From: Micromonospora terminaliae
GTDB taxonomy: Bacteria; Actinomycetota; Actinomycetes; Mycobacteriales; Micromonosporaceae
Length of the DNA: 64,000 nt
Direction: 5' to 3'
NCBI RefSeq assembly: GCF_009671205.1
Contig: NZ_CP045309.1
Location: forward strand, 5,412,001 to 5,476,000
Position numbers and translations under genes: made by a program. Shown here one piece after another: positions 1 to 64,000 of this stretch. A model generated the notes under the pieces. That model saw only the letters and a list, made by a program, of their open reading frames with translations, did no database searches and was not told the DNA's origin. Within the stretch, counting starts at the first letter, position 1. Each line of letters begins with the position of its first letter.

Positions 1-477
1 GACCTGCGTCTGGTGCACATCCTCCGCGATCCGCGCGGGGTGGCCTACTCCTGGAGCCAGGTCGTCGAGCTGCCCGAGGGCACCTCCACCAAGGGCCGGA
101 TGAACCAGCGCTCCGCCCGGCTGACCGCGCGGCGCTGGGTCACCGTCAACGCGATGATCTCGTCGCTCGCCCGGTCCGGCGTACCGCGGGTGGTCGTCCG
201 GTACGAGGACCTGGTCCGCGACCCGCGGAGCGAGCTGGGCCGGATCGCCGCCCTCACCGCCGACGTGACCGGGCAGGTCGATCCGCTGTCGTTCCTGCAC
301 GGCACCGAGTTCGAGCAGGCCGGCTCGCACGCGGTGGCCGGCGGACGGATCCGGATGCGCAGCGGGCCCATCGCGCTCAGCCTCGACGAGAAGTGGCGCC
401 GGGAGTACGCGCCGGGGCGCCGCCGGATGGTCGGCGCGATGACCTGGCCGCTGCGCCGGAGGTACGACTACCGCTGA
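1..477 (+). CDS. Sulfotransferase, C-terminal part (truncated by window edge)
   Basis: The reading frame is open from the first base and ends at TGA 475-477, so the N-terminus lies outside the window. The visible 158 residues begin with a beta strand followed by HILRDPRGVAYSW, the typical 3'-phosphate PAPS-binding element of sulfotransferases, and later show VVRYEDLVRDP, another hallmark of the family. The enzyme would move sulfate from PAPS to a hydroxyl or amino group of a carbohydrate or other acceptor. A second sulfotransferase lies at 7103-7963 in the same polysaccharide locus, so a sugar acceptor is likely. The missing N-terminus should hold the 5'-phosphosulfate loop. The family call is fairly sure; the substrate is inferred from context. 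Confidence 0.85.
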   Translation, partial: DLRLVHILRDPRGVAYSWSQVVELPEGTSTKGRMNQRSARLTARRWVTVNAMISSLARSGVPRVVVRYEDLVRDPRSELGRIAALTADVTGQVDPLSFLHGTEFEQAGSHAVAGGRIRMRSGPIALSLDEKWRREYAPGRRRMVGAMTWPLRRRYDYR

Positions 478-522
478 CCGGCCGGGTCCGGCGGCGGCCG
501 CGCGGCGGCCGCCGGACCCCGG

Positions 523-1470
523 TCAGGACCGGGCGGCCCCGGGGCTCGCCACGGCCGCCAGGTGGGCGTCGAGGACGTCGAGCAGTTCCGGGTTGCGCTC
601 GTAGTCGAACTTGCGGGCGAAGTGCGCGCCGCTGGCCAACGCCCTGGGCAGGTCCTCCGCGGTGAGCGACTTCGGGTGGTTGAACGAGCTGTTCCGGAAG
701 TCGAAGTAGCGCTTGCAGTCGGGCACCAGGTTGAACCGGTCCGCGCTGCACACGATGGTCTGGAAGACCGCCTCGACCGGGGAGAGGCAGTGCCGGAAGT
801 AGTCCACCACGTCCGGCCGCCGGTCGAAGTACTCCCGCAGGTAGGCCACGACCGGCCAGGTCAGCGACGAGAACGCCGACCCGCCGTGCAGCCGCAGGTC
901 GGGCCCGAACGGGGTGCGGGCCCGACGGCCCACCACCAGCCCGTACGACACGTGCACCCGCATCAACGGCTGGACCCGGTTGACGGCCTGCAGCGGGCGG
1001 AGCAGCTTCTTGGCCCGGGGGCTGAGGCCGCCCAGCCGGCGGTGCTGGAAGTGGTAGCGGGAGCGGACCCGGCTGCGCGGCCAGTGGCTCTCCGGACCGA
1101 ACGCGTCCCAGTACTCCATGAACCCGTCGGCCCCGGAGTCGACCAGCTCGGCCTCCGCCTGGTCGAGCGGACGGATCGGATAGTCCTGACCGGTGATGTT
1201 GACCAGCCAGTCGACCTGGACACCCTCGCCGTTCAGCCAGTCCACGGCCGCCATGTAGCGGTCGACGTGACTGAAGTCGCCGTAACCACCCTCGTGGTAC
1301 TGGACCGCCACGTCGGGTAATGTGCGCAGCTCGGCAAGGTCGAGCGGAGCCCCGTTCACATCGTGGCTGATGTGCACGATACTGTCCGGACTGTACCGCT
1401 TCACCGCGTGAACCAGCCTGGTCAGCTGCTCAGGTGAACGGTGACTCTGGATGTGATAGCAGAAGCGCAC
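523..1470 (-). CDS. GT14-type (core-2/I-branching) glycosyltransferase
   Basis: A 315-residue soluble protein resembling the core-2/I-branching beta-1,6-N-acetylglucosaminyltransferase family (CAZy GT14). The N-terminus (CYHIQSHRSPEQLTRLVHAV), the NITGQDYPIRP element near residue 92 and the GGSAFSSLTWPVVAYL stretch near residue 195 are typical of bacterial members. Such enzymes add a GlcNAc, xylose or similar branch to a glycan. The gene is convergent with the truncated sulfotransferase and divergent from the Wzz-like gene. The GTG start at 1470 is chosen because a GATAAT hexamer sits six bases upstream, which suggests leaderless transcription. Donor and acceptor are unknown. Confidence 0.85.
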   Translation of the reverse strand: MRFCYHIQSHRSPEQLTRLVHAVKRYSPDSIVHISHDVNGAPLDLAELRTLPDVAVQYHEGGYGDFSHVDRYMAAVDWLNGEGVQVDWLVNITGQDYPIRPLDQAEAELVDSGADGFMEYWDAFGPESHWPRSRVRSRYHFQHRRLGGLSPRAKKLLRPLQAVNRVQPLMRVHVSYGLVVGRRARTPFGPDLRLHGGSAFSSLTWPVVAYLREYFDRRPDVVDYFRHCLSPVEAVFQTIVCSADRFNLVPDCKRYFDFRNSSFNHPKSLTAEDLPRALASGAHFARKFDYERNPELLDVLDAHLAAVASPGAARS

Positions 1471-1476
1471 CCGTGC

Positions 1477-1482
1477 ATTATC
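1477..1482 (-). promoter_or_regulatory. -10 element (GATAAT) of the GT14 gene, leaderless
   Basis: On the minus strand GATAAT is followed by six bases and then the GTG start of the GT14 gene. This is the best match to a sigma-A -10 hexamer in the window, placed where transcription would begin at the start codon. No clear -35 is seen. Confidence 0.55.
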
Positions 1483-1625
1483 GTCCCCGGCACCCTGCGG
1501 GCAGAAGTGGCGGACCTTCGGCGACTTCCACTCTCCGCGCCGATCAGGGAGACTCAGGTTTCACCGTGGCGCGGACGTCCCACGGCTGACTGGCCGGTCC
1601 GGTCGAAAGGGAGCGACACACTTCG

Positions 1626-3431
1626 ATGCCCTCGCCTCACCACCCCGATCTGCGTCACGACGCGGACGGACCCACGCTGATGGCCTACCTCGAGTGGCTC
1701 CGCCGCCGATGGTGGATCCTGGCGCTCGCGGCCCTGCTCGGCATCGGCTCCGGCCTCCTCGTCACCCAGATGCAGACGCGCACCTACACCTCCACGACGT
1801 CGGTGCTGGTCCGCCAGGTGGGGCCGGACGCGGTCCCCGGCACCAAGGTCAACCTCGACACCGAGGCGCAGGTGGTCCGCTCCCTGGTGGTGGCCGAGCG
1901 GGCCCGCGCCCTGCTGAAGACCGGCACCGCCAGCGAGGACCTGGTCCGCTCGCTGACGGTCACCGTCCCACCGAACAGCCAGGTCCTCCAGATCGCGTAC
2001 GAGGGCACCACGCCGCAGGCGGCGCAGAACGGCTCGCACTCCTTCGCGCAGGCCTACCTCGACCTGCGGCTCGCCACGGCGACCAAGGCGGTGGAGAACG
2101 AGATCACCTCGATCAAACAGCAGATCGCCGAGGTCAACAAGGATCTGGCCGCGACCGCCGGCAAGATCGCTGCGGCTCCGGCCAACTCCGCCGCCCGGGC
2201 GCAGGCCGAGGCCAACCGGCAGGTCCTCACCAACCAGCTGACCCGGCTCAACGAGCGGCTCAGCCCGCTGCAGGACAACGCGCCCGACCCGGGCCAGATC
2301 ATCTCCGACGCGGCGCTGCCCCGGAAGCCCAGCTCGCCGAACCGCACGCTGAACCTGGCCAGCGGGATGGGCGCCGGCCTGCTCTTCGGCATCGTGCTGG
2401 CCCTGGTCCTGGACCGGCTCGACACCCGCGTCCGGCGGGGCCGGGACGTGACCGCCCGCACGGGCCTGCCGACGCTGCTGGAGCTCCCGGTCCGCGCACC
2501 GTCGCTGACCGTCCTGCCACCCGCCCACCGGGTCTCCCGTGAGCTCGGCCGGCTGCGCAACGTGCTGCTCTCGATCATGCCCGAGCCCCGTCCGGGTCGC
2601 GGTCGTCAACTGCTGCTCACGGACACCTCGCCCGGCCGGGCGGCCGGTTTCGTCGTCGGGAACCTGGCCGCCGCGTACGCCCGTACCGGTGCGCAGGTCG
2701 CGGTCGTCACCACCCGGGCCGACTCGCCGCTGACCGCCATGTTCGGCGGGCTGAAGCCCCGGCGCACCCTCGCCGACGTGCTGCGGCACGACGTCGGCGC
2801 GCTCGCCGCGCTCACCCCCGCGCCCGGTCTCAACACGCTGCGCCTCCTGCTGCCCGGCGACCTGGACACCGATGTGGAGCTGCCGGTCGCCAGCATGCTG
2901 ACGATCCTCAACGAGCTCGCCGACCGCTTCGACCACGTGCTGATCGAGACCGCCCGGCCCACCCAGGCCGTCGAGGCGCAGGCCCTGGCCCGGCACGTCG
3001 ACGGCGTCATCCTCGTCATCGAGAGCGGGCGGACCCGGAGCAGCGAGATCACCGCGGCCCTGCAGCAGTTCGAGCAGGTGGATGCGCCCGTGCTCGGCAG
3101 CGTGCTGGCACCCCGCCTGCCGGAGCAGGCCAGCGGTCCGGCTGCCACCGGAGGCGGCCAAGCGGACCGGAAGCCGTCTCCCCGCCCACGCCCGGAGCCC
3201 GCCTTCCGCCCGGGTGCGCAGCCGGCCAGTGACAGCACGATGATCCTGCCCCGGCCGGTCAGCCGTCCGGCGAGCACTCCGCCCAAGCCGGGCCCGAGCA
3301 CCGCCCAGCCCGCCACCGGCGCGGCCCGGCCGTCGCCGTCCACGGTCTATCGGTCCAAGCGCGAGCGCGACGGCGTCGACGGCCAGAGCCGGCTCTCGAT
3401 GGCCTTCGACCCCGTGGAGGACCAGGAGTGA
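1626..3431 (+). CDS. Wzz-type chain-length protein with degenerate BY-kinase-like domain
   Basis: A 601-residue polysaccharide co-polymerase. A membrane segment at about 30-46 and a second at about 241-264 flank a coiled, extracytoplasmic region with Wzz character; a proline-rich element (LPRKPSSP) precedes the second segment, as in Wzz proteins. The C-terminal half resembles the CapB/CpsD tyrosine-kinase fold, but the usual P-loop (G-x4-GKS/T) is replaced near residue 335 by TSPGRAAGF, the Walker-A'-like aspartates are not evident, and there is no tyrosine-rich tail; the last 100 residues are proline-rich and disordered. It probably controls polymer length with Wzy without being an active kinase. 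It opens a run of overlapping genes reaching to 9495. An AAGGGAG motif lies 12 bases before ATG. Confidence 0.85.
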   Translation: MPSPHHPDLRHDADGPTLMAYLEWLRRRWWILALAALLGIGSGLLVTQMQTRTYTSTTSVLVRQVGPDAVPGTKVNLDTEAQVVRSLVVAERARALLKTGTASEDLVRSLTVTVPPNSQVLQIAYEGTTPQAAQNGSHSFAQAYLDLRLATATKAVENEITSIKQQIAEVNKDLAATAGKIAAAPANSAARAQAEANRQVLTNQLTRLNERLSPLQDNAPDPGQIISDAALPRKPSSPNRTLNLASGMGAGLLFGIVLALVLDRLDTRVRRGRDVTARTGLPTLLELPVRAPSLTVLPPAHRVSRELGRLRNVLLSIMPEPRPGRGRQLLLTDTSPGRAAGFVVGNLAAAYARTGAQVAVVTTRADSPLTAMFGGLKPRRTLADVLRHDVGALAALTPAPGLNTLRLLLPGDLDTDVELPVASMLTILNELADRFDHVLIETARPTQAVEAQALARHVDGVILVIESGRTRSSEITAALQQFEQVDAPVLGSVLAPRLPEQASGPAATGGGQADRKPSPRPRPEPAFRPGAQPASDSTMILPRPVSRPASTPPKPGPSTAQPATGAARPSPSTVYRSKRERDGVDGQSRLSMAFDPVEDQE

Positions 3432-4423
3432 GGCTTCGACGGGCTCTCGCGGCGTCGGCCGCGGGGGTGCTGATCGCGACGCTGGGTGCCGCCTGCTCCG
3501 AGCCACCGCCCCCGGGCGCGAGCGACCTGGTCGATCCCGGTACCCCCGCGCCGAAGCCCACCCCGACGCCCAGCCTGCCGGCGGGGCCGCTCTCCGGACA
3601 GCCGCTCACCCAGCCGGCCGTGGCCGGCCGGCAGGCGATCGCGGTGCCGATCCGGGTGAGCGAGTCCGGCACCCCGGCCGGGCTCGACGCGGCGGACCTG
3701 GTCTACCAGGAGTTCGCCGAGTCGGGCAGTCTGCACCTGAGCGCGGTCTACCAGTCGCGCGACGCGACGAAGATCGGCCCGGTCGCCGAAGTCCGGCCGG
3801 TCGACATCCGCAGCGTGGGGGTGCTCCACCCCTGGCTCGGCTACGCGGGCGGTCCCACCGGCTTCGTCAACCAGCTCGCGGCCGCCAACCTCAGCGGCGT
3901 CACGCCGGCGCAGCGCAGCGCCGCCTTCCCGAGCGGATACACCTCGACCACCGCGCTCCGTGCGGCCGCGCCGAAGGGCGGCACCGCCCCGGCCCCGCTG
4001 TTCGACTACGCCACCACGGGCACGCCGCTGGCCACCCGGGACGTCACGGCCGCCGGCAAGCTCACCGTCTCCGCGTCCGGCCATCCCACCCAGACCTGGA
4101 CGTACGACCAGGCGACCCAGCAGTGGTCGGGGCGGGTCGGCAAGACCACGGTGAAGGCCTCCGCGGTCGTCGTGCTCACCATGGAGTACCGGACGCTGAC
4201 CGTCCGTAAGCCCAGCGTGCGGTCGCTGCCGAGCGCCAATGTCTACGGCAAGGGCAAGGCCCTGGTCGTGTCCGGGCCGTCGAGCGCCAAGGCGGAGTGG
4301 AGCAAGCCGGGACAGAAGCTCGTCTGCAACGTCACCGATCTGGCCGGGTACCAGATCCGGCCGCAGCCGGGCACCACGTGGGTGATCTACGCACCGACCA
4401 CGGCTCGGGTAGCGGTCACATGA
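3428..4423 (+). CDS. DUF3048 (YerB-like) lipoprotein
   Basis: A 331-residue exported protein with an N-terminal signal and lipobox (LGAACSE), then a proline-rich linker (about 30-60) and a body matching the DUF3048/YerB pattern: a repeat of VYQEFAESG, DATKIGPVAEVRPVDI near residue 115 (the R-I/K-G-P-V-R-S-A-R family motif, here changed to KIGPVAEVRP), and a C-terminal domain ending in a GTTWVIYAP strand, typical of the family. Function in the family is unknown. GTG at 3428 overlaps the stop of the Wzz-like gene (GTGA), so translation is probably coupled. Placement in the polymer operon suggests a role at the outer face of the membrane in assembly or wall attachment; this is inference. Confidence 0.8.
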   Translation: MRLRRALAASAAGVLIATLGAACSEPPPPGASDLVDPGTPAPKPTPTPSLPAGPLSGQPLTQPAVAGRQAIAVPIRVSESGTPAGLDAADLVYQEFAESGSLHLSAVYQSRDATKIGPVAEVRPVDIRSVGVLHPWLGYAGGPTGFVNQLAAANLSGVTPAQRSAAFPSGYTSTTALRAAAPKGGTAPAPLFDYATTGTPLATRDVTAAGKLTVSASGHPTQTWTYDQATQQWSGRVGKTTVKASAVVVLTMEYRTLTVRKPSVRSLPSANVYGKGKALVVSGPSSAKAEWSKPGQKLVCNVTDLAGYQIRPQPGTTWVIYAPTTARVAVT

Positions 4424-5880
4424 AGACGCTCGTCCCGCTCCAGCCCTCGCGGCCGGAGCCGGTGCCGAGGGGTACGGTCCCGACGGGCACGTCGGCGGGC
4501 GCGGCCCGCCGCCGGCGGCTACCGACCGCGTGGCCGCTGACCGCGCTCTTCGTGCTCTATCCGGTGTGGTGGGCGCTCGGCCTGCCCTCGTTCATCTTCG
4601 CCATCCTCGCCGTGCCGATGGCGCTCCAGCTGCGCAAGCGCGATCGCATCCGGGTGCCGCCCGGGTTCGGATTCTGGCTCATCCTGCTCGCCTGGGTCGT
4701 GCTCTCCGGGCTGATGCTGGACATCACCGCACCGAACACGCTGACCCCGGACGGTTTCGGCCGGTACATCGGCTGGGGCATCCGGGTGATGAACTACACC
4801 GCGCTGACCGTCGCCATGCTCTACGTGCTCAACCTGAGCGAGAAGGAACTGCCCCGGATCCGGATGCTGCGGCTCTTCGGGTTCCTGGCCGTGGTCACCG
4901 TGATCGGCGGGTACGTCGGGGCGCTGCTGCCCGACCTGAAGTTCACCGCTCCGCTCAACTACCTCCTGCCCGACGTCGTCGCCCACGAGCCGTTCGTCAA
5001 CCGGCTGATGCACGTCGAAGTCGCCCAGGTGCAGGAGGTGCTGGAGGGCGAGGCCAGTTCGCCGCGTCCCGCCGCCCCCTTCGAGTACACGAACACCTGG
5101 GGCGAGAACATGGGCATCCTGCTCGTGTGGTTCCTCGTCGGCTGGGTGGTGTACGGCCGGGGGTGGCGCCGGCTCGGCGGGTACCTGGTGGCGGCCGCCG
5201 CGATCTTCCCCATCGTCTTCTCACTCAACCGCGGTCTCTGGATCGGCCTGGTCATCGCCGCCGTCTACGTCGCGCTGCGGCTGGCGCTGCGCGGGCGGAT
5301 CGCCGTCCTCGCCGGGATGGCGCTGGCCACCGCGCTGGCCGGAGTCCTGGTGCTGGCGTCGCCGCTGGGCGGGCTGCTCGACGAGCGGATGCAGAACGGG
5401 CACAGCGACGAGATCCGGGCCACCCTGTCCAGCGGGGCGGTCGAGGCGGCCAGGCACTCCCCGGTGCTGGGCTACGGCGCCAACCGGGCGCTGATCGGCA
5501 GCAACCGGTCGATCGCGATCGGCAAGTCGGCCGACTGCAAGCAGTGTGGCAACCGCGAGCTGGGCAGCAACGGGCAGGTCTGGAACCTGCTCGTGGGGCA
5601 GGGCTGGGTCGGCGCCTTCTGCTACAGCGCGTTCTTCCTCTGGTGCCTGTGGCGGTTCCGGCGGGACAACACCCCCATCGGCATCGCCGGCAGCGTGGTG
5701 CTGATCCTGATGCTGTTCTTCCAGTTCCTCTACGGCGCGCTCAACACCACGCTGGCGTACGGCCTGATCAGCGTGGCGGTGCTGGCCCGCAACGACCGGC
5801 ATCTCCGCGCGCTGCGCCGGGAGGCGCTGGCCGCGGCGGAGTCCGCCGAATCGACCGACCGACCGGAACGGACCCGCTGA
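4420..5880 (+). CDS. O-antigen ligase/polymerase-type (Wzy) membrane protein
   Basis: A 486-residue integral membrane protein with roughly ten to twelve hydrophobic segments and a large extracytoplasmic loop, matching the Wzy_C/O-antigen ligase (WaaL-like) superfamily. The stretch SPVLGYGANRALI and the loop rich in charged residues before it correspond to the conserved region of this family, where an arginine and a histidine are used for chain transfer. Expected job: joining undecaprenyl-linked repeat units, or transferring the chain to an acceptor, outside the membrane. The ATG at 4420 overlaps the TGA of the lipoprotein gene (ATGA) and gives a normal cytoplasmic N-terminus; an upstream in-frame ATG at 4297 lies inside that gene and is rejected. 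The loop carries a CKQC motif near residue 375 that could bind metal or form a disulfide. Confidence 0.87.
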   Translation: MKTLVPLQPSRPEPVPRGTVPTGTSAGAARRRRLPTAWPLTALFVLYPVWWALGLPSFIFAILAVPMALQLRKRDRIRVPPGFGFWLILLAWVVLSGLMLDITAPNTLTPDGFGRYIGWGIRVMNYTALTVAMLYVLNLSEKELPRIRMLRLFGFLAVVTVIGGYVGALLPDLKFTAPLNYLLPDVVAHEPFVNRLMHVEVAQVQEVLEGEASSPRPAAPFEYTNTWGENMGILLVWFLVGWVVYGRGWRRLGGYLVAAAAIFPIVFSLNRGLWIGLVIAAVYVALRLALRGRIAVLAGMALATALAGVLVLASPLGGLLDERMQNGHSDEIRATLSSGAVEAARHSPVLGYGANRALIGSNRSIAIGKSADCKQCGNRELGSNGQVWNLLVGQGWVGAFCYSAFFLWCLWRFRRDNTPIGIAGSVVLILMLFFQFLYGALNTTLAYGLISVAVLARNDRHLRALRREALAAAESAESTDRPERTR

Positions 5881-7106
5881 TGACCGCAACCCCACGCGTC
5901 GATGACGCGCGCGCGGCGTACCTGCCCGAGCTGGCCGCCGTGGTCTGGCCCGAACCGGCCGGCCCGACCCTGCGCCGCGGCGGCGCCGGCTACGCCGTGG
6001 TGCCCTCGGCCGCGCGGCCGCGGCTGCTGGTGCCCGCCGGCTCCCGGCGGGCCGCGGCCAGTGCGGTCCGGCACTCGACGGAAGCGGTGGGTACGAAGGC
6101 CCGGCTGCGCCGGTCACTGCTGGCCACGGCGTTCCGCACCGGCGTCGGCCGGATCGCCTTCCGGGATCGCCTGCTGGTCGGGGCGACCGAGGGGACGCTG
6201 GAGGAGCACCTGAGCGAGGTGCTCGGCCGCCCGGCGTTGCTGAGCGTCCACATCGGTCCGGCCCGGGCCAACCGCAAACCGGTGATCCAACTGCTCGACG
6301 ACCGGGGCCGGCCGCTGGGGTACGCCAAGCTGGGTGTGGACCGGCTCACCCGCGGCCTGGTCGACGCGGAGGCCGAGGTCCTGCGCCGGCTTGCGGCCGT
6401 CGACCTGCCCGGAATCGTGGTGGCCGAGGTGTTGCACCACGGCGGCTGGGGCGAGCACGCCCTGCTCGTGCAGAGTGCGCTCCCCGTGGAACTGCCCCGG
6501 GCGGCGCCTTCGGTGGCCGCCGAGCGGGAGCGTGCGGCGATGGTCGCGGTCAGCCGCTGCCTGGGCGTCGACCGCCGGCCCTTCGCCGGCAGCGGGTACG
6601 CCGAGCGGCTCGCCGCCGAAGTCCAGGCGCTGGGTGACCGGCCGGAGACGGGCCGGCTGCACGCGGTCCTGGCGACCGTGCTCGGGCTGGACCCGACCGT
6701 CGACCTCGGTGCCTGGCACGGCGACTGGAACGGTGGCAACAGCGCGGCGCTGGCCGACGGACGGGTGCTCATCTGGGACTGGGAGCGGTTCGCGGCGGGC
6801 GTGCCGGTCGGCTACGACGCGCTGCACCGACGGCTCCAGACGGCGATCACCAAGGCCGGGGTGGAGCCGACGACGGCGGCCCGCGAGTTGCTGGCCGGGG
6901 CGGCCGTGACGCTGGCGCCGTTCGCGCCGCCGGCCGGCACCGAGGACCTGGTGGCGGTGCTCTACCTGGTCGAACTGGCCGCGCGCTACCTGCGCGACCG
7001 ACAGGCCGAGGCGGGCGCCCGGCTGGGACACGTGGCCGCCTGGCTGTTGCCGGCGGTGGAGGATCACCTGGCCGCCCGGCCGGGTGCGGGAGGAGTGGCG
7101 AAATGA
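5880..7106 (+). CDS. APH-fold phosphotransferase (aminoglycoside phosphotransferase family)
   Basis: A 408-residue soluble protein. The C-terminal lobe has the kinase-like catalytic loop HGDWNGGN at about residues 280-287 and the metal-binding IWDWERF at about 298-304, the classic HxD...N and D-x-E arrangement of APH/choline-kinase-type phosphotransferases. The N-terminal 100 residues are a separate, less recognisable domain. ATG 5880 overlaps the previous TGA (TGATG), so it is part of the polymer operon. In this setting it more likely phosphorylates a sugar, a lipid-linked intermediate or a polymer modification than an antibiotic. Substrate is unknown. The much longer open frame upstream is antiparallel noise inside the polymerase gene. 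Confidence 0.8.
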   Translation: MTATPRVDDARAAYLPELAAVVWPEPAGPTLRRGGAGYAVVPSAARPRLLVPAGSRRAAASAVRHSTEAVGTKARLRRSLLATAFRTGVGRIAFRDRLLVGATEGTLEEHLSEVLGRPALLSVHIGPARANRKPVIQLLDDRGRPLGYAKLGVDRLTRGLVDAEAEVLRRLAAVDLPGIVVAEVLHHGGWGEHALLVQSALPVELPRAAPSVAAERERAAMVAVSRCLGVDRRPFAGSGYAERLAAEVQALGDRPETGRLHAVLATVLGLDPTVDLGAWHGDWNGGNSAALADGRVLIWDWERFAAGVPVGYDALHRRLQTAITKAGVEPTTAARELLAGAAVTLAPFAPPAGTEDLVAVLYLVELAARYLRDRQAEAGARLGHVAAWLLPAVEDHLAARPGAGGVAK

Positions 7107-7963
7107 CGCTGGCCAAGGCTCAGGCGCGACGGGCCGTGCGCTCGGTGACGCGGACGGTCGGCAGGTGGACGGCGGGCTCGCGGCTGACCCCCGACTTCCT
7201 CATCGTGGGCGCCCAGCGTTGCGGCACGACGTCGCTGTTCAAGACGCTCTCCCAGCACCCGGCCGTGCTGCCGGCGGTCTACCACAAGGGCGTCCACTAC
7301 TTCGACACCGGCTACGACCGGGGCATGGACTGGTACCTCGGGCACTTCCCCACGGTGCGCCGGGCCGAGGCGGTGCGGGAGAAGCTCGGTGTGCGCGGGG
7401 TGACCGGCGAGTCGAGCCCGTACTACATGTTCCACCCGCTGGCCGCGGACCGGATCGCCGCCGAGCTACCCGCGGTCCGGCTGCTGGTGCTGCTGCGCGA
7501 CCCGGTGGAGCGGGCGTACTCGGCGCACGCGCACGAGTCGGCCCGGGGTTTCGAGAGCGAGCCGTTCGAGCGGGCCCTCGAGCTGGAGCAGAGCCGCATC
7601 GCCGGTGAGCGGGAGCGGCTGCTCGCCGACCCGACCGCGCACAGCCACCACTACCAGCACAACGCCTACCTGACCCGCGGGCAGTACATCGAGCAGCTGG
7701 AGCGACTGGAGTCGATCTTCGGTCGGGAGCGGCTGCACGTGATCGACGCCGACGACTTCTTCGCCGACCCGCGGCCGTCCTTCGACGCGGTCTGCGACTT
7801 CCTCGGCCTGCCGCACTGGGCGGACATCTCGTTCGGCAAGCACAACTCGCGGTCCCGCTCGCCCATGGACCCGGAGTTGCGCGACCGGTTGGAGGCGCAC
7901 TTCACCCCGTACGACGAGCGACTGGCCGCCTGGTGGGGACGCGTACCGTCGTGGCGACGGTAA
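7103..7963 (+). CDS. PAPS-dependent sulfotransferase (heparan-sulfate type)
   Basis: A 286-residue sulfotransferase with both PAPS-binding elements: the 5'-phosphosulfate loop GAQRCGTTSLF (about 37-46) and the 3'-phosphate element RDPVERAYSAHAHE (about 133-146). The ordering, the KGVHYFDTGYDRGMDWY segment and the length match bacterial relatives of heparan sulfate N/O-sulfotransferases. ATG 7103 overlaps the TGA of the phosphotransferase gene, and the flippase gene overlaps its end, so all three are co-translated. It would sulfate a sugar in the repeat unit before export. No PAPS synthesis genes are seen in the window. The family call is strong; the polysaccharide substrate is inferred from neighbours. 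Confidence 0.9.
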   Translation: MTLAKAQARRAVRSVTRTVGRWTAGSRLTPDFLIVGAQRCGTTSLFKTLSQHPAVLPAVYHKGVHYFDTGYDRGMDWYLGHFPTVRRAEAVREKLGVRGVTGESSPYYMFHPLAADRIAAELPAVRLLVLLRDPVERAYSAHAHESARGFESEPFERALELEQSRIAGERERLLADPTAHSHHYQHNAYLTRGQYIEQLERLESIFGRERLHVIDADDFFADPRPSFDAVCDFLGLPHWADISFGKHNSRSRSPMDPELRDRLEAHFTPYDERLAAWWGRVPSWRR

Positions 7964-9495
7964 CGCCCACCCGGGCGGCGGGCACCGAGCTGGGCGGGGC
8001 CGCCCGGCACGGGGTGCTGAACCTGCTCGGCGTGGCGGTGGCCGCGATCACCGGCTTCGGGCTGAACATCGTGGTCACCCGTGGTTGGTCCATGGCGGAC
8101 GCGGGCCTGTTCTTCGCCGCCACCAGCGCCTTCATGATCGCGTACGCGGCCGCCCGGCTCGGCACGGGCGTCGGCTCCGTCTACTTCATCAGCCGGTACC
8201 GGGCGCTCGGGCAGCCGGAACGGATCCGGGCCTCGGTGCTGGTCGGGCTGCTTCCGCTGCTGTTGGTGGCTGTCGTGCTCGCGGTGGCCGGCTGGCTGCT
8301 CACCCCGCAGGTCGTCGAGCTGACCTTCGCCGATCCGGTCCCCGGCGCGGTGCCGGCGCTCCGTGCGCTGCTGCTCTTCGTACCGCTGGCCGCGCTCTGC
8401 GACTTCGCGCTGGCCGCCTGCCGGGGCTTCGGCAAGATGCGCCCGCTGCTGCTGATCGAGCGGCTCGGACGCAACGTGCTGCAGCTGCTCGCCGTGCTGC
8501 TGGCCGCGGTGCTCGGCCTCTCCGCCACCACGGCGTTGCCGCTGGCCTGGGCGCTGCCGTACGTGCCGGCCGCGCTCGCCGCCGCGATCTGGCTGGCCCG
8601 GCTGGTCCGGCGTGCGGAACGCGGTGCCGGACCGGAACGCCCACGGCCGGTCGGGTGGCGGGAGGAGTTCGGCCCGTACTGGCGGTACAGCGGGCCACGG
8701 GCGCTGAGCGGCCTCGCCCAGATGGTGGTGCAGCGACTCGACATCGTCCTGCTGGGCGCGCTGCGCGGGCTCTCCGAGGCGGCGCTCTACACCGCGGCCA
8801 CCCGGTTCCTGACCCTCGGCCAGCTCTCCGGTCAGGCCCTGTCCACCGCCGTCCAGCACCGGCTGGCGGAGCATCTGGCCCGCGAGGACCGGGCCGCGGC
8901 CGGACGCCTCTACCAGGCCGCGACCGGTTGGCTGGTGCTGCTGACCTGGCCCATCTACCTGCTGTTCGCGTCGTTCGCCGGCCCCATGCTGGCCCTGTTC
9001 GGCTCCGGCTACGACACCGGACGGACGGTCACCGTCTACCTGGCCCTGATGATGCTGGTCGCCACCGGTTGCGGCATGGTCGACACGGTGCTGAACATGG
9101 CCGGGAAGACGGCCTGGACGTTCTACAACGCGCTCTCCGGCACCGTGGTCAACGTGGTCGCCAACGTGCTGCTCATTCCCCGCTACGGCATCATGGGTGC
9201 GGCGGTCGCCTGGTCCGCCTCCATCCTGATCACCAATCTCGTGCCGCTGTTCCAGTTGCACCGGGCGTTCCGGCTGCATCCGTTCGGGCCGGGCACACTC
9301 ACCGGGGCCGGGCTGGCGCTGGCCTTCTTCGGGGTGCCGTCGCTGCTGCTGCACGCGTTCACCGACCCGGGGGTGCTGGCCCTGCTGGTGGTCGCCGTGC
9401 TGGGTGCCGGCGGCTACGCCGCGGCGGCCTGGCGACTTCGTGGGGTGCTCCAGCTCGACACCCTGCGGACGCTGCGACGCAGCCGGAGGCGATGA
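7933..9495 (+). CDS. Polysaccharide flippase (Wzx/MOP superfamily)
   Basis: A 520-residue membrane protein with about 12-14 hydrophobic segments and no soluble domain, matching the MOP superfamily of lipid-linked oligosaccharide flippases (Wzx, MviN-like). Features include the early segment LLGVAVAAITGFGLNIVVTR and the central SGPRALSGLAQMVVQRLDIV element, typical of polysaccharide biosynthesis family transporters. It would flip undecaprenyl-linked repeat units so that the Wzy protein at 4420-5880 can polymerise them. The GTG at 7933 lies 31 bases inside the sulfotransferase gene; GTG 7951 is an alternative start. It closes the overlapping gene run that begins at 1626. Confidence 0.88.
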   Translation: MGTRTVVATVTPTRAAGTELGGAARHGVLNLLGVAVAAITGFGLNIVVTRGWSMADAGLFFAATSAFMIAYAAARLGTGVGSVYFISRYRALGQPERIRASVLVGLLPLLLVAVVLAVAGWLLTPQVVELTFADPVPGAVPALRALLLFVPLAALCDFALAACRGFGKMRPLLLIERLGRNVLQLLAVLLAAVLGLSATTALPLAWALPYVPAALAAAIWLARLVRRAERGAGPERPRPVGWREEFGPYWRYSGPRALSGLAQMVVQRLDIVLLGALRGLSEAALYTAATRFLTLGQLSGQALSTAVQHRLAEHLAREDRAAAGRLYQAATGWLVLLTWPIYLLFASFAGPMLALFGSGYDTGRTVTVYLALMMLVATGCGMVDTVLNMAGKTAWTFYNALSGTVVNVVANVLLIPRYGIMGAAVAWSASILITNLVPLFQLHRAFRLHPFGPGTLTGAGLALAFFGVPSLLLHAFTDPGVLALLVVAVLGAGGYAAAAWRLRGVLQLDTLRTLRRSRRR

Positions 9496-9564
9496 CCGAC
9501 GGCCCGACACGACGTCGAGTCACCGGCACGGCCGGTGGCATGAGCACGGGGAGGCACGGAAACG

Positions 9565-10608
9565 ATGAAGTGGGTCCATAGCTCGGCGGCACTCCTGATG
9601 GGATCGGTACTCGCCCTGACGGCCTGTCAGGGGGAGGCGCCCGCACCCCTCACACCGGCCCCGGCCGGCAGCGCGACCGCACCGGTCCAGCCCCGGCCCG
9701 CCAACGGCCTGGAGACCACCGGACGGGGCCCGGAGATGCCGGCGCGAGGCGCCTGGCTCGGCGCCTGGGTGAAGCCGGACTGGCAGACGCCCGACGGGCG
9801 GGTCAACGCCCTGACCTCGTTCGGCGAGCAGACCGGCGGCAAGGTGGCCCTGGCCCACATGTTCCACGAGTGGGAGGACGAGTTCCCCGGCCCGACCGAA
9901 CACGCGATCCAGGCGGCCGGAATGCTGCAGATGATCTCGTGGTCCGGTGCCGACACCCGGTCGATCACGGACGGCGTGTACGACCAGCTGATCCGGCAGC
10001 GCGCCAAGGAGATCAAGGACTTCGGGGTCCCGCTGCTGCTGCGCTGGCGGTGGGAGATGGATCGGCCCAACCTGCGCCAGAGCGTCCGCTCGCCCGAGGA
10101 CTACGTGGCCGCGTGGAAGCACATCCGGGCCATCTTCACCGAGGTGGGGGCGACGAACGCCGCCTGGGTCTGGTGCCCGCACGTGCTCGGCTTCGTCGAG
10201 TCCGACCGGAACGCCGCCGCCTACTACCCCGGCGACGACCAGGTCGACTGGCTGTGCACGGACGTCTACCCGGGTAAGGACTACGCCGGCTTCGCCGAGC
10301 AGATGGACAGCTTCATGGCCTTCGCCCGGGAGCGGCCGCGGCCGGTGCTGATCGGCGAGTTCGGCGTCACCCATGACGGCGGGCCGGGCCAGCGGGCCGC
10401 GTGGCTGCGCGAGGCGCACACCTACGTGAAGCGGCACCCCCAGATCAAGGCGGTGGTGTACTTCGCGGCCAAGCAGACCAAGGGAACCGCGTACGACAGC
10501 ACCTTCGACGACGACCCGGAGGGCCTGGCCGCGTACCGCGAGCTGGCCGCGGACCCGTACTTCTCGGCACCCGTGCCGACTGCCACGCCGGGGGGCCCGG
10601 TGAGCTGA
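9565..10608 (+). CDS. GH26-like secreted glycoside hydrolase (lipoprotein)
   Basis: A 347-residue lipoprotein: signal peptide with lipobox LTACQ at about 17-21, a proline/alanine linker, then a (beta/alpha)8 hydrolase resembling GH26 beta-mannanases. The proton donor is expected at E164 in RWRWEMD and the nucleophile at E265 in LIGEFG; the WVWCPHV strand between them is also typical. It is anchored to the outer face of the membrane and could trim or release the exopolysaccharide made by the upstream genes, or degrade external mannan or related glucans. A GGGGAGG ribosome site precedes the ATG. It lies 70 bases after the flippase gene and on the same strand, so co-transcription is plausible. 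Confidence 0.83.
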   Translation: MKWVHSSAALLMGSVLALTACQGEAPAPLTPAPAGSATAPVQPRPANGLETTGRGPEMPARGAWLGAWVKPDWQTPDGRVNALTSFGEQTGGKVALAHMFHEWEDEFPGPTEHAIQAAGMLQMISWSGADTRSITDGVYDQLIRQRAKEIKDFGVPLLLRWRWEMDRPNLRQSVRSPEDYVAAWKHIRAIFTEVGATNAAWVWCPHVLGFVESDRNAAAYYPGDDQVDWLCTDVYPGKDYAGFAEQMDSFMAFARERPRPVLIGEFGVTHDGGPGQRAAWLREAHTYVKRHPQIKAVVYFAAKQTKGTAYDSTFDDDPEGLAAYRELAADPYFSAPVPTATPGGPVS

Positions 10609-10826
10609 CCTCCACCGTTCGTGTGGCCGGGCCACCTCTCCCGGTATCCGCCATGTCGTGTGGACGGGTATAAAGGTCATCCGGGGTGGACGCCATAGCT
10701 GAAATACGGAAGTGTGTGCCCATCACGCGTCAACCGGCCGTGCGCCCCCGATCGGCAGCCCCAGCAACCTCTGTCCGATCGGCCGGGCCGGCCACCTCAT
10801 TCTCCGTCACTCCCTCGGAGCTGCCC

Positions 10827-13800
10827 GTGCTAACTCTTCCAGCGATCACGCGCCGATCGTTCGCGCTGGTCACCGCCACCTTCCTCGGCGTCGGTGGCGT
10901 GCTGTCGGCCAGCCCCGCGCTCGCCGCACCGGGCCACGAGACCGTGGTCAGCAGCGAAACTTCCAGCAACACGCCGAACATCATGGACGGCACGGTCTTC
11001 GCCATCCACGACGCCGGCAGCAAGGTGATCGCGGGTGGGTCCTTCACCCAGGTGCGCAACCGGAACAAGTCGGCTGACATCGACCGCAACAAACTGCTGG
11101 CCTTCGACAAGGCCACGGGCACTGTCGACGAGGCGTTCGCGCCCGTGCTCGACGGCGACGTGCTGGCGATCATCGCGGGCCCCACCGCCGGGACGGTCTA
11201 CATCGCCGGCGACTTCAACACCGTCAACGGGGTCAACCGCCGGAAGCTGGCGCTGCTCAACGTCGCCGACGGCTCGCTGGTCACCACCTTCAAGGGGCCG
11301 GCCTTCAACGGCCTGGTCAACGACATCGCCAAGGTCGGCGACCGGCTGCTGGTGGGCGGCATCTTCAGCAAGATCGGCACCGACGTCGTCCGCAACGGGG
11401 TGGCGTCGATCAACGCCAACACCGGCGCGCTGGACGACTACCTCACCGTCGCCCTGACCGAGAACCACAACTGGACCCCGGGCAGCACCGGTGTCGCCAA
11501 GGCCGGTGTGGGAGCCGAGAAGCTCGCCGTGTCGCCGGACGAGAAGCAGCTGGTCGTCATCGGCAACTTCAAGAAGGCCAACGGCGTCGTCCACGACCAG
11601 ATCGTCCGGATCAACCTGGGCGACAGCACGGCCACCATCGCGGACTGGAACACCGACAGCTACTCGGGCGCCTGCAAGTACAGCGCGTTCGACTCGTGGG
11701 TACGCGACGTGCAGTTCGCCCCCAGCGGCAAGTACTTCGTCGTGGTGACCACCGGCGCGTCCTACCCGGGCACGCTCTGCGATTCCGCGGCCCGGTGGGA
11801 GACCGCCGCCACCGGTGACGGGCAGAAGCCCACCTGGACCAACTTCAGCGGCGGCGACACCTTCCTCTCCACCGGCATCAGCGAGGAGGCGGTCTACGTC
11901 GGCGGCCACTTCCGCTGGGCGAACAACCCGCTCGCTCGCGACCAGGCCGGCCCCGGCGCGGTGCCGCGGCCCAGCATCGCGGCCCTCGACCCGGCCAGCG
12001 GCCTGCCGCTGGCCTGGAACCCGGGCCGCAACCCGCGCGGCTACGGCGTGACCGAGATGCTGGTCACCCAGGAGGGCCTCTGGATCGGCAGCGACCAGGA
12101 CTACATCGGCGACCGCGAGTTCCTGCGCAAGAAGATCGCGTTCTTCCCGCTGGACGGCGGCAACGCGCCGCACTCCACCAGCACGAAGGGCCTGCCCGGC
12201 AACGTCTACCAGGCCGGCCGTGCCGCGCAGAGCGAGGTGCTCTACCGGGTCAACGCCGGTGGTCCGGCGATCCCGGCGACCGACGGCGGTCCGGACTGGT
12301 CCGCCGACAGCGCCGCCGCGCCCAGCCCGTACCACAACAGCGGCAGCAGCGTCTCGGCCTACACCACCAACGCGACGTTCGACGCCACGGTGCCGGCGAG
12401 CACGCCCGCCACGCTGTTCAACACCGAGCGCTGGGACCAGGCGACCGCGCCGGACATGCAGTGGGACATCCCGATCGCGGCCGGCACCCGGGTCGACGTG
12501 CGCCTCTACCTGGCCAACCGGTACGCCACGACCGGCACGGTGGGTAAGCGCAAGTTCGACGTCAGCATCGACGGCGTGCTCAAGCTGAACGACTTCGACC
12601 CGGTGGCGGGCGCCGGCGGCACGGACCGCGGCACCATGCGGTCCTTCTCGGTGGTCAGCGACGGCGTGATCGACGTCGACTTCGGTCGCGTACTGGAGAA
12701 CCCGCTCGTCCAGGGCATCGAGGTCGTCAAGACCGCGCCCACGCCGGACGCCGCTGACGTGCTCTACCGGGTCAACGCGGGTGGCGACCAGCTGGCCGCG
12801 CCGAGCGGCCCGGCCTGGGCCACCGACAGCCTGGCGGCGCCGAGCACCTACCACAACACCGGCAACACCGTCTCGACCTACACCACGAACGCGGCGCTCG
12901 ACGCCACCGTTCCGGCCGGCACCCCGGTCGCGCTGTTCAACAGCGAGCGCTGGGACGAGTCGACCACGCCGGACATGCAGTGGGACTTCCCCGTCCCGGC
13001 GGGCACCCCGATCCAGGTGCGGCTCTACCTGGCCAACCGGTACGCGGGCACCGCCACGGCCGGCAAGCGCAAGTTCGACGTCAGCATCGACGGCGTGCTC
13101 AAGCTGAACGACTTCGACCCGATCGCCTCGATCGGTGCCACCAACAAGGGCACCATGCGGGCCTTCGCGCTCACCAGCGACGGCAACGTCGACATCGACT
13201 TCGGTCGCGTGCTGGAGAACCCGCTGGTCCAGGGCATCGAGATCGTCAAGCTCCCGCCGGTGCCGCCGGCCACCACGGTGGACAGCATCACCACGCGGAC
13301 GTACGACGGCGCCACCGCGGTGGGCGACGCGACCACGGTCGCCAACCCGGACAACACCGCGTGGTCCACGGTGAAGGGCGCCTTCTGGGTCGGCGGTGAC
13401 CTGTTCTACGGCGTCAACGGCGACCTCTACAAGCGCTCGTTCGACGGCACGGCCTTCGGCACCCCGAAGAAGCTCGACCCGTACCACGACGCCAAGTGGG
13501 ACCTGGTCCTCACCGGCTCCGCGCCGGAGGGCCAGACCTACGCGGGCCGGACGGTCAACTTCGCCGCCGAGCTGCCGAACGTGACCGGCATGTTCTACAG
13601 CAGCGGCCGCATCTACTACACGCTGGCCAACCAGAGCGCCCTGTTCTGGCGCGGGTTCGCGCCCGACACCGGCACCGTCGGGGCCGAGCGGACCACCATC
13701 GCCGACACCAACGGCTACGGCGGCGTGGGTGGCATGTTCCTCAGCGACGGCAAGCTCTACACGGTGAGCCGGAACAACGGCAACCTGTACGTCCGGGACT

Positions 13801-13898
13801 GGTCCGCGGGCGCACCGGCCAACAGCGCCACGCTGGTCAGCGGTCCGACCGTGGACAAGGTGGACTGGCGGGCCACCGCCGTCTTCGTCGGCCCGTGA
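10827..13898 (+). CDS. Large secreted protein with propeller-like N-terminus and two malectin domains
   Basis: About 1023 residues. GTG 10827 is chosen because CGGAG lies six bases upstream and translation then begins directly with a signal peptide holding a twin-arginine-like ITRRSFAL motif and an ALA-A cleavage site; the open frame upstream lacks signal character. The N-terminal 460 residues contain repeated strands such as VIAGGSFTQV, VYIAGDFNTVNG and LLVGGIFSKIG, as in delta-60/PQQ-type propellers. Two malectin domains follow (about 471-637 and 645-808) and are near-duplicates. The C-terminus has a further repeat-rich beta domain. No sortase or membrane anchor is seen. It probably binds carbohydrate in the wall or matrix, perhaps the polymer of this locus. 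Confidence 0.8.
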   Translation: MLTLPAITRRSFALVTATFLGVGGVLSASPALAAPGHETVVSSETSSNTPNIMDGTVFAIHDAGSKVIAGGSFTQVRNRNKSADIDRNKLLAFDKATGTVDEAFAPVLDGDVLAIIAGPTAGTVYIAGDFNTVNGVNRRKLALLNVADGSLVTTFKGPAFNGLVNDIAKVGDRLLVGGIFSKIGTDVVRNGVASINANTGALDDYLTVALTENHNWTPGSTGVAKAGVGAEKLAVSPDEKQLVVIGNFKKANGVVHDQIVRINLGDSTATIADWNTDSYSGACKYSAFDSWVRDVQFAPSGKYFVVVTTGASYPGTLCDSAARWETAATGDGQKPTWTNFSGGDTFLSTGISEEAVYVGGHFRWANNPLARDQAGPGAVPRPSIAALDPASGLPLAWNPGRNPRGYGVTEMLVTQEGLWIGSDQDYIGDREFLRKKIAFFPLDGGNAPHSTSTKGLPGNVYQAGRAAQSEVLYRVNAGGPAIPATDGGPDWSADSAAAPSPYHNSGSSVSAYTTNATFDATVPASTPATLFNTERWDQATAPDMQWDIPIAAGTRVDVRLYLANRYATTGTVGKRKFDVSIDGVLKLNDFDPVAGAGGTDRGTMRSFSVVSDGVIDVDFGRVLENPLVQGIEVVKTAPTPDAADVLYRVNAGGDQLAAPSGPAWATDSLAAPSTYHNTGNTVSTYTTNAALDATVPAGTPVALFNSERWDESTTPDMQWDFPVPAGTPIQVRLYLANRYAGTATAGKRKFDVSIDGVLKLNDFDPIASIGATNKGTMRAFALTSDGNVDIDFGRVLENPLVQGIEIVKLPPVPPATTVDSITTRTYDGATAVGDATTVANPDNTAWSTVKGAFWVGGDLFYGVNGDLYKRSFDGTAFGTPKKLDPYHDAKWDLVLTGSAPEGQTYAGRTVNFAAELPNVTGMFYSSGRIYYTLANQSALFWRGFAPDTGTVGAERTTIADTNGYGGVGGMFLSDGKLYTVSRNNGNLYVRDWSAGAPANSATLVSGPTVDKVDWRATAVFVGP
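12237..12730 (+). repeat. Intragenic malectin repeat, copy 1
   Basis: Coding repeat with period 522 bases (174 codons) relative to the copy starting at 12759. Both copies contain identical stretches such as VLYRVNAGG, KRKFDVSIDGVLKLNDFDP and FGRVLENPLVQGIE, with near-identical DNA, so this is a recent or gene-converted duplication. Confidence 0.85.
12759..13252 (+). repeat. Intragenic malectin repeat, copy 2
   Basis: Second copy of the 522-base unit. It differs from copy 1 mainly in surface loops (for example AATGA versus ATSIG-type substitutions around the Asp-Pro turn) while the core strands are unchanged. Confidence 0.85.
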
Positions 13899-13916
13899 AC
13901 TGACGCGTCGAACGAC

Positions 13917-13946
13917 GATGGCCCGGCCGGTATCGGCCGGGCCATC
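13917..13946. terminator. Bidirectional terminator hairpin
   Basis: A perfect 13-base-pair stem (GATGGCCCGGCCG with its exact complement) around a four-base loop lies between the convergent malectin and CBS genes. No T-run follows, as is usual in high-GC actinomycetes. Confidence 0.8.
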
Positions 13947-13965
13947 GCCCTTTCCGCGGTCGGTG

Positions 13966-14361
13966 TCAGACGCGGGGGGCGCTGTGCTCCCGCGCCCAGA
14001 CCCGCATCAGGTCGCGCACCGAGATCACCCCGGCCACCTCCCGGCCGTCGAGCACCACCAGGTGCCGGAATCCGCCCCGGGCCATGGCGGCGGCCGCCTC
14101 CTCCACCGTCCAGTCCGGGCCCGCGTAGACCACGTCCCAGGTCAGGTGCGCTCCGGTGCGTTCGACATCCGGGTCGAGCCCGGCCCCGATCGCGTTGAGC
14201 ACGTCGCGTTCGGTCATGATCCCGATCCCCTCGGAATCCGGGTCGATCACGACCGCCGACCCGACCCGGCGGGCCGACATCATCTGGGCCGCCTGGCGGA
14301 GCGTGTGCTCCGGGCCGACCACGAGCACCTCGTTGGACATCGCTTCGCGTACCTGCATCAC
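13966..14361 (-). CDS. Tandem CBS-domain protein
   Basis: A 131-residue protein made almost entirely of two CBS motifs: residues about 5-60 (VREAMSNEVLVV ... VGSAVVIDPDSEGIGIMTERDVL) and about 75-128 (VVYAGPDWTVEEAAAAM ... HLVVLDGREVAGVISVRDLM). Stand-alone CBS pairs bind adenine nucleotides and act as energy or ligand sensors; partners are unknown. GTG at 14361 is immediately followed by an ATG, preceded by an AGGGGTGA ribosome site. It is divergent from the Nudix gene with about 110 bases between. Confidence 0.85.
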   Translation of the reverse strand: MMQVREAMSNEVLVVGPEHTLRQAAQMMSARRVGSAVVIDPDSEGIGIMTERDVLNAIGAGLDPDVERTGAHLTWDVVYAGPDWTVEEAAAAMARGGFRHLVVLDGREVAGVISVRDLMRVWAREHSAPRV

Positions 14362-14460
14362 GCATCACCCCTGTGGGACGGCGGCCTCGGTACGGACATG
14401 GTGGGCCATCGATGCGGAACGGGACAAGACCGGGCATCGCCACGAACGGCGCGGGATCGC

Positions 14461-14466
14461 TACTGT
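14461..14466 (+). promoter_or_regulatory. -10 element (TACTGT) of the Nudix gene, leaderless
   Basis: TACTGT ends six bases before the GTG at 14473, so transcription should begin at or next to the start codon. There is no convincing ribosome binding site. Confidence 0.45.
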
Positions 14467-14472
14467 CGTGAG

Positions 14473-14922
14473 GTGCCCACCGAGCCCCTCCGCTGCGCCG
14501 GCGCGCTGATCGTCGACGACGACGGCCGCATCTTCATCCAGCGCCGGTCCCCCGAGCGGCGCCTCTTCCCCAACTGCTGGGACATCGTCGGCGGCCACCT
14601 CGAGCCCGGCGAGGAGGTGCAGGACGCGCTGCGCCGGGAGGTCGCCGAGGAGACCGGGTGGACCGTCTCCCACGTGCTCGGCCAGGTCGGCGAATACCGG
14701 TACACCGGCGACGACGGGCTGACCCGCGTGGAGACCGACTTCCTGGTCCGGGTGGACGGCGACCTGAGCCGGCCCCGGCTGGAGGCGGGCAAGCACACCG
14801 AGTACCGGTGGCTGGCGGAGCAGGACGTCGCGTTGCTCGACGAGCACCGCGACGTCAACGACGGGCTGATCCGGCGGATCGCCGAGAACGGCTTCGCCGC
14901 CCTGCGTTCGATCGGTCTGTGA
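14473..14922 (+). CDS. Nudix hydrolase
   Basis: A 149-residue protein with a complete Nudix box, G-x5-E-x7-REVAEETGW (about residues 36-58), that binds the metal needed to hydrolyse a nucleoside diphosphate linked to another moiety. Preceding strands (RCAGALIVDDDGRIFIQRRS) are typical of the fold. GTG 14473 is chosen because it begins the Nudix fold directly and sits behind a leaderless-type -10; the longer frame upstream crosses the divergent promoter. Substrate cannot be told from sequence. It is translationally coupled (GTGA overlap) to the next gene. Confidence 0.85.
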   Translation: MPTEPLRCAGALIVDDDGRIFIQRRSPERRLFPNCWDIVGGHLEPGEEVQDALRREVAEETGWTVSHVLGQVGEYRYTGDDGLTRVETDFLVRVDGDLSRPRLEAGKHTEYRWLAEQDVALLDEHRDVNDGLIRRIAENGFAALRSIGL

Positions 14923-15728
14923 GCGCGACGATTCCCGGTCGCGGCGCGCCGCGGTCTCCGACGCACCGGGTCGAAGCGGGCGACGCCGTCGAGCTGCCGC
15001 CGCACCGGTTCGCGGGGCTGGTCGCCCCGGCCGTCGACCGGGCCTTCGTCGCCGGCATGCTCGCCGGCCGTGACGGCGGCGGCGCGGAGCTGAGTTCCCG
15101 GTACGGGGGACCGGCCGCCACCGGCTTCCTCGTGGAGTTCCGCACCCGGCTGGCCGTACCGGGCGGCACGGTGGACGCCGAGGGCTTTGCGGCGGTGACC
15201 CGCTACCGGGACCCGGCCGCCTGCCAGCGGGCGCTGGACAAGCAGGTCGCGTACGGGATGATCCAGCGCTTCCCGGACGGCGGCTTCTGCGCCACCGAGC
15301 GCGGGCTCGCCTTCCTGGCCGAGCTGTTCGGCGTGCACGGCGAGGTGACCGAGGAGCTCTGGGCGGGGCACGACGACCGGGTGGCGCGGCTGGTCCCGGC
15401 GCTGGGCCGGGTGCTGGCGTGCGCATTCGCGGCGGCGGAGCCCGGCGCCTTCGCGACCATGGCCCCGCCGCACGAGCCGGACGGCACCCCGCCCGGGGTG
15501 CTGCTGCTCAACCGGCTGGGCACCCTGCGCTACCACCGTGCCGACGCGCACGCGGCCGCGTGGACCGCTGCCGGGCACACGGCCGCCAGCGTCGTCGAGC
15601 TGCCCGCCGGGCCGGAGCGGCTCGCCATCGAGCAGGAGACGGACCGCCGTGCGGCCGGGCCGTGGGCGGTGCTCGCCGCGGAGGAACGGCTGGAACTGCT
15701 CGCCGACCTGGCCGCCCTGCCGGGCTGA
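14919..15728 (+). CDS. Conserved actinobacterial protein, SCO6745-like, function unknown
   Basis: A 269-residue soluble protein that I only partly recognise. The layout (early H-R-F/A-G-L-V-A-P-A-V-D-R-A-F-V-A-G-M helix, a central winged-helix-like stretch ending FCATERGLAFL, then LLLNRLGTLRYHRADAHAAAW with the pattern L-R-x-H-R-x-D-x-H-x-A-A) resembles the SCO6745 family, annotated in actinomycetes as helix-turn-helix-like proteins of unknown role. GTG 14919 overlaps the Nudix stop (GTGA). No signal peptide or membrane segment. A role as a regulator is possible but unproven. Confidence 0.6.
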   Translation: MSATIPGRGAPRSPTHRVEAGDAVELPPHRFAGLVAPAVDRAFVAGMLAGRDGGGAELSSRYGGPAATGFLVEFRTRLAVPGGTVDAEGFAAVTRYRDPAACQRALDKQVAYGMIQRFPDGGFCATERGLAFLAELFGVHGEVTEELWAGHDDRVARLVPALGRVLACAFAAAEPGAFATMAPPHEPDGTPPGVLLLNRLGTLRYHRADAHAAAWTAAGHTAASVVELPAGPERLAIEQETDRRAAGPWAVLAAEERLELLADLAALPG

Positions 15729-15753
15729 ACCACGGCCGGCGGCGGCGCGACGA

Positions 15754-15759
15754 TATCCT
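15754..15759 (+). promoter_or_regulatory. -10 element (TATCCT) of the CDP-alcohol cassette
   Basis: TATCCT lies six bases before GTG 15766, placing the transcription start at about 15766. This gives either a leaderless start there or a 33-base leader before ATG 15799. Confidence 0.45.
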
Positions 15760-15798
15760 CCCCCGGTGGAGCGGAGTCGAGAAGAGGATGGTGCCGGC

Positions 15799-16530
15799 AT
15801 GATCGGGATGGTGCTCGCCGCCGGTGCGGGGCGCCGGCTGCGCCCGTACACCGACACCCTGCCCAAGGCCCTGGTGCCGGTCGACGGGGAGACCACCATC
15901 CTCGACATCGCGCTGCGCAACCTCGCCGAGGTCGGGCTGACCGAGGTCGTGATCGTGGTGGGGTACGCCGCGGACGCCGTCCGGCAGCGGCAGGCCGCGC
16001 TGGAGGAGAAGTACGGCGTCACGATCACCCTCGTCCACAACGACAAGGCCGAGGAGTGGAACAACGCGTACTCGCTCTGGCTGGCCCGGGAGCACTTCTC
16101 CCGCGGCGTGCTGCTGGTCAACGGCGACACCGTGCACCCGGTGAGCGTCGAGAAGACCCTGCTGGCCGAGCGTGGCCCGGGCATCCTGCTGGCCATCGAC
16201 AACATCAAGGCGCTGGCCGAGGAGGAGATGAAGACCACCTTCGACGCGGCCGGCCAGCTCACCCGGATCACCAAGCTCATGGACCCGGGCGAGGCGTACG
16301 GGGAGTACATCGGCGCGACGCTGATCGAGCCGCAGGTGGCCGAGGCGCTGGCCGACGCCCTGGAGGCGACCTGGCGGCGCGACCCGAACCTCTACTACGA
16401 GGACGGCTACCAGGAGTTCGCCGACCGGGGCGGCGAGGTGCGGGCCGCGCCGATCGGCGACGTCTCCTGGGTCGAGGTCGACAACCACGCCGACCTGGCC
16501 CGGGCGCGGGAGATCGCGTGCCGCTACTAG
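15799..16530 (+). CDS. Sugar/alcohol-phosphate nucleotidyltransferase (LicC/phosphocholine cytidylyltransferase-like)
   Basis: A 243-residue protein with the nucleotidyltransferase signature MVLAAGAGRRLRPYTDTLPK at residues 4-23 and further family elements (VVGYAAD, LLVNGDTVHP with the metal-binding aspartate, WVEVDNHADLARA at the end). This end motif is characteristic of the LicC-like branch that activates phospho-alcohols with CTP. It heads an overlapping three-gene set with a glycerol-1-phosphate dehydrogenase-like gene and a CDP-alcohol phosphotransferase, which supports formation of a CDP-alcohol. Start: ATG 15799 with GAAGAGG eleven bases upstream; GTG 15766, six bases after a TATCCT hexamer, is an in-frame leaderless alternative adding eleven residues. 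Confidence 0.82.
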   Translation: MIGMVLAAGAGRRLRPYTDTLPKALVPVDGETTILDIALRNLAEVGLTEVVIVVGYAADAVRQRQAALEEKYGVTITLVHNDKAEEWNNAYSLWLAREHFSRGVLLVNGDTVHPVSVEKTLLAERGPGILLAIDNIKALAEEEMKTTFDAAGQLTRITKLMDPGEAYGEYIGATLIEPQVAEALADALEATWRRDPNLYYEDGYQEFADRGGEVRAAPIGDVSWVEVDNHADLARAREIACRY

Positions 16531-17582
16531 CCCGGACGATCCTCACCCCGCTGCACATCGACGTGCGGCGCGGTGCGGTGGCCGACCTCGCCGCGATCCT
16601 GGCCGACGGGCGGATCTCCGCCGGCGGCGACGTGGCGGTGGTGGTCGGCCCCGGGCAGGGCGAGCAGATCGCCGAGCTGCTGCGCCCCTCGCTGCGGTCG
16701 GCGGACCTGTTCACGGTGGCCGGCGGCTCCCTGGACGCCGCCGACGACCTGGGCGCGAAGCTACGCAACCGGTCGTACGACGCGGTGGTGGGCATCGGCG
16801 GCGGCAAGACCATCGACGTGGCGAAGTACGCGGCGACCCGGCGCGGCCTGCCCATGGTCACCGTGGCGACGGCCCTGGCCAACGACGGCATCGCCTCGCC
16901 GGTGGCCAGCCTGGTCACCGAGGGCATCAAGGGTTCCTACGGGGTGCACATCCCGATCGCCGTGATCGTGGACCTGGACTTCGTCGAGGCGGGGCCGGAG
17001 CGGCACAACCGGGCCGGCATCGGCGACGTGGTGAGCAACATCAGCGCCCTGGCCGACTGGGAGCTGGCCCGGCAGGTCCGCGGGGAGCCGGTCGACGGGC
17101 TGGCCGCCTCGCTGGCCCGGATGGGAGCCGAGGCGGTGCTCGCCCACCGGGGCGACATGAGCGACGACGGCTTCGTCACGGTGCTGGCCGAGGCGCTGAT
17201 CTCCACCGGGCTGGCCATGGCGGTCTGCGGCACCAGCCGACCGGCCAGCGGCGGCTGCCACGAGATCATGCACGCGATCGACTCGCTCTACCCGGGCACG
17301 GCGTCGCACGGCGAGCTGGCCGGCCTGGGCGCGTTGTTCTGCACCTTCCTCCGGGGGGACGAGCGCCGGCTCACCGAGATGTCGGCCTGCCTGGCCCGGC
17401 ACGGCCTGCCCCGGCTGCCCGCCGACGTGGGCCTGACCGACGAGCAGTTCGTGGAAGCCGTGCAGTTCGCCCCGGCCACCCGACCGGACCGCTACACCAT
17501 CCTCGAACACCTGGCGATGTCGCCTACCGAGACCCGGGAGCGGCTGGCAGACTACGCCGGTGCACTCCGCGACCTTGGCTGA
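16518..17582 (+). CDS. Glycerol-1-phosphate dehydrogenase-like / iron-containing alcohol dehydrogenase
   Basis: A 354-residue protein of the dehydroquinate synthase/iron-containing ADH fold. The nucleotide-binding element VGIGGGKTIDVAKYAA (about 93-108) and the metal-site histidines in GGCHEIMHAID and GTASHGELAG match the AraM/EgsA glycerol-1-phosphate dehydrogenase branch better than ordinary alcohol dehydrogenases. Such enzymes reduce dihydroxyacetone phosphate to sn-glycerol-1-phosphate. GTG 16518 overlaps the cytidylyltransferase end by 13 bases, and the next gene overlaps its end by 23. A glycerol-phosphate product would be a sensible substrate for the upstream cytidylyltransferase. Other polyols are possible. 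Confidence 0.8.
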   Translation: MPLLARTILTPLHIDVRRGAVADLAAILADGRISAGGDVAVVVGPGQGEQIAELLRPSLRSADLFTVAGGSLDAADDLGAKLRNRSYDAVVGIGGGKTIDVAKYAATRRGLPMVTVATALANDGIASPVASLVTEGIKGSYGVHIPIAVIVDLDFVEAGPERHNRAGIGDVVSNISALADWELARQVRGEPVDGLAASLARMGAEAVLAHRGDMSDDGFVTVLAEALISTGLAMAVCGTSRPASGGCHEIMHAIDSLYPGTASHGELAGLGALFCTFLRGDERRLTEMSACLARHGLPRLPADVGLTDEQFVEAVQFAPATRPDRYTILEHLAMSPTETRERLADYAGALRDLG

Positions 17583-18282
17583 GCCGTCCCGCCCCTCCGT
17601 CGCCGACTTCCACCGGGTCAACCGGGGCGGCGGCCTGTTCAGCGAGTCGATCAGCCAGTGGATCGGCGCGGTCTTCGCGCTGGTCGCCCAGCGCCTGGGG
17701 CTGCGCCCGACCGCGCTGACCATCACGAACCTGGTGCTCGGCCTGGCCGCCTCGGTCACCGTGGTGGCGCTCGCCGACGATGTCGCGGCGGGGTCGGTCC
17801 CCGCCTGGGCCGTGGGGCTGGTCGCCCTCGTCGGCTGGCAGATCGCGTACGCGCTGGACTGCGCCGACGGGCAGCTCGCCCGGGTCACCGGGCAGGGCAG
17901 CGCGGCCGGCGCCCGGGTCGACGTGCTCTGCGACGTGGCGGCCCAGATCGCGCTGGTCACCGCGCTCGGGGCGACCGCCGTGGCGCAGCGGCCCGCGACG
18001 CCCGTCTGGCTGATCGCGGTCTTCGCCGGCACCTGGATGGTCAACCTGGTGACCTCGGTGATGCAGGCCGGCCCGAACGCTGCCAGCATGGTCACCTCGA
18101 CCTCGCTCCCGGTCCGCCTGGCGAAGCTGGTCCGCGACTACGGCGCCGTGATCTTCCTGGCCGGCCTGGTGCTGGCCGTGGCGCCCGCCCTGACCGTGTG
18201 GGTGATCGTCGCCTTCACGGTCGTCAACGGCGGCTTCCTGCTGGCGAGCATCGCCTTCTCCGCCCGCGCCTCCCTCCGCTGA
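17560..18282 (+). CDS. CDP-alcohol phosphatidyltransferase family membrane enzyme
   Basis: A 240-residue membrane protein with about six hydrophobic segments and the full CDP-alcohol phosphotransferase signature D-G-x2-A-R-x8-G-x3-D-x3-D (starting D103-G104: DGQLARV ... GARVDVLCD). The aspartates bind two metals and catalyse displacement of CMP from a CDP-alcohol by an acceptor hydroxyl. Start GTG 17560 lies within the dehydrogenase gene. With its two neighbours it forms a cassette that could make a CDP-glycerol-type donor and pass phosphoglycerol to a lipid or polyol. It is not an obvious PgsA, PssA or PIP synthase, whose usual neighbours are absent. Confidence 0.85.
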   Translation: MHSATLAEPSRPSVADFHRVNRGGGLFSESISQWIGAVFALVAQRLGLRPTALTITNLVLGLAASVTVVALADDVAAGSVPAWAVGLVALVGWQIAYALDCADGQLARVTGQGSAAGARVDVLCDVAAQIALVTALGATAVAQRPATPVWLIAVFAGTWMVNLVTSVMQAGPNAASMVTSTSLPVRLAKLVRDYGAVIFLAGLVLAVAPALTVWVIVAFTVVNGGFLLASIAFSARASLR

Positions 18283-18313
18283 CGGCGCTCCCCGCCCTCC
18301 CCGCCCTCGTTTC

Positions 18314-18394
18314 CGCGTCGATCATGGAGTTGGGGCGGTGGACGAAAGGCATGAAGACGGGCAAGTCAGGAACCCCAAGTTCATGATCGACGCG
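18314..18394. repeat. Imperfect inverted repeat, 22-base arms
   Basis: Arms at 18314-18335 and 18373-18394 (core CGCGTCGATCATG) match in 20 of 22 positions around a 37-base spacer. It lies between the convergent CDP-alcohol transferase and GT4 genes. It could act as a terminator or be a dispersed intergenic palindrome. Confidence 0.7.
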
Positions 18395-18417
18395 TCGGGG
18401 GCGGTGGCGGCGGCCGG

Positions 18418-19683
18418 TCAGCGGCGGGCGGTGCTCGCGACGCCGGTGTAGATGTCGATCAGGCGCTTCGTCACCACGTCGGGGTGGAAGGTGCGCTCGT
18501 AGCGGGCGCGGGCGGCCGGGGCGAGAGCCGCCGCGCCGGCCCGGGCCACCGGGAGGGCGGCGGCCAGCGCCTCCGGGTCGGGCGCCACCACCCAGCCGGC
18601 CTCGCCCCGTTGCACCCCCCTCGGCAGGGAGACGTGCCCGTCGCCGGGCGCCGCGGTGGCCACCTCGGCCGGTCCGGTGCCGGCCGGCTCCCGGGGATCG
18701 TCCGCGCCGACGAGGTACGGGATGCCGCCCAGCGCCGTGCCGAGGACCGGCCGGCCGCTGGCCAGCGCCTCGATGATCACGGTGGGCAGCACGTCGTGCC
18801 AGGTGGAGGTGGCCAGCACCACGGCGCTGTCGGCCAGCACGGCGCGCACCCCGGCCCGGTCGAGCTGGCCCAGGTAGACCACGTCGGGCCGCTCGGCGGC
18901 GGCCGCCTCGGCCAGCGCGCGCAGCTCGCCGTCGCCGGCGATCCGCAGCGGGCCCAGCGACCCCACGGGGTGCCGCCGCCACGCCGTCAGCAGCAGGTCG
19001 AGCCCCTTCTCCGGGCTGAGCCGGCCCATGAACAGGAACCCGTCCCCGGGCGGCGCCGGGGTCCCCGGGTCGGGCACCGCGTTCGGCTTGACCACGATCC
19101 GGTCGTCCGGGATGCCGTAGTCACGCAGGTGGTCGGCGACCGCGGTGGTGAGCGCGATGTACCGGTCCACCGACTTCCAGGTCGGCCGGTGCACGGCGAG
19201 CGTGGTGGCCATCAGGGCGCTCTGCGCCCGGGAGCCCCGGTAGCAGCGGTGCACGATGGCCGGCACGCCCAGCGCCCGGCCCCGGCAGTCCTGGCAGATC
19301 ACGCCGTCGCGGAAGTAGAGCCCGGACGAGCAGACCTGGCGGTAGTTGTGCACCGTCTGCACCACCGGCACGCCACGCCGGTGCGCGGTCCGCACCACCC
19401 AGGGCGAGAGCAACGGGTACGGGTTGTGCAGGTGCAGCACGTCCGGGCGGTGCTCGGCGAGCAGGCGGTCCAGGTCGTGCTGGGCCTTCGGGGCCCAGAT
19501 CGGCGAGATCGGCAGCAGCGCCTTGGCCGGCTTCGACATCGCGGGGATCTCGTCGGAGCTGCGCAGGAACGGCAGCACCTCCACCCCGGCCGCGGTCAAC
19601 TGGGCGATCTCCGCGTCGACGATGGTGTTCTCGCCGGAGGGCTGGGCTTCCCGGTACCGGTTGTGCGCCACCACGATTCTCAC
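18418..19683 (-). CDS. GT4-family glycosyltransferase (GT-B fold)
   Basis: A 421-residue glycosyltransferase. The N-terminal domain has a short VVAHNRYREAQPSGENT opening and the HLHNPYPLLSPWVV element; the C-terminal donor domain shows GDGFLFMGRLSPEKGLDLLL (about 215-235), the E-x7-E type region IIEALASGRPVLGTALGG and a GEAGWVVAPDPEAL segment, all typical of retaining GT4 enzymes. It would transfer a sugar from a nucleotide donor, probably to a lipid-linked acceptor. A CQDCRG pair of cysteines near residue 134 resembles the metal-binding insertion seen in several GT4 enzymes of capsular loci. Start GTG 19683 with a TAGCCT hexamer eight bases upstream. Donor unknown. Confidence 0.85.
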   Translation of the reverse strand: MRIVVAHNRYREAQPSGENTIVDAEIAQLTAAGVEVLPFLRSSDEIPAMSKPAKALLPISPIWAPKAQHDLDRLLAEHRPDVLHLHNPYPLLSPWVVRTAHRRGVPVVQTVHNYRQVCSSGLYFRDGVICQDCRGRALGVPAIVHRCYRGSRAQSALMATTLAVHRPTWKSVDRYIALTTAVADHLRDYGIPDDRIVVKPNAVPDPGTPAPPGDGFLFMGRLSPEKGLDLLLTAWRRHPVGSLGPLRIAGDGELRALAEAAAAERPDVVYLGQLDRAGVRAVLADSAVVLATSTWHDVLPTVIIEALASGRPVLGTALGGIPYLVGADDPREPAGTGPAEVATAAPGDGHVSLPRGVQRGEAGWVVAPDPEALAAALPVARAGAAALAPAARARYERTFHPDVVTKRLIDIYTGVASTARR

Positions 19684-19691
19684 GGGAAAGA

Positions 19692-19701
19692 AGGCTACCT
19701 T
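19692..19701. promoter_or_regulatory. Overlapping divergent -10 elements for GT4 and Fpg genes
   Basis: Only 24 bases separate the two start codons. On the plus strand TACCTT (19696-19701) ends six bases before the Fpg GTG; on the minus strand TAGCCT (19692-19697) ends eight bases before the GT4 GTG. Both would be leaderless and their -35 regions would lie inside the opposite gene. Confidence 0.45.
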
Positions 19702-19707
19702 TGTACG

Positions 19708-20568
19708 GTGCCTGAACTACCGGAGGTGGAAGCGCTCGCCGGGTACCTGCGCGAGCGGGCGGTCGGCCGGCGGGTCGAGCGGTTCGAGGTCGCCGCGATC
19801 AGCGCGCTGAAGACGTACGACCCGCCGCCCAGTGCGGTCGCGGGCCGGGCGGTGACCGGCGCGGGCCGGCACGGGAAGTTCCTCGACGTCCGGTTCGACG
19901 AGGGCCTGCACCTGGTGATCCACCTGGCCCGGGCTGGCTGGCTGCACTACCGGGAGGCGTTCCCGTCGGCCGCGCCGCTGCGCCCCGGCAAGGGCCCGAT
20001 CGCCGTGCGGGTACGCCTCGACGACGGCTCCGGCTTCGACCTCACCGAGGCGGGCACGCAGAAGAAGCTGGCCGCCTACCTGGTGACCGACCCGGCGCTG
20101 GTGCCGGGGGTGGGCAAACTGGGCCCGGACGCCCTGGAGGCCGACCTGGCCACCTTCGGCTCCCAGCTGCGCAGCCGCCGTGGGCAGGTCAAGGGGGTGC
20201 TGACCGACCAGTCGGTGCTGGCCGGCATCGGCAACGCGTACTCCGACGAGATCCTGCACGCGGCGAAGCTGTCCCCGTTCGCGATCACCGACCGGCTGAC
20301 CGACGACCAGCTCGCCACGCTGCACGCGGCGACCCGTGCCGTGCTCGGCGACGCGGTGCGGCGCTCGATGGGGCAGCGGGCCGCGGAGCTGAAGGGCGAG
20401 AAGCGCTCCGGGCTCAAGGTGCACGCCCGGAAGGGCCTGCCCTGCCCGGTCTGCGGCGACCTCGTGCGGGAGGTCTCGTTCGCTGATTCCAGCCTTCAGT
20501 ACTGTCCCACCTGTCAGACCGGCGGCAAGCCGCTGGCTGACCGACGGTTGTCCCGCCTCGTACGGTGA
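19708..20568 (+). CDS. Fpg/Nei-family DNA glycosylase
   Basis: A 286-residue base-excision repair enzyme. The mature N-terminus is PELPEVEAL, supplying the catalytic proline and glutamate that form a Schiff base at damaged bases and cleave the strand. The helix-two-turn-helix GIGNAYSDEILHAAKLSPF (about 173-191) and the C-terminal zinc finger C-P-V-C ... C-P-T-C-Q complete the family architecture. The KVHARKG segment before the finger suggests a Nei/Nei2-like actinobacterial subgroup rather than classical MutM, as the usual lysine/arginine loop is diverged. GTG 19708 is required to expose the proline. It removes oxidised bases. Confidence 0.85.
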   Translation: MPELPEVEALAGYLRERAVGRRVERFEVAAISALKTYDPPPSAVAGRAVTGAGRHGKFLDVRFDEGLHLVIHLARAGWLHYREAFPSAAPLRPGKGPIAVRVRLDDGSGFDLTEAGTQKKLAAYLVTDPALVPGVGKLGPDALEADLATFGSQLRSRRGQVKGVLTDQSVLAGIGNAYSDEILHAAKLSPFAITDRLTDDQLATLHAATRAVLGDAVRRSMGQRAAELKGEKRSGLKVHARKGLPCPVCGDLVREVSFADSSLQYCPTCQTGGKPLADRRLSRLVR

Positions 20569-20657
20569 GTAACCACACCTCGCGGTTACGGAGAGGAATC
20601 GTCCCCGGATCACCGAAGGTCCCACTCCGCACCTCTACCGGGGGCCCGATCCATCGG

Positions 20658-20663
20658 TATAGT
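20658..20663 (+). promoter_or_regulatory. Candidate -10 (TATAGT) upstream of the glycosylphosphotransferase gene
   Basis: TATAGT stands out in an otherwise GC-rich 270-base gap and would place the transcription start near 20670, just before the hairpin at 20674-20700. No clear -35. Confidence 0.4.
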
Positions 20664-20673
20664 GGCTCGGTCC

Positions 20674-20700
20674 CCGGCTTCACAACCGACTCGAAGCCGG
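20674..20700 (+). promoter_or_regulatory. Leader hairpin
   Basis: Perfect eight-base arms CCGGCTTC / GAAGCCGG with an 11-base loop in the predicted 5' leader of the glycosylphosphotransferase gene. It could be an attenuator, an mRNA stabiliser or an operator; no riboswitch class is recognised. Confidence 0.4.
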
Positions 20701-20842
20701 CCAGATCCCCGCGAGCACCATCAGACGGCTTCTCCCTCCGGGGTCCGTCCGGGCCGTGCCCGCGTGGGAGACTGGGACGGTGGGCGACCCGGGCCCTCAC
20801 GGCGAGTGAGGGCACGTGTCATGCGGGAGGACACTGGTTGAG

Positions 20843-22405
20843 GTGACGACAAGCCTCCAGCGCCCGGTAACCAACACAGGCCGGAGCGAGAGCGTGCGGC
20901 ACGTCGACAGCTTCGAGATCCAGCCGCCGACTCCGCCGTCGCACAACGGCGTACCCCGGTCGGCATGGGCCCGTGCCCGGCGTCGGGTGTCCCGCTGGCA
21001 CCGTCCCTACATCGCGATGCTGCTGCTGCTCGACTTCGGGGCCGCCGCCCTGGCCAGCCTCATCGCGATCAACGTCTTCGAGCAGGCGTCCGCCGGTTTC
21101 TACGGCGCCGAGGAGAACCCGGCCTGGTTCCACACCGTCGCCTTCGGCCTGCTGCCGCTGGGCTGGCTGCTCATCCTCTGGGGCAACCGGGCCTACGACC
21201 GGCGCTACCTGGGCCTCGGCCCCGACGAGTTCAAGCGGGTGATCCGGGCCGGCGTGGCGGTGGCCGCGACGGTCTCGTTCCTGGCCTTCGCCACGAAGAC
21301 CATGCTGTCCCGGTGGACCGTGGGCTTCGCCCTGCTCGGTGCCCTGCTGCTGATCCTGCTGGGGCGCATGGTGGCCCGGGTGGCGCTGCACGCCGTCCGC
21401 CGCCGGGTCGGCCAGGCCGGGCACCGGATGGTGCTGGTCGGCACCCTGCCGGAGTGCCTGGAGGTCTACACGGCGGTCACCCGCAACCCGGGGGCCGGCC
21501 TCGTGCCGGTGGCCATCCACCTCACCGACGGGTACGCCGCCGCCCGCGGCATCGAGACCCCGGTGCCGGTCTACGCCGGCCGGGACGTGCTCGCCCTGGT
21601 GCGCGAGGTCGGCGGGGACACCATCGCGGTCTGCGGCTCGGCCAGCGCCGAGCCGGGCGAGCTGCGCCGGATGGCCTGGCAGCTGGAGGGCTCCGGCGTC
21701 GACCTGGTGGTCGCGCCGCAGCTCACCGACATCGCCGGCCCGCGGGTGCACATCCGCCCCATCGAGGGCCTGCCGCTGCTGCACGTCGAGGAGCCGACCC
21801 TGTCCGGGCCGGCGCTGCTCGCCAAGAACCTCATGGACCGGGTCGCCGCCGGGCTGGGCCTGCTGCTGCTGACCCCGCTCTTCGCGGCCATCGCGATCGC
21901 CATCCGGATCTCCGACCCCGGGCCGGTCTTCTTCCGGCAGCCCCGGGTCGGGCACGAGGGGCGCACCTTCCGGGTCTGGAAGTTCCGGACCATGTACGTC
22001 GACGCCGAGGAGCGGCTGGCCGGCCTGGTCGACCAGAACGAGACCGACGGCATGCTGTTCAAGATGAAGCAGGACCCCCGGGTCTTCCCGGTGGGCCGCT
22101 TCCTGCGCGCCTCCTCGCTGGACGAGCTGCCCCAGCTGATCAACGTGCTGTGGGGCGAGATGTCGCTGGTCGGCCCGCGCCCGCTCCCCGCCGACGACGG
22201 TGACTTCCTGGGCGACGTCCGGCGGCGGCTGCTGGTCCGCCCGGGCATGACCGGGCTCTGGCAGGTCTCCGGCCGCTCCGACCTCTCCTGGGACGAGGCG
22301 GTCCGGCTCGACCTCTACTACGTCGACAACTGGTCGCTGGCCTACGACCTGAGCATCCTCTGGCGGACCGTCGGCGTGGTGCTCGCCCGCAAGGGCGCGT
22401 ACTAG
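20843..22405 (+). CDS. Polyprenyl glycosylphosphotransferase (WbaP/WcaJ-type initiating sugar transferase)
   Basis: About 520 residues: N-terminal membrane segments (roughly 50-180), a Rossmann-like CoA-binding-type domain, and the C-terminal bacterial sugar transferase domain with KNLMDRVAAGLGLLLLTPLF, GPVFFRQPRVGHEGRTF, WKFRTM, LDELPQLINVLWGEMSLVGPRP (split across conserved blocks) and RPGMTGLWQVSGRSDL. This catalyses transfer of sugar-1-phosphate from a UDP-sugar to undecaprenyl phosphate, the first step of polymer synthesis, and would supply the flippase and polymerase at 4420-9495. Start is uncertain: GTG 20843 has GGGAGG twelve bases upstream; GTG 20816 and GTG 20894 (GGAG at seven bases) are in-frame options. 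Confidence 0.88.
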   Translation: MTTSLQRPVTNTGRSESVRHVDSFEIQPPTPPSHNGVPRSAWARARRRVSRWHRPYIAMLLLLDFGAAALASLIAINVFEQASAGFYGAEENPAWFHTVAFGLLPLGWLLILWGNRAYDRRYLGLGPDEFKRVIRAGVAVAATVSFLAFATKTMLSRWTVGFALLGALLLILLGRMVARVALHAVRRRVGQAGHRMVLVGTLPECLEVYTAVTRNPGAGLVPVAIHLTDGYAAARGIETPVPVYAGRDVLALVREVGGDTIAVCGSASAEPGELRRMAWQLEGSGVDLVVAPQLTDIAGPRVHIRPIEGLPLLHVEEPTLSGPALLAKNLMDRVAAGLGLLLLTPLFAAIAIAIRISDPGPVFFRQPRVGHEGRTFRVWKFRTMYVDAEERLAGLVDQNETDGMLFKMKQDPRVFPVGRFLRASSLDELPQLINVLWGEMSLVGPRPLPADDGDFLGDVRRRLLVRPGMTGLWQVSGRSDLSWDEAVRLDLYYVDNWSLAYDLSILWRTVGVVLARKGAY

Positions 22406-22438
22406 CGTTCCGGCCCGCCACCCGTCAGGATCGCGGGC

Positions 22439-23662
22439 GTGGGTGGCAATCTCTCGGCCGCGTTCGGCGTCGTCTCGCTGGTCACCGCGCTGGCCGCGGC
22501 GCTGTGGGCGGTGCTGCGGCTGCGCGCCCGCCGGGGCATCGCCACGGCCACCCAGCGGGCCACCTACGAGGTGCTGCACACCGCCGGCCTCGCCGCCGAG
22601 CCGCTGCGGGGCGGCCTGAGCGCGGCGGGCGCGGCGAAGGCCGTACGCCATCTGCGGGCCCTCGTGGGCGCGGCCGGGCTGGCCCTGACGGACCGGGAGG
22701 CGCTGCTCGCCCTCGACGGGCACGGCGCGCACCACGGCGACCAGTTGCTCGCGGCGGCCCGGCGGGCGGTCGGCACCGGGCGCTCGACGGTGCTGCGGGA
22801 GTCGGAGCTGCACTGCGACCTGGTGGACTGCCCGGTCCGGGGCGCGGTGGTGGCCCCGCTGAGCGCCGACGGCCGGGTGGTCGGTGCGCTGGTGGCGGTG
22901 GCCGGCGAGCGGCCGGCACCGGGACTGGTGCAGGCGACCCTGGAGACCGCGCACTGGGCCGGCGACCAGCTGGCCCTGGCGGAGCTCGACTCCTCCCGGG
23001 AGCGCCTGGCCCGGGCCGAGGTACGCGCGCTGCGCGCCCAGATCAGCCCGCACTTCATCTACAACGCGCTGACCGCGATCGGCTCGTTCGTCCGGACCGA
23101 TCCGGAGCGGGCCCGCGAGCTGATCCTGGAGTTCGCCGAGTTCACGCGCTACTCGTTCCGGGCGCACGGGGAGTTCACCACGCTCGCCGAGGAGCTGCGC
23201 TCGATCGACCGCTACCTGACCATCGAGCGGGCCCGCTTCGGCGAGCGGCTCCAGGTACGCCTCCAGATCGCGCCGGAGGTGCTGCCGGTGACCCTGCCGT
23301 TCCTCTGCCTCCAGCCGTTGGTGGAGAACGCGGTCCGGCACGGGTTGTCCCGCAAGCCGGGCACCGGCATGGTGAGCATCGAGGCCCGGGACGCGGGCGC
23401 CGAGTGCCACATCACGGTGGAGGACGACGGGGTGGGGATGGATCCGACGACGCTGACCGCCGGCATCGCCGAGCTGGCCGGCGCCGGCAGCGACCCGGCC
23501 GACGACCCGGGCCAGCACGTCGGCCTCTCGAACGTCGACGAGCGGCTCCGGTCGGCCTTCGGGGACCGGTTCGGCCTGGTCGTCGAGACGGGCCTGGGCT
23601 CGGGTACGAAGGTCAGCATGCGGGTGCCGAAGTTCCACCCCCGGGTACGGGCGACGTCATGA
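22439..23662 (+). CDS. LytS-type sensor histidine kinase
   Basis: A 407-residue kinase with one N-terminal membrane segment (about 5-26), a GAF-like sensing region (about 60-180), then the LytS-type His_kinase domain AQISPHFIYNALTAIGSFV with the phospho-accepting histidine, and an HATPase domain with the N-box LVENAVRHGL and G-box elements DDGVGMD and GLSNVDERL. It phosphorylates the response regulator encoded immediately after (ATGA overlap at 23659-23662). Cysteines in the GAF region (HCDLVDC) could sense a ligand or redox state. GTG 22439 is seven bases downstream of CAGGAT, consistent with leaderless transcription. Confidence 0.88.
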   Translation: MGGNLSAAFGVVSLVTALAAALWAVLRLRARRGIATATQRATYEVLHTAGLAAEPLRGGLSAAGAAKAVRHLRALVGAAGLALTDREALLALDGHGAHHGDQLLAAARRAVGTGRSTVLRESELHCDLVDCPVRGAVVAPLSADGRVVGALVAVAGERPAPGLVQATLETAHWAGDQLALAELDSSRERLARAEVRALRAQISPHFIYNALTAIGSFVRTDPERARELILEFAEFTRYSFRAHGEFTTLAEELRSIDRYLTIERARFGERLQVRLQIAPEVLPVTLPFLCLQPLVENAVRHGLSRKPGTGMVSIEARDAGAECHITVEDDGVGMDPTTLTAGIAELAGAGSDPADDPGQHVGLSNVDERLRSAFGDRFGLVVETGLGSGTKVSMRVPKFHPRVRATS

Positions 23663-24423
23663 ACGCGGCGACCGGGTTTCTCCGCGTGCTGGCGGTCGAC
23701 GACGAGCCGCCGGCCCTGGACGAGCTGGCGTACCACCTGCGGGCCGACCCCCGGGTGGCCCGGCTGCACACCGCCGGCGACGCGACCGAGGCGCTGCGGG
23801 TGCTCCGCGACGGCGACGTGGACGTGGTCTTCCTGGACATCCGGATGCCCGGGCTGGACGGCATGGAGCTGGCCCGGGTGCTGCGCCGGTTCGCCCGGCC
23901 ACCGGCCATCGTGTTCGTCACCGCCTACGACGACGGCGCGGTGGACGCCTTCGACCTGGGCGCGACCGACTACGTGCGCAAGCCGGTCCGGGCCGAGCGG
24001 CTGGCCGAGTCCCTGCGCCGGGTGATCGGCTCGCGGGTGGTCCCCTCGCACCCGGCGGCGCTGGCCCGGGCCGAGGAGGACCCGACCATCCCGATCGAGC
24101 TGGCCGGGACCACCCGGATGCTGCCCCGGTCGGCGGTGCGCTGGGTGGAGGCGCAGGGCGACTACGCCCGCCTGCACACGGCGGACGGCTCGCACCTGGT
24201 CCGGGTCTCGCTGGCCACCCTCGCCGAGCGCTGGGCCGACGCGGGGTTCGTCCGGGTCCACCGGTCCTACCTGGTGCAGCTCAAGCTGATCGCCGAGCTG
24301 CGGCTGGTCAACTCCGGCTACGTCGTGGTGATCGACGGGGCCGAGCTGCCGGTGAGCCGCCGGCACACCCGCGAACTGAAGGACAAGCTGGTCCGCGCGG
24401 CCAAGCAGGACTGGAACCGCTGA
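23659..24423 (+). CDS. LytTR-family response regulator
   Basis: A 254-residue regulator. Receiver domain: acidic pair in AVDDEPPAL, the phospho-accepting aspartate in VVFLDIRMPGLDG (about residue 59), the conserved T in FVTAYDD and K in YVRKPV. C-terminal LytTR DNA-binding domain (about 150-250) with VRWVEAQGDYARLHTADG and FVRVHRSYLVQ motifs. It is coupled to the LytS-type kinase by an ATGA overlap. In many bacteria such pairs control carboxylate or pyruvate uptake and autolysis; two symporter operons follow at 27152 and 35020. Confidence 0.9.
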   Translation: MNAATGFLRVLAVDDEPPALDELAYHLRADPRVARLHTAGDATEALRVLRDGDVDVVFLDIRMPGLDGMELARVLRRFARPPAIVFVTAYDDGAVDAFDLGATDYVRKPVRAERLAESLRRVIGSRVVPSHPAALARAEEDPTIPIELAGTTRMLPRSAVRWVEAQGDYARLHTADGSHLVRVSLATLAERWADAGFVRVHRSYLVQLKLIAELRLVNSGYVVVIDGAELPVSRRHTRELKDKLVRAAKQDWNR

Positions 24424-24454
24424 CATCCTCCGCCGGCGGGGAATACCCGCCCCT

Positions 24455-24485
24455 TGTCGTACGCTGTACGGGACGCCGTACGACA
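24455..24485. promoter_or_regulatory. Palindromic operator candidate upstream of DUF5701 gene
   Basis: Nine-base arms TGTCGTACG and CGTACGACA are exact inverted repeats around 13 bases, with a third GTACG inside the spacer. It ends 12 bases before ATG and overlaps any possible promoter, so it is a likely repressor site. Confidence 0.55.
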
Positions 24486-24497
24486 GATGGAGGCCGC

Positions 24498-25160
24498 ATG
24501 TCCGACAGCCGCTACGACGCCGCGACCGAATTCGACCGGCAACTCGACCGCCTCGTCCAGCTCGGCTACCCGGCAATGGCCGGGCTGACCGAGGACGCCT
24601 TCCGTGACCTGCTCACCCCGCTGCGCCCGGCGGCCGTCGCCCGGGCGGCCGACCTCGCCGCGCCCACCGACGGGCGGGTGCCCTTCCTGCTGGTGACCAC
24701 CCGCGAGCTGGTGCCGGTCCAGGAGCGGATCGCGCTGACCACGCTCGCCGGCAAGCGGAAGCCCGGCATCCTCGACCGGAACTTCCCGGCCGGCGACCTG
24801 CCGGCCTTCGATCCGATCAAGGAGCTGGAGGTGCCGGCCGGGCCGGCGTACCTGCTCTTCGACGTGGACCGGGGGGAGGAGTACCGCAACCTGCCGCCGT
24901 CGACCGCGCTGGCGCAGATGACCGAGCGGGGCCGCCTGCCGATCACGATCGACGAGGGCCTCGCCTTCGTCACGCTGCACCCGCCGGCGCTGGCCAGCAA
25001 CCGGTGCTTCTCGCTGGTCGGCTCCCGCTGCGGGGACAAGCGGGTGCCGGCGCTGTGGATCAGCCAGGGCGCGCCGAAGCTGGGCTGGTGCTGGTTCGGC
25101 AACCCGCACACCTGGCTCGGCTCGGCCACCGCCGACCCGGTGCGAGTCGGACTGGAGTGA
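24498..25160 (+). CDS. DUF5701 family protein
   Basis: A 220-residue soluble protein matching the actinobacterial DUF5701 family: N-terminal FDRQLDRLVQLGYP, the central VPFLLVTTRELVPVQERIAL and LLFDVDRGEEYRNLPP elements, and a C-terminal cysteine-bearing SLVGSRCGDKRVPALWISQ plus LGWCWFGNPHTWLGSAT. Function is unknown. ATGGAGGCC gives a good ribosome site before ATG 24498. The strong palindrome upstream suggests tight regulation, perhaps by a TetR-type repressor encoded elsewhere. Confidence 0.8.
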   Translation: MSDSRYDAATEFDRQLDRLVQLGYPAMAGLTEDAFRDLLTPLRPAAVARAADLAAPTDGRVPFLLVTTRELVPVQERIALTTLAGKRKPGILDRNFPAGDLPAFDPIKELEVPAGPAYLLFDVDRGEEYRNLPPSTALAQMTERGRLPITIDEGLAFVTLHPPALASNRCFSLVGSRCGDKRVPALWISQGAPKLGWCWFGNPHTWLGSATADPVRVGLE

Positions 25161-25165
25161 GAAAT

Positions 25166-25203
25166 GCGTCGGCGCGGCCCCTCGGCGGGTGCCGCGCCGA
25201 CGC
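25166..25203. terminator. Bidirectional terminator hairpin
   Basis: A perfect 13-base-pair stem (GCGTCGGCGCGGC with its complement) around a 12-base loop separates the convergent DUF5701 and BNR-protein genes. Confidence 0.8.
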
Positions 25204-25207
25204 CTGT

Positions 25208-26437
25208 TCAGTGCGGCAGCGCGAAACGCTTCCAGGTCGTGCCGTCGGTGGTGACGATCACGTGATCCGGCCCGGCGTCGGAGAGGTCGTCGCGGCCGTA
25301 CAGCCAGGCCAGACCCGGACCGGCACCGCCCGTGCCCTCCTGCGTCCGATAGTCGCGGGACACGGTGAAGTGGCGACCGTCGTCGCGGCTCACCAGGAGC
25401 TTCGCCGAAAGCTCCGGCGTGTCGGCGAACCCGAGCGGAACCAGCAAGGCACCGTCGGCACCGCTTGTGAGGAACGGCATCTGCTGGGTCGCCGGGAGGT
25501 CGGTGCCGGTGTCCACCCAGGTCCGCGCCCCGTCGGTGGTTCGCAGTAGTCGGGCCGGGCCAGCCGGTACGGTCGAGCCGGCCGGTGGCGGCGGCTGGAT
25601 CAACAGATAGCCCTCCCGGGCATCCACCCCCACCACCGCCACGACGACGGTGCCGGCTTGCGGGCGCCAACTTACCCAGCTCGCACCGCGGTCGGCGCTG
25701 CGGGCGACGATCGGCTGGGCAGCCTCGCCCGGCCAGTACGTCACCCAGATCGAGCCGTCGACCGCGGGGTAGATGCTGAACGGCGGGTACGGCGACGGCG
25801 GCTTCCCGGTCAGCCGGTAGACCGTCGCGGTGGTGTCGTCCACGGCCAGTGGCTCCCGGACCGCGCCGCAGCCCTGTTGACAGAAGACCGGTCTCGCCCG
25901 GGTCGGAAACCTGGCCACCGGCACGGTGGCCTCTGCCGCGTCCTGCCAGGTGCGACCCTGGTCGGTGCTGAGCAGGTCGCGTTCGCCGTCACGCACCAGG
26001 TAGCTGCTGTTGCTGAGCACTGCGTACTCCAGGTCGGCGTTCCGGTTGCCCGCGCTGTTCGTGGGGCAGCTCTCGGCCTCGTAACGGGCCGCGTCCCAGT
26101 CCGACCAGCTCCGCCCCTCGTCCGCGCTGTGCGAGAAGAGCAGGGCGCACTCCATCCGGATGACCGCCACGCCGGAGTCTCGGCTGGTGAGCACGACCTC
26201 GCCGGCCCGCGCCGGGCGGGCAGGCGGTTGGTCCGGGCCAGCCCAGCCGGACCTGTTCGAGCCGCGGAGCAGCGGCGTCACCACCAGACCAGCCATGACC
26301 AAGACGGCGACCGCGAGCCTGGTGGTCCGCTGCCGGCGGCGGGACCGCGCCGCCGTCCGCAGGTCGGCCAGCGGCGGCTGGCGCACGGCCTCGGCCACGG
26401 TGTCGACGTCGAAGCCGGAGAACTCACGATCGGACAT
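25208..26437 (-). CDS. Membrane-anchored BNR/sialidase-like repeat protein, sigma-factor partner
   Basis: A 409-residue protein: about 44 cytoplasmic residues rich in arginine, one membrane segment (about 45-60), then an extracytoplasmic propeller-like region with recurring S/T-x-D-x-G-x-x-W repeats (SADEGRSW, STDQGRTW, SADRGASW, TTDGARTW, TTDGTTW). These are BNR/Asp-box motifs as in sialidases, but no catalytic sialidase residues are evident. Its start codon lies 14 bases inside the sigma-factor gene. The topology (short cytoplasmic head, one membrane span, external sensor) suggests a role as an anti-sigma or sensor partner, although no zinc-finger anti-sigma motif is seen. Confidence 0.7.
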   Translation of the reverse strand: MSDREFSGFDVDTVAEAVRQPPLADLRTAARSRRRQRTTRLAVAVLVMAGLVVTPLLRGSNRSGWAGPDQPPARPARAGEVVLTSRDSGVAVIRMECALLFSHSADEGRSWSDWDAARYEAESCPTNSAGNRNADLEYAVLSNSSYLVRDGERDLLSTDQGRTWQDAAEATVPVARFPTRARPVFCQQGCGAVREPLAVDDTTATVYRLTGKPPSPYPPFSIYPAVDGSIWVTYWPGEAAQPIVARSADRGASWVSWRPQAGTVVVAVVGVDAREGYLLIQPPPPAGSTVPAGPARLLRTTDGARTWVDTGTDLPATQQMPFLTSGADGALLVPLGFADTPELSAKLLVSRDDGRHFTVSRDYRTQEGTGGAGPGLAWLYGRDDLSDAGPDHVIVTTDGTTWKRFALPH

Positions 26438-26948
26438 CGATCCTCCCGATGCTCGGCTCGGTGGTGTCGGAATCGGTGAGCAGGGCGGCCAAGGCCTGCC
26501 GGCCGCGGGAGAGGCGGGACTTCACCGTGCCGGGCGACACGCCGAGAGTCACCGCCACCTCGTCCACCGGCAGGTCGACCAGGTAGTGCAACGCCAGGGC
26601 CTGTCGCTGGCCCTCGGGCAGCCCGCGCAGCGCGGCGAGCAGGGCGAGGTGCTCGGGCGAGCGGTCGGCCACCGCGGGTGGCGGGCCGATGCGCCGCAGC
26701 AGCGTGTCGAACAGCCGGCGTCGCCGATGCCGGCTGCGGGCCACGTTCACCGCCACCCGGCGCAGCCACGCCTCCGGGTTCTCCAGGCCGGCGATTCGCC
26801 GGGGTGTGGCCAGGGCGCGGGTGAACGCCTCCTGGACCGCCTCCTGCGCCTCGCTCAGGTCACCGGTCACCGCGTAGAGCTGGACGACCAGCCGTCGGAA
26901 ACAGCCGGCGTACAGCTCGGAGATCAGCTCGCCGTCGGACACCGTCAC
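26424..26948 (-). CDS. SigE-family ECF RNA polymerase sigma factor
   Basis: A 174-residue sigma factor with region 2 (YAGCFRRLVVQLYAVTGDLSEAQEAVQEAF ... WLRRVAVNVARSR, spread over about residues 13-75) and region 4 (LPEGQRQALALHYLVDLPVDEVA ... VSPGTVKSRLSRGRQAL, about 108-157). This matches the actinobacterial SigE family of ECF factors without a C-terminal extension. It directs RNA polymerase to stress- or surface-related promoters. GTG at 26948. Overlap with the downstream membrane protein gene implies they are co-expressed. Confidence 0.9.
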   Translation of the reverse strand: MTVSDGELISELYAGCFRRLVVQLYAVTGDLSEAQEAVQEAFTRALATPRRIAGLENPEAWLRRVAVNVARSRHRRRRLFDTLLRRIGPPPAVADRSPEHLALLAALRGLPEGQRQALALHYLVDLPVDEVAVTLGVSPGTVKSRLSRGRQALAALLTDSDTTEPSIGRIDVRS

Positions 26949-27025
26949 CTCCCCTCTCCACCTGTTCCACTCACCGGGCGGGCGGAAGGTTCCGGGAAAA
27001 GCTCAGAAGATGTCGCCGACCGGCG

Positions 27026-27098
27026 TCGTCCACAACGAGGCGGCCGTCATCCACCGGGTTGTCCACAGGAGTGAGGCGTTATCCACAACTTGTGCACA
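27026..27098. other. DnaA-box cluster (four boxes, same orientation)
   Basis: TCGTCCACA (27026-27034), TTGTCCACA (27059-27067), TTATCCACA (27079-27087) and TTGTGCACA (27090-27098) all read in the same direction. The second equals the usual actinomycete box and the third the classical bacterial consensus. No dnaA or dnaN gene is nearby, so this is not oriC; it may titrate DnaA or let it regulate the neighbouring promoters. Confidence 0.7.
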
Positions 27099-27116
27099 GG
27101 CCTCTCCCGGGCACCC

Positions 27117-27144
27117 TTGACATTCCCGCTGATCAGGCGAGACT
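27117..27144 (+). promoter_or_regulatory. Sigma-A-like promoter of the DUF485/symporter operon
   Basis: A consensus -35 TTGACA (27117-27122), a 16-base spacer, and GAGACT (27139-27144) as -10. The predicted start falls at ATG 27152, so the message would be leaderless. It sits directly after the DnaA-box cluster. Confidence 0.6.
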
Positions 27145-27151
27145 GCCGGGG

Positions 27152-27598
27152 ATGACCGGACCGGAGGAGCAGGACGTCCCGGGGCGGCCCGACCAGGCCG
27201 CTCCGGTCCCCGCTCCGCGCGCCCCGCAGCCGCCCCGGCGGACCCGGGTCGTCCTGGCCGAGGTCGCCCGGCCGCGCAGCCGCGCCGAGCGCACCCGCTC
27301 CGAGCTGACCCAGCAGACCCGGGTCGGCGAGACGCTGGTGCAGGGCCTCATGCGGGCCCAGCTCTCGCTGGCTCTTCGGCTCAGCGTGCTGGTGCTGATC
27401 GGGCTGGGCGGCCTGCCCTGGCTCTTCGCCATCGCGCCCTCGGTCGGCCGGGTCACCGTGCTCGGCGTCAACCTGCCCTGGCTGCTGCTCGGGGTGGCCG
27501 CCTTCCCGTTCCTCATCGGGGTCGGCTGGGCGTACGTGCGGCTGGCCGAGCGCAACGAGCAGGACTTCACCGACCTGGTCCAGCGGCCGGAGCGCTGA
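27152..27598 (+). CDS. DUF485-type small membrane protein, symporter partner
   Basis: A 148-residue protein: about 65 polar, proline- and arginine-rich cytoplasmic residues, then two hydrophobic segments (about 72-92 and 105-128) and a charged tail (RLAERNEQDFTDLVQRPER). Small DUF485-type proteins of this layout are usually encoded just before cation/acetate symporters; here the stop overlaps the symporter start (TGATG). ATG 27152 is preferred over the in-frame start at 27059 because the -10 element points to it and the upstream residues would be encoded by the DnaA boxes. Confidence 0.72.
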   Translation: MTGPEEQDVPGRPDQAAPVPAPRAPQPPRRTRVVLAEVARPRSRAERTRSELTQQTRVGETLVQGLMRAQLSLALRLSVLVLIGLGGLPWLFAIAPSVGRVTVLGVNLPWLLLGVAAFPFLIGVGWAYVRLAERNEQDFTDLVQRPER

Positions 27599-29238
27599 TG
27601 GGCAACGGCTACGTGGTCCCCGCGATCGTGGCGGTCACCCTCGTCACCGTCGGGATCGGCTTCTACGGGCTGCGGCTGGCCCGGACCACCTCCGACTTCC
27701 TGGTCGCCTCCCGCGCGGTCAGCCCCACCTGGAACGCCGCCGCGATCGGCGGGGAGTACCTGTCGGCCGCCAGCTTCCTGGGCGTGGCCGGGCTGATCCT
27801 CAAGTACGGCGTCGACGTGCTCTGGTACCCGGTCGGCTTCGCGGCCGGCTACCTGGCGCTGCTGCTGTTCGTGGCCGCCCCGCTGCGCCGCTCCGGTGCG
27901 TTCACCCTGCCCGACTTCTGCGAGGTGCGGCTCGGCTCGCGGCGCCTGCGGAAGCTGGCCACCGTCTTCGTGATCTTCATCGGCTGGCTCTACCTGGTGC
28001 CGCAGCTCCAGGGGGCCGGGCTGACCCTGGCCACGGTGGCCGGCTCGCCCTATCCGGTGGGCGCGCTGCTGGTGGCCGTGGTGGTGACCGCGAACGTGGC
28101 GCTGGGCGGGATGCGCGCCATCACCTTCGTCCAGGCCTTTCAATACTGGCTGAAGCTCACCGCGCTCGCCGTACCCGCGATCTTCCTGGCGCTGCAGTGG
28201 CAGGCCGACGCCCGCCCGGCGGTGACCCCGCCCGACGGGCCGGCGTTCCGGACCGCCACCACCGTCGTGGTCGAGCACCGCGCGACGCTCACGCTGCCCG
28301 ACGGCGAGACCCGGGAGGTACGCCCCGGCGACCGTCTCGACTTCGCGGCCGGCGACCCGGTGCCCGAGGTCTCGGGCGCGGCCACCGCCGCCACCGACTG
28401 GCTGCTGCCCGACACGGCCGGCGACGACGACCGGGGGCTGTTCGGCACGTACTCGCTGATCCTGGCCACCTTCCTGGGCACCATGGGGTTGCCGCACGTG
28501 CTCGTGCGCTTCTACACCAACCCCGACGGTGCGGCCGCTCGGCGTACCACCCTGGTCGTGCTGGCCCTGGTCGGCGTCTTCTACCTGCTGCCCACGATCT
28601 ACGGCGTGCTGGGCCGGGTCTACACGCCGCAGTTGCTGGTCACCGGGCAGACCGACGCCGTGGTGGTGCTCCTGCCGGGTGCGGCGCTGGGCGACGGCAC
28701 CACCGGGAGGCTGCTCGCCGCGCTGGTCGCCGCGGGGGCGTTCGCGGCCTTCCTCTCCACGTCCTCCGGCCTGCTGACCAGCGTGGCCGGGGTGATCTCC
28801 ACCGACGTCCTCGGCCGCGGCTCGGTGCGCGGCTTCCGGCTGGCCACGGTGATCGCCGGTGGGGTGCCGGCGGTGCTCGCGTTGAACGTCTCCGGGCTGG
28901 ACGTGTCCCAGGTGGTCGGGCTGGCCTTCGCCGTGGCCGCCTCGAGCTTCTGCCCGCTGCTGGTGCTCGGCATCTGGTGGCGCGGCCTCACCGACCTGGG
29001 CGCCGCCGCCGGGGTGCTGGTCGGTGGCGGCGCCGCGATCGGCGCGGTGCTGCTCACCGTGCTCGGCCCGCCGCTGTCCGGCTGGCCGGCCACGCTCACC
29101 ACCCAGCCGGCCGCGTGGACGGTGCCGCTGGCGTTCACCGTGATGGTGGCGGTGTCGATGGCCACCCGACGGCGGCTGCCCCGGGACGTCGGCGTCACCA
29201 TGCTCCGCCTGCACACCCCGGAGACCCTGCGCCTGTAG
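27598..29238 (+). CDS. Sodium:solute symporter (SSF family, ActP-related)
   Basis: A 546-residue transporter with about 13 hydrophobic segments. SSF hallmarks: ARTTSDFLVASRAVSPTWNAAAIGGEYLSAASFLG (split over residues about 28-62), GLPHVLVRFYTNPD and the sodium-site region AAFLSTSSGLLTSVAGVIS. A roughly 75-residue hydrophilic insertion (about 200-280) between membrane segments is larger than in the second symporter at 35366. It probably imports a short-chain carboxylate with sodium. It is translationally coupled to the small membrane protein upstream and may be a target of the LytS/LytR-type pair at 22439-24423. Confidence 0.88.
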   Translation: MGNGYVVPAIVAVTLVTVGIGFYGLRLARTTSDFLVASRAVSPTWNAAAIGGEYLSAASFLGVAGLILKYGVDVLWYPVGFAAGYLALLLFVAAPLRRSGAFTLPDFCEVRLGSRRLRKLATVFVIFIGWLYLVPQLQGAGLTLATVAGSPYPVGALLVAVVVTANVALGGMRAITFVQAFQYWLKLTALAVPAIFLALQWQADARPAVTPPDGPAFRTATTVVVEHRATLTLPDGETREVRPGDRLDFAAGDPVPEVSGAATAATDWLLPDTAGDDDRGLFGTYSLILATFLGTMGLPHVLVRFYTNPDGAAARRTTLVVLALVGVFYLLPTIYGVLGRVYTPQLLVTGQTDAVVVLLPGAALGDGTTGRLLAALVAAGAFAAFLSTSSGLLTSVAGVISTDVLGRGSVRGFRLATVIAGGVPAVLALNVSGLDVSQVVGLAFAVAASSFCPLLVLGIWWRGLTDLGAAAGVLVGGGAAIGAVLLTVLGPPLSGWPATLTTQPAAWTVPLAFTVMVAVSMATRRRLPRDVGVTMLRLHTPETLRL

Positions 29239-29268
29239 GAGCCTCCGTCATCGTGGCGGGGCCGGCCT

Positions 29269-29727
29269 TCACTCGGTGATCCGGTCACCGTCCCGCATGA
29301 GGTCCCGGCCGGCGAGTTCGTTCTCCTCCCGCCACGCCTGCACCAGGCGCGGTCGCACCCGGAAGTACCGGTACCGGTCCCCGAGCCGCCGCGGATCGAA
29401 GCCCGTCTTCGCCGCGAAGGCGTCACCGACCCCGTCGGGCAGCTCCTCGGCACGCAGCGTCTCCACGGTGCCCTCCACCAGGACCACGTCCCGCGTCTCG
29501 CCGACACCGAGGCGGACCCGGCCGGTGGCCAGCAGGTTGCGGCCCGTCGGGCTCGCCACGGCGGTGGAGAGCAGCAGCGTCTTCCCGTCCCAGAGGAAAC
29601 TGAGCGGCACCAGGTAGGGAGTGCAGTCGGCCGGATCCGCCGTTGCCACCCAGACGTCCACGTCCCGGTCCAGGCGGTCCAGGGTGTCTTTCCAGCGCTG
29701 AGCACGGGAGCGGGGCGGTGCGACCAT
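29269..29727 (-). CDS. Pyridoxamine 5'-phosphate oxidase-like (PPOX/F420) protein
   Basis: A 152-residue split-barrel flavin/F420-binding protein. Strands DVDVWVATADPADCTPYLVPLSFLWDG (in pieces), LLLSTAVASPTGRNLLATGRVRLGVGETRDVVLVEGTVE and the C-terminal DRYRYFRVRPRLVQAWREENE follow the PPOX order. It probably uses FMN or F420 to reduce a small molecule; substrate unknown. The start at 29727 is chosen because GAGGAGGCC precedes it; the longer frame to 29865 adds a basic, unstructured stretch that overlaps the divergent ABC promoter. Confidence 0.82.
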   Translation of the reverse strand: MVAPPRSRAQRWKDTLDRLDRDVDVWVATADPADCTPYLVPLSFLWDGKTLLLSTAVASPTGRNLLATGRVRLGVGETRDVVLVEGTVETLRAEELPDGVGDAFAAKTGFDPRRLGDRYRYFRVRPRLVQAWREENELAGRDLMRDGDRITE

Positions 29728-29828
29728 CGGTGGCCTCCTCCTCGGGGCGGTTCGACGGGTACGGCAACGGGCCGGCCGGTACCGAACCGTACCGCTCAGG
29801 TAGGACCAGAGATCATCCTCCGGCGGGA

Positions 29829-29843
29829 GTGACCGTTGGTCAC
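29829..29843. promoter_or_regulatory. Operator-like palindrome upstream of ABC transporter
   Basis: GTGACC-GTT-GGTCAC is a perfect 15-base palindrome 20 bases before the ABC ATPase start, next to the TACGGT -10. It could bind a GntR-, MarR- or similar dimer. Confidence 0.45.
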
Positions 29844-29850
29844 GGCGGGC

Positions 29851-29856
29851 TACGGT
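29851..29856 (+). promoter_or_regulatory. -10 element (TACGGT) of the ABC transporter, leaderless
   Basis: TACGGT ends seven bases before ATG 29864. No ribosome site is convincing, so a leaderless message is likely. Confidence 0.45.
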
Positions 29857-29863
29857 CGGGGGC

Positions 29864-30628
29864 ATGACCGATCAGCACCCGGCGCTGTCCCTCCGTGGCC
29901 TGGCCAAGCGGTTCGACACCAAGGTCGCGGTCGCCGGCGTCGACCTCGACGTGCCGACCGGCTCGTTCTACGGGCTGCTCGGCCCGAACGGGGCCGGCAA
30001 GACCACGACCCTCTCCATGGCCGTCGGCCTGCTGCGGCCCGACGCCGGCCAGGCCCGGGTGCTCGGGCACGACGTCTGGGCCGATCCGGTACGCGCCAAG
30101 GCGCTGCTCGGCGTGATGCCCGACGGGGTACGCCTCTTCGACCGGCTCAGCGGGGCCGAACTGCTGGCCTACCACGGGCTGCTGCGCGGCATGGACCCGG
30201 CGGTGGTCGACCAGCGCGCGGCCGAGCTGCTCGACGTGCTGGCGCTCTCCGACGCCGGCCGGACCCTGGTGGTCGACTACTCGGCCGGCATGAAGAAGAA
30301 GATCGGCCTGGCCTGCGCGCTGCTGCACGGCCCCCGGCTGCTGGTGCTGGACGAGCCGTTCGAGGCGGTCGACCCGGTCTCCGCGGCCCTGATCCGGGAC
30401 ATCCTGCACCGCTACGTCGTGGGCGGCGGCACGGTGATCTTCTCCAGCCACGTCATGGAGGTCGTCGAGCGGCTCTGCTCGCACGTGGCGATCCTGGCCG
30501 ACGGCCGGATCAAGCGGGTGGGCACGCTCGCCGAGGTCCGCGGCGAGCGGTCGCTGGAGGAGGTCTTCGTCCAGGTGGTCGGCGGGCGGACCGCGACCGG
30601 CGAGGAGCTGTCGTGGCTGTCCCGGTGA
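29864..30628 (+). CDS. ABC transporter ATP-binding protein
   Basis: A 254-residue ATPase: Walker A GPNGAGKTT (about 40-48), Q-loop region, signature YSAGMKKK (about 142-149, a variant of LSGGQ), Walker B LLVLDEPFEAVDP (about 159-171) and H-loop SSHVMEVVE. The signature with SAGMKKK is typical of exporters of the antibiotic/sodium-export type. The permease gene begins inside its 3' end (GTG 30613), so the two form one transporter operon. Substrate unknown. Confidence 0.92.
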   Translation: MTDQHPALSLRGLAKRFDTKVAVAGVDLDVPTGSFYGLLGPNGAGKTTTLSMAVGLLRPDAGQARVLGHDVWADPVRAKALLGVMPDGVRLFDRLSGAELLAYHGLLRGMDPAVVDQRAAELLDVLALSDAGRTLVVDYSAGMKKKIGLACALLHGPRLLVLDEPFEAVDPVSAALIRDILHRYVVGGGTVIFSSHVMEVVERLCSHVAILADGRIKRVGTLAEVRGERSLEEVFVQVVGGRTATGEELSWLSR

Positions 30629-32316
30629 CGGTGACCGCCGCCGAGCGGCCGGCCCGGGCCGTCTCGCCCCGGCACTTCGTCCGGCTCAAGCTGCGGGTGC
30701 TGGGCAACAACTTCCGCGGGCAGGGGTGGCGGATCGCGCTGTTCGTGGGCGGCGTGCTGGTCGGGCTCTGGTTCGCCGTCAGCGGCTTCTTCGGACTCGC
30801 CGCCCCCGGCCTGGCCGGTGAGTCCCGCTACGCCCTGATGACCGCGGCCTTCGGCGGCGGCCTGCTGACGTTCGGCTGGATGCTGCTGCCGCTGGTCTTC
30901 TTCGGCGTGGACGAGACGCTGGACCCGGCGCGCTTCGCGCTGCTCCCGCTGTCCCGCCGGACCCTGGTCACCGGGCTGTTCGCGGCCGCCCTGGTCAGCG
31001 TCCCGGCGCTGTCGACCCTGCTCGCGGTCGCCGGGCTGGTGGTCACCGCCGGCGCGCTGGGCGGCTGGTTCGCCGCGCTGGTCGGGCTGCTCGGGGTGCT
31101 CCTCGGCGTGCTGCTCTGCGTCGCCGCCGCCCGCGCGGTGACCAGCGCCTTCGCCACCATGCTCCGCTCCCGCCGGGTACGCGACCTGGCCGCCGTGCTG
31201 CTCGCGGTGGTCGCCGCCCTGCTCGGCCCGCTGCAGCTGCTGGTGCTCGGCGCCGTCCAGCAGGCCGACTGGGACCGGCTGACCGGGGTGGCCCGGGTGG
31301 TCGGCTGGACGCCGTTCGGAGCGCCCTGGACCGCCGGCGTCGAGGTGGCCGAGGGGCACGCCGCCGCGGCCGGGCTCAAGTTGCTGATCACCGTGGCGGC
31401 GATCGGCGTACTCCTGCTGTGGTGGTCGCGGTCGCTGGAGTCGGCGATGGTGGGCGCGGCGAGCGCCGGGCCGTCCCGGGACCGGCGCGGCGCGGTGGCC
31501 GGCGCGGCGGTCGGGCAGCTCTTCCCCCGGGCCGTCGGCTGGGCCCGGCGGGACCGGTTCGGCGCGCTGGTGGCGCGGGAGTGCCGCTACTGGTGGCGGG
31601 ACGCCCGGCGGCGCGCCAACCTGATCACCGTGGCGGTGGTCGGCATCTTCGTGCCGCTGATGGTCAACCTGGGCGGCTCCCGGATGGCCACCGAGGGCGG
31701 GGCCGCGTTCGGCGAGGCCACCGCCAACGCGTCCCCGGTGCTGGTCAGCCTCTCGATGCTGTTCGTCGGGGTGCTCGCCTCGGTGACGCTGGCCAACCAG
31801 TTCGGCTTCGACGGCAGCGCGTACGCGGCCAACGTGGTGGCCGGTGTACCGGGGCGGGTGGAGCTGCGGGCGCGGATGGTCGCGTTCTCGCTCTACGTGG
31901 TGCCGATCCTCGGCGCGGTCGCGTTGGTGCTGGCCGTCGTGCTCGGGCGGCCCGGCTGGCTGGGCGTGATGGCCGGTGGGCTGTTCGCCGCGTACGGGTG
32001 CGGGCTGGCCATCAACGCCGCCGTCTCGGTGCTCGGCGGCTACTCGCTGCCGGAGACCAGCAACCCGTTCGCCATGAACACCGGCGCCGGGATGGCGAGG
32101 GGCCTGTACGCCCTGGTGTCCATGGTGGTCTCGGCGGCTGCCGCGGTGCCGCTCGTGGTGGCCGCCGCGCTCCTCGGCGACGTCTGGCTGTGGCTGGCCC
32201 TGCCGGTCGGCCTGGCGTACGGCCTGGGTGCCGCACTGCTCGGCGCGTACCTGGCCGGAGACGCGCTGGACCGTCGCCAGCCGGAGCTGCTGGCCGTCGT
32301 CACCCCGAGGCGCTGA
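30613..32316 (+). CDS. ABC transporter permease
   Basis: A 567-residue membrane protein with about 12-14 hydrophobic segments and no ATPase motif. A duplicated layout is visible: each half begins with a basic cytoplasmic element (FVRLKLRVLGNNFR; GALVARECRYWWRDARRRANL) followed by about six spans, as in permeases that pair with a single ATPase. GTG 30613 is chosen because GAGGAG lies five bases upstream; GTG 30625, four codons later, would give a GTGA overlap instead. It forms an export system with the preceding ATPase. Confidence 0.85.
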   Translation: MAVPVTVTAAERPARAVSPRHFVRLKLRVLGNNFRGQGWRIALFVGGVLVGLWFAVSGFFGLAAPGLAGESRYALMTAAFGGGLLTFGWMLLPLVFFGVDETLDPARFALLPLSRRTLVTGLFAAALVSVPALSTLLAVAGLVVTAGALGGWFAALVGLLGVLLGVLLCVAAARAVTSAFATMLRSRRVRDLAAVLLAVVAALLGPLQLLVLGAVQQADWDRLTGVARVVGWTPFGAPWTAGVEVAEGHAAAAGLKLLITVAAIGVLLLWWSRSLESAMVGAASAGPSRDRRGAVAGAAVGQLFPRAVGWARRDRFGALVARECRYWWRDARRRANLITVAVVGIFVPLMVNLGGSRMATEGGAAFGEATANASPVLVSLSMLFVGVLASVTLANQFGFDGSAYAANVVAGVPGRVELRARMVAFSLYVVPILGAVALVLAVVLGRPGWLGVMAGGLFAAYGCGLAINAAVSVLGGYSLPETSNPFAMNTGAGMARGLYALVSMVVSAAAAVPLVVAAALLGDVWLWLALPVGLAYGLGAALLGAYLAGDALDRRQPELLAVVTPRR

Positions 32317-32816
32317 TGCCCGTCGTGGAGGCGGTGACCACCGTCCCGGTCCCGCCGGAGCTGGCCTTCGCGGTGTCGCAGACCGTCGCGCCGGTCCGCT
32401 ACCGGTGGGACCCGTTCGTCCGGGAGCAGCACTTCGTCGACGGGGCGACCCGGCCAGGCCGGGGTGTGCGCACCTTCACCCGGTCCCGGCACGGCCTGGC
32501 CATGGTCAGCGAGTACGTCTCCTGGGCGCCGCCCACGAACGTGGGCATGAAGATGGTCCGCGGCCCCTGGTTCTTCGAGCGGTTCGGCGGCGGCTGGCGG
32601 TTCGCGCCCGGCACCGAGCCGGGCACCACCGTGGCCACCTGGCGGTACAACTTCCGGTGCCGGCCGGCGTTCCTGCGTCCGGTGGCCGACCGCATCGGCG
32701 TCTGGCTGCTGCGCCGCGACATCCGGCGCCGGATCGCCGGGTACGCGGCGGGCTGCGCCGACCCGGAGGTGCTGGCCGCCGCCCGCCGCTCCCTGCCTCC
32801 GGAGCGCCAGCGGTAG
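32316..32816 (+). CDS. SRPBCC (START-fold) family protein
   Basis: A 166-residue protein with the helix-grip pattern: opening strand VVEAVTTVPVPPELAFAVSQ, middle FERFGGGWRFAPGTEPGTTVATWRYNFRCRP (in pieces) and a long C-terminal helix that is arginine-rich. Such proteins bind hydrophobic ligands; some are cyclases, but most like this one are of unknown function. ATG 32316 overlaps the permease stop (TGATG), so it belongs to the transporter operon. It may bind the exported compound, which is inference. Confidence 0.78.
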   Translation: MPVVEAVTTVPVPPELAFAVSQTVAPVRYRWDPFVREQHFVDGATRPGRGVRTFTRSRHGLAMVSEYVSWAPPTNVGMKMVRGPWFFERFGGGWRFAPGTEPGTTVATWRYNFRCRPAFLRPVADRIGVWLLRRDIRRRIAGYAAGCADPEVLAAARRSLPPERQR

Positions 32817-32835
32817 ATCCTCGACGACCTGCCGT

Positions 32836-33045
32836 TCACCTCGAACGGAAAGTCTCCGAGATCGGGGTGCCCGCGCTCACGAAGGCGCGCCAGGCGTCGG
32901 AGGTGAACGTGAGAGTCGGGCCGGACCGGTCCTTGCTGTCCCGCACCAGCACCACCCCGGGCAGATTGCCCGCCACCTCGACGCAGTTGCCACCGGAGTC
33001 GGTCGATCGCGACGACGTGCGCCAGGCGGGCTCGGCGGTGGTCAT
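32836..33045 (-). CDS. DUF397 protein
   Basis: A 69-residue protein with the DUF397 pattern: WRTSSRSTDSGGNCVEVA, VLVRDSKDRSGPTLTFTSDAWRAFV. These small acidic proteins are encoded next to XRE/DUF5753 regulators throughout actinomycetes and appear to work with them, as partner or antagonist. Its start overlaps the stop of the XRE gene (ATGA). Confidence 0.92.
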   Translation of the reverse strand: MTTAEPAWRTSSRSTDSGGNCVEVAGNLPGVVLVRDSKDRSGPTLTFTSDAWRAFVSAGTPISETFRSR

Positions 33046-33827
33046 GGCGTCACCTTCAACTTCCGGATCAAATCCAGTGAGGCTCCCGTGGACAGCGCTT
33101 CGCCGAGGAGGCTATCCCACTTCCGCTCGATCAAGCCGATGGTCTCCGGGTCGTCGATCACGTGTCCGCGCGCGGCATTCTCGAGGTAGAGCACCCGTTC
33201 GGAGTCCGGCAACTCGGCCAGCACGAAGCCGCCGCCGAGACCGGCATGCTCGCCGACGGCCAGCGGGACGACATGGAGCCGCACAGCTGGCAGCTCGGCC
33301 ACCTCCAGCAGGCGCGCGAGCTGCGCATCGAGTACCGCCGGCCCACCGACCGGCCGACGAACGGCGGTCTCGTCCAGCAGGAAAACGCAGTGTGGCGGCT
33401 GGTCACGGTGCAGCAGTTGCTGCCGCTCCAGCCGGAGGGCCACTAACTCGTCAACGGTGCCGGGCGGGTGCAGGCCGCCGGTCGAGATCACCGCGCGGGC
33501 ATAGTCCTCGGTCTGCAACAGGCCCGGGACCAGGCACGCCTCGAAGGCGCGGAGCCTGACCGACTGCTGTTCGTAGCCGCGCCAGGGCACGAACCATGAC
33601 GGACCGCGCTCCTGGTCGGCGGCCTTCAGCAGTTGGGCGAGGAGGCCGCCGGTGCCGAGGGCCTGGTCGGCGGCCACGGCGAACTCCATGGTCGGCCGTC
33701 GGCGCCCGGTCTCGATGGCGGCCACCGTCGACGGGCTCCACTTGATGAGCGCGGCCAACCCTTCCTGGGAGACGTCCGCACCCGACCGAGCGGCCTTGAA
33801 CGCCCGGATCCACACCTCGATGTCCAT
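33042..33827 (-). CDS. XRE-family regulator with DUF5753 domain
   Basis: A 261-residue regulator: helix-turn-helix at about residues 14-50 (ADVSQEGLAALIKWSPSTVAAIETGRRRP in pieces) and a C-terminal DUF5753 domain (about 85-250) with FEACLVPGLLQTEDYARAVI and LERQQLLHRDQPP. It forms a WhiJ-like pair with the DUF397 gene; such pairs often repress development or antibiotic genes. ATG 33827 is chosen over the longer frame to 33917, which adds a basic unrelated stretch. It is divergent from the flavin reductase fusion gene, which it may regulate. Confidence 0.88.
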   Translation of the reverse strand: MDIEVWIRAFKAARSGADVSQEGLAALIKWSPSTVAAIETGRRRPTMEFAVAADQALGTGGLLAQLLKAADQERGPSWFVPWRGYEQQSVRLRAFEACLVPGLLQTEDYARAVISTGGLHPPGTVDELVALRLERQQLLHRDQPPHCVFLLDETAVRRPVGGPAVLDAQLARLLEVAELPAVRLHVVPLAVGEHAGLGGGFVLAELPDSERVLYLENAARGHVIDDPETIGLIERKWDSLLGEALSTGASLDLIRKLKVTP

Positions 33828-34016
33828 CCTTACGTCCCCGGTAAGTACGTGACTGCGCCGCGTAGTAAGCCCTGGCATCCTCCCCTGCCCGCGCCGCCGA
33901 GTCCAGGGTGGAGACACGCGGCCCGGCCGGTGGAGGCGACGACCCGGCGGCCGGTCCTGCGCCCGGTCGCCCCGGCCATCCCCCGGCCGGGGCGACCCTC
34001 ATCCGGGGAGGCGCTG

Positions 34017-34859
34017 ATGGGAGACGACCGCCGAGATCTTGGAGGGAAACGGCCCTCCGAGGGGCCGAATTCGGCCAAGATCTGGAGGAGGCCGAGCCCG
34101 GTCAGGGCACACGTCGCCATGCGGCCCGCGTGGCGGTGTCGGGCGTGCGGGGCGCCCTGGCCGTGCCAGCCGGCGCGGCTCGCACTGCTGGCGGAGTACG
34201 GGCACGATCGGGTCGCGCTGCTGCTCCACCTGGGGCGGCTCATGGCGGAGGCCGCCGAGCAGCTTCCACAAGCGCGGGACCTGCACCGGCGCTTCCTCGG
34301 CTGGGCGCGGGGGCGGGGCGGCACAATGTTTCACGTGAATCATGAGCCGGGCGCCGAGATCCACCACACCGACCCGTTCGCCGTACCGAGCGGGCAGCGC
34401 TCCCCGGTCCGCCGGCTGCGGGGCCGGCTGGCCGCTCCGGTGACGCTCTGGACCGCGCCCGGTCCGGCCGGGCTGACCGTCTCGTCCACCCTGGTGGCCG
34501 AGGGGGAGCCGGACCGGCTGCTCGGGCTCGTCGACCCGGAGTCGGACCTGTGGGCGGCGGTCGAGGAGGCGGGCCGGTTCGCGGTCGTGCCGCTCGGCCC
34601 GCAGCACCGCCAGCTCGCCGACCGGTTCGCCGGCCTCTTCCCGTCCCCGGGCGGCCTCTTCGCCCTCGACTCGTGGACCGAGACCCCCTACGGGCCGGTA
34701 CCCGCCGACGCCGGCGGGTGGGCCGGCTGCCGGCTCGACACCGCCCGGGAGTACGGCTGGGGCCTCCTGGTCGAGGCCACCATCGAGACGGTCGACCTGG
34801 CCGAGGAGACCACGCCGCTGCTGCACTACCGCGGCCGTTACCGGGGGCTGACCGACTGA
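34017..34859 (+). CDS. Fusion: small XRE-associated W-x-C-x2-C domain + flavin reductase-like domain
   Basis: A 280-residue open frame. ATG 34017 has GGGGAGG six bases upstream. Residues about 35-100 (MRPAWRCRACGAPWPCQPAR ... RFLGWAR) match a small protein family common beside XRE/DUF397 genes in Micromonosporaceae, normally about 100 residues and separate. With no stop in between, the frame continues into MFHVNHE and about 170 residues resembling a flavin reductase-like split barrel (APVTLWTAPGPAGLTVSSTLVAEG, YGPVPADAGGWAGCRL, LLHYRGRYRGL). ATG 34326 could start the second domain alone. A parS-like site lies exactly at that junction. Whether one or two proteins are made is open. Confidence 0.65.
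   Translation: MGDDRRDLGGKRPSEGPNSAKIWRRPSPVRAHVAMRPAWRCRACGAPWPCQPARLALLAEYGHDRVALLLHLGRLMAEAAEQLPQARDLHRRFLGWARGRGGTMFHVNHEPGAEIHHTDPFAVPSGQRSPVRRLRGRLAAPVTLWTAPGPAGLTVSSTLVAEGEPDRLLGLVDPESDLWAAVEEAGRFAVVPLGPQHRQLADRFAGLFPSPGGLFALDSWTETPYGPVPADAGGWAGCRLDTAREYGWGLLVEATIETVDLAEETTPLLHYRGRYRGLTD
34327..34342. other. parS: parS-like ParB binding site
   Basis: TGTTTCACGTGAATCA matches the conserved 16-base parS palindrome TGTTTCACGTGAAACA in 15 positions. It sits inside coding sequence at the flavin reductase junction. In actinomycetes parS sites cluster around oriC and are often inside genes. Confidence 0.75.
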
Positions 34860-35019
34860 CCACCGACCGCTGAGCGGAGTGACGTGGGTCACTCGGCGCA
34901 GCCGGGGTGCCGTTCGGCGCAACCGTCGACCATGGCCGATCCGAGCCTTCCCCGGCGGGGAGCGCGCTCTCTACCGTGCGCGAAAACTCCCCCACGCCTG
35001 CGAAGGTGGTGATCCACAG

Positions 35020-35388
35020 ATGTCCACGGACACACCCGCGTCCGCACCCGCCGAGTCGGCGGCGGAACGGTACCTCGCCGTCCAGCGGTCGGACGAGTTC
35101 GCCGGGTTGCGGCGCGCACTGCGCGGCTTCGTCTTCCCGATGACCGTCGCGTTCTTCCTGTGGTACGCGCTCTACGTCATCCTCTCCGCGTACGCGCGGG
35201 GATTCATGGGGACGAAGCTGGTCGGCAACATCAACGTCGCCCTGGTCTTCGGCCTGCTCCAGTTCGTCTCCACGTTCGTCATCGCCTGGCTCTACTCGCG
35301 GTTCGCCGACCGGAAGATCGACCCGGTCGCCGACCGGATCCGCGCCGAGATGGGGGAGGTGACCCATGAGCACGGTCCTCGCGGCTGA
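35020..35388 (+). CDS. DUF485 membrane protein, symporter partner
   Basis: A 122-residue protein matching DUF485: YLAVQRSDEFAGLRRALRGFVFPMTVAFFLWYALYVILS (in pieces) then a second membrane segment VALVFGLLQFVSTFVIAWLYSRFA and a charged tail. DUF485 proteins are encoded before ActP-type acetate symporters and are thought to assist them. The symporter start lies 23 bases before this stop, so they are co-translated. ATG 35020 begins the conserved protein; the upstream open frame is not conserved-looking. Confidence 0.88.
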   Translation: MSTDTPASAPAESAAERYLAVQRSDEFAGLRRALRGFVFPMTVAFFLWYALYVILSAYARGFMGTKLVGNINVALVFGLLQFVSTFVIAWLYSRFADRKIDPVADRIRAEMGEVTHEHGPRG

Positions 35389-37039
35389 GGCGGGCGACAC
35401 CACCGCCCGGAACCTCACCATCACGCTCTTCCTGGTCTTCGTGGCGATCACGCTGGCCATCACGGTCTGGGCCAGCCGGCAGACCAAGACCGCCACCGAC
35501 TTCTACGCCGGCGGCCGATCCTTCTCCGGCTTCCAGAACGGCATGGCCATCGGCGGCGACTACATGTCGGCGGCGTCCTTCCTGGGCATCGCCGGCCTCA
35601 TCGCCCTGTACGGCTACGACGGCTTCCTCTACTCGATCGGCTTCCTGGTCGCCTGGCTGGTGGCGCTGCTGCTGGTCGCCGAACTGCTGCGCAACTCCGG
35701 CCGGTACACGATGGCCGACGTGCTGGCGTTCCGGATGCGCCAGCGCCCGGTCCGGACCGCGGCCGCGGTCTCCACCATCACGGTGTCGATCTTCTACCTG
35801 CTGGCCCAGATGGTCGGCGCGGGCGCGCTGGTCGCCCTGCTGCTCGGCATCAAGCCGGGCACGACCTTCCTCGGCATGGACGCGGACACCGCCAAGGTGG
35901 CCACGATCATCCTGGTCGGCGCCCTGATGATCATCTACGTCACGGTCGGCGGGATGAAGGGCACGACGTACGTCCAGATCGTCAAGGCGTTCCTGCTGAT
36001 GACCGGCGCGATCGTCATGACCCTGCTGGTGCTGGCGCACTACAAGTTCAACCTGTCCTCGCTGCTCGGTGATGCCGCCAAGCAGTCGGGCAAGGGTGCG
36101 GCCTTCCTCGAACCCGGGTTGCGCTACGGCGTGGAGACACCCGGCGACGCGCTGAAGACCTTCTACAGCAAGATGGACCTGCTCTCGCTGGGTATCGCGC
36201 TGGTGCTCGGCACGGCCGGCCTCCCGCACATCCTGATCCGCTTCTACACCGTGCCGACCGCGAAGGCGGCCCGCAAGAGCGTGCTCTGGGCGATCGGCAT
36301 CATCGGCACCTTCTACCTGCTCACCCTCGCCCTCGGCTTCGGCGCGGCGGCGCTGGTCGGCGGCAAGGCGATCACGGCGCAGGACAAGGCCGGCAACACG
36401 GCCGCCCCGCAACTCGCGGAGAAGCTGGGCCTGGACTTCCTCGGCGGGGACCTGGGCGGGGCGACGCTGCTGGCGATCATCGCGGCGGTCGCCTTCGCCA
36501 CGATCCTGGCGGTGGTCGCCGGCCTCACCCTGGCCTCGTCGTCGAGCCTGGCGCACGACTTCTACGCCAACGTCGTGAAGAACGGCCAGGCGTCCGAGCG
36601 GCAGGAGGTGAACGTCGCCCGGATCTCCGCCCTGGTGATCGGCGCGATCTCCATCGTGCTGTCGATCTTCGCGCAGAGCCTGAACGTGGCGTTCCTGGTG
36701 GCGCTGGCCTTCGCGGTCGCCGCCTCGGGCAACCTGCCGGCGATCCTCTACAGCCTGTTCTGGAGGCGGTTCAACACCTCGGGCGCGGTCTGGGCCATCT
36801 ACGGCGGCCTGCTCGCCGCCGTGGTGCTGGTCTTCTTCTCCCCGGTCGTCTCCGGGGCGCCGACGGCCATGTTCCCGAAGCACGACTGGCACTGGTTCCC
36901 GCTGTCGAACCCGGGCATCATCTCGATCCCGTTCGGCTTCCTCTGCGGCTGGATCGGCACCCTGGTGTCGAAGGAGCACGACGAGGACAAGTACGCCGAG
37001 CTGGAGGTGCGTTCGCTCACCGGCGCGGGCGCGCACTGA
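35366..37039 (+). CDS. actP: Cation/acetate symporter (ActP-like, SSF family)
   Basis: A 557-residue transporter with about 13 hydrophobic segments. SSF/ActP hallmarks: TDFYAGGRSFSGFQNGMAIGGDYMSAASFLGIAG (in pieces, about 45-77), YVTVGGMKGTTYVQIVKAFLL, GTAGLPHILIRFYTVPTAKAARKS and TLASSSSLAHDFYANV, which includes the sodium-site serines. It imports acetate, propionate or pyruvate with sodium or protons. Paired with the DUF485 gene. A strong hairpin follows the stop. A paralogous pair lies at 27152-29238. Confidence 0.9.
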   Translation: MSTVLAAEAGDTTARNLTITLFLVFVAITLAITVWASRQTKTATDFYAGGRSFSGFQNGMAIGGDYMSAASFLGIAGLIALYGYDGFLYSIGFLVAWLVALLLVAELLRNSGRYTMADVLAFRMRQRPVRTAAAVSTITVSIFYLLAQMVGAGALVALLLGIKPGTTFLGMDADTAKVATIILVGALMIIYVTVGGMKGTTYVQIVKAFLLMTGAIVMTLLVLAHYKFNLSSLLGDAAKQSGKGAAFLEPGLRYGVETPGDALKTFYSKMDLLSLGIALVLGTAGLPHILIRFYTVPTAKAARKSVLWAIGIIGTFYLLTLALGFGAAALVGGKAITAQDKAGNTAAPQLAEKLGLDFLGGDLGGATLLAIIAAVAFATILAVVAGLTLASSSSLAHDFYANVVKNGQASERQEVNVARISALVIGAISIVLSIFAQSLNVAFLVALAFAVAASGNLPAILYSLFWRRFNTSGAVWAIYGGLLAAVVLVFFSPVVSGAPTAMFPKHDWHWFPLSNPGIISIPFGFLCGWIGTLVSKEHDEDKYAELEVRSLTGAGAH

Positions 37040-37056
37040 CACACCCCCTACCCGTG

Positions 37057-37086
37057 TGGGCCGGAGCCGATGGCGGCTCCGGCCCA
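37057..37086 (+). terminator. Terminator hairpin after the symporter
   Basis: A perfect 12-base-pair stem (TGGGCCGGAGCC and complement) with a six-base loop starts 18 bases after the symporter stop and ends 11 bases before the next -10. Confidence 0.8.
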
Positions 37087-37096
37087 CCGGCTTGAG

Positions 37097-37102
37097 TAGG
37101 CT
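37097..37102 (+). promoter_or_regulatory. -10 element (TAGGCT) of the UXS-like gene, leaderless
   Basis: TAGGCT ends seven bases before ATG 37110. The same hexamer precedes the rhodanese, DUF5926 and arginine deiminase genes at 6-8 bases. Confidence 0.5.
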
Positions 37103-37109
37103 GGCCCGC

Positions 37110-38090
37110 ATGAAGGTCGCTCCCCGCTTCGGCTCCGGACATCGCATCCTCGTCACCGGCGGCGCCGGGTTCGTCCCGTCCCACCTGGTCGACCGCCTCA
37201 TCGAGCGCGGCTGCACGGTCGTGGTGCTGGACAACTTCGTCACCGGCTCCAAGGACAACATCGCGCACCTCCTCGACCGGCCGACCTTCACGCTGATCGA
37301 GGCGGACATCTCCGAGGGGCTGCCCACGCACCACCCGGCGATGGCCGAGCGCTTCGACGCGATCCTGCACATGGCCTCCCCGGCCAGCCCCACCGACTTC
37401 GAGAAGCTGCCGGTGGAGATCCTGCGCGTCGGGTCGGTGGCGACCCTGCACCTGCTCGAGCGGGCCACCGCCGACGGCGCCCGGTTCCTGATGGCCTCCA
37501 CCTCCGAGGCGTACGGGGACCCGAAGGAGCACCCGCAGCGCGAGACGTACTGGGGCAACGTCAACCCCATCGGCATCCGGAGCGTCTACGACGAGGCGAA
37601 GCGCTTCTCGGAGGCGGCCACCATGGGATACCACCGCAGCCGGGGCACCGACACCGCGATCGTCCGGATCTTCAACACGTACGGCCCGCGGATGCGGCCG
37701 GACGACGGCCGGGCCATCCCGACCTTCATCTCGCAGGCGCTGCGCGGCGAGCCGATCACGGTGCACGGCACCGGCAACCAGACCCGGTCGATCTGCTACG
37801 TGGACGACCTGGTGCGCGGCATCCTGCTGCTGCTCGACTCGACCGAGACCGGCCCGATCAACTGCGGCACCGAGCACGAGATGTCGATGCGGCAACTGGC
37901 CGAGACGATCGTGTCACTCACCGGAAGCAGCTCCGAGGTGAGCTACATCACCCGCGCGGCCGACGATCCGGAGATGCGGCGGCCCGATCTCACCCTCGCC
38001 CGTGAGCTGCTGGGATACGAACCCACCGTGACGCCCGAAGACGGCCTCCGACGCACGATCGAGTACTTCCGCGGCCGGCTAGGGTACTGA
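37110..38090 (+). CDS. UDP-glucuronate decarboxylase-like SDR (UDP-xylose synthase)
   Basis: A 326-residue extended short-chain dehydrogenase. Nucleotide-binding TGGAGFVPSHL (about 14-24), active-site Y-x3-K in VYDEAKRFSEA and the UXS-type stretch STSEAYGDPKEHPQ plus YWGNVNPIGIRS. These two blocks are characteristic of UDP-glucuronate decarboxylases, which make UDP-xylose. UDP-xylose could feed the GT14-type enzyme at 523-1470 or another transferase. ATG 37110 is preferred because it lies behind the -10 element; the upstream extension is basic and not conserved-looking. A dTDP-glucose or other 4,6-dehydratase is a less likely alternative. Confidence 0.83.
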   Translation: MKVAPRFGSGHRILVTGGAGFVPSHLVDRLIERGCTVVVLDNFVTGSKDNIAHLLDRPTFTLIEADISEGLPTHHPAMAERFDAILHMASPASPTDFEKLPVEILRVGSVATLHLLERATADGARFLMASTSEAYGDPKEHPQRETYWGNVNPIGIRSVYDEAKRFSEAATMGYHRSRGTDTAIVRIFNTYGPRMRPDDGRAIPTFISQALRGEPITVHGTGNQTRSICYVDDLVRGILLLLDSTETGPINCGTEHEMSMRQLAETIVSLTGSSSEVSYITRAADDPEMRRPDLTLARELLGYEPTVTPEDGLRRTIEYFRGRLGY

Positions 38091-38151
38091 CTCCCCCTGG
38101 GAGGAGGCTGACACCCGGCTGCGCCTCAGGGCGACGGTGGCCCGCCCGACC

Positions 38152-38157
38152 TACCCT
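38152..38157 (+). promoter_or_regulatory. -10 element (TACCCT) of first LCP gene, leaderless
   Basis: TACCCT ends seven bases before ATG 38165; no ribosome site is visible. Confidence 0.45.
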
Positions 38158-38164
38158 CGGTTAC

Positions 38165-39418
38165 ATGTCAGCGACCTCGTCTGCCGGCGTCCCGTTTCCC
38201 GCTCCCCTGAGCCGGAGCGCGGGCCGCGCCCAGGTGCCCGGCTCCGGCCGGGGCACCACCGGGCGTGCCCGCGCGACCGACGCGCGCTGGTACCCGTCGC
38301 CCGACGACGAGCCGCGCCCGGGCGGTCCCGGTGGTCCGGGCGGACCGACCGGACCGGACGGGCCGGACGGGCCGGGCGGCGGCTCCGGGGGCTCGGGCCG
38401 GCGCGGCCCGCGACCGCGCTGGGGGCGCATCGGCCTGGTGGCCGGCATCGCGGTACTGGTGCTGGCGCTGCTCGGCGGCGCGGGCGCGTGGCTCTACGCC
38501 CGCAACCTCAACGGGGACCTGGCCCGGACCGACCCCTTCTCCCAGATCACCGGGGGCCGGCCGGCCAAGCAGGTCGACGGCGCGTTGAACATCCTGCTGG
38601 TCGGCAGCGACTCGCGGGACCCGGACGCCGAGGTCGACGCCGCGGGCAAGTGGCGGGCGGACACGCTGATCGTCATGCACATCCCGGCCGACCACAAGCA
38701 GGCCTACCTGGTCTCCATCCCGCGCGACCTCTACGTGCCGATTCCGGAGAACGCGGGCGCGTCCTGCGACTCGGGCTCCCGTAACAAGATCAATGCGGCG
38801 TTCGCGTTCGGCGGCCTGCCGCTCGCCGTGAAGACGGTGGAGTGCTTCAGCGACGTCCGGATCGACCACGTCATGGCCATCGACTTCGCCGGCTTCAAGG
38901 AGGTCACCGACGCCCTCGGCGGGGTGGACCTCAAGGTGGAGCGGACGATCACCTCGATCCACAAGCCGTACCGGACGTTCACCAAGGGTGTGAACCACAT
39001 GAACGGCGCCGAGGCCCTGGACTGGGTGCGGCAGCGCAAGCAGTTCCCCGACGGCGACTTCGCCCGGATGCGTCACCAGCAGGAGTTCCTCAAGGCGCTG
39101 ATGGACAAGGCGGCCAGCACGGGCACCCTGACCAACCCCAGGAAGCTCAACGACTTCCTCAAGGCGGTCACCGCCGCCGTCACGGTCGACCAGGGATTCT
39201 CGTTGACCGACATGGCACTGCAGTTCCGGAGCCTGCGTGGGGAGAACCTGACCTTCGTCACCAGCCCGAACCTCGGCGGCCAGACCATCGACGGCCAGTC
39301 GGTGGTGGTCTCCGACCGGGAGAAGGCGCTCGCCATGTACAAGGCCATCGCGGCGGACACGATGGCCGACTGGGTGAAGGCCAACCAGCAGACCGACAGC
39401 GACGGGAGCGGCGGCTGA
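38165..39418 (+). CDS. LytR-CpsA-Psr (LCP) family protein with collagen-like linker
   Basis: A 417-residue protein: about 90 cytoplasmic residues that include a Gly-x-Pro-rich run (about 52-75, PGGPGGPTGPDGPDGPGG), one membrane segment (about 92-112), then an extracytoplasmic LCP domain with NILLVGSDSR, ADTLIVMHIPADHKQAYLVSIPRDL and the basic cluster WVRQRKQFPDGDFARMRHQQEF that binds polyprenyl diphosphate. LCP enzymes transfer lipid-linked glycopolymers onto peptidoglycan. It is the first of three tandem LCP genes and could anchor the polymer made at 1-9500. Confidence 0.9.
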   Translation: MSATSSAGVPFPAPLSRSAGRAQVPGSGRGTTGRARATDARWYPSPDDEPRPGGPGGPGGPTGPDGPDGPGGGSGGSGRRGPRPRWGRIGLVAGIAVLVLALLGGAGAWLYARNLNGDLARTDPFSQITGGRPAKQVDGALNILLVGSDSRDPDAEVDAAGKWRADTLIVMHIPADHKQAYLVSIPRDLYVPIPENAGASCDSGSRNKINAAFAFGGLPLAVKTVECFSDVRIDHVMAIDFAGFKEVTDALGGVDLKVERTITSIHKPYRTFTKGVNHMNGAEALDWVRQRKQFPDGDFARMRHQQEFLKALMDKAASTGTLTNPRKLNDFLKAVTAAVTVDQGFSLTDMALQFRSLRGENLTFVTSPNLGGQTIDGQSVVVSDREKALAMYKAIAADTMADWVKANQQTDSDGSGG

Positions 39419-39448
39419 GGCCGGCCCCGCGCCGCAACACGTCCGGTC

Positions 39449-39466
39449 GACGAGTCAAGACTCGTC
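39449..39466. terminator. Hairpin between LCP genes 1 and 2
   Basis: GACGAGTC-AA-GACTCGTC is a perfect palindrome 31 bases after the first LCP stop. It may be a terminator, or an operator for the second gene; the next 30 bases are unusually AT-rich. Confidence 0.5.
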
Positions 39467-39588
39467 CCACAGCAGGCCAACCGCCGACCGGATCTTTTCA
39501 ATTATCCGTTCGGACACAACCCTGAGCCATTGGCCGAGATTGACGGGAATAGCCCTCGCACGAGGTCGCGAGAACGGGAACAGATACG

Positions 39589-39594
39589 TACAGT
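39589..39594 (+). promoter_or_regulatory. Candidate -10 (TACAGT) of second LCP gene
   Basis: TACAGT about 34 bases before ATG 39628 would give a short leader containing the GGAG ribosome site at 39617-39620. Confidence 0.35.
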
Positions 39595-39627
39595 GGTCCC
39601 GCCCCCGATCACCGAGCTGGAGCACGC

Positions 39628-40839
39628 ATGCCGGTCCAGACCAGCCGTCGCCCTCAGTCACTGGAGCCCGGATCACCCGGGCGGGTTCCCCCGATCGTCC
39701 CGACGCAACCCGGCCACGGCGGCCGCGGACCCGGCGGCGGCAAGAAGCGCACCAAGCGCAAGGACCCGCTCTGGGCCAAGCTCACGGTGATCTTCGGTGC
39801 CGTGCTCATGATGACCAGCGGCATCGCGATCGTCGGCAGCAAGGCGGTGATCGGCCAGGCGACCAGCAGCATCGACCAGGGCAACCTGCTCGGTGAAGCG
39901 GGCAAGACCGACGCCGAGGGCGGCAACAGCCTCGAAGGCCCGATCGACATGCTGCTGCTCGGTGTGGACGCCCGGGCGCGCTGGGCCGCCGACGACGTCC
40001 GGTCGGACACGATCATCATCCTGCACATCCCGGCCACCCACGACCAGGCCTACCTGATCTCCATTCCCCGGGACACCGAGGCGCAGATCCCGTCCTTCGA
40101 GAAGAGCGGCTACCGGGGCGGCACCGACAAGATCAACGCCGCGTTCTTCCACGGCGCGCAGAACGGTGGCGGCTGGGAGGGCGGCGCCCAGCTGATGGCC
40201 AAGACCATCAAGTCGATGACCGGGATCAGCTTCGACGGCGCCGCGATCATCAACTTCGGCGGCTTCAAGAACGTGATCGACGCCCTCGGCACGGTGCGGA
40301 TCTGCGTGAGCCACGAGGTCAAGTCGCACCACATGATGATGGTCGACGGCAAGCCCATGTGGAACGCCGACGCCAAGAAGACCGGCAAGCCGATGACCCC
40401 CGTGGTGCACAAGAAGGGCTGCAAGGAGATGGAGGGCTGGGAGGCCCTCGACTTCGCCCGCCAGCGCTACGGCCTGCCGAACAGCGACTACGACCGCCAG
40501 CAGAACCAGCAGCAGCTGATCAAGGCGATGGCCAAGAAGGCCACCGACAAGGGCATGCTGACCAATCCGATCAAGCTGAACGCGCTGATCAAGGCGGCCG
40601 GCAAGGCCTTCATCCTGGACACCGGCGGCGTGCCGATCGCGAACTTCATCTTCACGCTCAAGGGCGTCAGCGGGAACGACCTGGTCACCCTCCGGACCAA
40701 CGGCGGCACCTACAGCACCGCCGGCAACGGCCGGGAGAAGTTCAACGACACGACCATGCAGATGTTCCAGGCGGTCAAGAACGACAAGCTCGCGGACTTC
40801 GTGGTCTCGAACCCGACCGTCCTGTCGACCCGCAAATGA
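39628..40839 (+). CDS. LytR-CpsA-Psr (LCP) family protein
   Basis: A 403-residue LCP protein: basic cytoplasmic head with PGGGKKRTKRKDPLW, membrane segment (about 48-70), then IDMLLLGVDARARWAADDVRSDTIIILHIPATHDQAYLISIPRD (in pieces) and the C-terminal FARQRYGLPNSDYDRQQNQQQLI basic motif. An insertion around residues 230-268 rich in lysine and methionine (KSHHMMMVDGKPMW) is unlike its two neighbours. It probably transfers a polyprenyl-linked polymer to the wall. GGAG before ATG 39628 supports the start. Confidence 0.9.
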   Translation: MPVQTSRRPQSLEPGSPGRVPPIVPTQPGHGGRGPGGGKKRTKRKDPLWAKLTVIFGAVLMMTSGIAIVGSKAVIGQATSSIDQGNLLGEAGKTDAEGGNSLEGPIDMLLLGVDARARWAADDVRSDTIIILHIPATHDQAYLISIPRDTEAQIPSFEKSGYRGGTDKINAAFFHGAQNGGGWEGGAQLMAKTIKSMTGISFDGAAIINFGGFKNVIDALGTVRICVSHEVKSHHMMMVDGKPMWNADAKKTGKPMTPVVHKKGCKEMEGWEALDFARQRYGLPNSDYDRQQNQQQLIKAMAKKATDKGMLTNPIKLNALIKAAGKAFILDTGGVPIANFIFTLKGVSGNDLVTLRTNGGTYSTAGNGREKFNDTTMQMFQAVKNDKLADFVVSNPTVLSTRK

Positions 40840-40860
40840 CCTGGTGACCGGCCGGTAGCC

Positions 40861-40874
40861 GCCGCGAAAGCGGC
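40861..40874 (+). terminator. Small GNRA-loop hairpin
   Basis: GCCGC-GAAA-GCGGC lies 22 bases after the second LCP stop. Short for a terminator but the GAAA loop is stabilising. Confidence 0.35.
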
Positions 40875-41047
40875 ACCGCCCGGAGGTTCCCCCCGTAGCC
40901 TGACGTGAGCGGGTCTCATGTCGCGGCTACGGGGGGAATGTCACGTCCAGGCCAGCACGGAACGCAGGCGGGCGGGGGCGACCCGCCCGCTGGTCCCGAT
41001 TCCTGCTCGGCGCCGGTCTCGCCCTGCTCCTGCTCGCCGCCCTCGGC

Positions 41048-41965
41048 ATGGCCGGGATGCACTGGCTCACCAACCGGTACGACCGCACGGTCACCAAGGA
41101 GCAACTGCTCGACGCGTCGGCCCGGCAGAAGCGCACCGACCTCTCCGGGCCGCTGAACTACCTGCTGATCGGCTCCGACCACCGCCCCGGGGCGAACCCC
41201 GAGGACCAGCGCTCGGACAGCATCCTCATCGTGCACGTGCCGGCCGGGCTGCGGGAGGCGTACCTGATCTCCGTGCCGAGGGACCTGCTGGTCGCCATCC
41301 CGGCGGCGCCCGGCTTCGGCGGCGGCCAGGACAAGGTCAACGCGGCGTACGAGCACGGCGGCGGTGGCGCTGCCGGGGCCCGGCTGCTCAGCGCCACCCT
41401 GACCCGGCTCACCGGGGTGCGCTTCGACGGCGCCGCGCTGATCGACTTCTCCGGTCTCAAGCAGGTCATCGACCTGCTCGGCGGCATCCGGATGTGCGTG
41501 GACACCCCGGTCCGGTCGATCCACACGAAGACCCAGTTCGACCCCGGCTGCCAGCAGATGGACGGCGCCCGGACGCTGGACTACGTGCGGCAGCGCTACG
41601 ACCTGCCCGGCGGCGACTACGACCGGCAGCGGCACCAGCAGCAGATGCTGCGGGCGGTGCTCGACAAGGCCGGCCAGAACCACCTGCGCAGCGACCCGGT
41701 GCAGCTGGACCGGGTGCTCCGGGCCGTCGGTGGGGCGCTGACCCTGGACAGCAACGGCGTACCCCTGGAGGACCTGCTCTTCGCGCTCCGCGGGCTGCCC
41801 GCGGACGCCCTGCACGGGGTCCAGGTGCCCTCCGCCCCGCAGACCATCGACCAGGTCTCCTACGTGGTGCTGGACAACGGCGGCGGCGGGCTCTTCGACG
41901 CGCTGCGGGGCACCCGCATGCCGGAGTGGGCCGCGGCCCATCCCCGCTGGGTCAACCGCCTCTGA
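41048..41965 (+). CDS. LytR-CpsA-Psr (LCP) family protein, start probably lost by frameshift
   Basis: The continuous ATG-initiated frame gives 305 residues with the LCP domain: LNYLLIGSDHRPGANPEDQRSDSILIVHVPAG (in pieces), YLISVPRDLLVAI, YVRQRYDLPGGDYDRQRHQQQ. ATG 41048 however falls in the middle of a membrane segment whose first half (FLLGAGLALLLLAALG) is encoded upstream in the same frame, where no ATG, GTG or TTG exists back to the stop at 40901. A well-placed ATG at 40938 (MSRPGQHGTQAGG) is in another frame; one extra G in the run 40974-40978 would join it to the membrane segment. The intact gene would therefore span 40938-41965. Confidence 0.8.
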   Translation: MAGMHWLTNRYDRTVTKEQLLDASARQKRTDLSGPLNYLLIGSDHRPGANPEDQRSDSILIVHVPAGLREAYLISVPRDLLVAIPAAPGFGGGQDKVNAAYEHGGGGAAGARLLSATLTRLTGVRFDGAALIDFSGLKQVIDLLGGIRMCVDTPVRSIHTKTQFDPGCQQMDGARTLDYVRQRYDLPGGDYDRQRHQQQMLRAVLDKAGQNHLRSDPVQLDRVLRAVGGALTLDSNGVPLEDLLFALRGLPADALHGVQVPSAPQTIDQVSYVVLDNGGGGLFDALRGTRMPEWAAAHPRWVNRL

Positions 41966-41980
41966 CCGGCAGCGGCCGTC

Positions 41981-41986
41981 TAGGCT
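41981..41986 (+). promoter_or_regulatory. -10 element (TAGGCT) of the rhodanese gene, leaderless
   Basis: TAGGCT ends eight bases before GTG 41995. Confidence 0.45.
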
Positions 41987-41994
41987 TGGTAGCC

Positions 41995-42330
41995 GTGTTC
42001 GGACCCCAGGTTCCCAGCGTGCCCGCGTCGGCCGTGCCCGACGACGTCTACCTGCTCGACGTCCGGGAGGACGACGAGTGGGCCGCCGGCCACGCGCCGG
42101 CCGCCCACCACCTGCCGATGACCGAGCTGCCCGCCCGGATCGCCGACGTGCCGGACGACCGCGAGGTGGCCGTGATCTGCCGCTCGGGCGGGCGGTCCGC
42201 GCAGGTGGTCGCCTACCTCATGCGCAACGGCTGGGACCAGGTGCGCAACGTCGAGGGCGGGATGGGCGAGTGGGCCGCCGCCGGCCGCCCGGTGGTCACC
42301 GACGACGGGCAGCCGGGCCGGGTCGCCTGA
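41995..42330 (+). CDS. Rhodanese-like domain protein
   Basis: A 111-residue single-domain rhodanese. The active-site loop is CRSGGRSA (about 62-69) with the catalytic cysteine in place, preceded by LLDVREDDEWAAGHAPAAHHLPM (in pieces) and followed by NVEGGMGEWAAAG, all canonical. It can transfer sulfane sulfur from a donor such as thiosulfate. The longer frame upstream runs through the LCP gene and is rejected; GTG 41995 is supported by the -10 element. Confidence 0.9.
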   Translation: MFGPQVPSVPASAVPDDVYLLDVREDDEWAAGHAPAAHHLPMTELPARIADVPDDREVAVICRSGGRSAQVVAYLMRNGWDQVRNVEGGMGEWAAAGRPVVTDDGQPGRVA

Positions 42331-42344
42331 GGCGCGGCGCGGCC

Positions 42345-43130
42345 ATGACCATCCCCCTGGTCTTCGCGCACCGCGGCGCGTCGTACGACCTGCCGGAGCA
42401 CACGCTCGCCGCCTACCTGCGCGCCCTCGACGAGGGTGCGGACGGGCTGGAGTGCGACGTCCGGCTCACCCGGGACGGGCACCTGGTCTGCGTGCACGAC
42501 CGCCGCCTGGACCGGACCAGCAACGGTCACGGGCTGGTCAGCGCGCGTACCCTCGCCGAGCTGGAGGCGCTCGACTTCGGCTCGTGGCACCCCGGCGGAG
42601 TCGCGGGGGACGAACCGCTCGACGAGTCGCACACCCGGCTGCTCACGCTCGAGCGGCTGCTCGACGCGGTGCTGGCCGCCGGCCGGCCGGTCCGGCTGCT
42701 CATCGAGACCAAGCACCCGTCCCGCTACGGCCGGGACGTCGAGCGCCGGCTGGTCACCATGCTGCGCCGGTACGGCCTGGCCGAGCCCGGGCCGGACGAC
42801 CCGGTGCGGGTCACCGTGATGTCGTTCTCCCCGCTGGCCGTACGCCGGATCCGGGACCTCGCGCCGGCGCTGCCCACGGTGCTGCTGCTGGAGGTGCTCC
42901 CGCGCTGGCTGCGGCTGGGCCGGCTGCCGTTCGGCACCCGGATCGCCGGGCCGGGGATCGGCCTGGTCCGGGCCCGCCCGCAGCTCGTCCCCGCGCTGCG
43001 GGCCGCCGGCAACCAGGTCTACGTCTGGACGGTGAACGAGCCGGCGGACCTGGAGCTGGTGCTGGCCGCCGGCATCGACGGGGTGATCACCGACCGCCCG
43101 GCCCGGACGTTGGCCCGGTTGGGCCGGTGA
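42345..43130 (+). CDS. Glycerophosphodiester phosphodiesterase
   Basis: A 261-residue GDPD: FAHRGASYDLPEHTL (about 6-20) with the catalytic His-Arg and the PE(N/H)T motif, ECDVRLTRDGHLVCVHD (about 36-52) with metal-binding Glu/Asp and the second histidine, and the C-terminal VYVWTVNEPADLELVLAAGIDGVITDRP strand. It splits glycerophosphodiesters into glycerol-3-phosphate and an alcohol. Cytoplasmic, as no signal is seen. It begins 14 bases after the rhodanese stop and has a weak ribosome site. Confidence 0.9.
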   Translation: MTIPLVFAHRGASYDLPEHTLAAYLRALDEGADGLECDVRLTRDGHLVCVHDRRLDRTSNGHGLVSARTLAELEALDFGSWHPGGVAGDEPLDESHTRLLTLERLLDAVLAAGRPVRLLIETKHPSRYGRDVERRLVTMLRRYGLAEPGPDDPVRVTVMSFSPLAVRRIRDLAPALPTVLLLEVLPRWLRLGRLPFGTRIAGPGIGLVRARPQLVPALRAAGNQVYVWTVNEPADLELVLAAGIDGVITDRPARTLARLGR

Positions 43131-43194
43131 GGGCGGCCGGTCCGACCGGTGTGCGGTCGCCCGGCCGGGGGTGTCCCCGCACCGGGCGGCGGGG

Positions 43195-43200
43195 CACACT
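43195..43200 (+). promoter_or_regulatory. Candidate -10 (CACACT) of the orphan sensor kinase, leaderless
   Basis: CACACT ends six bases before ATG 43207. It keeps A2 and T6 of the TAnnnT pattern. Confidence 0.3.
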
Positions 43201-43206
43201 CGGGAC

Positions 43207-44661
43207 ATGCCGGAGCGAACCGACTTCCCCGCCCTCATCGCCGGCCACACCAGCGTGATCAAGATGATCAACTCGGGTGAGTCCGGCCTGGCCGTGCTCA
43301 CCCGGCTGCTCAGCGAGGTGGGGCCCGCCATCGGCGCGGCCGGCCTGGCGTTCGTGGAGTTCGCCCCCACGGGCGGCCGGGTGATCGCGGCGACCGGCAG
43401 CGCCGAGTTCGCCACCGGTCACCCGCTGCCGGCCACCGACCCGGCCACCGTCTGCCTGCTCTCCGGCCCGCCGATGAACGAGGTCCCCGTCGACTCGATC
43501 CCCGGCACGGCGGCCGACGAGCTGACCGCGCGCGGGCTGCGCTGGATGATCCTGGCCCGCGCCGAGATCGGCGGCCTGACCGTGGGCAGCCTGCACGCCT
43601 TCTACCCGGAGGCCGAGCCGCTGGACGCCTCCCAGCGCGCCGTGGTCGGTTACGTGGCGGCCTGCATCGCCCACATGTACGGCGACCAGACCGGCCTGCC
43701 GGTGCACGGCGACGGCCCCGTGGTGGCGGCGCTCGCCGACGGCCTGGCCGTGGTGGACCGCGAGCACCACGTGCGGCTCTGGAACCCGGCGGCCGCGCAG
43801 GTGACCGGGCGACCGGTCGGCGAGGCGCTGAACCGGCCGCTGCCGTTCCCGCTCCCACCGTCCGGGCAGGTCCTCGACCACCGGCTGGCGGACGGCCGCT
43901 GGCTGCGGATCACCTCGGGCGAGCTGCCCGGGCCGGGCACCCTGCGGGTGGTCACCTTCCGCGACATCACCGACCAGCAGCGGCGCGACAACGACCGGGA
44001 CCTCTTCGTCGCGGTGACCAGCCACGAGCTGCGCACGCCGGTCACGGTGATCAAGGGGTACGCGGACACCCTCACCGACCACTGGGAGTCGCTCAGCGAC
44101 GACGACCGGCGGCAGGCCGCCCGGATCATCGGGCAGCGCGCGAACGAGCTGGCCCGGCTGGTCGACCGGCTCCTCACGGCCGCCACCGAGAACCGTCCCG
44201 GCGGCGAACCGGCCGCACCGTTCGACCTGGCCGACGCGCTCCGGGCGGCGGTGCCCGACCTGCCGGCGGACGTCCGGCACCGGGTGGTCCTCGACCTGCC
44301 GCCCGACCTCCCCAAGGCGCTCGGCGACCGGCACAGCCTGGCCACCGTGCTCACCGAGCTGAGCACCAACGCCGGCAAGTACTCGCTGCCGGACACCCCC
44401 ATCGAGGTTCGCGCCGAGGCGAACGAGCGCACGGTCTCCTTCCGGGTCGCCGACCGGGGCATCGGCATCCGGCCCGAGCACGTGGAGCGGGCGTTCGACC
44501 GGTTCTGGCAGGGGGAGTCCGGCGACCGCCGCCGCTACCCGGGGGCCGGGTTGGGGCTCTATCTCGTCCGGCAGATCGTTGAACAGCAGAATGGCTGGGT
44601 ATCCCTCCGGCCGAGAGCCGGTGGGGGTACCGTCGCTGAGGTGCGGCTGCCACGGGGGTGA
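43207..44661 (+). CDS. Soluble GAF-PAS sensor histidine kinase (orphan)
   Basis: A 484-residue kinase without membrane segments. N-terminal GAF-like domain (about 15-155), PAS domain (about 165-260: DGLAVVDREHHVRLWNPAAAQVTGRPVGEAL in pieces), HisKA with the phospho-accepting histidine in FVAVTSHELRTPVTVIKGY (about 272-290) and HATPase with N-box TELSTNAGKYS and G-boxes DRGIGI and GAGLGLYLV. No response regulator gene is adjacent. The RsbW-like ATPase gene follows after 31 bases, so a link to phosphorelay or anti-sigma control is possible. Confidence 0.88.
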   Translation: MPERTDFPALIAGHTSVIKMINSGESGLAVLTRLLSEVGPAIGAAGLAFVEFAPTGGRVIAATGSAEFATGHPLPATDPATVCLLSGPPMNEVPVDSIPGTAADELTARGLRWMILARAEIGGLTVGSLHAFYPEAEPLDASQRAVVGYVAACIAHMYGDQTGLPVHGDGPVVAALADGLAVVDREHHVRLWNPAAAQVTGRPVGEALNRPLPFPLPPSGQVLDHRLADGRWLRITSGELPGPGTLRVVTFRDITDQQRRDNDRDLFVAVTSHELRTPVTVIKGYADTLTDHWESLSDDDRRQAARIIGQRANELARLVDRLLTAATENRPGGEPAAPFDLADALRAAVPDLPADVRHRVVLDLPPDLPKALGDRHSLATVLTELSTNAGKYSLPDTPIEVRAEANERTVSFRVADRGIGIRPEHVERAFDRFWQGESGDRRRYPGAGLGLYLVRQIVEQQNGWVSLRPRAGGGTVAEVRLPRG

Positions 44662-44692
44662 ACCCGGCCCGCACGGGGTGGAAGGAACGGCG

Positions 44693-45142
44693 GTGGGGAC
44701 GGGTTCGGCCGAACGATCGTGGTGCGTGGTGGTGCCCCACCACGCCACCGGCGCGCGCCTGGCCCGGCACCGGCTCGCCGACGAGCTGGCCGGCCTCGTG
44801 CCCCCGACCCTGCTGGCCGACCTAGTGGCGGTCCTCGCCGAGCTGGTCGGCAACGCCGTGCGGCACGCCGACCCGCTGCCCGGGGGCGTCGTCCGGGTGG
44901 CCTGGCGGCTGCGGGCGGCGGCCGGCGGGCAGACCGTCCAGCTCCGGGTGACCGACGGCGGTTCCGCCTCCGGCCCGCTGATGCGGGTCGCCACCCCGGA
45001 CGCCGTCGACGGGCGCGGCCTGCACATCGTCTCCGGGCTGGCCAGCCGCTGGGGGGTCGAGCGGGACGGCCTCGGCCAGAGCGTCTGGGCCGAGTTCGAT
45101 CCGGCCGGGTCGACCCGGCCGGACCTGGTGGTGGCCGGTTGA
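44693..45142 (+). CDS. RsbW-like ATP-binding protein (anti-sigma kinase family)
   Basis: A 149-residue GHKL ATPase domain alone: N-box ELVGNAVRHADPLPGG (about 52-67), and a DGGSASGP ... DGRGLHIVSGLASRWGVE block (about 92-127) typical of actinobacterial HATPase_c_2 proteins. These act as anti-sigma factor kinases or bind anti-anti-sigma factors. GTG 44693 is chosen because GGAAGGA lies six bases upstream. No cognate sigma or antagonist gene is adjacent. Confidence 0.82.
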   Translation: MGTGSAERSWCVVVPHHATGARLARHRLADELAGLVPPTLLADLVAVLAELVGNAVRHADPLPGGVVRVAWRLRAAAGGQTVQLRVTDGGSASGPLMRVATPDAVDGRGLHIVSGLASRWGVERDGLGQSVWAEFDPAGSTRPDLVVAG

Positions 45143-45177
45143 GCCGGGTCCGGCCCACGGCCACCCCGTCCGGCATC

Positions 45178-45183
45178 TAGGCT
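45178..45183 (+). promoter_or_regulatory. -10 element (TAGGCT) of the DUF5926 gene, leaderless
   Basis: TAGGCT ends eight bases before GTG 45192. Confidence 0.45.
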
Positions 45184-45191
45184 GTCTCGCC

Positions 45192-46076
45192 GTGAGCAAG
45201 CGTCGAAAGAGCCAGCGGGCCGCCGAAGCCACCCCGAAGCGGGAGAAGGTGCGCGACATCTTCGTGCCCCGACCGTTCGAGGGCCTGGCCGACGAACCGG
45301 AGTGGATCGCCCTGCGCGAGCTGGTCCCGGCCGCGTCCGCGCCGCTGCGGCTGACCCCCGAACTGGCCGAGGAGCACGGCGACCGCCCGGTCACCCTGGC
45401 CACCGTGCTGCCCATGGCCGCCCCGGCGATGACCAAGCCGGACGGGCGGGTGTTCATCGGCCTCCAGCGGCACCAGCAGTCCGGCGACGTCTCGCGGGAT
45501 CTCGCCGACGCGCTGCTCTGCGCGCTGCGCACCGAGCCGGGCGGGCAGGTGAGCGTGCCGCCGCTGCCCGGGCCGGGCCCCCGCCTCCAGGACATCCTGG
45601 TGGACGGCCCGCTGGAGATCACCATGCACGACGGCTTCGAGTTCTGGCTCGACCCGGGCGCCGCCGACGACCCGGGCGTGCAGGCGTCGCTGGAGCGGGC
45701 CAACGCGGCGATCTACCCGACCGTCAAGCTGGCCGCGGCGCGGGCCGCGTACTGGTGCCAGGTGCCGGAGAAGGCGCACGTGCGCTGGGTGCTGCCGGAG
45801 GACGAGGACGTGGCGCTGGACGCGCTGTCCCGGCTGGGCGCGGCCGGCACGCTGACCCTGGGCGACGACACCCGGTTCGCCGGCATGTTCCGGGCGCACG
45901 GCCGCCTCGTGCCGGTCTGGGACCTGCCGGAGGACGTCCCGTCCGCCGACTGGGAGGAGCCGGTGACCGAGTTCGCCAAGCGGTACGCCGAGGCGCTGGA
46001 GGAGGAAGGCCCGCTGGACGCCGCCGGGCGCCGGGCCCGTCAGGGCCTGCTCGGGCGCCAGCTCACCCTGCGCTGA
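45192..46076 (+). CDS. DUF5926 family protein
   Basis: A 294-residue soluble protein matching an actinobacterial family annotated DUF5926: basic start [20 protein letters not shown], then [24 protein letters not shown] and later [20 protein letters not shown] and a C-terminal [14 protein letters not shown]. Its role is unknown; the family is broadly conserved. The last 14 bases overlap the end of the convergent arginine deiminase gene. Confidence 0.85.
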
Positions 46077-47283
46077 GGCTCAGCGGCTCGCGGACCAGCG
46101 GGCAGGACATGCAGCGCGGCCCGCCCCGGCCGGAGCCCAGCTCGGACCCGGCGATGGCGATCACCTCGATGCCGGCCCGCTCGAGCTGCGCGTTGGTCTC
46201 GACGTTCCGCTCGTAGCCCACACAGAGCCGGGGGGCGAGCGCGAGCGTGTTGTTGCCGTCGTCCCACTGCTCGCGTTCGGCGGTGACCGGATCCAGGCCG
46301 GTGTCGATCACTCGGAGCTGGTCGAGGTCCATGGCGTCGGCGGCGGCCCGCAGGAACGGCGCCGGCCCGTCGACCCGCGGATCCTCGCCGTCCGCGCCGG
46401 CGATGACCGTGTACGCGGAGAGTTCGCTGGCGATGTTCGGATACATGAGCACGGCGTCGGCGTCGACCATCGTGCAGACGGTGTCGAGGTGCATGGTGGC
46501 CCGCTCCTGGGCGATCGGCACCACCAGGATCGTGTGCGCCAGACCGGCGGCGAAGACCTGCCGGGACAGCCGTTCGGCACCGGCCGGCGTGGTGCGCTCG
46601 CCCACGCCCACGGCGAGCACCCCCGGCGCGAGCAGCAGCACGTCGCCGCCCTCCAGGTGCTCCAGCTCGGGGTGGTAGACGAACTCGGTGCCGACGAAGC
46701 GCGGGTGGTAGCGGTAGATCGCGTCGGTCAGCGTGGTCTCGCGCCGGCGGGCCGGCATGGCCAGGCTGGTCACGCCGACCCGGTCCCCGATCCACAGCGA
46801 CGAGTCGCGGGTGAAGAGCAGGTTGGGCAGCGGGTCGATGACGAAGTCGTGCCGGTCCATCAGCGTCCAGACCAGACCGCCGGGGCGGTCCGGCCCGACT
46901 CGCAGCTCCTCGTGGGCCAGCCCGGCGACGAACACGTCGGCCAGCGCGGCCGGGTCGAGGTACGTCAGGTGGTCGGCGACCCGGCGGCGCAGGGTGTCGC
47001 CGAGCCGGGGCGAGCGGAGCACGAGGTCGGTCAGCTCGGCCCGCGCGTCCGGCACGGCGAGGGTCTCGGCCAGCAGGGTGGCCAGGTAGAGCACCTCGAC
47101 GCCGCGGGACCGCAGGGCGCTCGCGAAGGCGTCATGCTCCTCCTGCGCACGGCCCACCCATGGGATAGCGTCGAACAGCAGGGAGTCGTTGTTGCGTGGG
47201 GTGAGGCGGGCGAGTTCCGGCCCCGGGCGGTGCAGCAGCACCGTGCCGAGCCGACCGACCTCGCTGTCCACATAGTGGGTCAC
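46063..47283 (-). CDS. arcA: Arginine deiminase
   Basis: A 406-residue enzyme that hydrolyses arginine to citrulline and ammonia. Family signatures: [26 protein letters not shown]-like [43 protein letters not shown] (in pieces), [22 protein letters not shown] with catalytic acid, [18 protein letters not shown] with the active-site histidine, and the nucleophilic cysteine in GPRCMSCPL at the end. No ornithine carbamoyltransferase or carbamate kinase lies beside it. GTG 47283 follows a TAGGCT -10 at six bases. A palindrome resembling an ARG box lies about 50 bases upstream. Confidence 0.95.
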
Positions 47284-47289
47284 CTACGC

Positions 47290-47295
47290 AGCCTA
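47290..47295 (-). promoter_or_regulatory. -10 element (TAGGCT) of arcA, leaderless
   Basis: On the minus strand TAGGCT ends six bases before the GTG at 47283. Confidence 0.5.
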
Positions 47296-47333
47296 GGGCA
47301 GGCCTCCGCACCATCCGGGAAAAGAAGTGTGAA

Positions 47334-47348
47334 TGAATATGGCATTCA
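47334..47348. promoter_or_regulatory. ARG-box-like palindrome upstream of arcA
   Basis: TGAAT-ATGGC-ATTCA matches the half-sites of the ArgR box (TGAAT-N4-ATTCA) with one extra spacer base. A second pair, GAATGA (47331) and TCATTC (47356), surrounds it. The AT-rich island is striking in this genome. Confidence 0.45.
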
Positions 47349-47446
47349 TCCGCACTCATTCCGGCGCTCCAACTTGCCGAGCACCGGGGTGCGCAACGTA
47401 GGGTAGTGGAGACATAACTTCGAGAGACCTTTTGCCGGAGGTCGCG

Positions 47447-48184
47447 ATGACTGTCTTTCCCGCTCGCCGAGCCGTACCGAGCCGGGCACTGCCGCCCGTC
47501 TCGGTGCCGCACCCCCGGGTCGAGTCCACCTCGGTGCTCGAGCCGGCCCGACCGACTCCGCTGGAGTGGGCCCGCCGCCGGCGGGCCGAGCGGGGGGCCC
47601 GCCGGTTGGAGGCGGCCGGGGCACGGGCCCTCGGTCAGCTCGACCACCTCGGCCCCGCCTGGCACGTCATCGAGTGGCCCCGCACCGACGCGGCGGACTT
47701 CCTGCTCGACCGCACCCAGGACGAGCGGGCCGGGTTCCTCGCCATCGGGCCGAGCGGGCTCTTCGCGGTCACCGTTGCCGACCACGGCCGGGCCCGGGTG
47801 CTCGTCGCGGGTGACGTCGTGCAAATCAACGGCAAGCGTCCGCCCTACGTGGCCGAGGCGCGCCGCGACGCCAAGCGGGCCGGCAAGGCCCTCTCCGATG
47901 CCGTCGGCCTGCCGATCCCGGTGACCCCGGTGCTGACCTTCGTCGGCTCCGGGGTCATCAGCGTCTACGGCCTTCCCAAGGACTGCCTCATGGCCACCCA
48001 CCGGGAGCTGGATCGCCTGCTCGTGGCCGGTGGCAACCGGATCAGTCCGGCCACCGCCGAGAAGCTGTCCCGGGTCGCCCAGGCCCCGTCGACGTGGCTC
48101 AACGGCACGTACCGTCCAACGGCCGACTACCGGTGGTACGACGAGGGCCGAACGGCCGCTGACAAGCGGCCCGCCCGCCGGTAA
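47447..48184 (+). CDS. NERD-like (nuclease-related) domain protein, catalytic site apparently degenerate
   Basis: A 245-residue soluble protein. After a basic helix-rich N-terminus it shows a NERD-like core (about 75-190): WHVIEWPRTDAADFLLDRT, FLAIGPSGLFAVTVADHGR. In active NERD domains the strand after G-h-F reads I-E-V-K; here it is VTVADHG, so the glutamate and lysine of the nuclease site are missing. GCCGGAGG gives a clear ribosome site at ATG 47447. Divergent from arcA. Function unknown; it may bind nucleic acid without cutting it. Confidence 0.65.
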   Translation: MTVFPARRAVPSRALPPVSVPHPRVESTSVLEPARPTPLEWARRRRAERGARRLEAAGARALGQLDHLGPAWHVIEWPRTDAADFLLDRTQDERAGFLAIGPSGLFAVTVADHGRARVLVAGDVVQINGKRPPYVAEARRDAKRAGKALSDAVGLPIPVTPVLTFVGSGVISVYGLPKDCLMATHRELDRLLVAGGNRISPATAEKLSRVAQAPSTWLNGTYRPTADYRWYDEGRTAADKRPARR

Positions 48185-48411
48185 CGTCTGCGACGACGCC
48201 ACGCGGTCCGCGGATCCGCCCCCGGTGGTTCCGTCGGCCCGCGCCGTCGCCGGCCGCCCGGCACCGGGCACCCGTCGCACCGACACCTGGCCCCTGGTTC
48301 CCGCCGAGCCCGGATCCGCGAACGGCCGGCCACCGGAGAGGCAGCGCGGTCGGGCGGTCGTCGCGACGACCGGCTAGCGTGGACAGACCGTCGGTGTACA
48401 TAGGAGGCGCG

Positions 48412-48867
48412 GTGGCCCACGTCGAACTCTCGCTCTCGGAAGTGTTCGTGCCCGACGCGGCGACACCGACCGAGCAGGAGTCCGACAACGTCGGGCAGTG
48501 GTCCGGCATGGTCTCCCGGGCCGCGGAGCCGTGCCTGCTGATCGACGCCGACACCACCGTGGTGGCGATCTCCTCGTCCGGCTGCGACCTGCTCTGCCTG
48601 GGCGCCCCGGAGGACGTGATCGGCCGCCCGCTGCTGGAGGGCGGCCTGCGCCTGGTCGACTTCACCGCCAGCCCCAGCGAGCTGACCGAGCAGGAGACCG
48701 ACAAGATCCCACCGCTGCTCGCCCTGCACTCCGGCCGGCTGGCCCGAGGGCTGCTCCGGGTCCAGGGGCCCGGCTCCGACGCCGGCACGACGGTCGACGC
48801 CATTTCCACACCGGTGCTCACCGACGGCGAGGTGGCCGGCTCGCTCACCTTCTTCTCGGCGGTCTGA
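48412..48867 (+). CDS. PAS-like sensory protein
   Basis: A 151-residue soluble protein with a PAS-like pattern: PCLLIDADTTVVAISSSGCDLLCLGAPEDVIGRPLLEGGLRLVDF (in pieces), then a strand pair at the end (VDAISTPVLTDGEVAGSLTFFSAV). No output domain. Small PAS proteins act as partners of kinases or phosphatases. GTG 48412 has AGGAGGC five bases upstream and a TAGCGT hexamer at 48375; the in-frame start at 48379 lacks a ribosome site. Several cysteines in the core could bind a cofactor. Confidence 0.65.
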   Translation: MAHVELSLSEVFVPDAATPTEQESDNVGQWSGMVSRAAEPCLLIDADTTVVAISSSGCDLLCLGAPEDVIGRPLLEGGLRLVDFTASPSELTEQETDKIPPLLALHSGRLARGLLRVQGPGSDAGTTVDAISTPVLTDGEVAGSLTFFSAV

Positions 48868-48929
48868 CCTGCGGCGACGTGTGGCGATCGCCGCACCGGG
48901 CGGTGCTGGGGCACAGCCGCACGGAGCCG

Positions 48930-48935
48930 TAGGGT
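48930..48935 (+). promoter_or_regulatory. -10 element (TAGGGT) of the ACT gene, leaderless
   Basis: TAGGGT ends six bases before ATG 48942. Confidence 0.45.
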
Positions 48936-48941
48936 GCCCTC

Positions 48942-49331
48942 ATGCTCGATGTCGCTCTGTTGCCGGGCGCGTACGCGGTGTGCCGCCTGCCCGCCGGCGC
49001 CGTGCTGCCGCCGGACGTCTGGGGCGCGCTGGGCGGCCGCGACGTGGTGACGGTGAGCTGGACGGCCGACGGCGTCTCGGTGATCTGCCCCGCCGACCGG
49101 GCGCCCGACGGGGCGGACGTGGAGACCGAGTGGCGCTGCCTCCGGCTGGTCGGCCCGCTGGACGCGGCGGTCACCGGCACCCTGGCCGCCCTCGTCGACC
49201 CGCTCGCCCGGGCCCGGGTCAACGTCGTGGCCTTCTCCACGTACGACACCGACCACCTGCTGGTGCCCGCCGTGCGGCTGGCCGAGGCGACGGGCGCGCT
49301 GGAGCGGGCGGGGCACCGCGTCCACACGTGA
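48942..49331 (+). CDS. ACT domain protein (CASTOR-like)
   Basis: A 129-residue protein with two ACT-like halves: LLPGAYAVCRLPAGAVLPPDVWG (about 6-28), VVTVSWTADGVSVICP, then VGPLDAAVTGTLAALVDPLARARVNVVAFSTYDTDHLLVPAVRLAEATGAL (in pieces). This is the small ACT family annotated as amino-acid sensing. It probably binds an amino acid. The prephenate dehydratase gene, also with an ACT domain, is 600 bases downstream. Confidence 0.83.
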   Translation: MLDVALLPGAYAVCRLPAGAVLPPDVWGALGGRDVVTVSWTADGVSVICPADRAPDGADVETEWRCLRLVGPLDAAVTGTLAALVDPLARARVNVVAFSTYDTDHLLVPAVRLAEATGALERAGHRVHT

Positions 49332-49413
49332 CCTTCACTCGCTCGGGCGATCCTCCTACGATGGGCTCGGCCCACCGGCCATGACGACGCCCATCGATGC
49401 CGAGGATCGCATC

Positions 49414-49935
49414 GTGCCCTGCACCCCGCCCCGCCCGGCCCGCCGGCACCTCCCCGTGGCGCTGGCCGCCCTGCTCGCCCTCGCCGGCTGCGGCGCTCCG
49501 CCCGAACTGAACGCCCCGACCGCGTCGGTCACCACCGCCCCGACCGCCTCCGCCACACCCACCCCCAGCGCGACGCCCGCCGCACCGGTCACCCCGACCG
49601 CTCCGGCCCGCACCGCGCCGACGCCGGACCCGACCGCCACCCCCTGCCGGTCCGGCCCGTCCGGCGACCGGGTGGTGGCCCTCCTGCGCGGCCGGGCCGG
49701 GGTGCTGCCCCGCGACGTCCGGGTCACCGTGCGGACCGGGCCGCTCTGCGCCGAGGGCTGGCAGTACACGGTGCTGGCCGTGAGCGGCCACGAGGAGCTC
49801 CAGGTGGTCACCCGGGGCCGGCCCACCGCGCTGGAACTCGTCACCGCCGGCACCGACGTCTGCGGCGTGGAGGTACGCGCCGCCGGCCCGTCCGGCATCC
49901 GGACCCTGGCCTGCGACGGCACCCCGGGTGCGTAG
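49414..49935 (+). CDS. Putative lipoprotein, function unknown
   Basis: About 173 residues. GTG 49414 follows GAGG at eight bases and yields a short basic start, then a hydrophobic segment and lipobox LALAGCG. A long Thr/Ala/Pro-rich linker (about 35-75) leads to a small conserved-looking domain (DRVVALLRGRAGVLPRDVRVTVRTGPLCAEGWQYTVLAV in pieces) with cysteine pairs. ATG 49381 would add eleven residues. It ends just before the pheA start and its end carries the pheA -10. Role unknown. Confidence 0.7.
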   Translation: MPCTPPRPARRHLPVALAALLALAGCGAPPELNAPTASVTTAPTASATPTPSATPAAPVTPTAPARTAPTPDPTATPCRSGPSGDRVVALLRGRAGVLPRDVRVTVRTGPLCAEGWQYTVLAVSGHEELQVVTRGRPTALELVTAGTDVCGVEVRAAGPSGIRTLACDGTPGA

Positions 49936-49938
49936 TCT
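49933..49938 (+). promoter_or_regulatory. -10 element (TAGTCT) of pheA, leaderless
   Basis: TAGTCT overlaps the stop codon of the lipoprotein gene and ends seven bases before ATG 49946. Confidence 0.5.
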
Positions 49939-49945
49939 GGTCGAC

Positions 49946-50902
49946 ATGCCGGGAACACCGCCGACCCGCTTCGTCTACCTCGGTCCCGAGGGCACCTTCG
50001 CCGAGCAGGCGCTGCGCACCGTCCCCGCGGCCGAGCGGGGTGACCGGACGCCGGCCCGCAGCGTGGGCGAGGCGCTGGACGCCGTACGGGCGGGCGAGGC
50101 GGACGCGGCGCTGGTGCCGCTGGAGAACTCGATCGGCGGCGCGGTGGGGGTGACCCTGGACGAGCTGGCCGAGGGCGAACCCCTGGTGATCACCCGCGAG
50201 GTGATCCTGCCCGTCGAGTTCGTGCTCGCCGCCCGGTCCGGGGTGGCGCTGGCCGACGTGCACAGCGTGGCGGCACACCCGCAGGCCTCCACCCAGTGTC
50301 GGGGCTGGCTCCGCGACCACCTGCCCGACGCCACGGTGGTGGACGTGCTCTCCAACGGCGCCGCCGCGGCGGGCGCGGCGAGCGGCGAGTACGACGCCGC
50401 CATCTGCGCCCCGATCGGCGCCACCCGGCACCGGCTGCCCGTGCTCGCCGACAAGATCGCCGATCACCCGGACGCGGTGACCCGGTTCGCGCTGGTCTCC
50501 CGCCCCGGCCCGCCCCCGCCACCGACCGGCGACGACGTGACCTCGCTGGCCGTCTACATCGCACACGACCGGGTCGGCGCGCTGCTGTCGGTGCTCACGG
50601 AGCTGGCCACCCGCGGGGTGAACCTTACCCGGATCGAGTCCCGCCCCACCGGCGAGGCGCTGGGCCGGTACGTCTTCTTCCTGGACTGCACGGGGCACGT
50701 CGCCGACGTACGCCTCGGCGAGGCGTTGCAGGGGCTGCGCCGGGTGTGCGCGGACGTGCGCTTCCTCGGGTCGTACCCCCGGCACCGGTGGAGCCCGGCG
50801 GCGGGCGACCGGCCGGTTCCCGCTCCGGCCGGCCTGTCCGACGCCGACTACGCGGACGCGGCGGCCTGGCTGGCCCGGCTGCGGGCCGGCGAGCTGAACT
50901 GA
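49946..50902 (+). CDS. pheA: Prephenate dehydratase
   Basis: A 318-residue enzyme that converts prephenate to phenylpyruvate in phenylalanine synthesis. N-terminal YLGPEGTFAEQAL, central LVPLENSIGGAVG and the catalytic T-R-F motif in VTRFALVSR (about 175-183), then an ACT regulatory domain (about 195-275) with GALLSVLTELATRGVNLTRIESRP (in pieces), where the ESRP motif binds phenylalanine for feedback control. ATG 49946 is supported by the -10 element. It is monofunctional, with no chorismate mutase domain. Confidence 0.95.
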   Translation: MPGTPPTRFVYLGPEGTFAEQALRTVPAAERGDRTPARSVGEALDAVRAGEADAALVPLENSIGGAVGVTLDELAEGEPLVITREVILPVEFVLAARSGVALADVHSVAAHPQASTQCRGWLRDHLPDATVVDVLSNGAAAAGAASGEYDAAICAPIGATRHRLPVLADKIADHPDAVTRFALVSRPGPPPPPTGDDVTSLAVYIAHDRVGALLSVLTELATRGVNLTRIESRPTGEALGRYVFFLDCTGHVADVRLGEALQGLRRVCADVRFLGSYPRHRWSPAAGDRPVPAPAGLSDADYADAAAWLARLRAGELN

Positions 50903-50908
50903 CGGCGG

Positions 50909-50933
50909 CGGGGCGCCCGGACCGGGCGCCCCG
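50909..50933. terminator. Bidirectional terminator hairpin
   Basis: A perfect ten-base-pair stem (CGGGGCGCCC and complement) with a five-base loop between the convergent pheA and AIM24 genes. Confidence 0.8.
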
Positions 50934-50945
50934 CGCACCGGCCGG

Positions 50946-51668
50946 TCACTGGAGCAGGCCGCCGAGCAGGCCACCCTGCTGCTGCTGGGCACCGCTGCCC
51001 TGCACCGGAGGCTCCTCCGAGGGCTGCACCACGACGAAGCCCTGGCCCGCGAAGCTCATGGTGAACGCCTCGCCGGTGCTGCGGCCGAGCAGCGTGCCCA
51101 GCCCGAGCTGCTCGGCCCGGTGGTAGCCGGTCTGGAGGTTGGCCGACCAGCAGACCGCGGCCTGCGGGTCGACGTAGGTGGGCTGGTCGACGTTGAGCAC
51201 GACCGGGGTGCCCTTGGTGGTGATGGCGATCCGGCCGTGGCCGGTGAAGACGCAGTTGAACAGGCCGGACGAGGATGCCATGCCGGCGCCGCCGACCATC
51301 TTGATGTCGTACTGGAGCGTGGAGTCGAAGGCCAGCACGCTGGAGCCGTTGATCGACAGGGCGTCGCCGGGCTCCAGGTCGATGATGTGCACGTCCTTGG
51401 CCAGCTCGGCGAGGAACACGTCGCCGCGCCCGGTGAGCTTCATCAGCGGCACGCCCTCACCGGTGAGCCGCTGCTTGATGAACTTGCCGATGCCGCCGGA
51501 GCCGAGGGCCTGAAACTGCACCTGCCCCTGGTAGGCGACCATGGACCCCACCCGGGCCATCGCCTCGCCGTTCAGCTCGATCTTCAGCATCTTGGAGTTC
51601 TGCAGCCGCATGCCCGGCTGCTGGGACTCCTTCTCAAGGTTCTCCGCGGAGAACAGCGCGCTGCGCAT
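50946..51668 (-). CDS. AIM24 family protein
   Basis: A 240-residue beta-rich protein of the AIM24 family: MLKIELNGEAMARVGSMVAYQGQVQF (in pieces), the GRGDVFLAELAKDVHIIDLEPGDALSINGSSVLAFDSTLQYDI stretch and SGLFNCVFTGHGRIAITTKG. A glutamine/glycine tail (about 225-240) follows. Role unknown in bacteria; the eukaryotic relative is mitochondrial. ATG 51668 has GGAGGAAAC upstream. Confidence 0.9.
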   Translation of the reverse strand: MRSALFSAENLEKESQQPGMRLQNSKMLKIELNGEAMARVGSMVAYQGQVQFQALGSGGIGKFIKQRLTGEGVPLMKLTGRGDVFLAELAKDVHIIDLEPGDALSINGSSVLAFDSTLQYDIKMVGGAGMASSSGLFNCVFTGHGRIAITTKGTPVVLNVDQPTYVDPQAAVCWSANLQTGYHRAEQLGLGTLLGRSTGEAFTMSFAGQGFVVVQPSEEPPVQGSGAQQQQGGLLGGLLQ

Positions 51669-51762
51669 GGGTTTCCTCCTGCATCGGGATGTGCCTGCAC
51701 CGGAGGTTAGGGGACCGGCGCAACAGCGCGGATCAGCCGAGCGGGGCGCGCCGTGGACCCGG

Positions 51763-52113
51763 TCAGCCCCAGCCGAGGGCGTGCAGGCGCTCGTCGTCGA
51801 TGCCGAAGTGGTGGGCGATCTCGTGCACCACCGTCACCGCCACCTCGTCCACGACGTCGTCCTCGGTGTCACAGATGCCCAGGATGGGGTTGCGGTAGAT
51901 GAGGATGCGGTCCGGCAGCACGCCGGCGTAGTCCCAGCCCCGCTCGGTGAGCGCGTGCCCCTCGTAGAGGCCGAGCAGGTCCTCGCCCGGCGGCGGGTCG
52001 TCCTCGACCAGGATGACCACGTTGCTCATCAGCCCGAGCAGCTCCTCGGGCACCTCGTCGAGCGCCTCGCCGACGAGCTCCTCGAACCGCTCCCGGCTCA
52101 TCTGCACAGCCAC
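51763..52113 (-). CDS. Minimal zincin-type metallopeptidase family protein
   Basis: A 116-residue protein with the zinc motif HEIAHHFGIDD (about 97-107; H-E-x2-H-x5-D type) and upstream strands ILIYRNPILGICDTEDDVVDEVAVTVV. This matches the short actinobacterial metallopeptidase family (DUF1025/MMPL-free minimal zincins). The substrate is not known. GTG 52113 or ATG 52101 are possible starts. Confidence 0.88.
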   Translation of the reverse strand: MAVQMSRERFEELVGEALDEVPEELLGLMSNVVILVEDDPPPGEDLLGLYEGHALTERGWDYAGVLPDRILIYRNPILGICDTEDDVVDEVAVTVVHEIAHHFGIDDERLHALGWG

Positions 52114-52147
52114 GCCGCCGGGTCACCCCTTCACGATCGGCACGCGG

Positions 52148-52184
52148 CACGGCAAGGGCGCCCGGTGGGGGCACCCTTGCCGTG
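52148..52184 (-). terminator. Terminator hairpin after the OsmC gene
   Basis: Sixteen-base arms around CACGGCAAGGG pair with one G-U type mismatch around a five-base loop, starting 11 bases past the OsmC stop on the minus strand. Confidence 0.75.
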
Positions 52185-52194
52185 TCGGACGTGG

Positions 52195-52623
52195 TCAGGC
52201 CAGGCGGGCGTTGAGCGTGATCTGCGCGCCGGGGGAGAGCAGCCGCGAGATGGGGCAGTTCTCCTTGGCCGCCTCGGCCAGCTTGGTGAACTCGGCCTCG
52301 TCCAGGCCCGGGACCTGGCCGACGGTCTCCAGGTCGATCCGGGTCACGGTCATGCCCGCGTCGGTCTTGTCGAAGTGCACCTTGGCGGTGGTCTCCACCG
52401 AGCTGTCGGTGGCACCCGCGTCGGCGAGCTGCTTGGAGAGGGCCATCGAGAAGCAGGCCGAGTGCGCGGCGCCGATCAGCTCCTCGGGGTTGGTGCCCTC
52501 GCCCTCCTCGAAGCGGGACTTGAAGGAGTAGTTGCCGGTGAGGCCGCCCTTGCCGGTGCGGACGGTGCCGGACCCCTCGGTGAGGTTGCCCTGCCAACGA
52601 GCGGAAGCGGTACGGATAGGCAT
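52195..52623 (-). CDS. OsmC-family peroxidase
   Basis: A 142-residue protein with both OsmC cysteines: AAHSACFSMAL (about 59-69) and ENCPISRLL (about 119-127). These reduce organic hydroperoxides. Opening RTASARWQGNLTEGSGTVRT and the SFKSRFEEGEGTNPEELIGAA stretch are canonical for the OsmC (rather than Ohr) branch. ATG 52623 is the natural start; the longer frame to 52980 overlaps the divergent membrane-protein gene. Confidence 0.92.
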   Translation of the reverse strand: MPIRTASARWQGNLTEGSGTVRTGKGGLTGNYSFKSRFEEGEGTNPEELIGAAHSACFSMALSKQLADAGATDSSVETTAKVHFDKTDAGMTVTRIDLETVGQVPGLDEAEFTKLAEAAKENCPISRLLSPGAQITLNARLA

Positions 52624-52741
52624 GGCACCGACGCTAACCGAAAGCGGCGGCGCGCGCACCGGCCTGCGCGCTTGCGACCCCTGTCCCGGGGTGCCGGCTG
52701 TGCCATGATTCGACGCAGGCCCGCGTACGGGAAGGTGACCG

Positions 52742-53485
52742 ATGTCCCAGGATCTCCCCATCCCCAGACAGGACAACCGGTCCGACGGCACGACCGTGGT
52801 GGAGTGGGGCGAGGCCGAACCGGCTTCGTCCGGCCGGGTCGGACGCTCGCTCGCCGGCCTGGGCCGGGACCGTCGGCTCCCACCGGTGCTCGCCGGCCTG
52901 GGCGCGGTGGCCGCGGTCGCCTCGCTCATCGGGGAGTGGCTGGTGATGACCGTGCCGAACGACGGCCCGGACGGGAACACCTCCGTCCGGCTGCCGAGCG
53001 GGGTGGCGGAGGTCGGCGGCTTCGGTGTGGCGTACCTCGTGGGACTGCTCGGCCTGGCGGTCGCCGTGGCGCTCGCGCTGCGCGGTGCGCCACCGGTCCG
53101 GCAGCACGCGCGCCTCGCCGGTCTCGGCCTCGCGGCGGCCCTGCTCGCCCTGCTGGCCGCGGCCGCCTACTCGCTGGACGAGCTGGGCCGGCGTGCCTTC
53201 TTCCTCCCGACCGAGCAGCGGTTCCAGGTGGAGCACGGCCGCGGCCTGGTCACCGCGTTCCTCGCCGTCGTGCTGCTGGCGGCCGCGCTGCACCTGTCCG
53301 GCCGGGCCGGCGCCGAGCCCGCCGGCCGGGCGGACGAGCCCGCGGCGGAGCCGGAGGCCGGTGCCTCCGACGGCTGGTCCGGCCGGGGCCGGCGCCGGGC
53401 GGCCGAGGACGAGCTGCCGCCGGCCCCCGCCGACCTGAGTGTGCAGCCCACCACACCCTTCGCCCGGCCCGAACCGCCCCGCTGA
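52742..53485 (+). CDS. Membrane protein, unknown function
   Basis: A 247-residue protein with four hydrophobic segments (about 43-60, 95-112, 120-140, 165-185), an external loop between the first two, and a long polar, proline-rich cytoplasmic tail from about 190. GGAAGGTG precedes ATG 52742. No family recognised. It is divergent from the OsmC gene. Confidence 0.75.
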   Translation: MSQDLPIPRQDNRSDGTTVVEWGEAEPASSGRVGRSLAGLGRDRRLPPVLAGLGAVAAVASLIGEWLVMTVPNDGPDGNTSVRLPSGVAEVGGFGVAYLVGLLGLAVAVALALRGAPPVRQHARLAGLGLAAALLALLAAAAYSLDELGRRAFFLPTEQRFQVEHGRGLVTAFLAVVLLAAALHLSGRAGAEPAGRADEPAAEPEAGASDGWSGRGRRRAAEDELPPAPADLSVQPTTPFARPEPPR

Positions 53486-53697
53486 CCTCCCGTTCGTCCG
53501 CCCCGGACCGACCGTCCGCCGCCCTGCACGGCCGGCCGCGAGGGGACACCGGACGGCCGCCGCGGGTTGGTGTCCGATTCGCCGAAAAGCCATGGTTGCG
53601 ACCCGTTCCGCGAGATACGGTTGCTGCCCGCCGTCCGGTGGCCGCGGCACCGAGGACCTGGACGGCCGACGCGACGGCGGCGGGCGAAGGAGGAACC

Positions 53698-54519
53698 ATG
53701 ATCCGCCCGGGACTGCCCAAGCTGATCGCCACCGACCTCGACGGCACGCTCGTCCGCAGCGACGAGACCGTCTCCGCCTACACCCACGAGGTGCTCGACC
53801 GGGTGCGGGCCGCGGGGATCCCGGTGGTCGGCGCGACCGGCCGCGGGCCCCGCCTCACCGAGCTGACCCGCAACGACATCCGCGCCGCCGACTTCCTCGT
53901 GATGGCCGGCGGGGGCCGGGTGGTCGACCAGAGCGACCCGGCGGGGCCTCTGGTGCTGCGCGACGAGCGCCTGTCCGGCACCGTGCTGGCCCGGATCCTG
54001 GCCGATCTGGAGTCGGCCGTCGGCCCGCTCACCGTGATGGTGGAGGCGTCCGACGAGCCGGACGCGCCGCTCTGGGGCGACTACCACCCGAGCTGGCCCT
54101 ATCCGGACCGGTTCGAGGCGCGCAGCCGCGCGGAGTGCCTGTCCGGCGACGTGCTCAAGGCGTTCGCGCGGACCGCCGACCACCACGTGGACGAACTGTT
54201 GTCGGTGGCCCGCCGGATCGTCCCGGCCGGGCTGGCCACGCTCACCCAGGCCGGCCTCGGCTTCGTCGAGATCTGCCCGGCCGGGGTGGACAAGTCGACC
54301 GGGCTCAGCGTGGTCGCCGAGCGGCTCGGCGTCGACCCCGCCGAGGTGCTGGTCTTCGGCGACCAGCCGAACGACCTGCCGATGTTCGAGTGGGCCGGCT
54401 GGGGTCGCGTGGCGGTGGCCAACGCGCACCCGGAGGTGCGGGCCGCCGCGGACGAGATCACGCTGCGCAACGACGACGACGGCGTCGCGGTCTACCTGGA
54501 CCGACTACTCTCCCGGTGA
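53698..54519 (+). CDS. HAD-superfamily hydrolase (Cof/IIB type)
   Basis: A 273-residue phosphatase: motif I LIATDLDGTLVRSD (nucleophile Asp about 13), motif II VVGATGR, motif III lysine in GVDKSTGLSVV and motif IV VFGDQPNDLPMFEWAG, with a IIB cap between. Acts on sugar phosphates or similar. AGGAGG lies five bases before ATG 53698. Coupled to a paralogue by a TGATG overlap. Confidence 0.9.
   Translation: MIRPGLPKLIATDLDGTLVRSDETVSAYTHEVLDRVRAAGIPVVGATGRGPRLTELTRNDIRAADFLVMAGGGRVVDQSDPAGPLVLRDERLSGTVLARILADLESAVGPLTVMVEASDEPDAPLWGDYHPSWPYPDRFEARSRAECLSGDVLKAFARTADHHVDELLSVARRIVPAGLATLTQAGLGFVEICPAGVDKSTGLSVVAERLGVDPAEVLVFGDQPNDLPMFEWAGWGRVAVANAHPEVRAAADEITLRNDDDGVAVYLDRLLSR
54506..54511 (+). 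promoter_or_regulatory. Candidate internal -10 (TACTCT) of the second HAD gene
   Basis: TACTCT lies in the 3' end of the first HAD gene and ends seven bases before ATG 54519. Confidence 0.35.
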
Positions 54520-55331
54520 TGGGAGAGGCACCTCGGCTCGTCGCGACCGACATCGACGGCACGCTGCTCCGGGACGACCGGACGCTCAGCCCGCGCACCG
54601 CCGCGGTGCTGGCCCGGATCTCCGCGGCGGGCACGCCGGTCGTGCTGGTCACCGGCCGTCCCATCCGCTGGCTCCAGCTCGTGTACGACCAGCTCGCCGA
54701 GCCGCTGCCGGCCATCTGCGCGAACGGCGCGGTGGTGTACGACCCGGTCACCGACGAGGTGCTCCGCGCCGACCCGCTCGCCCCCGAACTGCTGGCCGAG
54801 GTGGCCCGCCGGCTCCGGGCGGAGGTGCCCGGGGTGAGCTTCGCCGTGGAGATCGTGGACAGCCGGCAGATGCGGCACGAGGCGCACTACCCGCTGCGCT
54901 GGGACGCCGACGCCGACGCGATCCGGGCCATCGAGTCGCCGGAGGAGCTGCTCGCCGTCCCGGCGGTGAAGCTGCTGGCCCGGGCCGGGGAGCAGGATCC
55001 GGACGTGTTCGTCCGGGTGGTGGCCGGTGCCCTCCAGGGGCTGGCCGAGGCGACCCACTCGTCCTACAGCGGCCTGGTGGAGATCTCCGCCGCCGGTGTG
55101 ACCAAGGCGGCCGGCCTGGCCTGGTACGCGACGCGACTCGGCATCGACGAGCGGGACGTGCTGGCCTTCGGCGACATGCCGAACGACGTGCCGATGCTGA
55201 CCTGGGCCGGCCGGGCGGTGGCCGTCGCCAACGCACACCCGGCCGTCCTGGCGATCGCCGACGAGGTGACCGGGGCGAACACCGAGGACGGGGTGGCCGC
55301 GTATCTGGAGCAGGTCTTCGGGGTGGCCTGA
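54519..55331 (+). CDS. HAD-superfamily hydrolase (Cof/IIB type), paralogue
   Basis: A 270-residue phosphatase with motif I LVATDIDGTLLRDD, motif II VLVTGRP, motif III GVTKAAGLAWYA and motif IV AFGDMPNDVPMLTWAG. About as long as its neighbour and clearly related, suggesting tandem duplication. ATG 54519 overlaps the upstream stop (TGATG). Substrate unknown. Confidence 0.9.
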   Translation: MGEAPRLVATDIDGTLLRDDRTLSPRTAAVLARISAAGTPVVLVTGRPIRWLQLVYDQLAEPLPAICANGAVVYDPVTDEVLRADPLAPELLAEVARRLRAEVPGVSFAVEIVDSRQMRHEAHYPLRWDADADAIRAIESPEELLAVPAVKLLARAGEQDPDVFVRVVAGALQGLAEATHSSYSGLVEISAAGVTKAAGLAWYATRLGIDERDVLAFGDMPNDVPMLTWAGRAVAVANAHPAVLAIADEVTGANTEDGVAAYLEQVFGVA

Positions 55332-55332
55332 G

Positions 55333-55360
55333 CGGCCGGGGCGCCCTCGCGCCCCGGCCG
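55333..55360. terminator. Bidirectional terminator hairpin
   Basis: A perfect 12-base-pair stem (CGGCCGGGGCGC and complement) with a CCTC loop between the convergent HAD and proteasome-activator genes; its right arm ends inside the activator's region just before its stop. Confidence 0.8.
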
Positions 55361-55361
55361 G

Positions 55362-55943
55362 TCAGAGGTACTGGCCGGGCGCGTGGCCCTCGTTGCCCTG
55401 CGGCATGCCGGGCATACCGGGCACCATCCCGCCCGGGCCGCTGGGCAGCGCCTGCCGCCCGGAGCGCATCTGCTCCAGCTGGACGCGGGCGGCCATCTGC
55501 TGGGCCACCAGCGCGGCCTGGATGCCGTGGAACAGCCCCTCCAGCCAGCCGACCAGCTGGGCGTGGGCGATCCGCAGCTCACCCTCGCTGGGCGCCTGGT
55601 CCTCGGTGAAGGGCAGCGAGATCCGCTCCAGCTCCTCGCGCAGCTCGGGGGCGAGGCCCTCCTTCAGCTCGACGATCGAGCGCTCGTGGATCTCGCGCAT
55701 CCGGTGCCGGCTGGCGTCGTCCAGGGGCGCCGCCTTGACCTCCTCCAGCAGCTGCTTGATCATGCTGCCGATCCGCATCACCTTGGCGGGCTGCTCGACC
55801 AGGCGGGTCGGATCCTCACCCTGGCCCTCGTCGGTCTGCACCGTGCCGACCGGCCGGCCGTCCGGCCCGACCACCACCACGGTGCCGGGGATGCCATCGT
55901 TGCCCTGTTCGTCGTCCTGTCCGGCGAAGCGCGCTTCGGTCAT
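55362..55943 (-). CDS. bpa: Bacterial proteasome activator (Bpa/PafE, DUF2587)
   Basis: A 193-residue, mostly helical protein. The core (about 50-150: VMRIGSMIKQLLEEVKAAPLDD, HERSIVELKEGLAPELREELERISLPF, LRIAHAQLVGWLEGLFHGIQAALVAQQMAARVQLEQM in pieces) matches the DUF2587 family, and the C-terminus ends in GQYL, the motif that docks into the 20S proteasome and opens its gate without ATP. A Gly/Met/Pro-rich linker separates core and tail. It implies that the organism has a proteasome; those genes are not in the window. ATG 55943 is chosen; ATG 55952 is in frame. Confidence 0.93.
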   Translation of the reverse strand: MTEARFAGQDDEQGNDGIPGTVVVVGPDGRPVGTVQTDEGQGEDPTRLVEQPAKVMRIGSMIKQLLEEVKAAPLDDASRHRMREIHERSIVELKEGLAPELREELERISLPFTEDQAPSEGELRIAHAQLVGWLEGLFHGIQAALVAQQMAARVQLEQMRSGRQALPSGPGGMVPGMPGMPQGNEGHAPGQYL

Positions 55944-56024
55944 GGGACCCATCTTTACCCACCCCCACCGCCCGCACGCGCCCGGACCCGCTGCCGGGCC
56001 GCGTACCACCCGGGCGGGGCGCGC

Positions 56025-56030
56025 TACCGT
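56025..56030 (+). promoter_or_regulatory. -10 element (TACCGT) of the alpha/beta hydrolase gene, leaderless
   Basis: TACCGT ends seven bases before ATG 56038. Confidence 0.45.
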
Positions 56031-56037
56031 CGCCGTC

Positions 56038-56865
56038 ATGCCCGCAGACCCGCGCGCCGTGCTGACCCGGCCGGCCCCACCGCCGGACGCCACCGTCGCC
56101 TACGGCGACCACCCGGACCAGTGTGCCGACCTGCGCCGGCCGGCCGGCGACGGGCCGCCCCGGCGGCTGGTGGTCGTGGTGCACGGCGGTTTCTGGCGGG
56201 CCGAGTACGACCGCACCCACACCGGTCCGATGGCCGCCGCGCTGGCCGCGCTCGGCTACCCGGTCGCCCAGGTCGAGTACCGGCGCACCGGCCAGCCGGG
56301 CGGGGGCTGGCCGCACACCCTCACCGACGTGCTGACCGGGGTGGCGGCGCTGCCCGGGCTGGCCGCGGCCGCGCTGCCCGGACTGGTGGCGCCCGCCCCA
56401 CCGATCGTGGTGGGTCACTCGGCGGGTGGGCACCTGGCGCTGTACGTCGCCGCGCACGCCCCGGTCACGGTCGGCGGCGTGCTGGCGCTGGCGCCGGTCG
56501 CGGACCTCGCCGAGGCGTACCGGCTGGACCTGGACGGCGGCGCGGTGGCGGCGCTGCTCGGCGGCGGCCCGGCCGACGTCCCGGACCGGTACGCGGCCAC
56601 GGATCCATCGGCATTGGTGCCGATCCGACCACGCACGGTAGTCATGCACGGAGTTCTCGACCGGCAGGTGCCGATCACCCTCAGCCGGTCATGGGTGGCG
56701 GCGGCCCGTGCCGCCGGCAGTCCCACCACGCTGATTGAGCTGCCCGAATGTGAGCATTTCGGGCTCATCGCGCCGGACTCGGCCGCCTGGCCGCAGGTGG
56801 TGGCCGCGTTGCGGTCGCTGCACGATGATCTTCCGGGCATTGACGCAGCGTCGCCAAGCAGGTAG
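56038..56865 (+). CDS. Alpha/beta hydrolase (BD-FAE / kynurenine formamidase-like)
   Basis: A 275-residue hydrolase: oxyanion motif HGGFWRAEYD (about 51-60), nucleophile elbow GHSAGGH (about 126-132), a C-terminal acid/base region VMHGVLDRQVPI and ECEHFGLI. The HGG-W and GHSAGG set is typical of the hormone-sensitive-lipase-like esterases and kynurenine formamidases. No signal peptide. The start is supported by the leaderless -10; the longer frame crosses the proteasome-activator gene on the opposite strand. Confidence 0.87.
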   Translation: MPADPRAVLTRPAPPPDATVAYGDHPDQCADLRRPAGDGPPRRLVVVVHGGFWRAEYDRTHTGPMAAALAALGYPVAQVEYRRTGQPGGGWPHTLTDVLTGVAALPGLAAAALPGLVAPAPPIVVGHSAGGHLALYVAAHAPVTVGGVLALAPVADLAEAYRLDLDGGAVAALLGGGPADVPDRYAATDPSALVPIRPRTVVMHGVLDRQVPITLSRSWVAAARAAGSPTTLIELPECEHFGLIAPDSAAWPQVVAALRSLHDDLPGIDAASPSR

Positions 56866-56914
56866 AACGCCGAGGGGGCGTTGCACCCTGGCCGCTCCAT
56901 CGGGAAGGAATTCG

Positions 56915-58144
56915 GTGTCACAGATGAACCGCAGGCGGGCACTACAACTGCTGGCCGCACTGGGTACCACCGGACTGGCGGCAGCCTGTGGCTCCGGGAC
57001 CGACACCGCGGACGAGGCCGAGCCCGGCAGCCCGATCAAGATCGGGCTGATCGTCCCGGGCAGCGGCCCGAACAAGGTCATCGGGGACGAGATCACCAAC
57101 GGGTTCCAGACCTTCCTCACCCTCAACGAGGGCCAGCTCGGCGGCCACCCGGTGACGGTGGTGCCGGCCGAGGAGGGCGACACCGCCAAGACCGGCCAGG
57201 CCGCCGTGGACCGGCTCATCAATGAGGGCGTGCTGGCGCTCACGGGTGTGGTCAGCTCCACCGTGATGCTGGGCATCCGGGACGCCGTCGAGCAGGCACG
57301 GATCCCGCTGATCGGCTCCAACGCCTCCCCCATCAGCCTGCAGAGCGTGGTCTACATCTGGCGCACCTCGTACGTGCTGAACGAGCCGGGCGAGGCGCTC
57401 GGGGAGTACCTGCGGCAGACGCTGGACGAGTCCAGCCGGATCGCGATCTTCGGTACCAAGGGCCAGAGCAGCCAGGACGTCATCGACGGCCTCCGGCGCG
57501 GCTACGAACAGGGCGGCCGCCGGCTGACCGAGGACCCGATCTTCACGGAGGACTTCGCCAACCCCGGCAAGGGGGTCTACACGGGCTCGATCCGCAAGGC
57601 CCTGGATCGGCGGCCCGGGCCCGACGCGGTCTTCTGCCACTACACCGGCGCGCAGGCCGTGCAGTTCATCAAGCAGCTCTACGCCGCGGGTTACCGGGGC
57701 CCGGTCTACGCGCCGGGCTTCCTCACCGAGGGCACCGTGCTCAGCCAGCTCGACGACGGCGAGAAGGGTGAGGAGCGGGCGCTCATCCAGAACAACCCCA
57801 TCCGTACCGCGCTGAACTACTCGGCCGACCTGAACAACACCGCCAACCGGGTGTTCGCCTCCGCGTACCGCAAGACGTACAACGTCTCCCCCACCACCTT
57901 CGCGATGGCCTCCTACGACGCCGCGCAGGTGCTCGACAAGGCGATCCGGCTGGTCGGGGGGAACCCGACCCCGCAGCAGGTCAACCTGGCGCTCGGCAAG
58001 ATCGGGCAGGTCGACAGCCCGCGCGGCGCCTGGCAGTTCAACCAGTCGCGCACCCCGCAGCAGAAGTGGTACCTGCGCAAGGTCCAGCTCGACGGCCGCA
58101 TGCTCGCCAACGTCGTGATCAACGAGCTGGCCACGCTCGGCTGA
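56915..58144 (+). CDS. Branched-chain-amino-acid-type ABC substrate-binding lipoprotein (orphan)
   Basis: A 409-residue binding protein of the LivJ/Peripla_BP_6 type. An RRR-containing start and LAAACGSG lipobox lead to KIGLIVPGSGPNKVIGDEITNGFQTFLTLN (in pieces), VTGVVSSTVMLG-like LTGVVSSTVMLGIRDAVEQARIPLIGSNASP and the C-terminal YDAAQVLDKAIRLVGG. GTG 56915 is chosen because GGAAGGA lies six bases upstream; ATG 56924 would be too far. No permease or ATPase genes are near, so it may serve a distant transporter or signal a receptor. Confidence 0.88.
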   Translation: MSQMNRRRALQLLAALGTTGLAAACGSGTDTADEAEPGSPIKIGLIVPGSGPNKVIGDEITNGFQTFLTLNEGQLGGHPVTVVPAEEGDTAKTGQAAVDRLINEGVLALTGVVSSTVMLGIRDAVEQARIPLIGSNASPISLQSVVYIWRTSYVLNEPGEALGEYLRQTLDESSRIAIFGTKGQSSQDVIDGLRRGYEQGGRRLTEDPIFTEDFANPGKGVYTGSIRKALDRRPGPDAVFCHYTGAQAVQFIKQLYAAGYRGPVYAPGFLTEGTVLSQLDDGEKGEERALIQNNPIRTALNYSADLNNTANRVFASAYRKTYNVSPTTFAMASYDAAQVLDKAIRLVGGNPTPQQVNLALGKIGQVDSPRGAWQFNQSRTPQQKWYLRKVQLDGRMLANVVINELATLG

Positions 58145-58163
58145 CCCGCCTCCGGCACGCGAG

Positions 58164-58195
58164 ACGGGCGGCCTCCCCCAGGGGAGACCGCCCGT
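58164..58195. terminator. Bidirectional terminator hairpin
   Basis: An eight-base-pair outer stem ACGGGCGG and an inner six-base-pair stem CTCCCC are separated by one mismatch and closed by a two-base loop, between the convergent binding-protein and dimethylargininase genes. Confidence 0.8.
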
Positions 58196-58205
58196 TCTCG
58201 TTGCG

Positions 58206-59036
58206 TCAGTGGCGCAGCTCGGCGATGCAGCACTTCACGCTGCCACCGCCCTTCTTCAGCTCGGCCAGCTCGACCGGGACCGGGTGGTAGCCGACCGCCT
58301 TGAGCTTGCCGGCCAGCCGGGTCGCCTCGCTGTTCAGCACGACGTTGAGCCCGTCGCTGACCAGGTTGAGGCCGAAGGCCAGGGCGTCCTCGTCGTCCGC
58401 GATCACCGCGTCCGGGAAGAGCTGGGTGAGCACCCGCTGGCTGGCCGCCGAGAAGGCGCCCGGGTAGTAGACGACGTTCTCGTCGTCGATCGAGGCCAGC
58501 GCCACGTCCAGGTGGTAGAAGCGCGGGTCGACCAGGCGCAGCGAGACCACCGGCCGGCCGAGCGCCTCCTGCGCCTCGGCGTGCGCGGCCGTCTCGGTGC
58601 GGAAGCCGTGGCCGGCGAGGATCAGCCCGCCGTGCGCCTCCGGCAGGTAGGCGAAGTCGCCCTCGCCCTCGTTGGTCTCGCTCGGCGCGATGAACCGCCA
58701 GCCGTTCGCCTCGTAGAACGCCCGGTGCGCGGCGGCCTCGGCGTGCCGCTGCTCGTGCTTGAACTGGGCGCCGTAGACCGTGCCGTCCACCACGAACGCG
58801 CCGTTCGCGGCGAAGACCATGTCCGGCAGCCCGCGCTCGGGGGTGAGCAGGTGCACCTCATGGCCGAGACCGACCAGGGTCTCGCGCAGGCGGTCCCACT
58901 GCTTGACCGCCAGCTCGGCGTCGACCGGGGCGGTCACGTCCATCCACGGGTTGATGGCGTACTCGACCGCGAAGTGCTCGGGCGAGCACATGAGATATGT
59001 CCGCTTTCGCGGGACTCGCTGCTGGTTCACGGTCAC
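58206..59036 (-). CDS. ddaH: Dimethylarginine dimethylaminohydrolase (DDAH)
   Basis: A 276-residue pentein-fold hydrolase. Signatures: YLMCSPEHFAVEYAINPWMD, DMVFAANGAFVVDG, NEGEGDF, HGGLILAGHGFRT with catalytic histidine, VYYPGAFS and the nucleophilic cysteine in GGGSVKCCIAELRH. It splits methylated arginine, or ornithine-like amidines, into citrulline and an amine. Several starts are possible (59078, 59036, 59030, 58991); VTVNQQRVPRKR from 59036 resembles the usual N-terminus, with GTG 59030 fitting a TACTCT -10 at eight bases. Divergent from an Lrp-type regulator. Confidence 0.85.
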   Translation of the reverse strand: MTVNQQRVPRKRTYLMCSPEHFAVEYAINPWMDVTAPVDAELAVKQWDRLRETLVGLGHEVHLLTPERGLPDMVFAANGAFVVDGTVYGAQFKHEQRHAEAAAHRAFYEANGWRFIAPSETNEGEGDFAYLPEAHGGLILAGHGFRTETAAHAEAQEALGRPVVSLRLVDPRFYHLDVALASIDDENVVYYPGAFSAASQRVLTQLFPDAVIADDEDALAFGLNLVSDGLNVVLNSEATRLAGKLKAVGYHPVPVELAELKKGGGSVKCCIAELRH

Positions 59037-59098
59037 CAAGAGTAGGTACGGTACAACTTTGGTAACAGCCACAACCATTGCTTCCCAGAGGCGGAACG
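59037..59098. promoter_or_regulatory. DDAH-Lrp divergent control region
   Basis: This 62-base gap is AT-rich for the genome. It contains TACTCT on the minus strand (59039-59044) and degenerate, partly symmetric GGTAC/GGTAAC elements (59045-59065), as expected for Lrp binding. Lrp proteins commonly control their divergent neighbour and themselves. Confidence 0.4.
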
Positions 59099-59557
59099 TT
59101 GCAGATAGACGCAGTTGACCAGCGAATCATTGCGTTACTCGTGGCGGATGCCCGCGCCTCGTACGCGGACATCGGCACGCGGGTGTCACTCTCCGCCCCC
59201 GCGGTCAAGCGCCGGGTCGACCGGCTCCGCTCGGCCGGGGTCATCCGGGGCTTCACCGCGGTCGTCGACCCGGCCGCCGTCGGGTGGACCACGGAGGCGT
59301 TCGTCGAGCTGTTCTGTGCCGGCCGGACCACGCCCGCGCAGATCGGCGCCGCCGCCCGGCGGCATCCCGAGGTGGTCGGCGCGTACACGGTCTCGGGCGA
59401 GGCCGACGCGCTGGTGCACCTGCGGGCGGCCGACATCGCGCACCTGGAGGAGGCGCTGGAACGGCTGCGGGCCGAGTCCTTCGTCACCTCGTCCCGCAGC
59501 ACCATCGTCCTCTCCCGGCTGGTCGAGTCCCCCGGCGTCGGGCCCTCCTCGGCTTGA
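59099..59557 (+). CDS. Lrp/AsnC family regulator
   Basis: A 152-residue regulator: winged helix-turn-helix (about 1-60: LQIDAVDQRIIALLVADARASYADIGTRVSLSAPAVKRRVDRL in pieces) and RAM/ACT ligand-binding domain (about 70-140: VVGAYTVSGEADALVHLRAADIAHLEEALERL). It probably senses arginine, ornithine or a related compound and controls ddaH. TTG 59099 is chosen because AGAGGCGG lies just upstream and the protein then begins at the DNA-binding helix; TTG 59078 would add seven unusual residues. Confidence 0.88.
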   Translation: MQIDAVDQRIIALLVADARASYADIGTRVSLSAPAVKRRVDRLRSAGVIRGFTAVVDPAAVGWTTEAFVELFCAGRTTPAQIGAAARRHPEVVGAYTVSGEADALVHLRAADIAHLEEALERLRAESFVTSSRSTIVLSRLVESPGVGPSSA

Positions 59558-59577
59558 CCTGAACCGCACTTCAGGTC
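59556..59577. promoter_or_regulatory. Operator-like palindrome upstream of quinone reductase
   Basis: GACCTGAA and TTCAGGTC are exact eight-base inverted arms around CCGCAC, overlapping the Lrp stop and a TTGACC -35-like element 45 bases before GTG 59622. Confidence 0.5.
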
Positions 59578-59621
59578 GTCAACTGGACCGGACGGTGCGG
59601 TGACGACAACGGGGAGGCGAC

Positions 59622-60578
59622 GTGCGGGCAGTGTGGCTACGGGAGTTCGGCGGGCCGGAGGTGCTGGTCCCCGGGCCGGCGCCGGATCCCGTGCCCGGTC
59701 CGGGACAGGTGCTCGTCGAGGTGGCGCACGCGAACATCACCTTCGTCGAGACGATGTTCCGGGCGACCGGGTTCGGCCCGTTCGCCGCGACACTGCCGGT
59801 GATCCCGGGGAACGGCGTCGGCGGGACGATCACCGAGGTGGGCCCCGACGTCGACCCGGCGCTGATCGGCCGGCGGGTGGTCAGCACCACGGGCGGCACC
59901 GGCGGGTACGCCGAGCGCGTGGCGGTGGACCAGAGCGCGCCGCTCCCCGTACCGGACGGGTTGGCGCTGGACGCGGCCGTGGCGCTCCTGGCCGACGGAC
60001 GGACCGCACTGATGCTGGCCCGCGCGGCCGGGCTGCGGCCCGGACAGCGGGTGCTGGTCGAGGCGGCGGCCGGCGGGGTGGGCGGCCTGCTCACCCAGCT
60101 CGCCACGGCGGCCGGAGCCCGGGTGGTCGCGGCGGCCGGCGGACCCCGCAAGGTCGCCCTGCTCCGCGAGCGCGGGCTCGACGCGGTGGTCGACTACCGG
60201 GAGCCGGACTGGACCGACCGGGTCCGGGCGGCCGTCGACGGGGTGGACGTGGTGTTCGACGGGGTGGGGGGCGCCGTGGCCCGGGCGGCCTTCGACCTGC
60301 TCGACCGGGGCGGGCGGATGGTCAGCTTCGGGCTGGCCGGCGGCGCCTGGGCGGACCTGCCCGAAGCGGAGGCCGCCGCCCGGGGGGTGACCCTGATCCG
60401 CCCCGGCGGGACGCCCGACGAGCTGCGTGCCCTCACCGAACAGGCCCTCGCCGAGGGTGCGGCCGGCCGGCTCCGGCCGTTCATCGGGCAGCGTTTCCCG
60501 CTGGACCGGGCGGCCGACGCCCACGCCGTCATCGAGGCCCGGGCCACGATCGGCAAGACCCTCCTCGACGTTCGCTGA
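59622..60578 (+). CDS. Zinc-free alcohol dehydrogenase / NADPH:quinone reductase
   Basis: A 318-residue MDR-family enzyme. N-terminal AVWLREFGGPEVL, the GNGVGGTITEVGPDVD substrate domain and a nucleotide-binding AAAGGVGGLLTQLA (about 150-163; the AxxGGVG motif of quinone reductases), then VVFDGVGG. The catalytic zinc cysteines of alcohol dehydrogenases are absent. It reduces a quinone or enone with NADPH. GGGGAGG precedes GTG 59622. Confidence 0.87.
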   Translation: MRAVWLREFGGPEVLVPGPAPDPVPGPGQVLVEVAHANITFVETMFRATGFGPFAATLPVIPGNGVGGTITEVGPDVDPALIGRRVVSTTGGTGGYAERVAVDQSAPLPVPDGLALDAAVALLADGRTALMLARAAGLRPGQRVLVEAAAGGVGGLLTQLATAAGARVVAAAGGPRKVALLRERGLDAVVDYREPDWTDRVRAAVDGVDVVFDGVGGAVARAAFDLLDRGGRMVSFGLAGGAWADLPEAEAAARGVTLIRPGGTPDELRALTEQALAEGAAGRLRPFIGQRFPLDRAADAHAVIEARATIGKTLLDVR

Positions 60579-60586
60579 GGCCGCCG

Positions 60587-60606
60587 GGCCGGGCCCCGGC
60601 CCGGCC
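60587..60606. terminator. Terminator hairpin
   Basis: GGCCGGG and CCCGGCC form a seven-base-pair stem around a six-base loop between the convergent quinone reductase and YbjN-like genes. Confidence 0.6.
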
Positions 60607-60632
60607 TCCTCGGCGTTTCTCCGCCGCCGGCG

Positions 60633-61733
60633 TCAGAGGTACATGCCGGTGCGGTGCTCCTGCGACCGCGCCGGCTTGTCCCCCTCACCGAAGAAGCGCT
60701 TGCCGCCGAACTCCCCGTGCAGCCGGTCGTCCAGCTCGTCGGCCAGCCCGGTCATCACCTGCACGGCGAGCATCAGGTGGGTGGCCTGGAAGTTGCGGCC
60801 GAACACGGGGATCGAGGCCCACACCGTGTCGTCGGCGCAGTAGAGCCGGCCGATCGGCATCCGGTTGGTCAGCTCGGACAGCTTCACGTAGAGACGCTCG
60901 GTCGGCTCGACCTCGGTGAGCACCGGCGAGAAGACGTCGACCAGCGGCGGGTTGTCGCGGACCCGGACGAAGACCATGGCCGACCCGGCGCGGATGTTGA
61001 TGTCGCCGTCCGAGTCGACCTGCACCTGGTCGGCCTTGGACTTCAGCATCGTGGAGACGACCGTGCGCACCCGCTCCTCCAGGGCCAGCACGTCGTTCTC
61101 GGTGTTCTGGGCGGTCGCGGCGGCCGCCAGGGCCTCGTCGAGGTCGGCCTCCACGTCGCGGTCCGGGCCGAACTCGCTGCGCGCCGTGCCGAGCGGCTCC
61201 TCCGGCAGCGGTTCCCCCTCGGCGTCGTGCACCAGGTAGACCAGGAAGGCGGGGTGCGGGGCGCCGTAGACGTCGCGCAGGGTCCGGGACAGCACGGCCG
61301 CCAACCGCGTGGCCTCGTCGGCCAGGCAGTCCAGGCCGAACTGCTCACCGGAGCCGGGCACCACGCCGGGCGGCGACCAGCCGAGCGCGATCATGTCGGC
61401 GACCGCGGCCCGGTCCAGCCGGTAGCCCTGCGGCAGCGTCGCGTTGCCCACCGCCCGCGCCGAGAGGTGGCCCTCCTCGCCGGCGTCCACGCTCACCGAG
61501 TAGACGGCGTCCCCGGTGCCGGACGCGGTCGGGTCGAGGGTGACCTCCAGGTGCGCGCCGGCGGGCAGCCCGCGCAGCCGGTCGGCCAGCGCGCGGGCGA
61601 ACTCCCGCCAGGCCTCGGTGACCTTGGCCCGCAGGTCGGCCGTGGTCGGCTCGTCCAGCAGGATCGACTCGTGCTGCTCCGGCGTCGCGCCGGCGGGCTC
61701 ACCAACCGGCGCCGAGGGGTGGTCTGCCGTCAT
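60633..61733 (-). CDS. YbjN/T3SS-chaperone-like protein
   Basis: A 366-residue acidic soluble protein. The C-terminal part (about 220-345: LKSKADQVQVDSDGDINIRAGSAMVFVRVRDNPPLVDVFSPVL in pieces) matches the YbjN / type III secretion chaperone-like fold seen in actinobacterial TY-Chap proteins; the N-terminal half forms a separate family domain. Role unknown; possibly peptide or protein binding. ATG 61733 has GGAGGC upstream. Confidence 0.78.
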   Translation of the reverse strand: MTADHPSAPVGEPAGATPEQHESILLDEPTTADLRAKVTEAWREFARALADRLRGLPAGAHLEVTLDPTASGTGDAVYSVSVDAGEEGHLSARAVGNATLPQGYRLDRAAVADMIALGWSPPGVVPGSGEQFGLDCLADEATRLAAVLSRTLRDVYGAPHPAFLVYLVHDAEGEPLPEEPLGTARSEFGPDRDVEADLDEALAAAATAQNTENDVLALEERVRTVVSTMLKSKADQVQVDSDGDINIRAGSAMVFVRVRDNPPLVDVFSPVLTEVEPTERLYVKLSELTNRMPIGRLYCADDTVWASIPVFGRNFQATHLMLAVQVMTGLADELDDRLHGEFGGKRFFGEGDKPARSQEHRTGMYL

Positions 61734-61821
61734 GATCGCCTCCGTCCGTCCTCGCCACCCTACCCACGGACGACGGGGGTCCAATCACCCCCGACCGGCT
61801 TCGGACACCAGGCCGGAGGGG

Positions 61822-62088
61822 CTACTCGGTCGGGGCGGTCCCGTCCAGCTCCACCGGCCACGTGCCCGCCAGCGTGGCGAGCCGGCCGGCCGCCGCGGCC
61901 GGCTCCGCGCCGCGCCCCACGGCCAGCCCCAGCAGGTACGCGGTCACCGGCGCCCCCGGCCGCAGCACCTGGTGCGCCACGTCCTTCGCCAGGTCGAGCA
62001 CGGTCGGCACGGGCACCTCGGCCGGGTCCAGTCCCAGCTCGGCACACGCCGCCGTGACCCAGTCGTCCATCACCGTCATCGCGTCCAC
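61822..62088 (-). CDS. DUF6457 protein
   Basis: An 88-residue helical protein with [20 protein letters not shown] and [30 protein letters not shown] (in pieces), matching DUF6457. In actinomycetes this small protein is usually encoded directly with mobA; here its start lies 13 bases inside the mobA end. It may assist molybdenum cofactor maturation. Confidence 0.85.
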
Positions 62089-62675
62089 TCCTCGGCCCGG
62101 CGTACGTCCTCGTCAGTGTCGCAGTCGAACCAGGGCGGCGGCCCGGACCCCGACCAGGAGACCTCCCGGACGGTCGTGCCGGCCAGCAGCCCGCGCACCG
62201 GCGCCCCGTCGACCGTGCCGCCGCGCTCGGCGGCGAGCCGGTCGAGGGCGGCCCGGAGCGCACTCGCCCGCCAGACCGCGCAGAGCTGCTGCCGGCGGCC
62301 CTCGCCGTCGACGTAGCAGGCCACCCCGGCCGTCGAGCCGTCGAGGGCGCCCCGCAGCTCGGCGACCGCCGCCGGGGTGAGCAGCGGCAGGTCGGCCGCG
62401 AGCAGGGCGACGGTCGTGGTCCCGGGGTCGAGCAGGTCCAGGCCCGCCGCCGCCCCGGCCACCGGGCCACCGCCGGGCGGCTCCTCGCGGGTCACCCGCA
62501 CTCCCTCGGGCACCGGGCCCGCCGGGCCGACCACGACCCGCTCGCTCGCGTCGGCCACCGCGGCCAGCACCCGGTGCAGCATCGGCCGGCCGCCGACCGG
62601 CCGGGCCGGCTTGTCGACCCCGCCCATCCGCCGGGCCGCGCCGCCCGAGAGCACCACCGCCGCGTACGCCGTCAC
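62076..62675 (-). CDS. mobA: Molybdenum cofactor guanylyltransferase
   Basis: A 199-residue nucleotidyltransferase with the MobA signature [27 protein letters not shown] (in pieces, about 7-33), an active-site lysine, and [13 protein letters not shown] with the metal-binding aspartate. It attaches GMP to molybdopterin. GTG 62675 lies six bases behind TACCGT. Divergent from fdhD, which serves the same cofactor pathway. A generic sugar-phosphate nucleotidyltransferase is less likely given the neighbour. Confidence 0.87.
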
Positions 62676-62681
62676 CGGGCC

Positions 62682-62687
62682 ACGGTA
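62682..62687 (-). promoter_or_regulatory. -10 element (TACCGT) of mobA, leaderless
   Basis: On the minus strand TACCGT ends six bases before GTG 62675. Confidence 0.45.
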
Positions 62688-62695
62688 ACCGCGGC

Positions 62696-62832
62696 GGCGT
62701 CGCGGTGCCGGTGTGCCGGGCGCGGGCAGGGGGGCGTCGCCGTGCGGATGTGCCAGGGCGCGGTGCGGCGTGGCCGTGTGGCTGTCCCGTGGCTCTGCGG
62801 CGGCGTCGCCGTGCGGATGTGCCGGGGCGCGG
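62696..62832. repeat. Direct repeats in the mobA-fdhD intergenic region
   Basis: A 31-base unit beginning GGCGTCGCCGTGCGGATGTG occurs at 62733-62763 and 62802-62832 with one mismatch; a more diverged copy starts at 62696. They fill most of the gap between the divergent genes. Confidence 0.7.
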
Positions 62833-62846
62833 GGCAGGATGGCGGC

Positions 62847-63737
62847 ATGGGACGGGCGACTGACCGGCGTGGCGTGCTCCGGATCGACCTCGACGCGGCG
62901 GCCGACGGGCGGGAGCGGATCCGCCGACAGGACACCCTGGCGGTGGAGGAGCCGCTGGAGATCCGGGTCGGCCCGGCGGGACCCGGGCGCCGTAGGCCGC
63001 TCGCCGTGACCATGCGCACCCCGGGCGACGACCTGGACCTGGCGATCGGCTTCCTGCTCACGGAGGGGCTGATCCGGTCGACCGACGACGTGCGCACGGC
63101 GCAACTCTGCGCCGGGGCGGAGACCCCCAACACCTACAACGTGGTCGACGTGGTCCTGGCCCCCGGCGTGCCGGAGCCCGTCACCGACCCGGCGCGGAAC
63201 TTCTACACCACGAGCTCGTGCGGGGTCTGCGGCAAGGCGAGCATCGACTCCGTCCGGACCCGCTCGCAGTTCGTCGTGCGCGAGGACCCGCTGGCGGTGA
63301 CCGCCGAACTGCTCGCCGGGCTGCCCGACCGGCTGCGCGCGGCCCAGCGCGCCTTCGACCGCACCGGGGGCCTGCACGCGGCCGGGCTCTTCACCGCCGA
63401 CGGCGAGCTCGTGGTGCTGCGCGAGGACGTCGGCCGGCACAACGCGGTGGACAAGGTGGTCGGCTGGGCCGTCCGGGAGCGGCGGCTACCGCTGGCCGGG
63501 CACGTGCTGCTGGTCTCCGGGCGGGCCAGCTTCGAGCTGACCCAGAAGGCGTGGATGGCCGGGGTGCCACTGCTCGCCGCGGTCTCGGCGCCCAGCACGC
63601 TCGCCGCCGACCTGGCCGAGGAGGCGGGCATGACCTTGGTCGGCTTCCTGCGCGGCGGCACCATGAACGTCTACACCGGGGCGCACCGGGTGCCGTCCGA
63701 GGCGGTCGCCGCCGGGGCGCAGCGCGTTCCCGAGTGA
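62847..63737 (+). CDS. fdhD: FdhD sulfurtransferase for formate dehydrogenase
   Basis: A 296-residue protein of the FdhD family. The CGVCGKASI motif (about 126-134) carries the two cysteines that move sulfur from a desulfurase to the molybdenum cofactor of formate dehydrogenase. Other family blocks: [72 protein letters not shown] (in pieces). CAGGAT six bases before ATG 62847 may be a leaderless -10. Divergent from mobA, so both serve molybdoenzymes. Confidence 0.93.
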
Positions 63738-63777
63738 CCCGGCCGCCGGCCCGCTCCGCACGCGCCGACAGACCCGG

Positions 63778-64000
63778 TCACCGGCGAGGTCGGCGCCGGC
63801 GGGGGCGGAGCACCGCCCGGCCCGCGGTCACGGGCCAGCCGTCCAGCTCGGACGGCGCGAGCCCGCGGCGGAGCGCGTCGTCGAGGAGCAGGGCGAGCGA
63901 GTAGCCCGGATGGGCAGCGAGCACGCGTTCCAGGGCGACGGCCGCCAGCGCGCCGTGTCCGGCTCGCCAGGCGGCGAAGGCCAGCAGGCTGCCCGGGGCG
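63778..64000 (-). CDS. DUF4192 family protein, C-terminal part (truncated by window edge)
   Basis: The minus-strand frame is open from the right edge to TGA at 63778-63780 and encodes 73 residues: SLLAFAAWRAGHGALAAVALERVLAAHPGYSLALLLDDALRRGL (in pieces) then a basic tail. This is the conserved C-terminal helix pair of actinobacterial DUF4192 proteins. Function unknown. It is convergent with fdhD, 40 bases apart. Confidence 0.8.
   Translation of the reverse strand, partial: APGSLLAFAAWRAGHGALAAVALERVLAAHPGYSLALLLDDALRRGLAPSELDGWPVTAGRAVLRPRRRRPRR

Follow-up and report, generated by a model that had tools for sequence, protein, structure and literature searches.

A conserved Wzx/Wzy gene cluster of Micromonospora terminaliae probably directs the synthesis of a sulfated polysaccharide

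Our results suggest that a locus on the chromosome of Micromonospora terminaliae (6.74 Mb genome) probably makes a sulfated heteropolysaccharide by the Wzx/Wzy route. Sulfation had been put forward in a preliminary description made from the letters of the DNA, and it is probably supported by the analysis reported here. The window, that is, the whole stretch of DNA analysed, is 64,000 nucleotides long. The preliminary description placed the locus at positions 1 to 10,608; the genes it named there are real, but the locus extends upstream to about L006:12267 (window position -5733) and downstream to 13898. About 5.7 kb of it lies upstream of the window start, and the window edge cuts through the sulfotransferase gene ST1. 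Upstream genes are given in L006 coordinates (window position plus 18000). The genes of the locus, in order, and one candidate enzyme further downstream are as follows.

L006:12267-13082, plus strand: CysQ-like gene; Pfam family Inositol_P above cut-off, best NCBIfam match TIGR01331 at 98.2 bits (cut-off 228.8)
L006:13183-14334, plus strand: GH26b, a GH26-like protein below the Pfam cut-off
L006:14345-15259, minus strand: GT2 glycosyltransferase
L006:15256-16227, minus strand: ST3, sulfotransferase
L006:16215-16808, minus strand: PssE-like glycosyltransferase
L006:16805-17164, minus strand: PssD/Alg14-like glycosyltransferase
L006:17554-18477 (window -446 to 477), plus strand: ST1, 307-aa sulfotransferase (51.7 bits)
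523-1470, minus strand: unassigned protein, possibly a glycosyltransferase, present in only some relatives; no Pfam or NCBIfam match up to E 0.01
1626-3431, plus strand: Wzz-like chain-length protein with a C-terminal tyrosine-autokinase-like domain (WpsK equivalent)
3428-4423, plus strand: DUF3048 protein with a lipobox-like N-terminus (by eye)
4420-5880, plus strand: Wzy-like polymerase (WpsJ equivalent); Wzy_C at 33.6 bits (cut-off 31.7)
5880-7106, plus strand: kinase with an APH fold in the predicted model (WpsI equivalent)
7103-7963, plus strand: ST2, heparan-sulfate-type sulfotransferase (WpsH equivalent); Sulfotransfer_3 at 51.9 bits (cut-off 27)
7933-9495, plus strand: Wzx/MATE-like flippase (WpsG equivalent)
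9565-10608, plus strand: GH26-like protein with a lipobox-like N-terminus by eye (WpsE equivalent); 27 bits (cut-off 20.2)
10827-13898, plus strand: malectin-domain protein with a DUF5122-like stretch and a signal-peptide-like N-terminus (by eye)
20894-22405, plus strand: EPS polyprenyl glycosylphosphotransferase, candidate initiating enzyme; TIGR03025 at 396.6 bits, above cut-off

The two sulfotransferases of the preliminary description are both present, but the count is three, with ST3 on the minus strand as the addition. The frame at 1-477 is real and represents only the C-terminal half of ST1, whose gene starts 447 bases before the window. The genome has four Sulfotransfer_3 matches, three of them in the locus, and three Sulfotransfer_1 matches, all in the locus. 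The fourth Sulfotransfer_3 protein (L007:7856-8710) is far from it, 0.7 kb past the end of a 2371-aa open frame. The described run of Wzz-like, Wzy-like, phosphotransferase, sulfotransferase, Wzx and GH26-like genes was found in full, except that the DUF3048 gene between wzz and wzy had been left out. Overlaps were read off the sequence at Wzz/DUF3048 (GTGA), DUF3048/Wzy (ATGA), Wzy/kinase (TGATG) and kinase/ST2 (ATGA), and the called Wzx start lies 31 bases within ST2, as expected from the claim that ST2 is translationally overlapped between the phosphotransferase and Wzx.

The GH26-like protein at 9565-10608 has candidate catalytic glutamates in RWEMD and IGEFG, and the malectin-domain protein probably binds carbohydrate. 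By eye, the autokinase-like C-terminal half of the Wzz-like protein seems to have no normal Walker A motif (TDTSPGRAAGF) and could be a tyrosine kinase that has degenerated. None of the cluster genes was recognised as encoding an initiating enzyme. The glycosylphosphotransferase at 20894-22405, one of five Bac_transf matches in the genome, is 7 kb downstream of the locus; a histidine kinase and a LytTR response regulator come next.

ST2 has the fold of heparan-sulfate-type sulfotransferases, with a PAPS loop (GAQRCGTTS), the catalytic glutamate (Glu103) and the arginine and serine that bind the 3'-phosphate (Arg132/Ser140); we take the catalytic assignment from 3-OST/NDST. The heparan sulfate 3-O-sulfotransferases and NDST have this fold, loop and these positions in common with ST2, whereas identity is 26-30% over the aligned part and ST2 is bacterial and without a transmembrane span. 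The PAPS-loop and catalytic positions are conserved in all 80 of the named ST2 copies compared, which are the best 80 of 570.

The preliminary description had itself raised a lipid or small-molecule acceptor as an objection. The sulfotransferases could act on a lipid-linked intermediate, another envelope glycolipid or a small molecule, leaving the exported polymer without sulfate. The non-cyanobacterial sulfotransferases named in the available part of one report act on lipo-oligosaccharides of rhizobia and mycobacteria (PMC8205485), and the best sequence match of both ST1 and ST3 is a PKS-domain structure, 4gox, at weak scores (E about 4e-4 and 1e-3). ST2, however, folds like oligosaccharide sulfotransferases and occurs with Wzy and Wzx, and a unit sulfated before Wzx would keep its sulfate on polymerisation. 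We consider this explanation unlikely, and the fold of ST2 leans to an oligosaccharide as acceptor rather than a lipid or small molecule. A small-molecule sulfotransferase was rejected as the main reading of ST2 because the gap in Z favours oligosaccharide sulfotransferase folds. A relationship of ST3 to nodulation NoeE was not used; it comes from a single weak NCBIfam match (17.7 bits against 500).

The APH fold proposed for the enzyme directly upstream of ST2 holds in the predicted model, which includes the ATP lysine, the HxDxxxxN loop and the metal aspartate (conserved residues Lys150, Glu164, His280-Gly-Asp282, Asn287, Asp300 and Glu302), and no Pfam family matches the protein up to E 0.1. 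From this co-conserved kinase with intact motifs, one might guess at phosphate on the polymer. Phosphorylcholine added via a LicA-like kinase was also considered, as choline kinases are among the fold matches. It is not the favoured reading, because none of the cluster genes was recognised as a choline cytidylyltransferase, but it keeps some probability, as the DNA 2-4 kb past the cluster (15799-18282) encodes an unassigned nucleotidyltransferase and a CDP-alcohol phosphatidyltransferase. Both of these neighbours are on the plus strand and form a trio with a glycerol-1-phosphate-dehydrogenase-like protein (253 bits, cut-off 413) that looks like a pathway to an unusual phospholipid or polyol phosphate.

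To analyze the distribution of the locus, we ran a search with ST2. At E up to 1e-3 it matched 183 of the 200 family genomes, in some cases weakly; among the matches listed, 134 genomes beyond the window's own reach at least 50% identity. Forty family regions were picked to span genera and identity classes, not at random, and in 39 of them homologues of Wzz, Wzy, kinase, ST2 and Wzx lie within 20 kb, so that the linkage of the sulfotransferase to wzx/wzy extends to relatives; the preliminary description had named a lack of such linkage as grounds for refutation, and on this point it is not refuted. The exception, L076, has ST2 beside a PAPS synthase gene only. The order Wzz-Wzy-kinase-ST2-Wzx was found by tblastn in 35 of the 40, some with DUF3048 between Wzz and Wzy. 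Because the same order recurs in relatives, the gene arrangement is not due to chance. Among the matches listed, the window's genus group has a close ST2 version in nine of 38 genomes (its own included) and a weaker match only (E 1e-56 to 1e-66) in the remaining 29. In four of these weaker-match regions (L077-L080, at 42-45% identity) the core genes are the same but their order differs, and no ST3 was called in the fetched DNA.

In named genomes, scanning confirmed at least 570 relatives. In the best 80 of these 570 loci, some of which stop at contig ends, the kinase gene directly precedes ST2 in 77, and Wzy is found in 76, Wzx in 75, Wzz in 72, another sulfotransferase in 62 and GT2 in 60; the HMM labels discriminate ST1 from ST3, and GH26a from GH26b, poorly. 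The 80 loci were picked by ST2 alone, and the other genes there are therefore independent findings. Carriers among the best 80 include Micromonospora, Catellatospora, Dactylosporangium, Actinomadura, Thermomonospora, Streptosporangium, Planomonospora, Geodermatophilus, Blastococcus, Nocardiopsis, Phycicoccus and an uncultured Solirubrobacterales, groups which we take to be spread over several orders; the nearest named ST2 among them, at 97%, belongs to Micromonospora sp. MA102. In a sample of 396 genomes across the phylum, 81 match the ST2 profile at E up to 1e-15, many of them as distant matches only. Compared over 110 loci, ST2, kinase, Wzy and Wzx have pairwise distances that correlate at 0.89-0.94. 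A unit whose genes are inherited together would be expected to give such values, although shared ancestry alone would also make them high.

A related cluster is already in print. Tezuka and Ohnishi described wps-1 of Actinoplanes missouriensis (AMIS_7280-7390) in June 2026 (PMC13390465). According to the available text of that paper, WpsK, J, I, H and G are Wzz, Wzy, a kinase-like protein, a heparan-sulfate-type sulfotransferase and Wzx, WpsE is a GH26 protein, and WpsB is a second sulfotransferase beside the GT2 WpsA. Normal sporangia need all wps-1 genes but wpsD. Deletion of wpsH is severe, while the effects of wpsB and wpsE are mild, and the wpsB mutant is normal by microscopy but releases about tenfold fewer spores (PMC13390465). 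Deletion of the neighbouring AMIS_7390 (sulfate adenylyltransferase/APS kinase) is also severe; the authors call this unexpected and connect it with sulfur amino acids. Their proposal is a sulfated polymer, and they say that its verification is still to come; the main text, as far as available, makes no mention of conservation, homologs, orthologs, Micromonospora or Micromonosporaceae (PMC13390465). Another paper, PMC12691653, covers a separate imp cluster in its available part. Our full-text literature searches, which covered few subscription papers and preprints, returned no other paper on the locus as judged by title or start of abstract.

The M. terminaliae locus shares with wps-1 the Wzz-Wzy-kinase-heparan-sulfate-type sulfotransferase-Wzx run, a GH26 protein and a second sulfotransferase beside GT2. 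In contrast, a PssD/PssE-type pair replaces the GT26 WpsC, and no methyltransferase (WpsF) or DUF4262 was found among the cluster genes scanned. ST1, the DUF3048 gene between wzz and wzy, the malectin protein, a second GH26-like protein and the CysQ-like gene are extra, and the PAPS synthase gene lies elsewhere in the genome, whereas AMIS_7390 adjoins wps-1. Since the core is common but the accessory genes differ, we file the locus as a variant of wps-1 and not as the same cluster. One relative, L065, has the gene order of wps-1 except wpsD (order compared, gene directions aside), with both GT26 and the methyltransferase present; gene order and relatives of this type argue for orthology of the M. 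terminaliae locus to wps-1.

A Wzx/Wzy polysaccharide with demonstrated sulfate is synechan, made by the xss cluster of Synechocystis PCC 6803 (PMC8205485). By description, both systems combine Wzx, Wzy and a co-polymerase with sulfotransferases, of which xss has two, from distinct subfamilies. The xss cluster differs in being on a cyanobacterial plasmid and in having eight glycosyltransferases and its own regulators, and the available part of that report mentions no kinase-sulfotransferase pair or sulfate-activation gene (PMC8205485). In the parts available of both papers, sulfated polysaccharides are called exclusive to cyanobacteria among bacteria, or uncommon elsewhere (PMC8205485, PMC13390465).

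Another explanation is that the cluster is a sporangium-matrix system, as in Actinoplanes, and that the Micromonospora copy is a leftover. In A. missouriensis, wps-1 is transcribed and required during sporangium formation according to the available text (PMC13390465), and several carriers belong to genera named for sporangia, such as Dactylosporangium and Streptosporangium. On the other hand, the five core genes are complete in 18 of 22 named Micromonospora loci among the best 80 of 570, and the remaining four loci stop at contig ends. All five genes are likewise present in Phycicoccus, Pseudokineococcus and Blastococcus, and the ST2 motif residues are intact in these three genera and in Micromonospora. 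To our knowledge, none of the four forms sporangia. We regard this explanation as quite improbable.

The supply of PAPS bears on whether a sulfated polymer is made at all. An APS-kinase match is found in 200 of 200 family genomes sampled, and 17 of these have no ST2 match; PAPS therefore has other or more general uses. Among the matches listed, the APS kinase lies at most 15 kb from ST2 in 59 of the 103 genomes with both genes, where about 0.4% would be expected per genome; the 103 genomes are non-independent, yet 20 genus groups are involved. Among the matches listed, 42 of the 59 genomes have the linked APS kinase as their sole one. The other 44 have none within 15 kb, and in 41 of these it is beyond 20 kb or on another contig, maybe partly through assembly breaks. 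In L065, a bifunctional ATP sulfurylase/APS kinase is directly upstream of wzz; the only APS kinase of M. terminaliae is 77% identical to it and lies 736 kb from ST2. In the fetched DNA of the best 80 of 570 named loci, an APS-kinase/PAPS-synthase gene was found in 22, a CysQ-like gene in 10 and either in 32.

The M. terminaliae genome encodes two PAPS_reduct-family proteins, one of cysH type with a two-cysteine APS-reductase signature and one of cysD type beside cysN (by eye). A second CysQ-like frame (L180:494-1324) lies directly before cysD/cysN, also by eye. The motifs CCxxRKxxPL and SxGCxxCT mark APS reductases and not PAPS reductases, according to the available text of PMC3125206. CCxxRKxxPL was found in 31 of 31 genomes, namely the window's and 30 relatives picked from the 42 whose sole APS kinase is linked, and SxGCxxCT occurs in the same frame in 30; in the remaining genome, L212, the reductase gene reads in two frames. 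With an APS-type reductase in all 31, assimilation should therefore not need PAPS, and judging from these genes PAPS is probably made for sulfation.

These data can be set against the explanation that the product is an ordinary acidic or neutral polysaccharide, with sulfotransferase-fold proteins that are structural or inactive remnants and a nearby APS kinase that serves sulfur assimilation. We found no polymer chemistry in the literature, including any sulfate or phosphate measurement in such an actinobacterial polymer, and the APS kinase is present even where ST2 is missing. The reductase motif is not decisive either, as Chromobacterium violaceum is an ambiguous case that has it together with CysC (PMC3125206, in the part available). 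However, PAPS-loop and catalytic positions are kept across divergent ST2 copies, the reductase is of APS type in every genome checked, and the severe wpsH deletion phenotype argues against inactive remnants. We judge this explanation very improbable. Further observations against a sulfated polymer are the distant APS kinase of M. terminaliae and the 98-bit, below-cut-off score of its CysQ-like protein, the second CysQ-like frame beside cysD, the 17 genomes with APS kinase but without ST2, the 44 unlinked cases, the diverged ST2 of most genus-group genomes, the mild wpsB phenotype and the failure to recognise an initiating enzyme within the cluster.

We propose a model for the synthesis of a sulfated polymer, in which we infer the acceptor, the order of steps, the sulfate in the final polymer and the phosphate from the genes, motifs, conserved order, sulfate-activation linkage and APS-reductase signature observed in sequence. 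The repeat unit would be built on undecaprenyl pyrophosphate by the cytoplasmic GT2, the PssD/PssE pair and perhaps others. In the cytoplasm, ST2 and the associated ST3 and ST1 would transfer sulfuryl groups from PAPS to the repeat unit, and the kinase may phosphorylate this unit or a sugar precursor. Wzx would flip the unit, and Wzy would polymerise it under the control of Wzz. Outside, the GH26-like lipoproteins and the malectin protein may trim or hold the polymer. PAPS would come from a bifunctional ATP sulfurylase/APS kinase, clustered in many relatives and encoded elsewhere here, where the gene of a putative CysQ-like PAP phosphatase takes the place of the PAPS synthase gene at the locus edge.

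More tentatively, it is possible that several actinobacterial orders share an ancestral glycosaminoglycan-like system, in which the kinase and the heparan-sulfate-type sulfotransferase encoded as an adjacent pair add phosphate and sulfate to a lipid-linked unit before Wzx export. The PAPS synthase would serve sulfation and not assimilation, and the sporangium matrix would be one specialised use.

As wps-1 of A. missouriensis is already in print (PMC13390465), the idea of a sulfated polysaccharide is not new. The present data add the breadth of the system, the kinase-sulfotransferase pairing, the linkage to PAPS synthesis and the argument from APS reductase. Together these offer an explanation of the phenotype of the AMIS_7390 deletion, as linked PAPS supply gives a reason for its sporangium defect. 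With a conserved actinobacterial locus and its linked PAPS supply, what was a single unverified Actinoplanes cluster becomes a trait that can be tested in many genera. Its recurrence in many related bacteria suggests that actinomycetes make sulfated polysaccharides, and should the polymer prove to be sulfated, heparan-type sulfotransferases and sulfated polymers would be obtainable from tractable soil bacteria.
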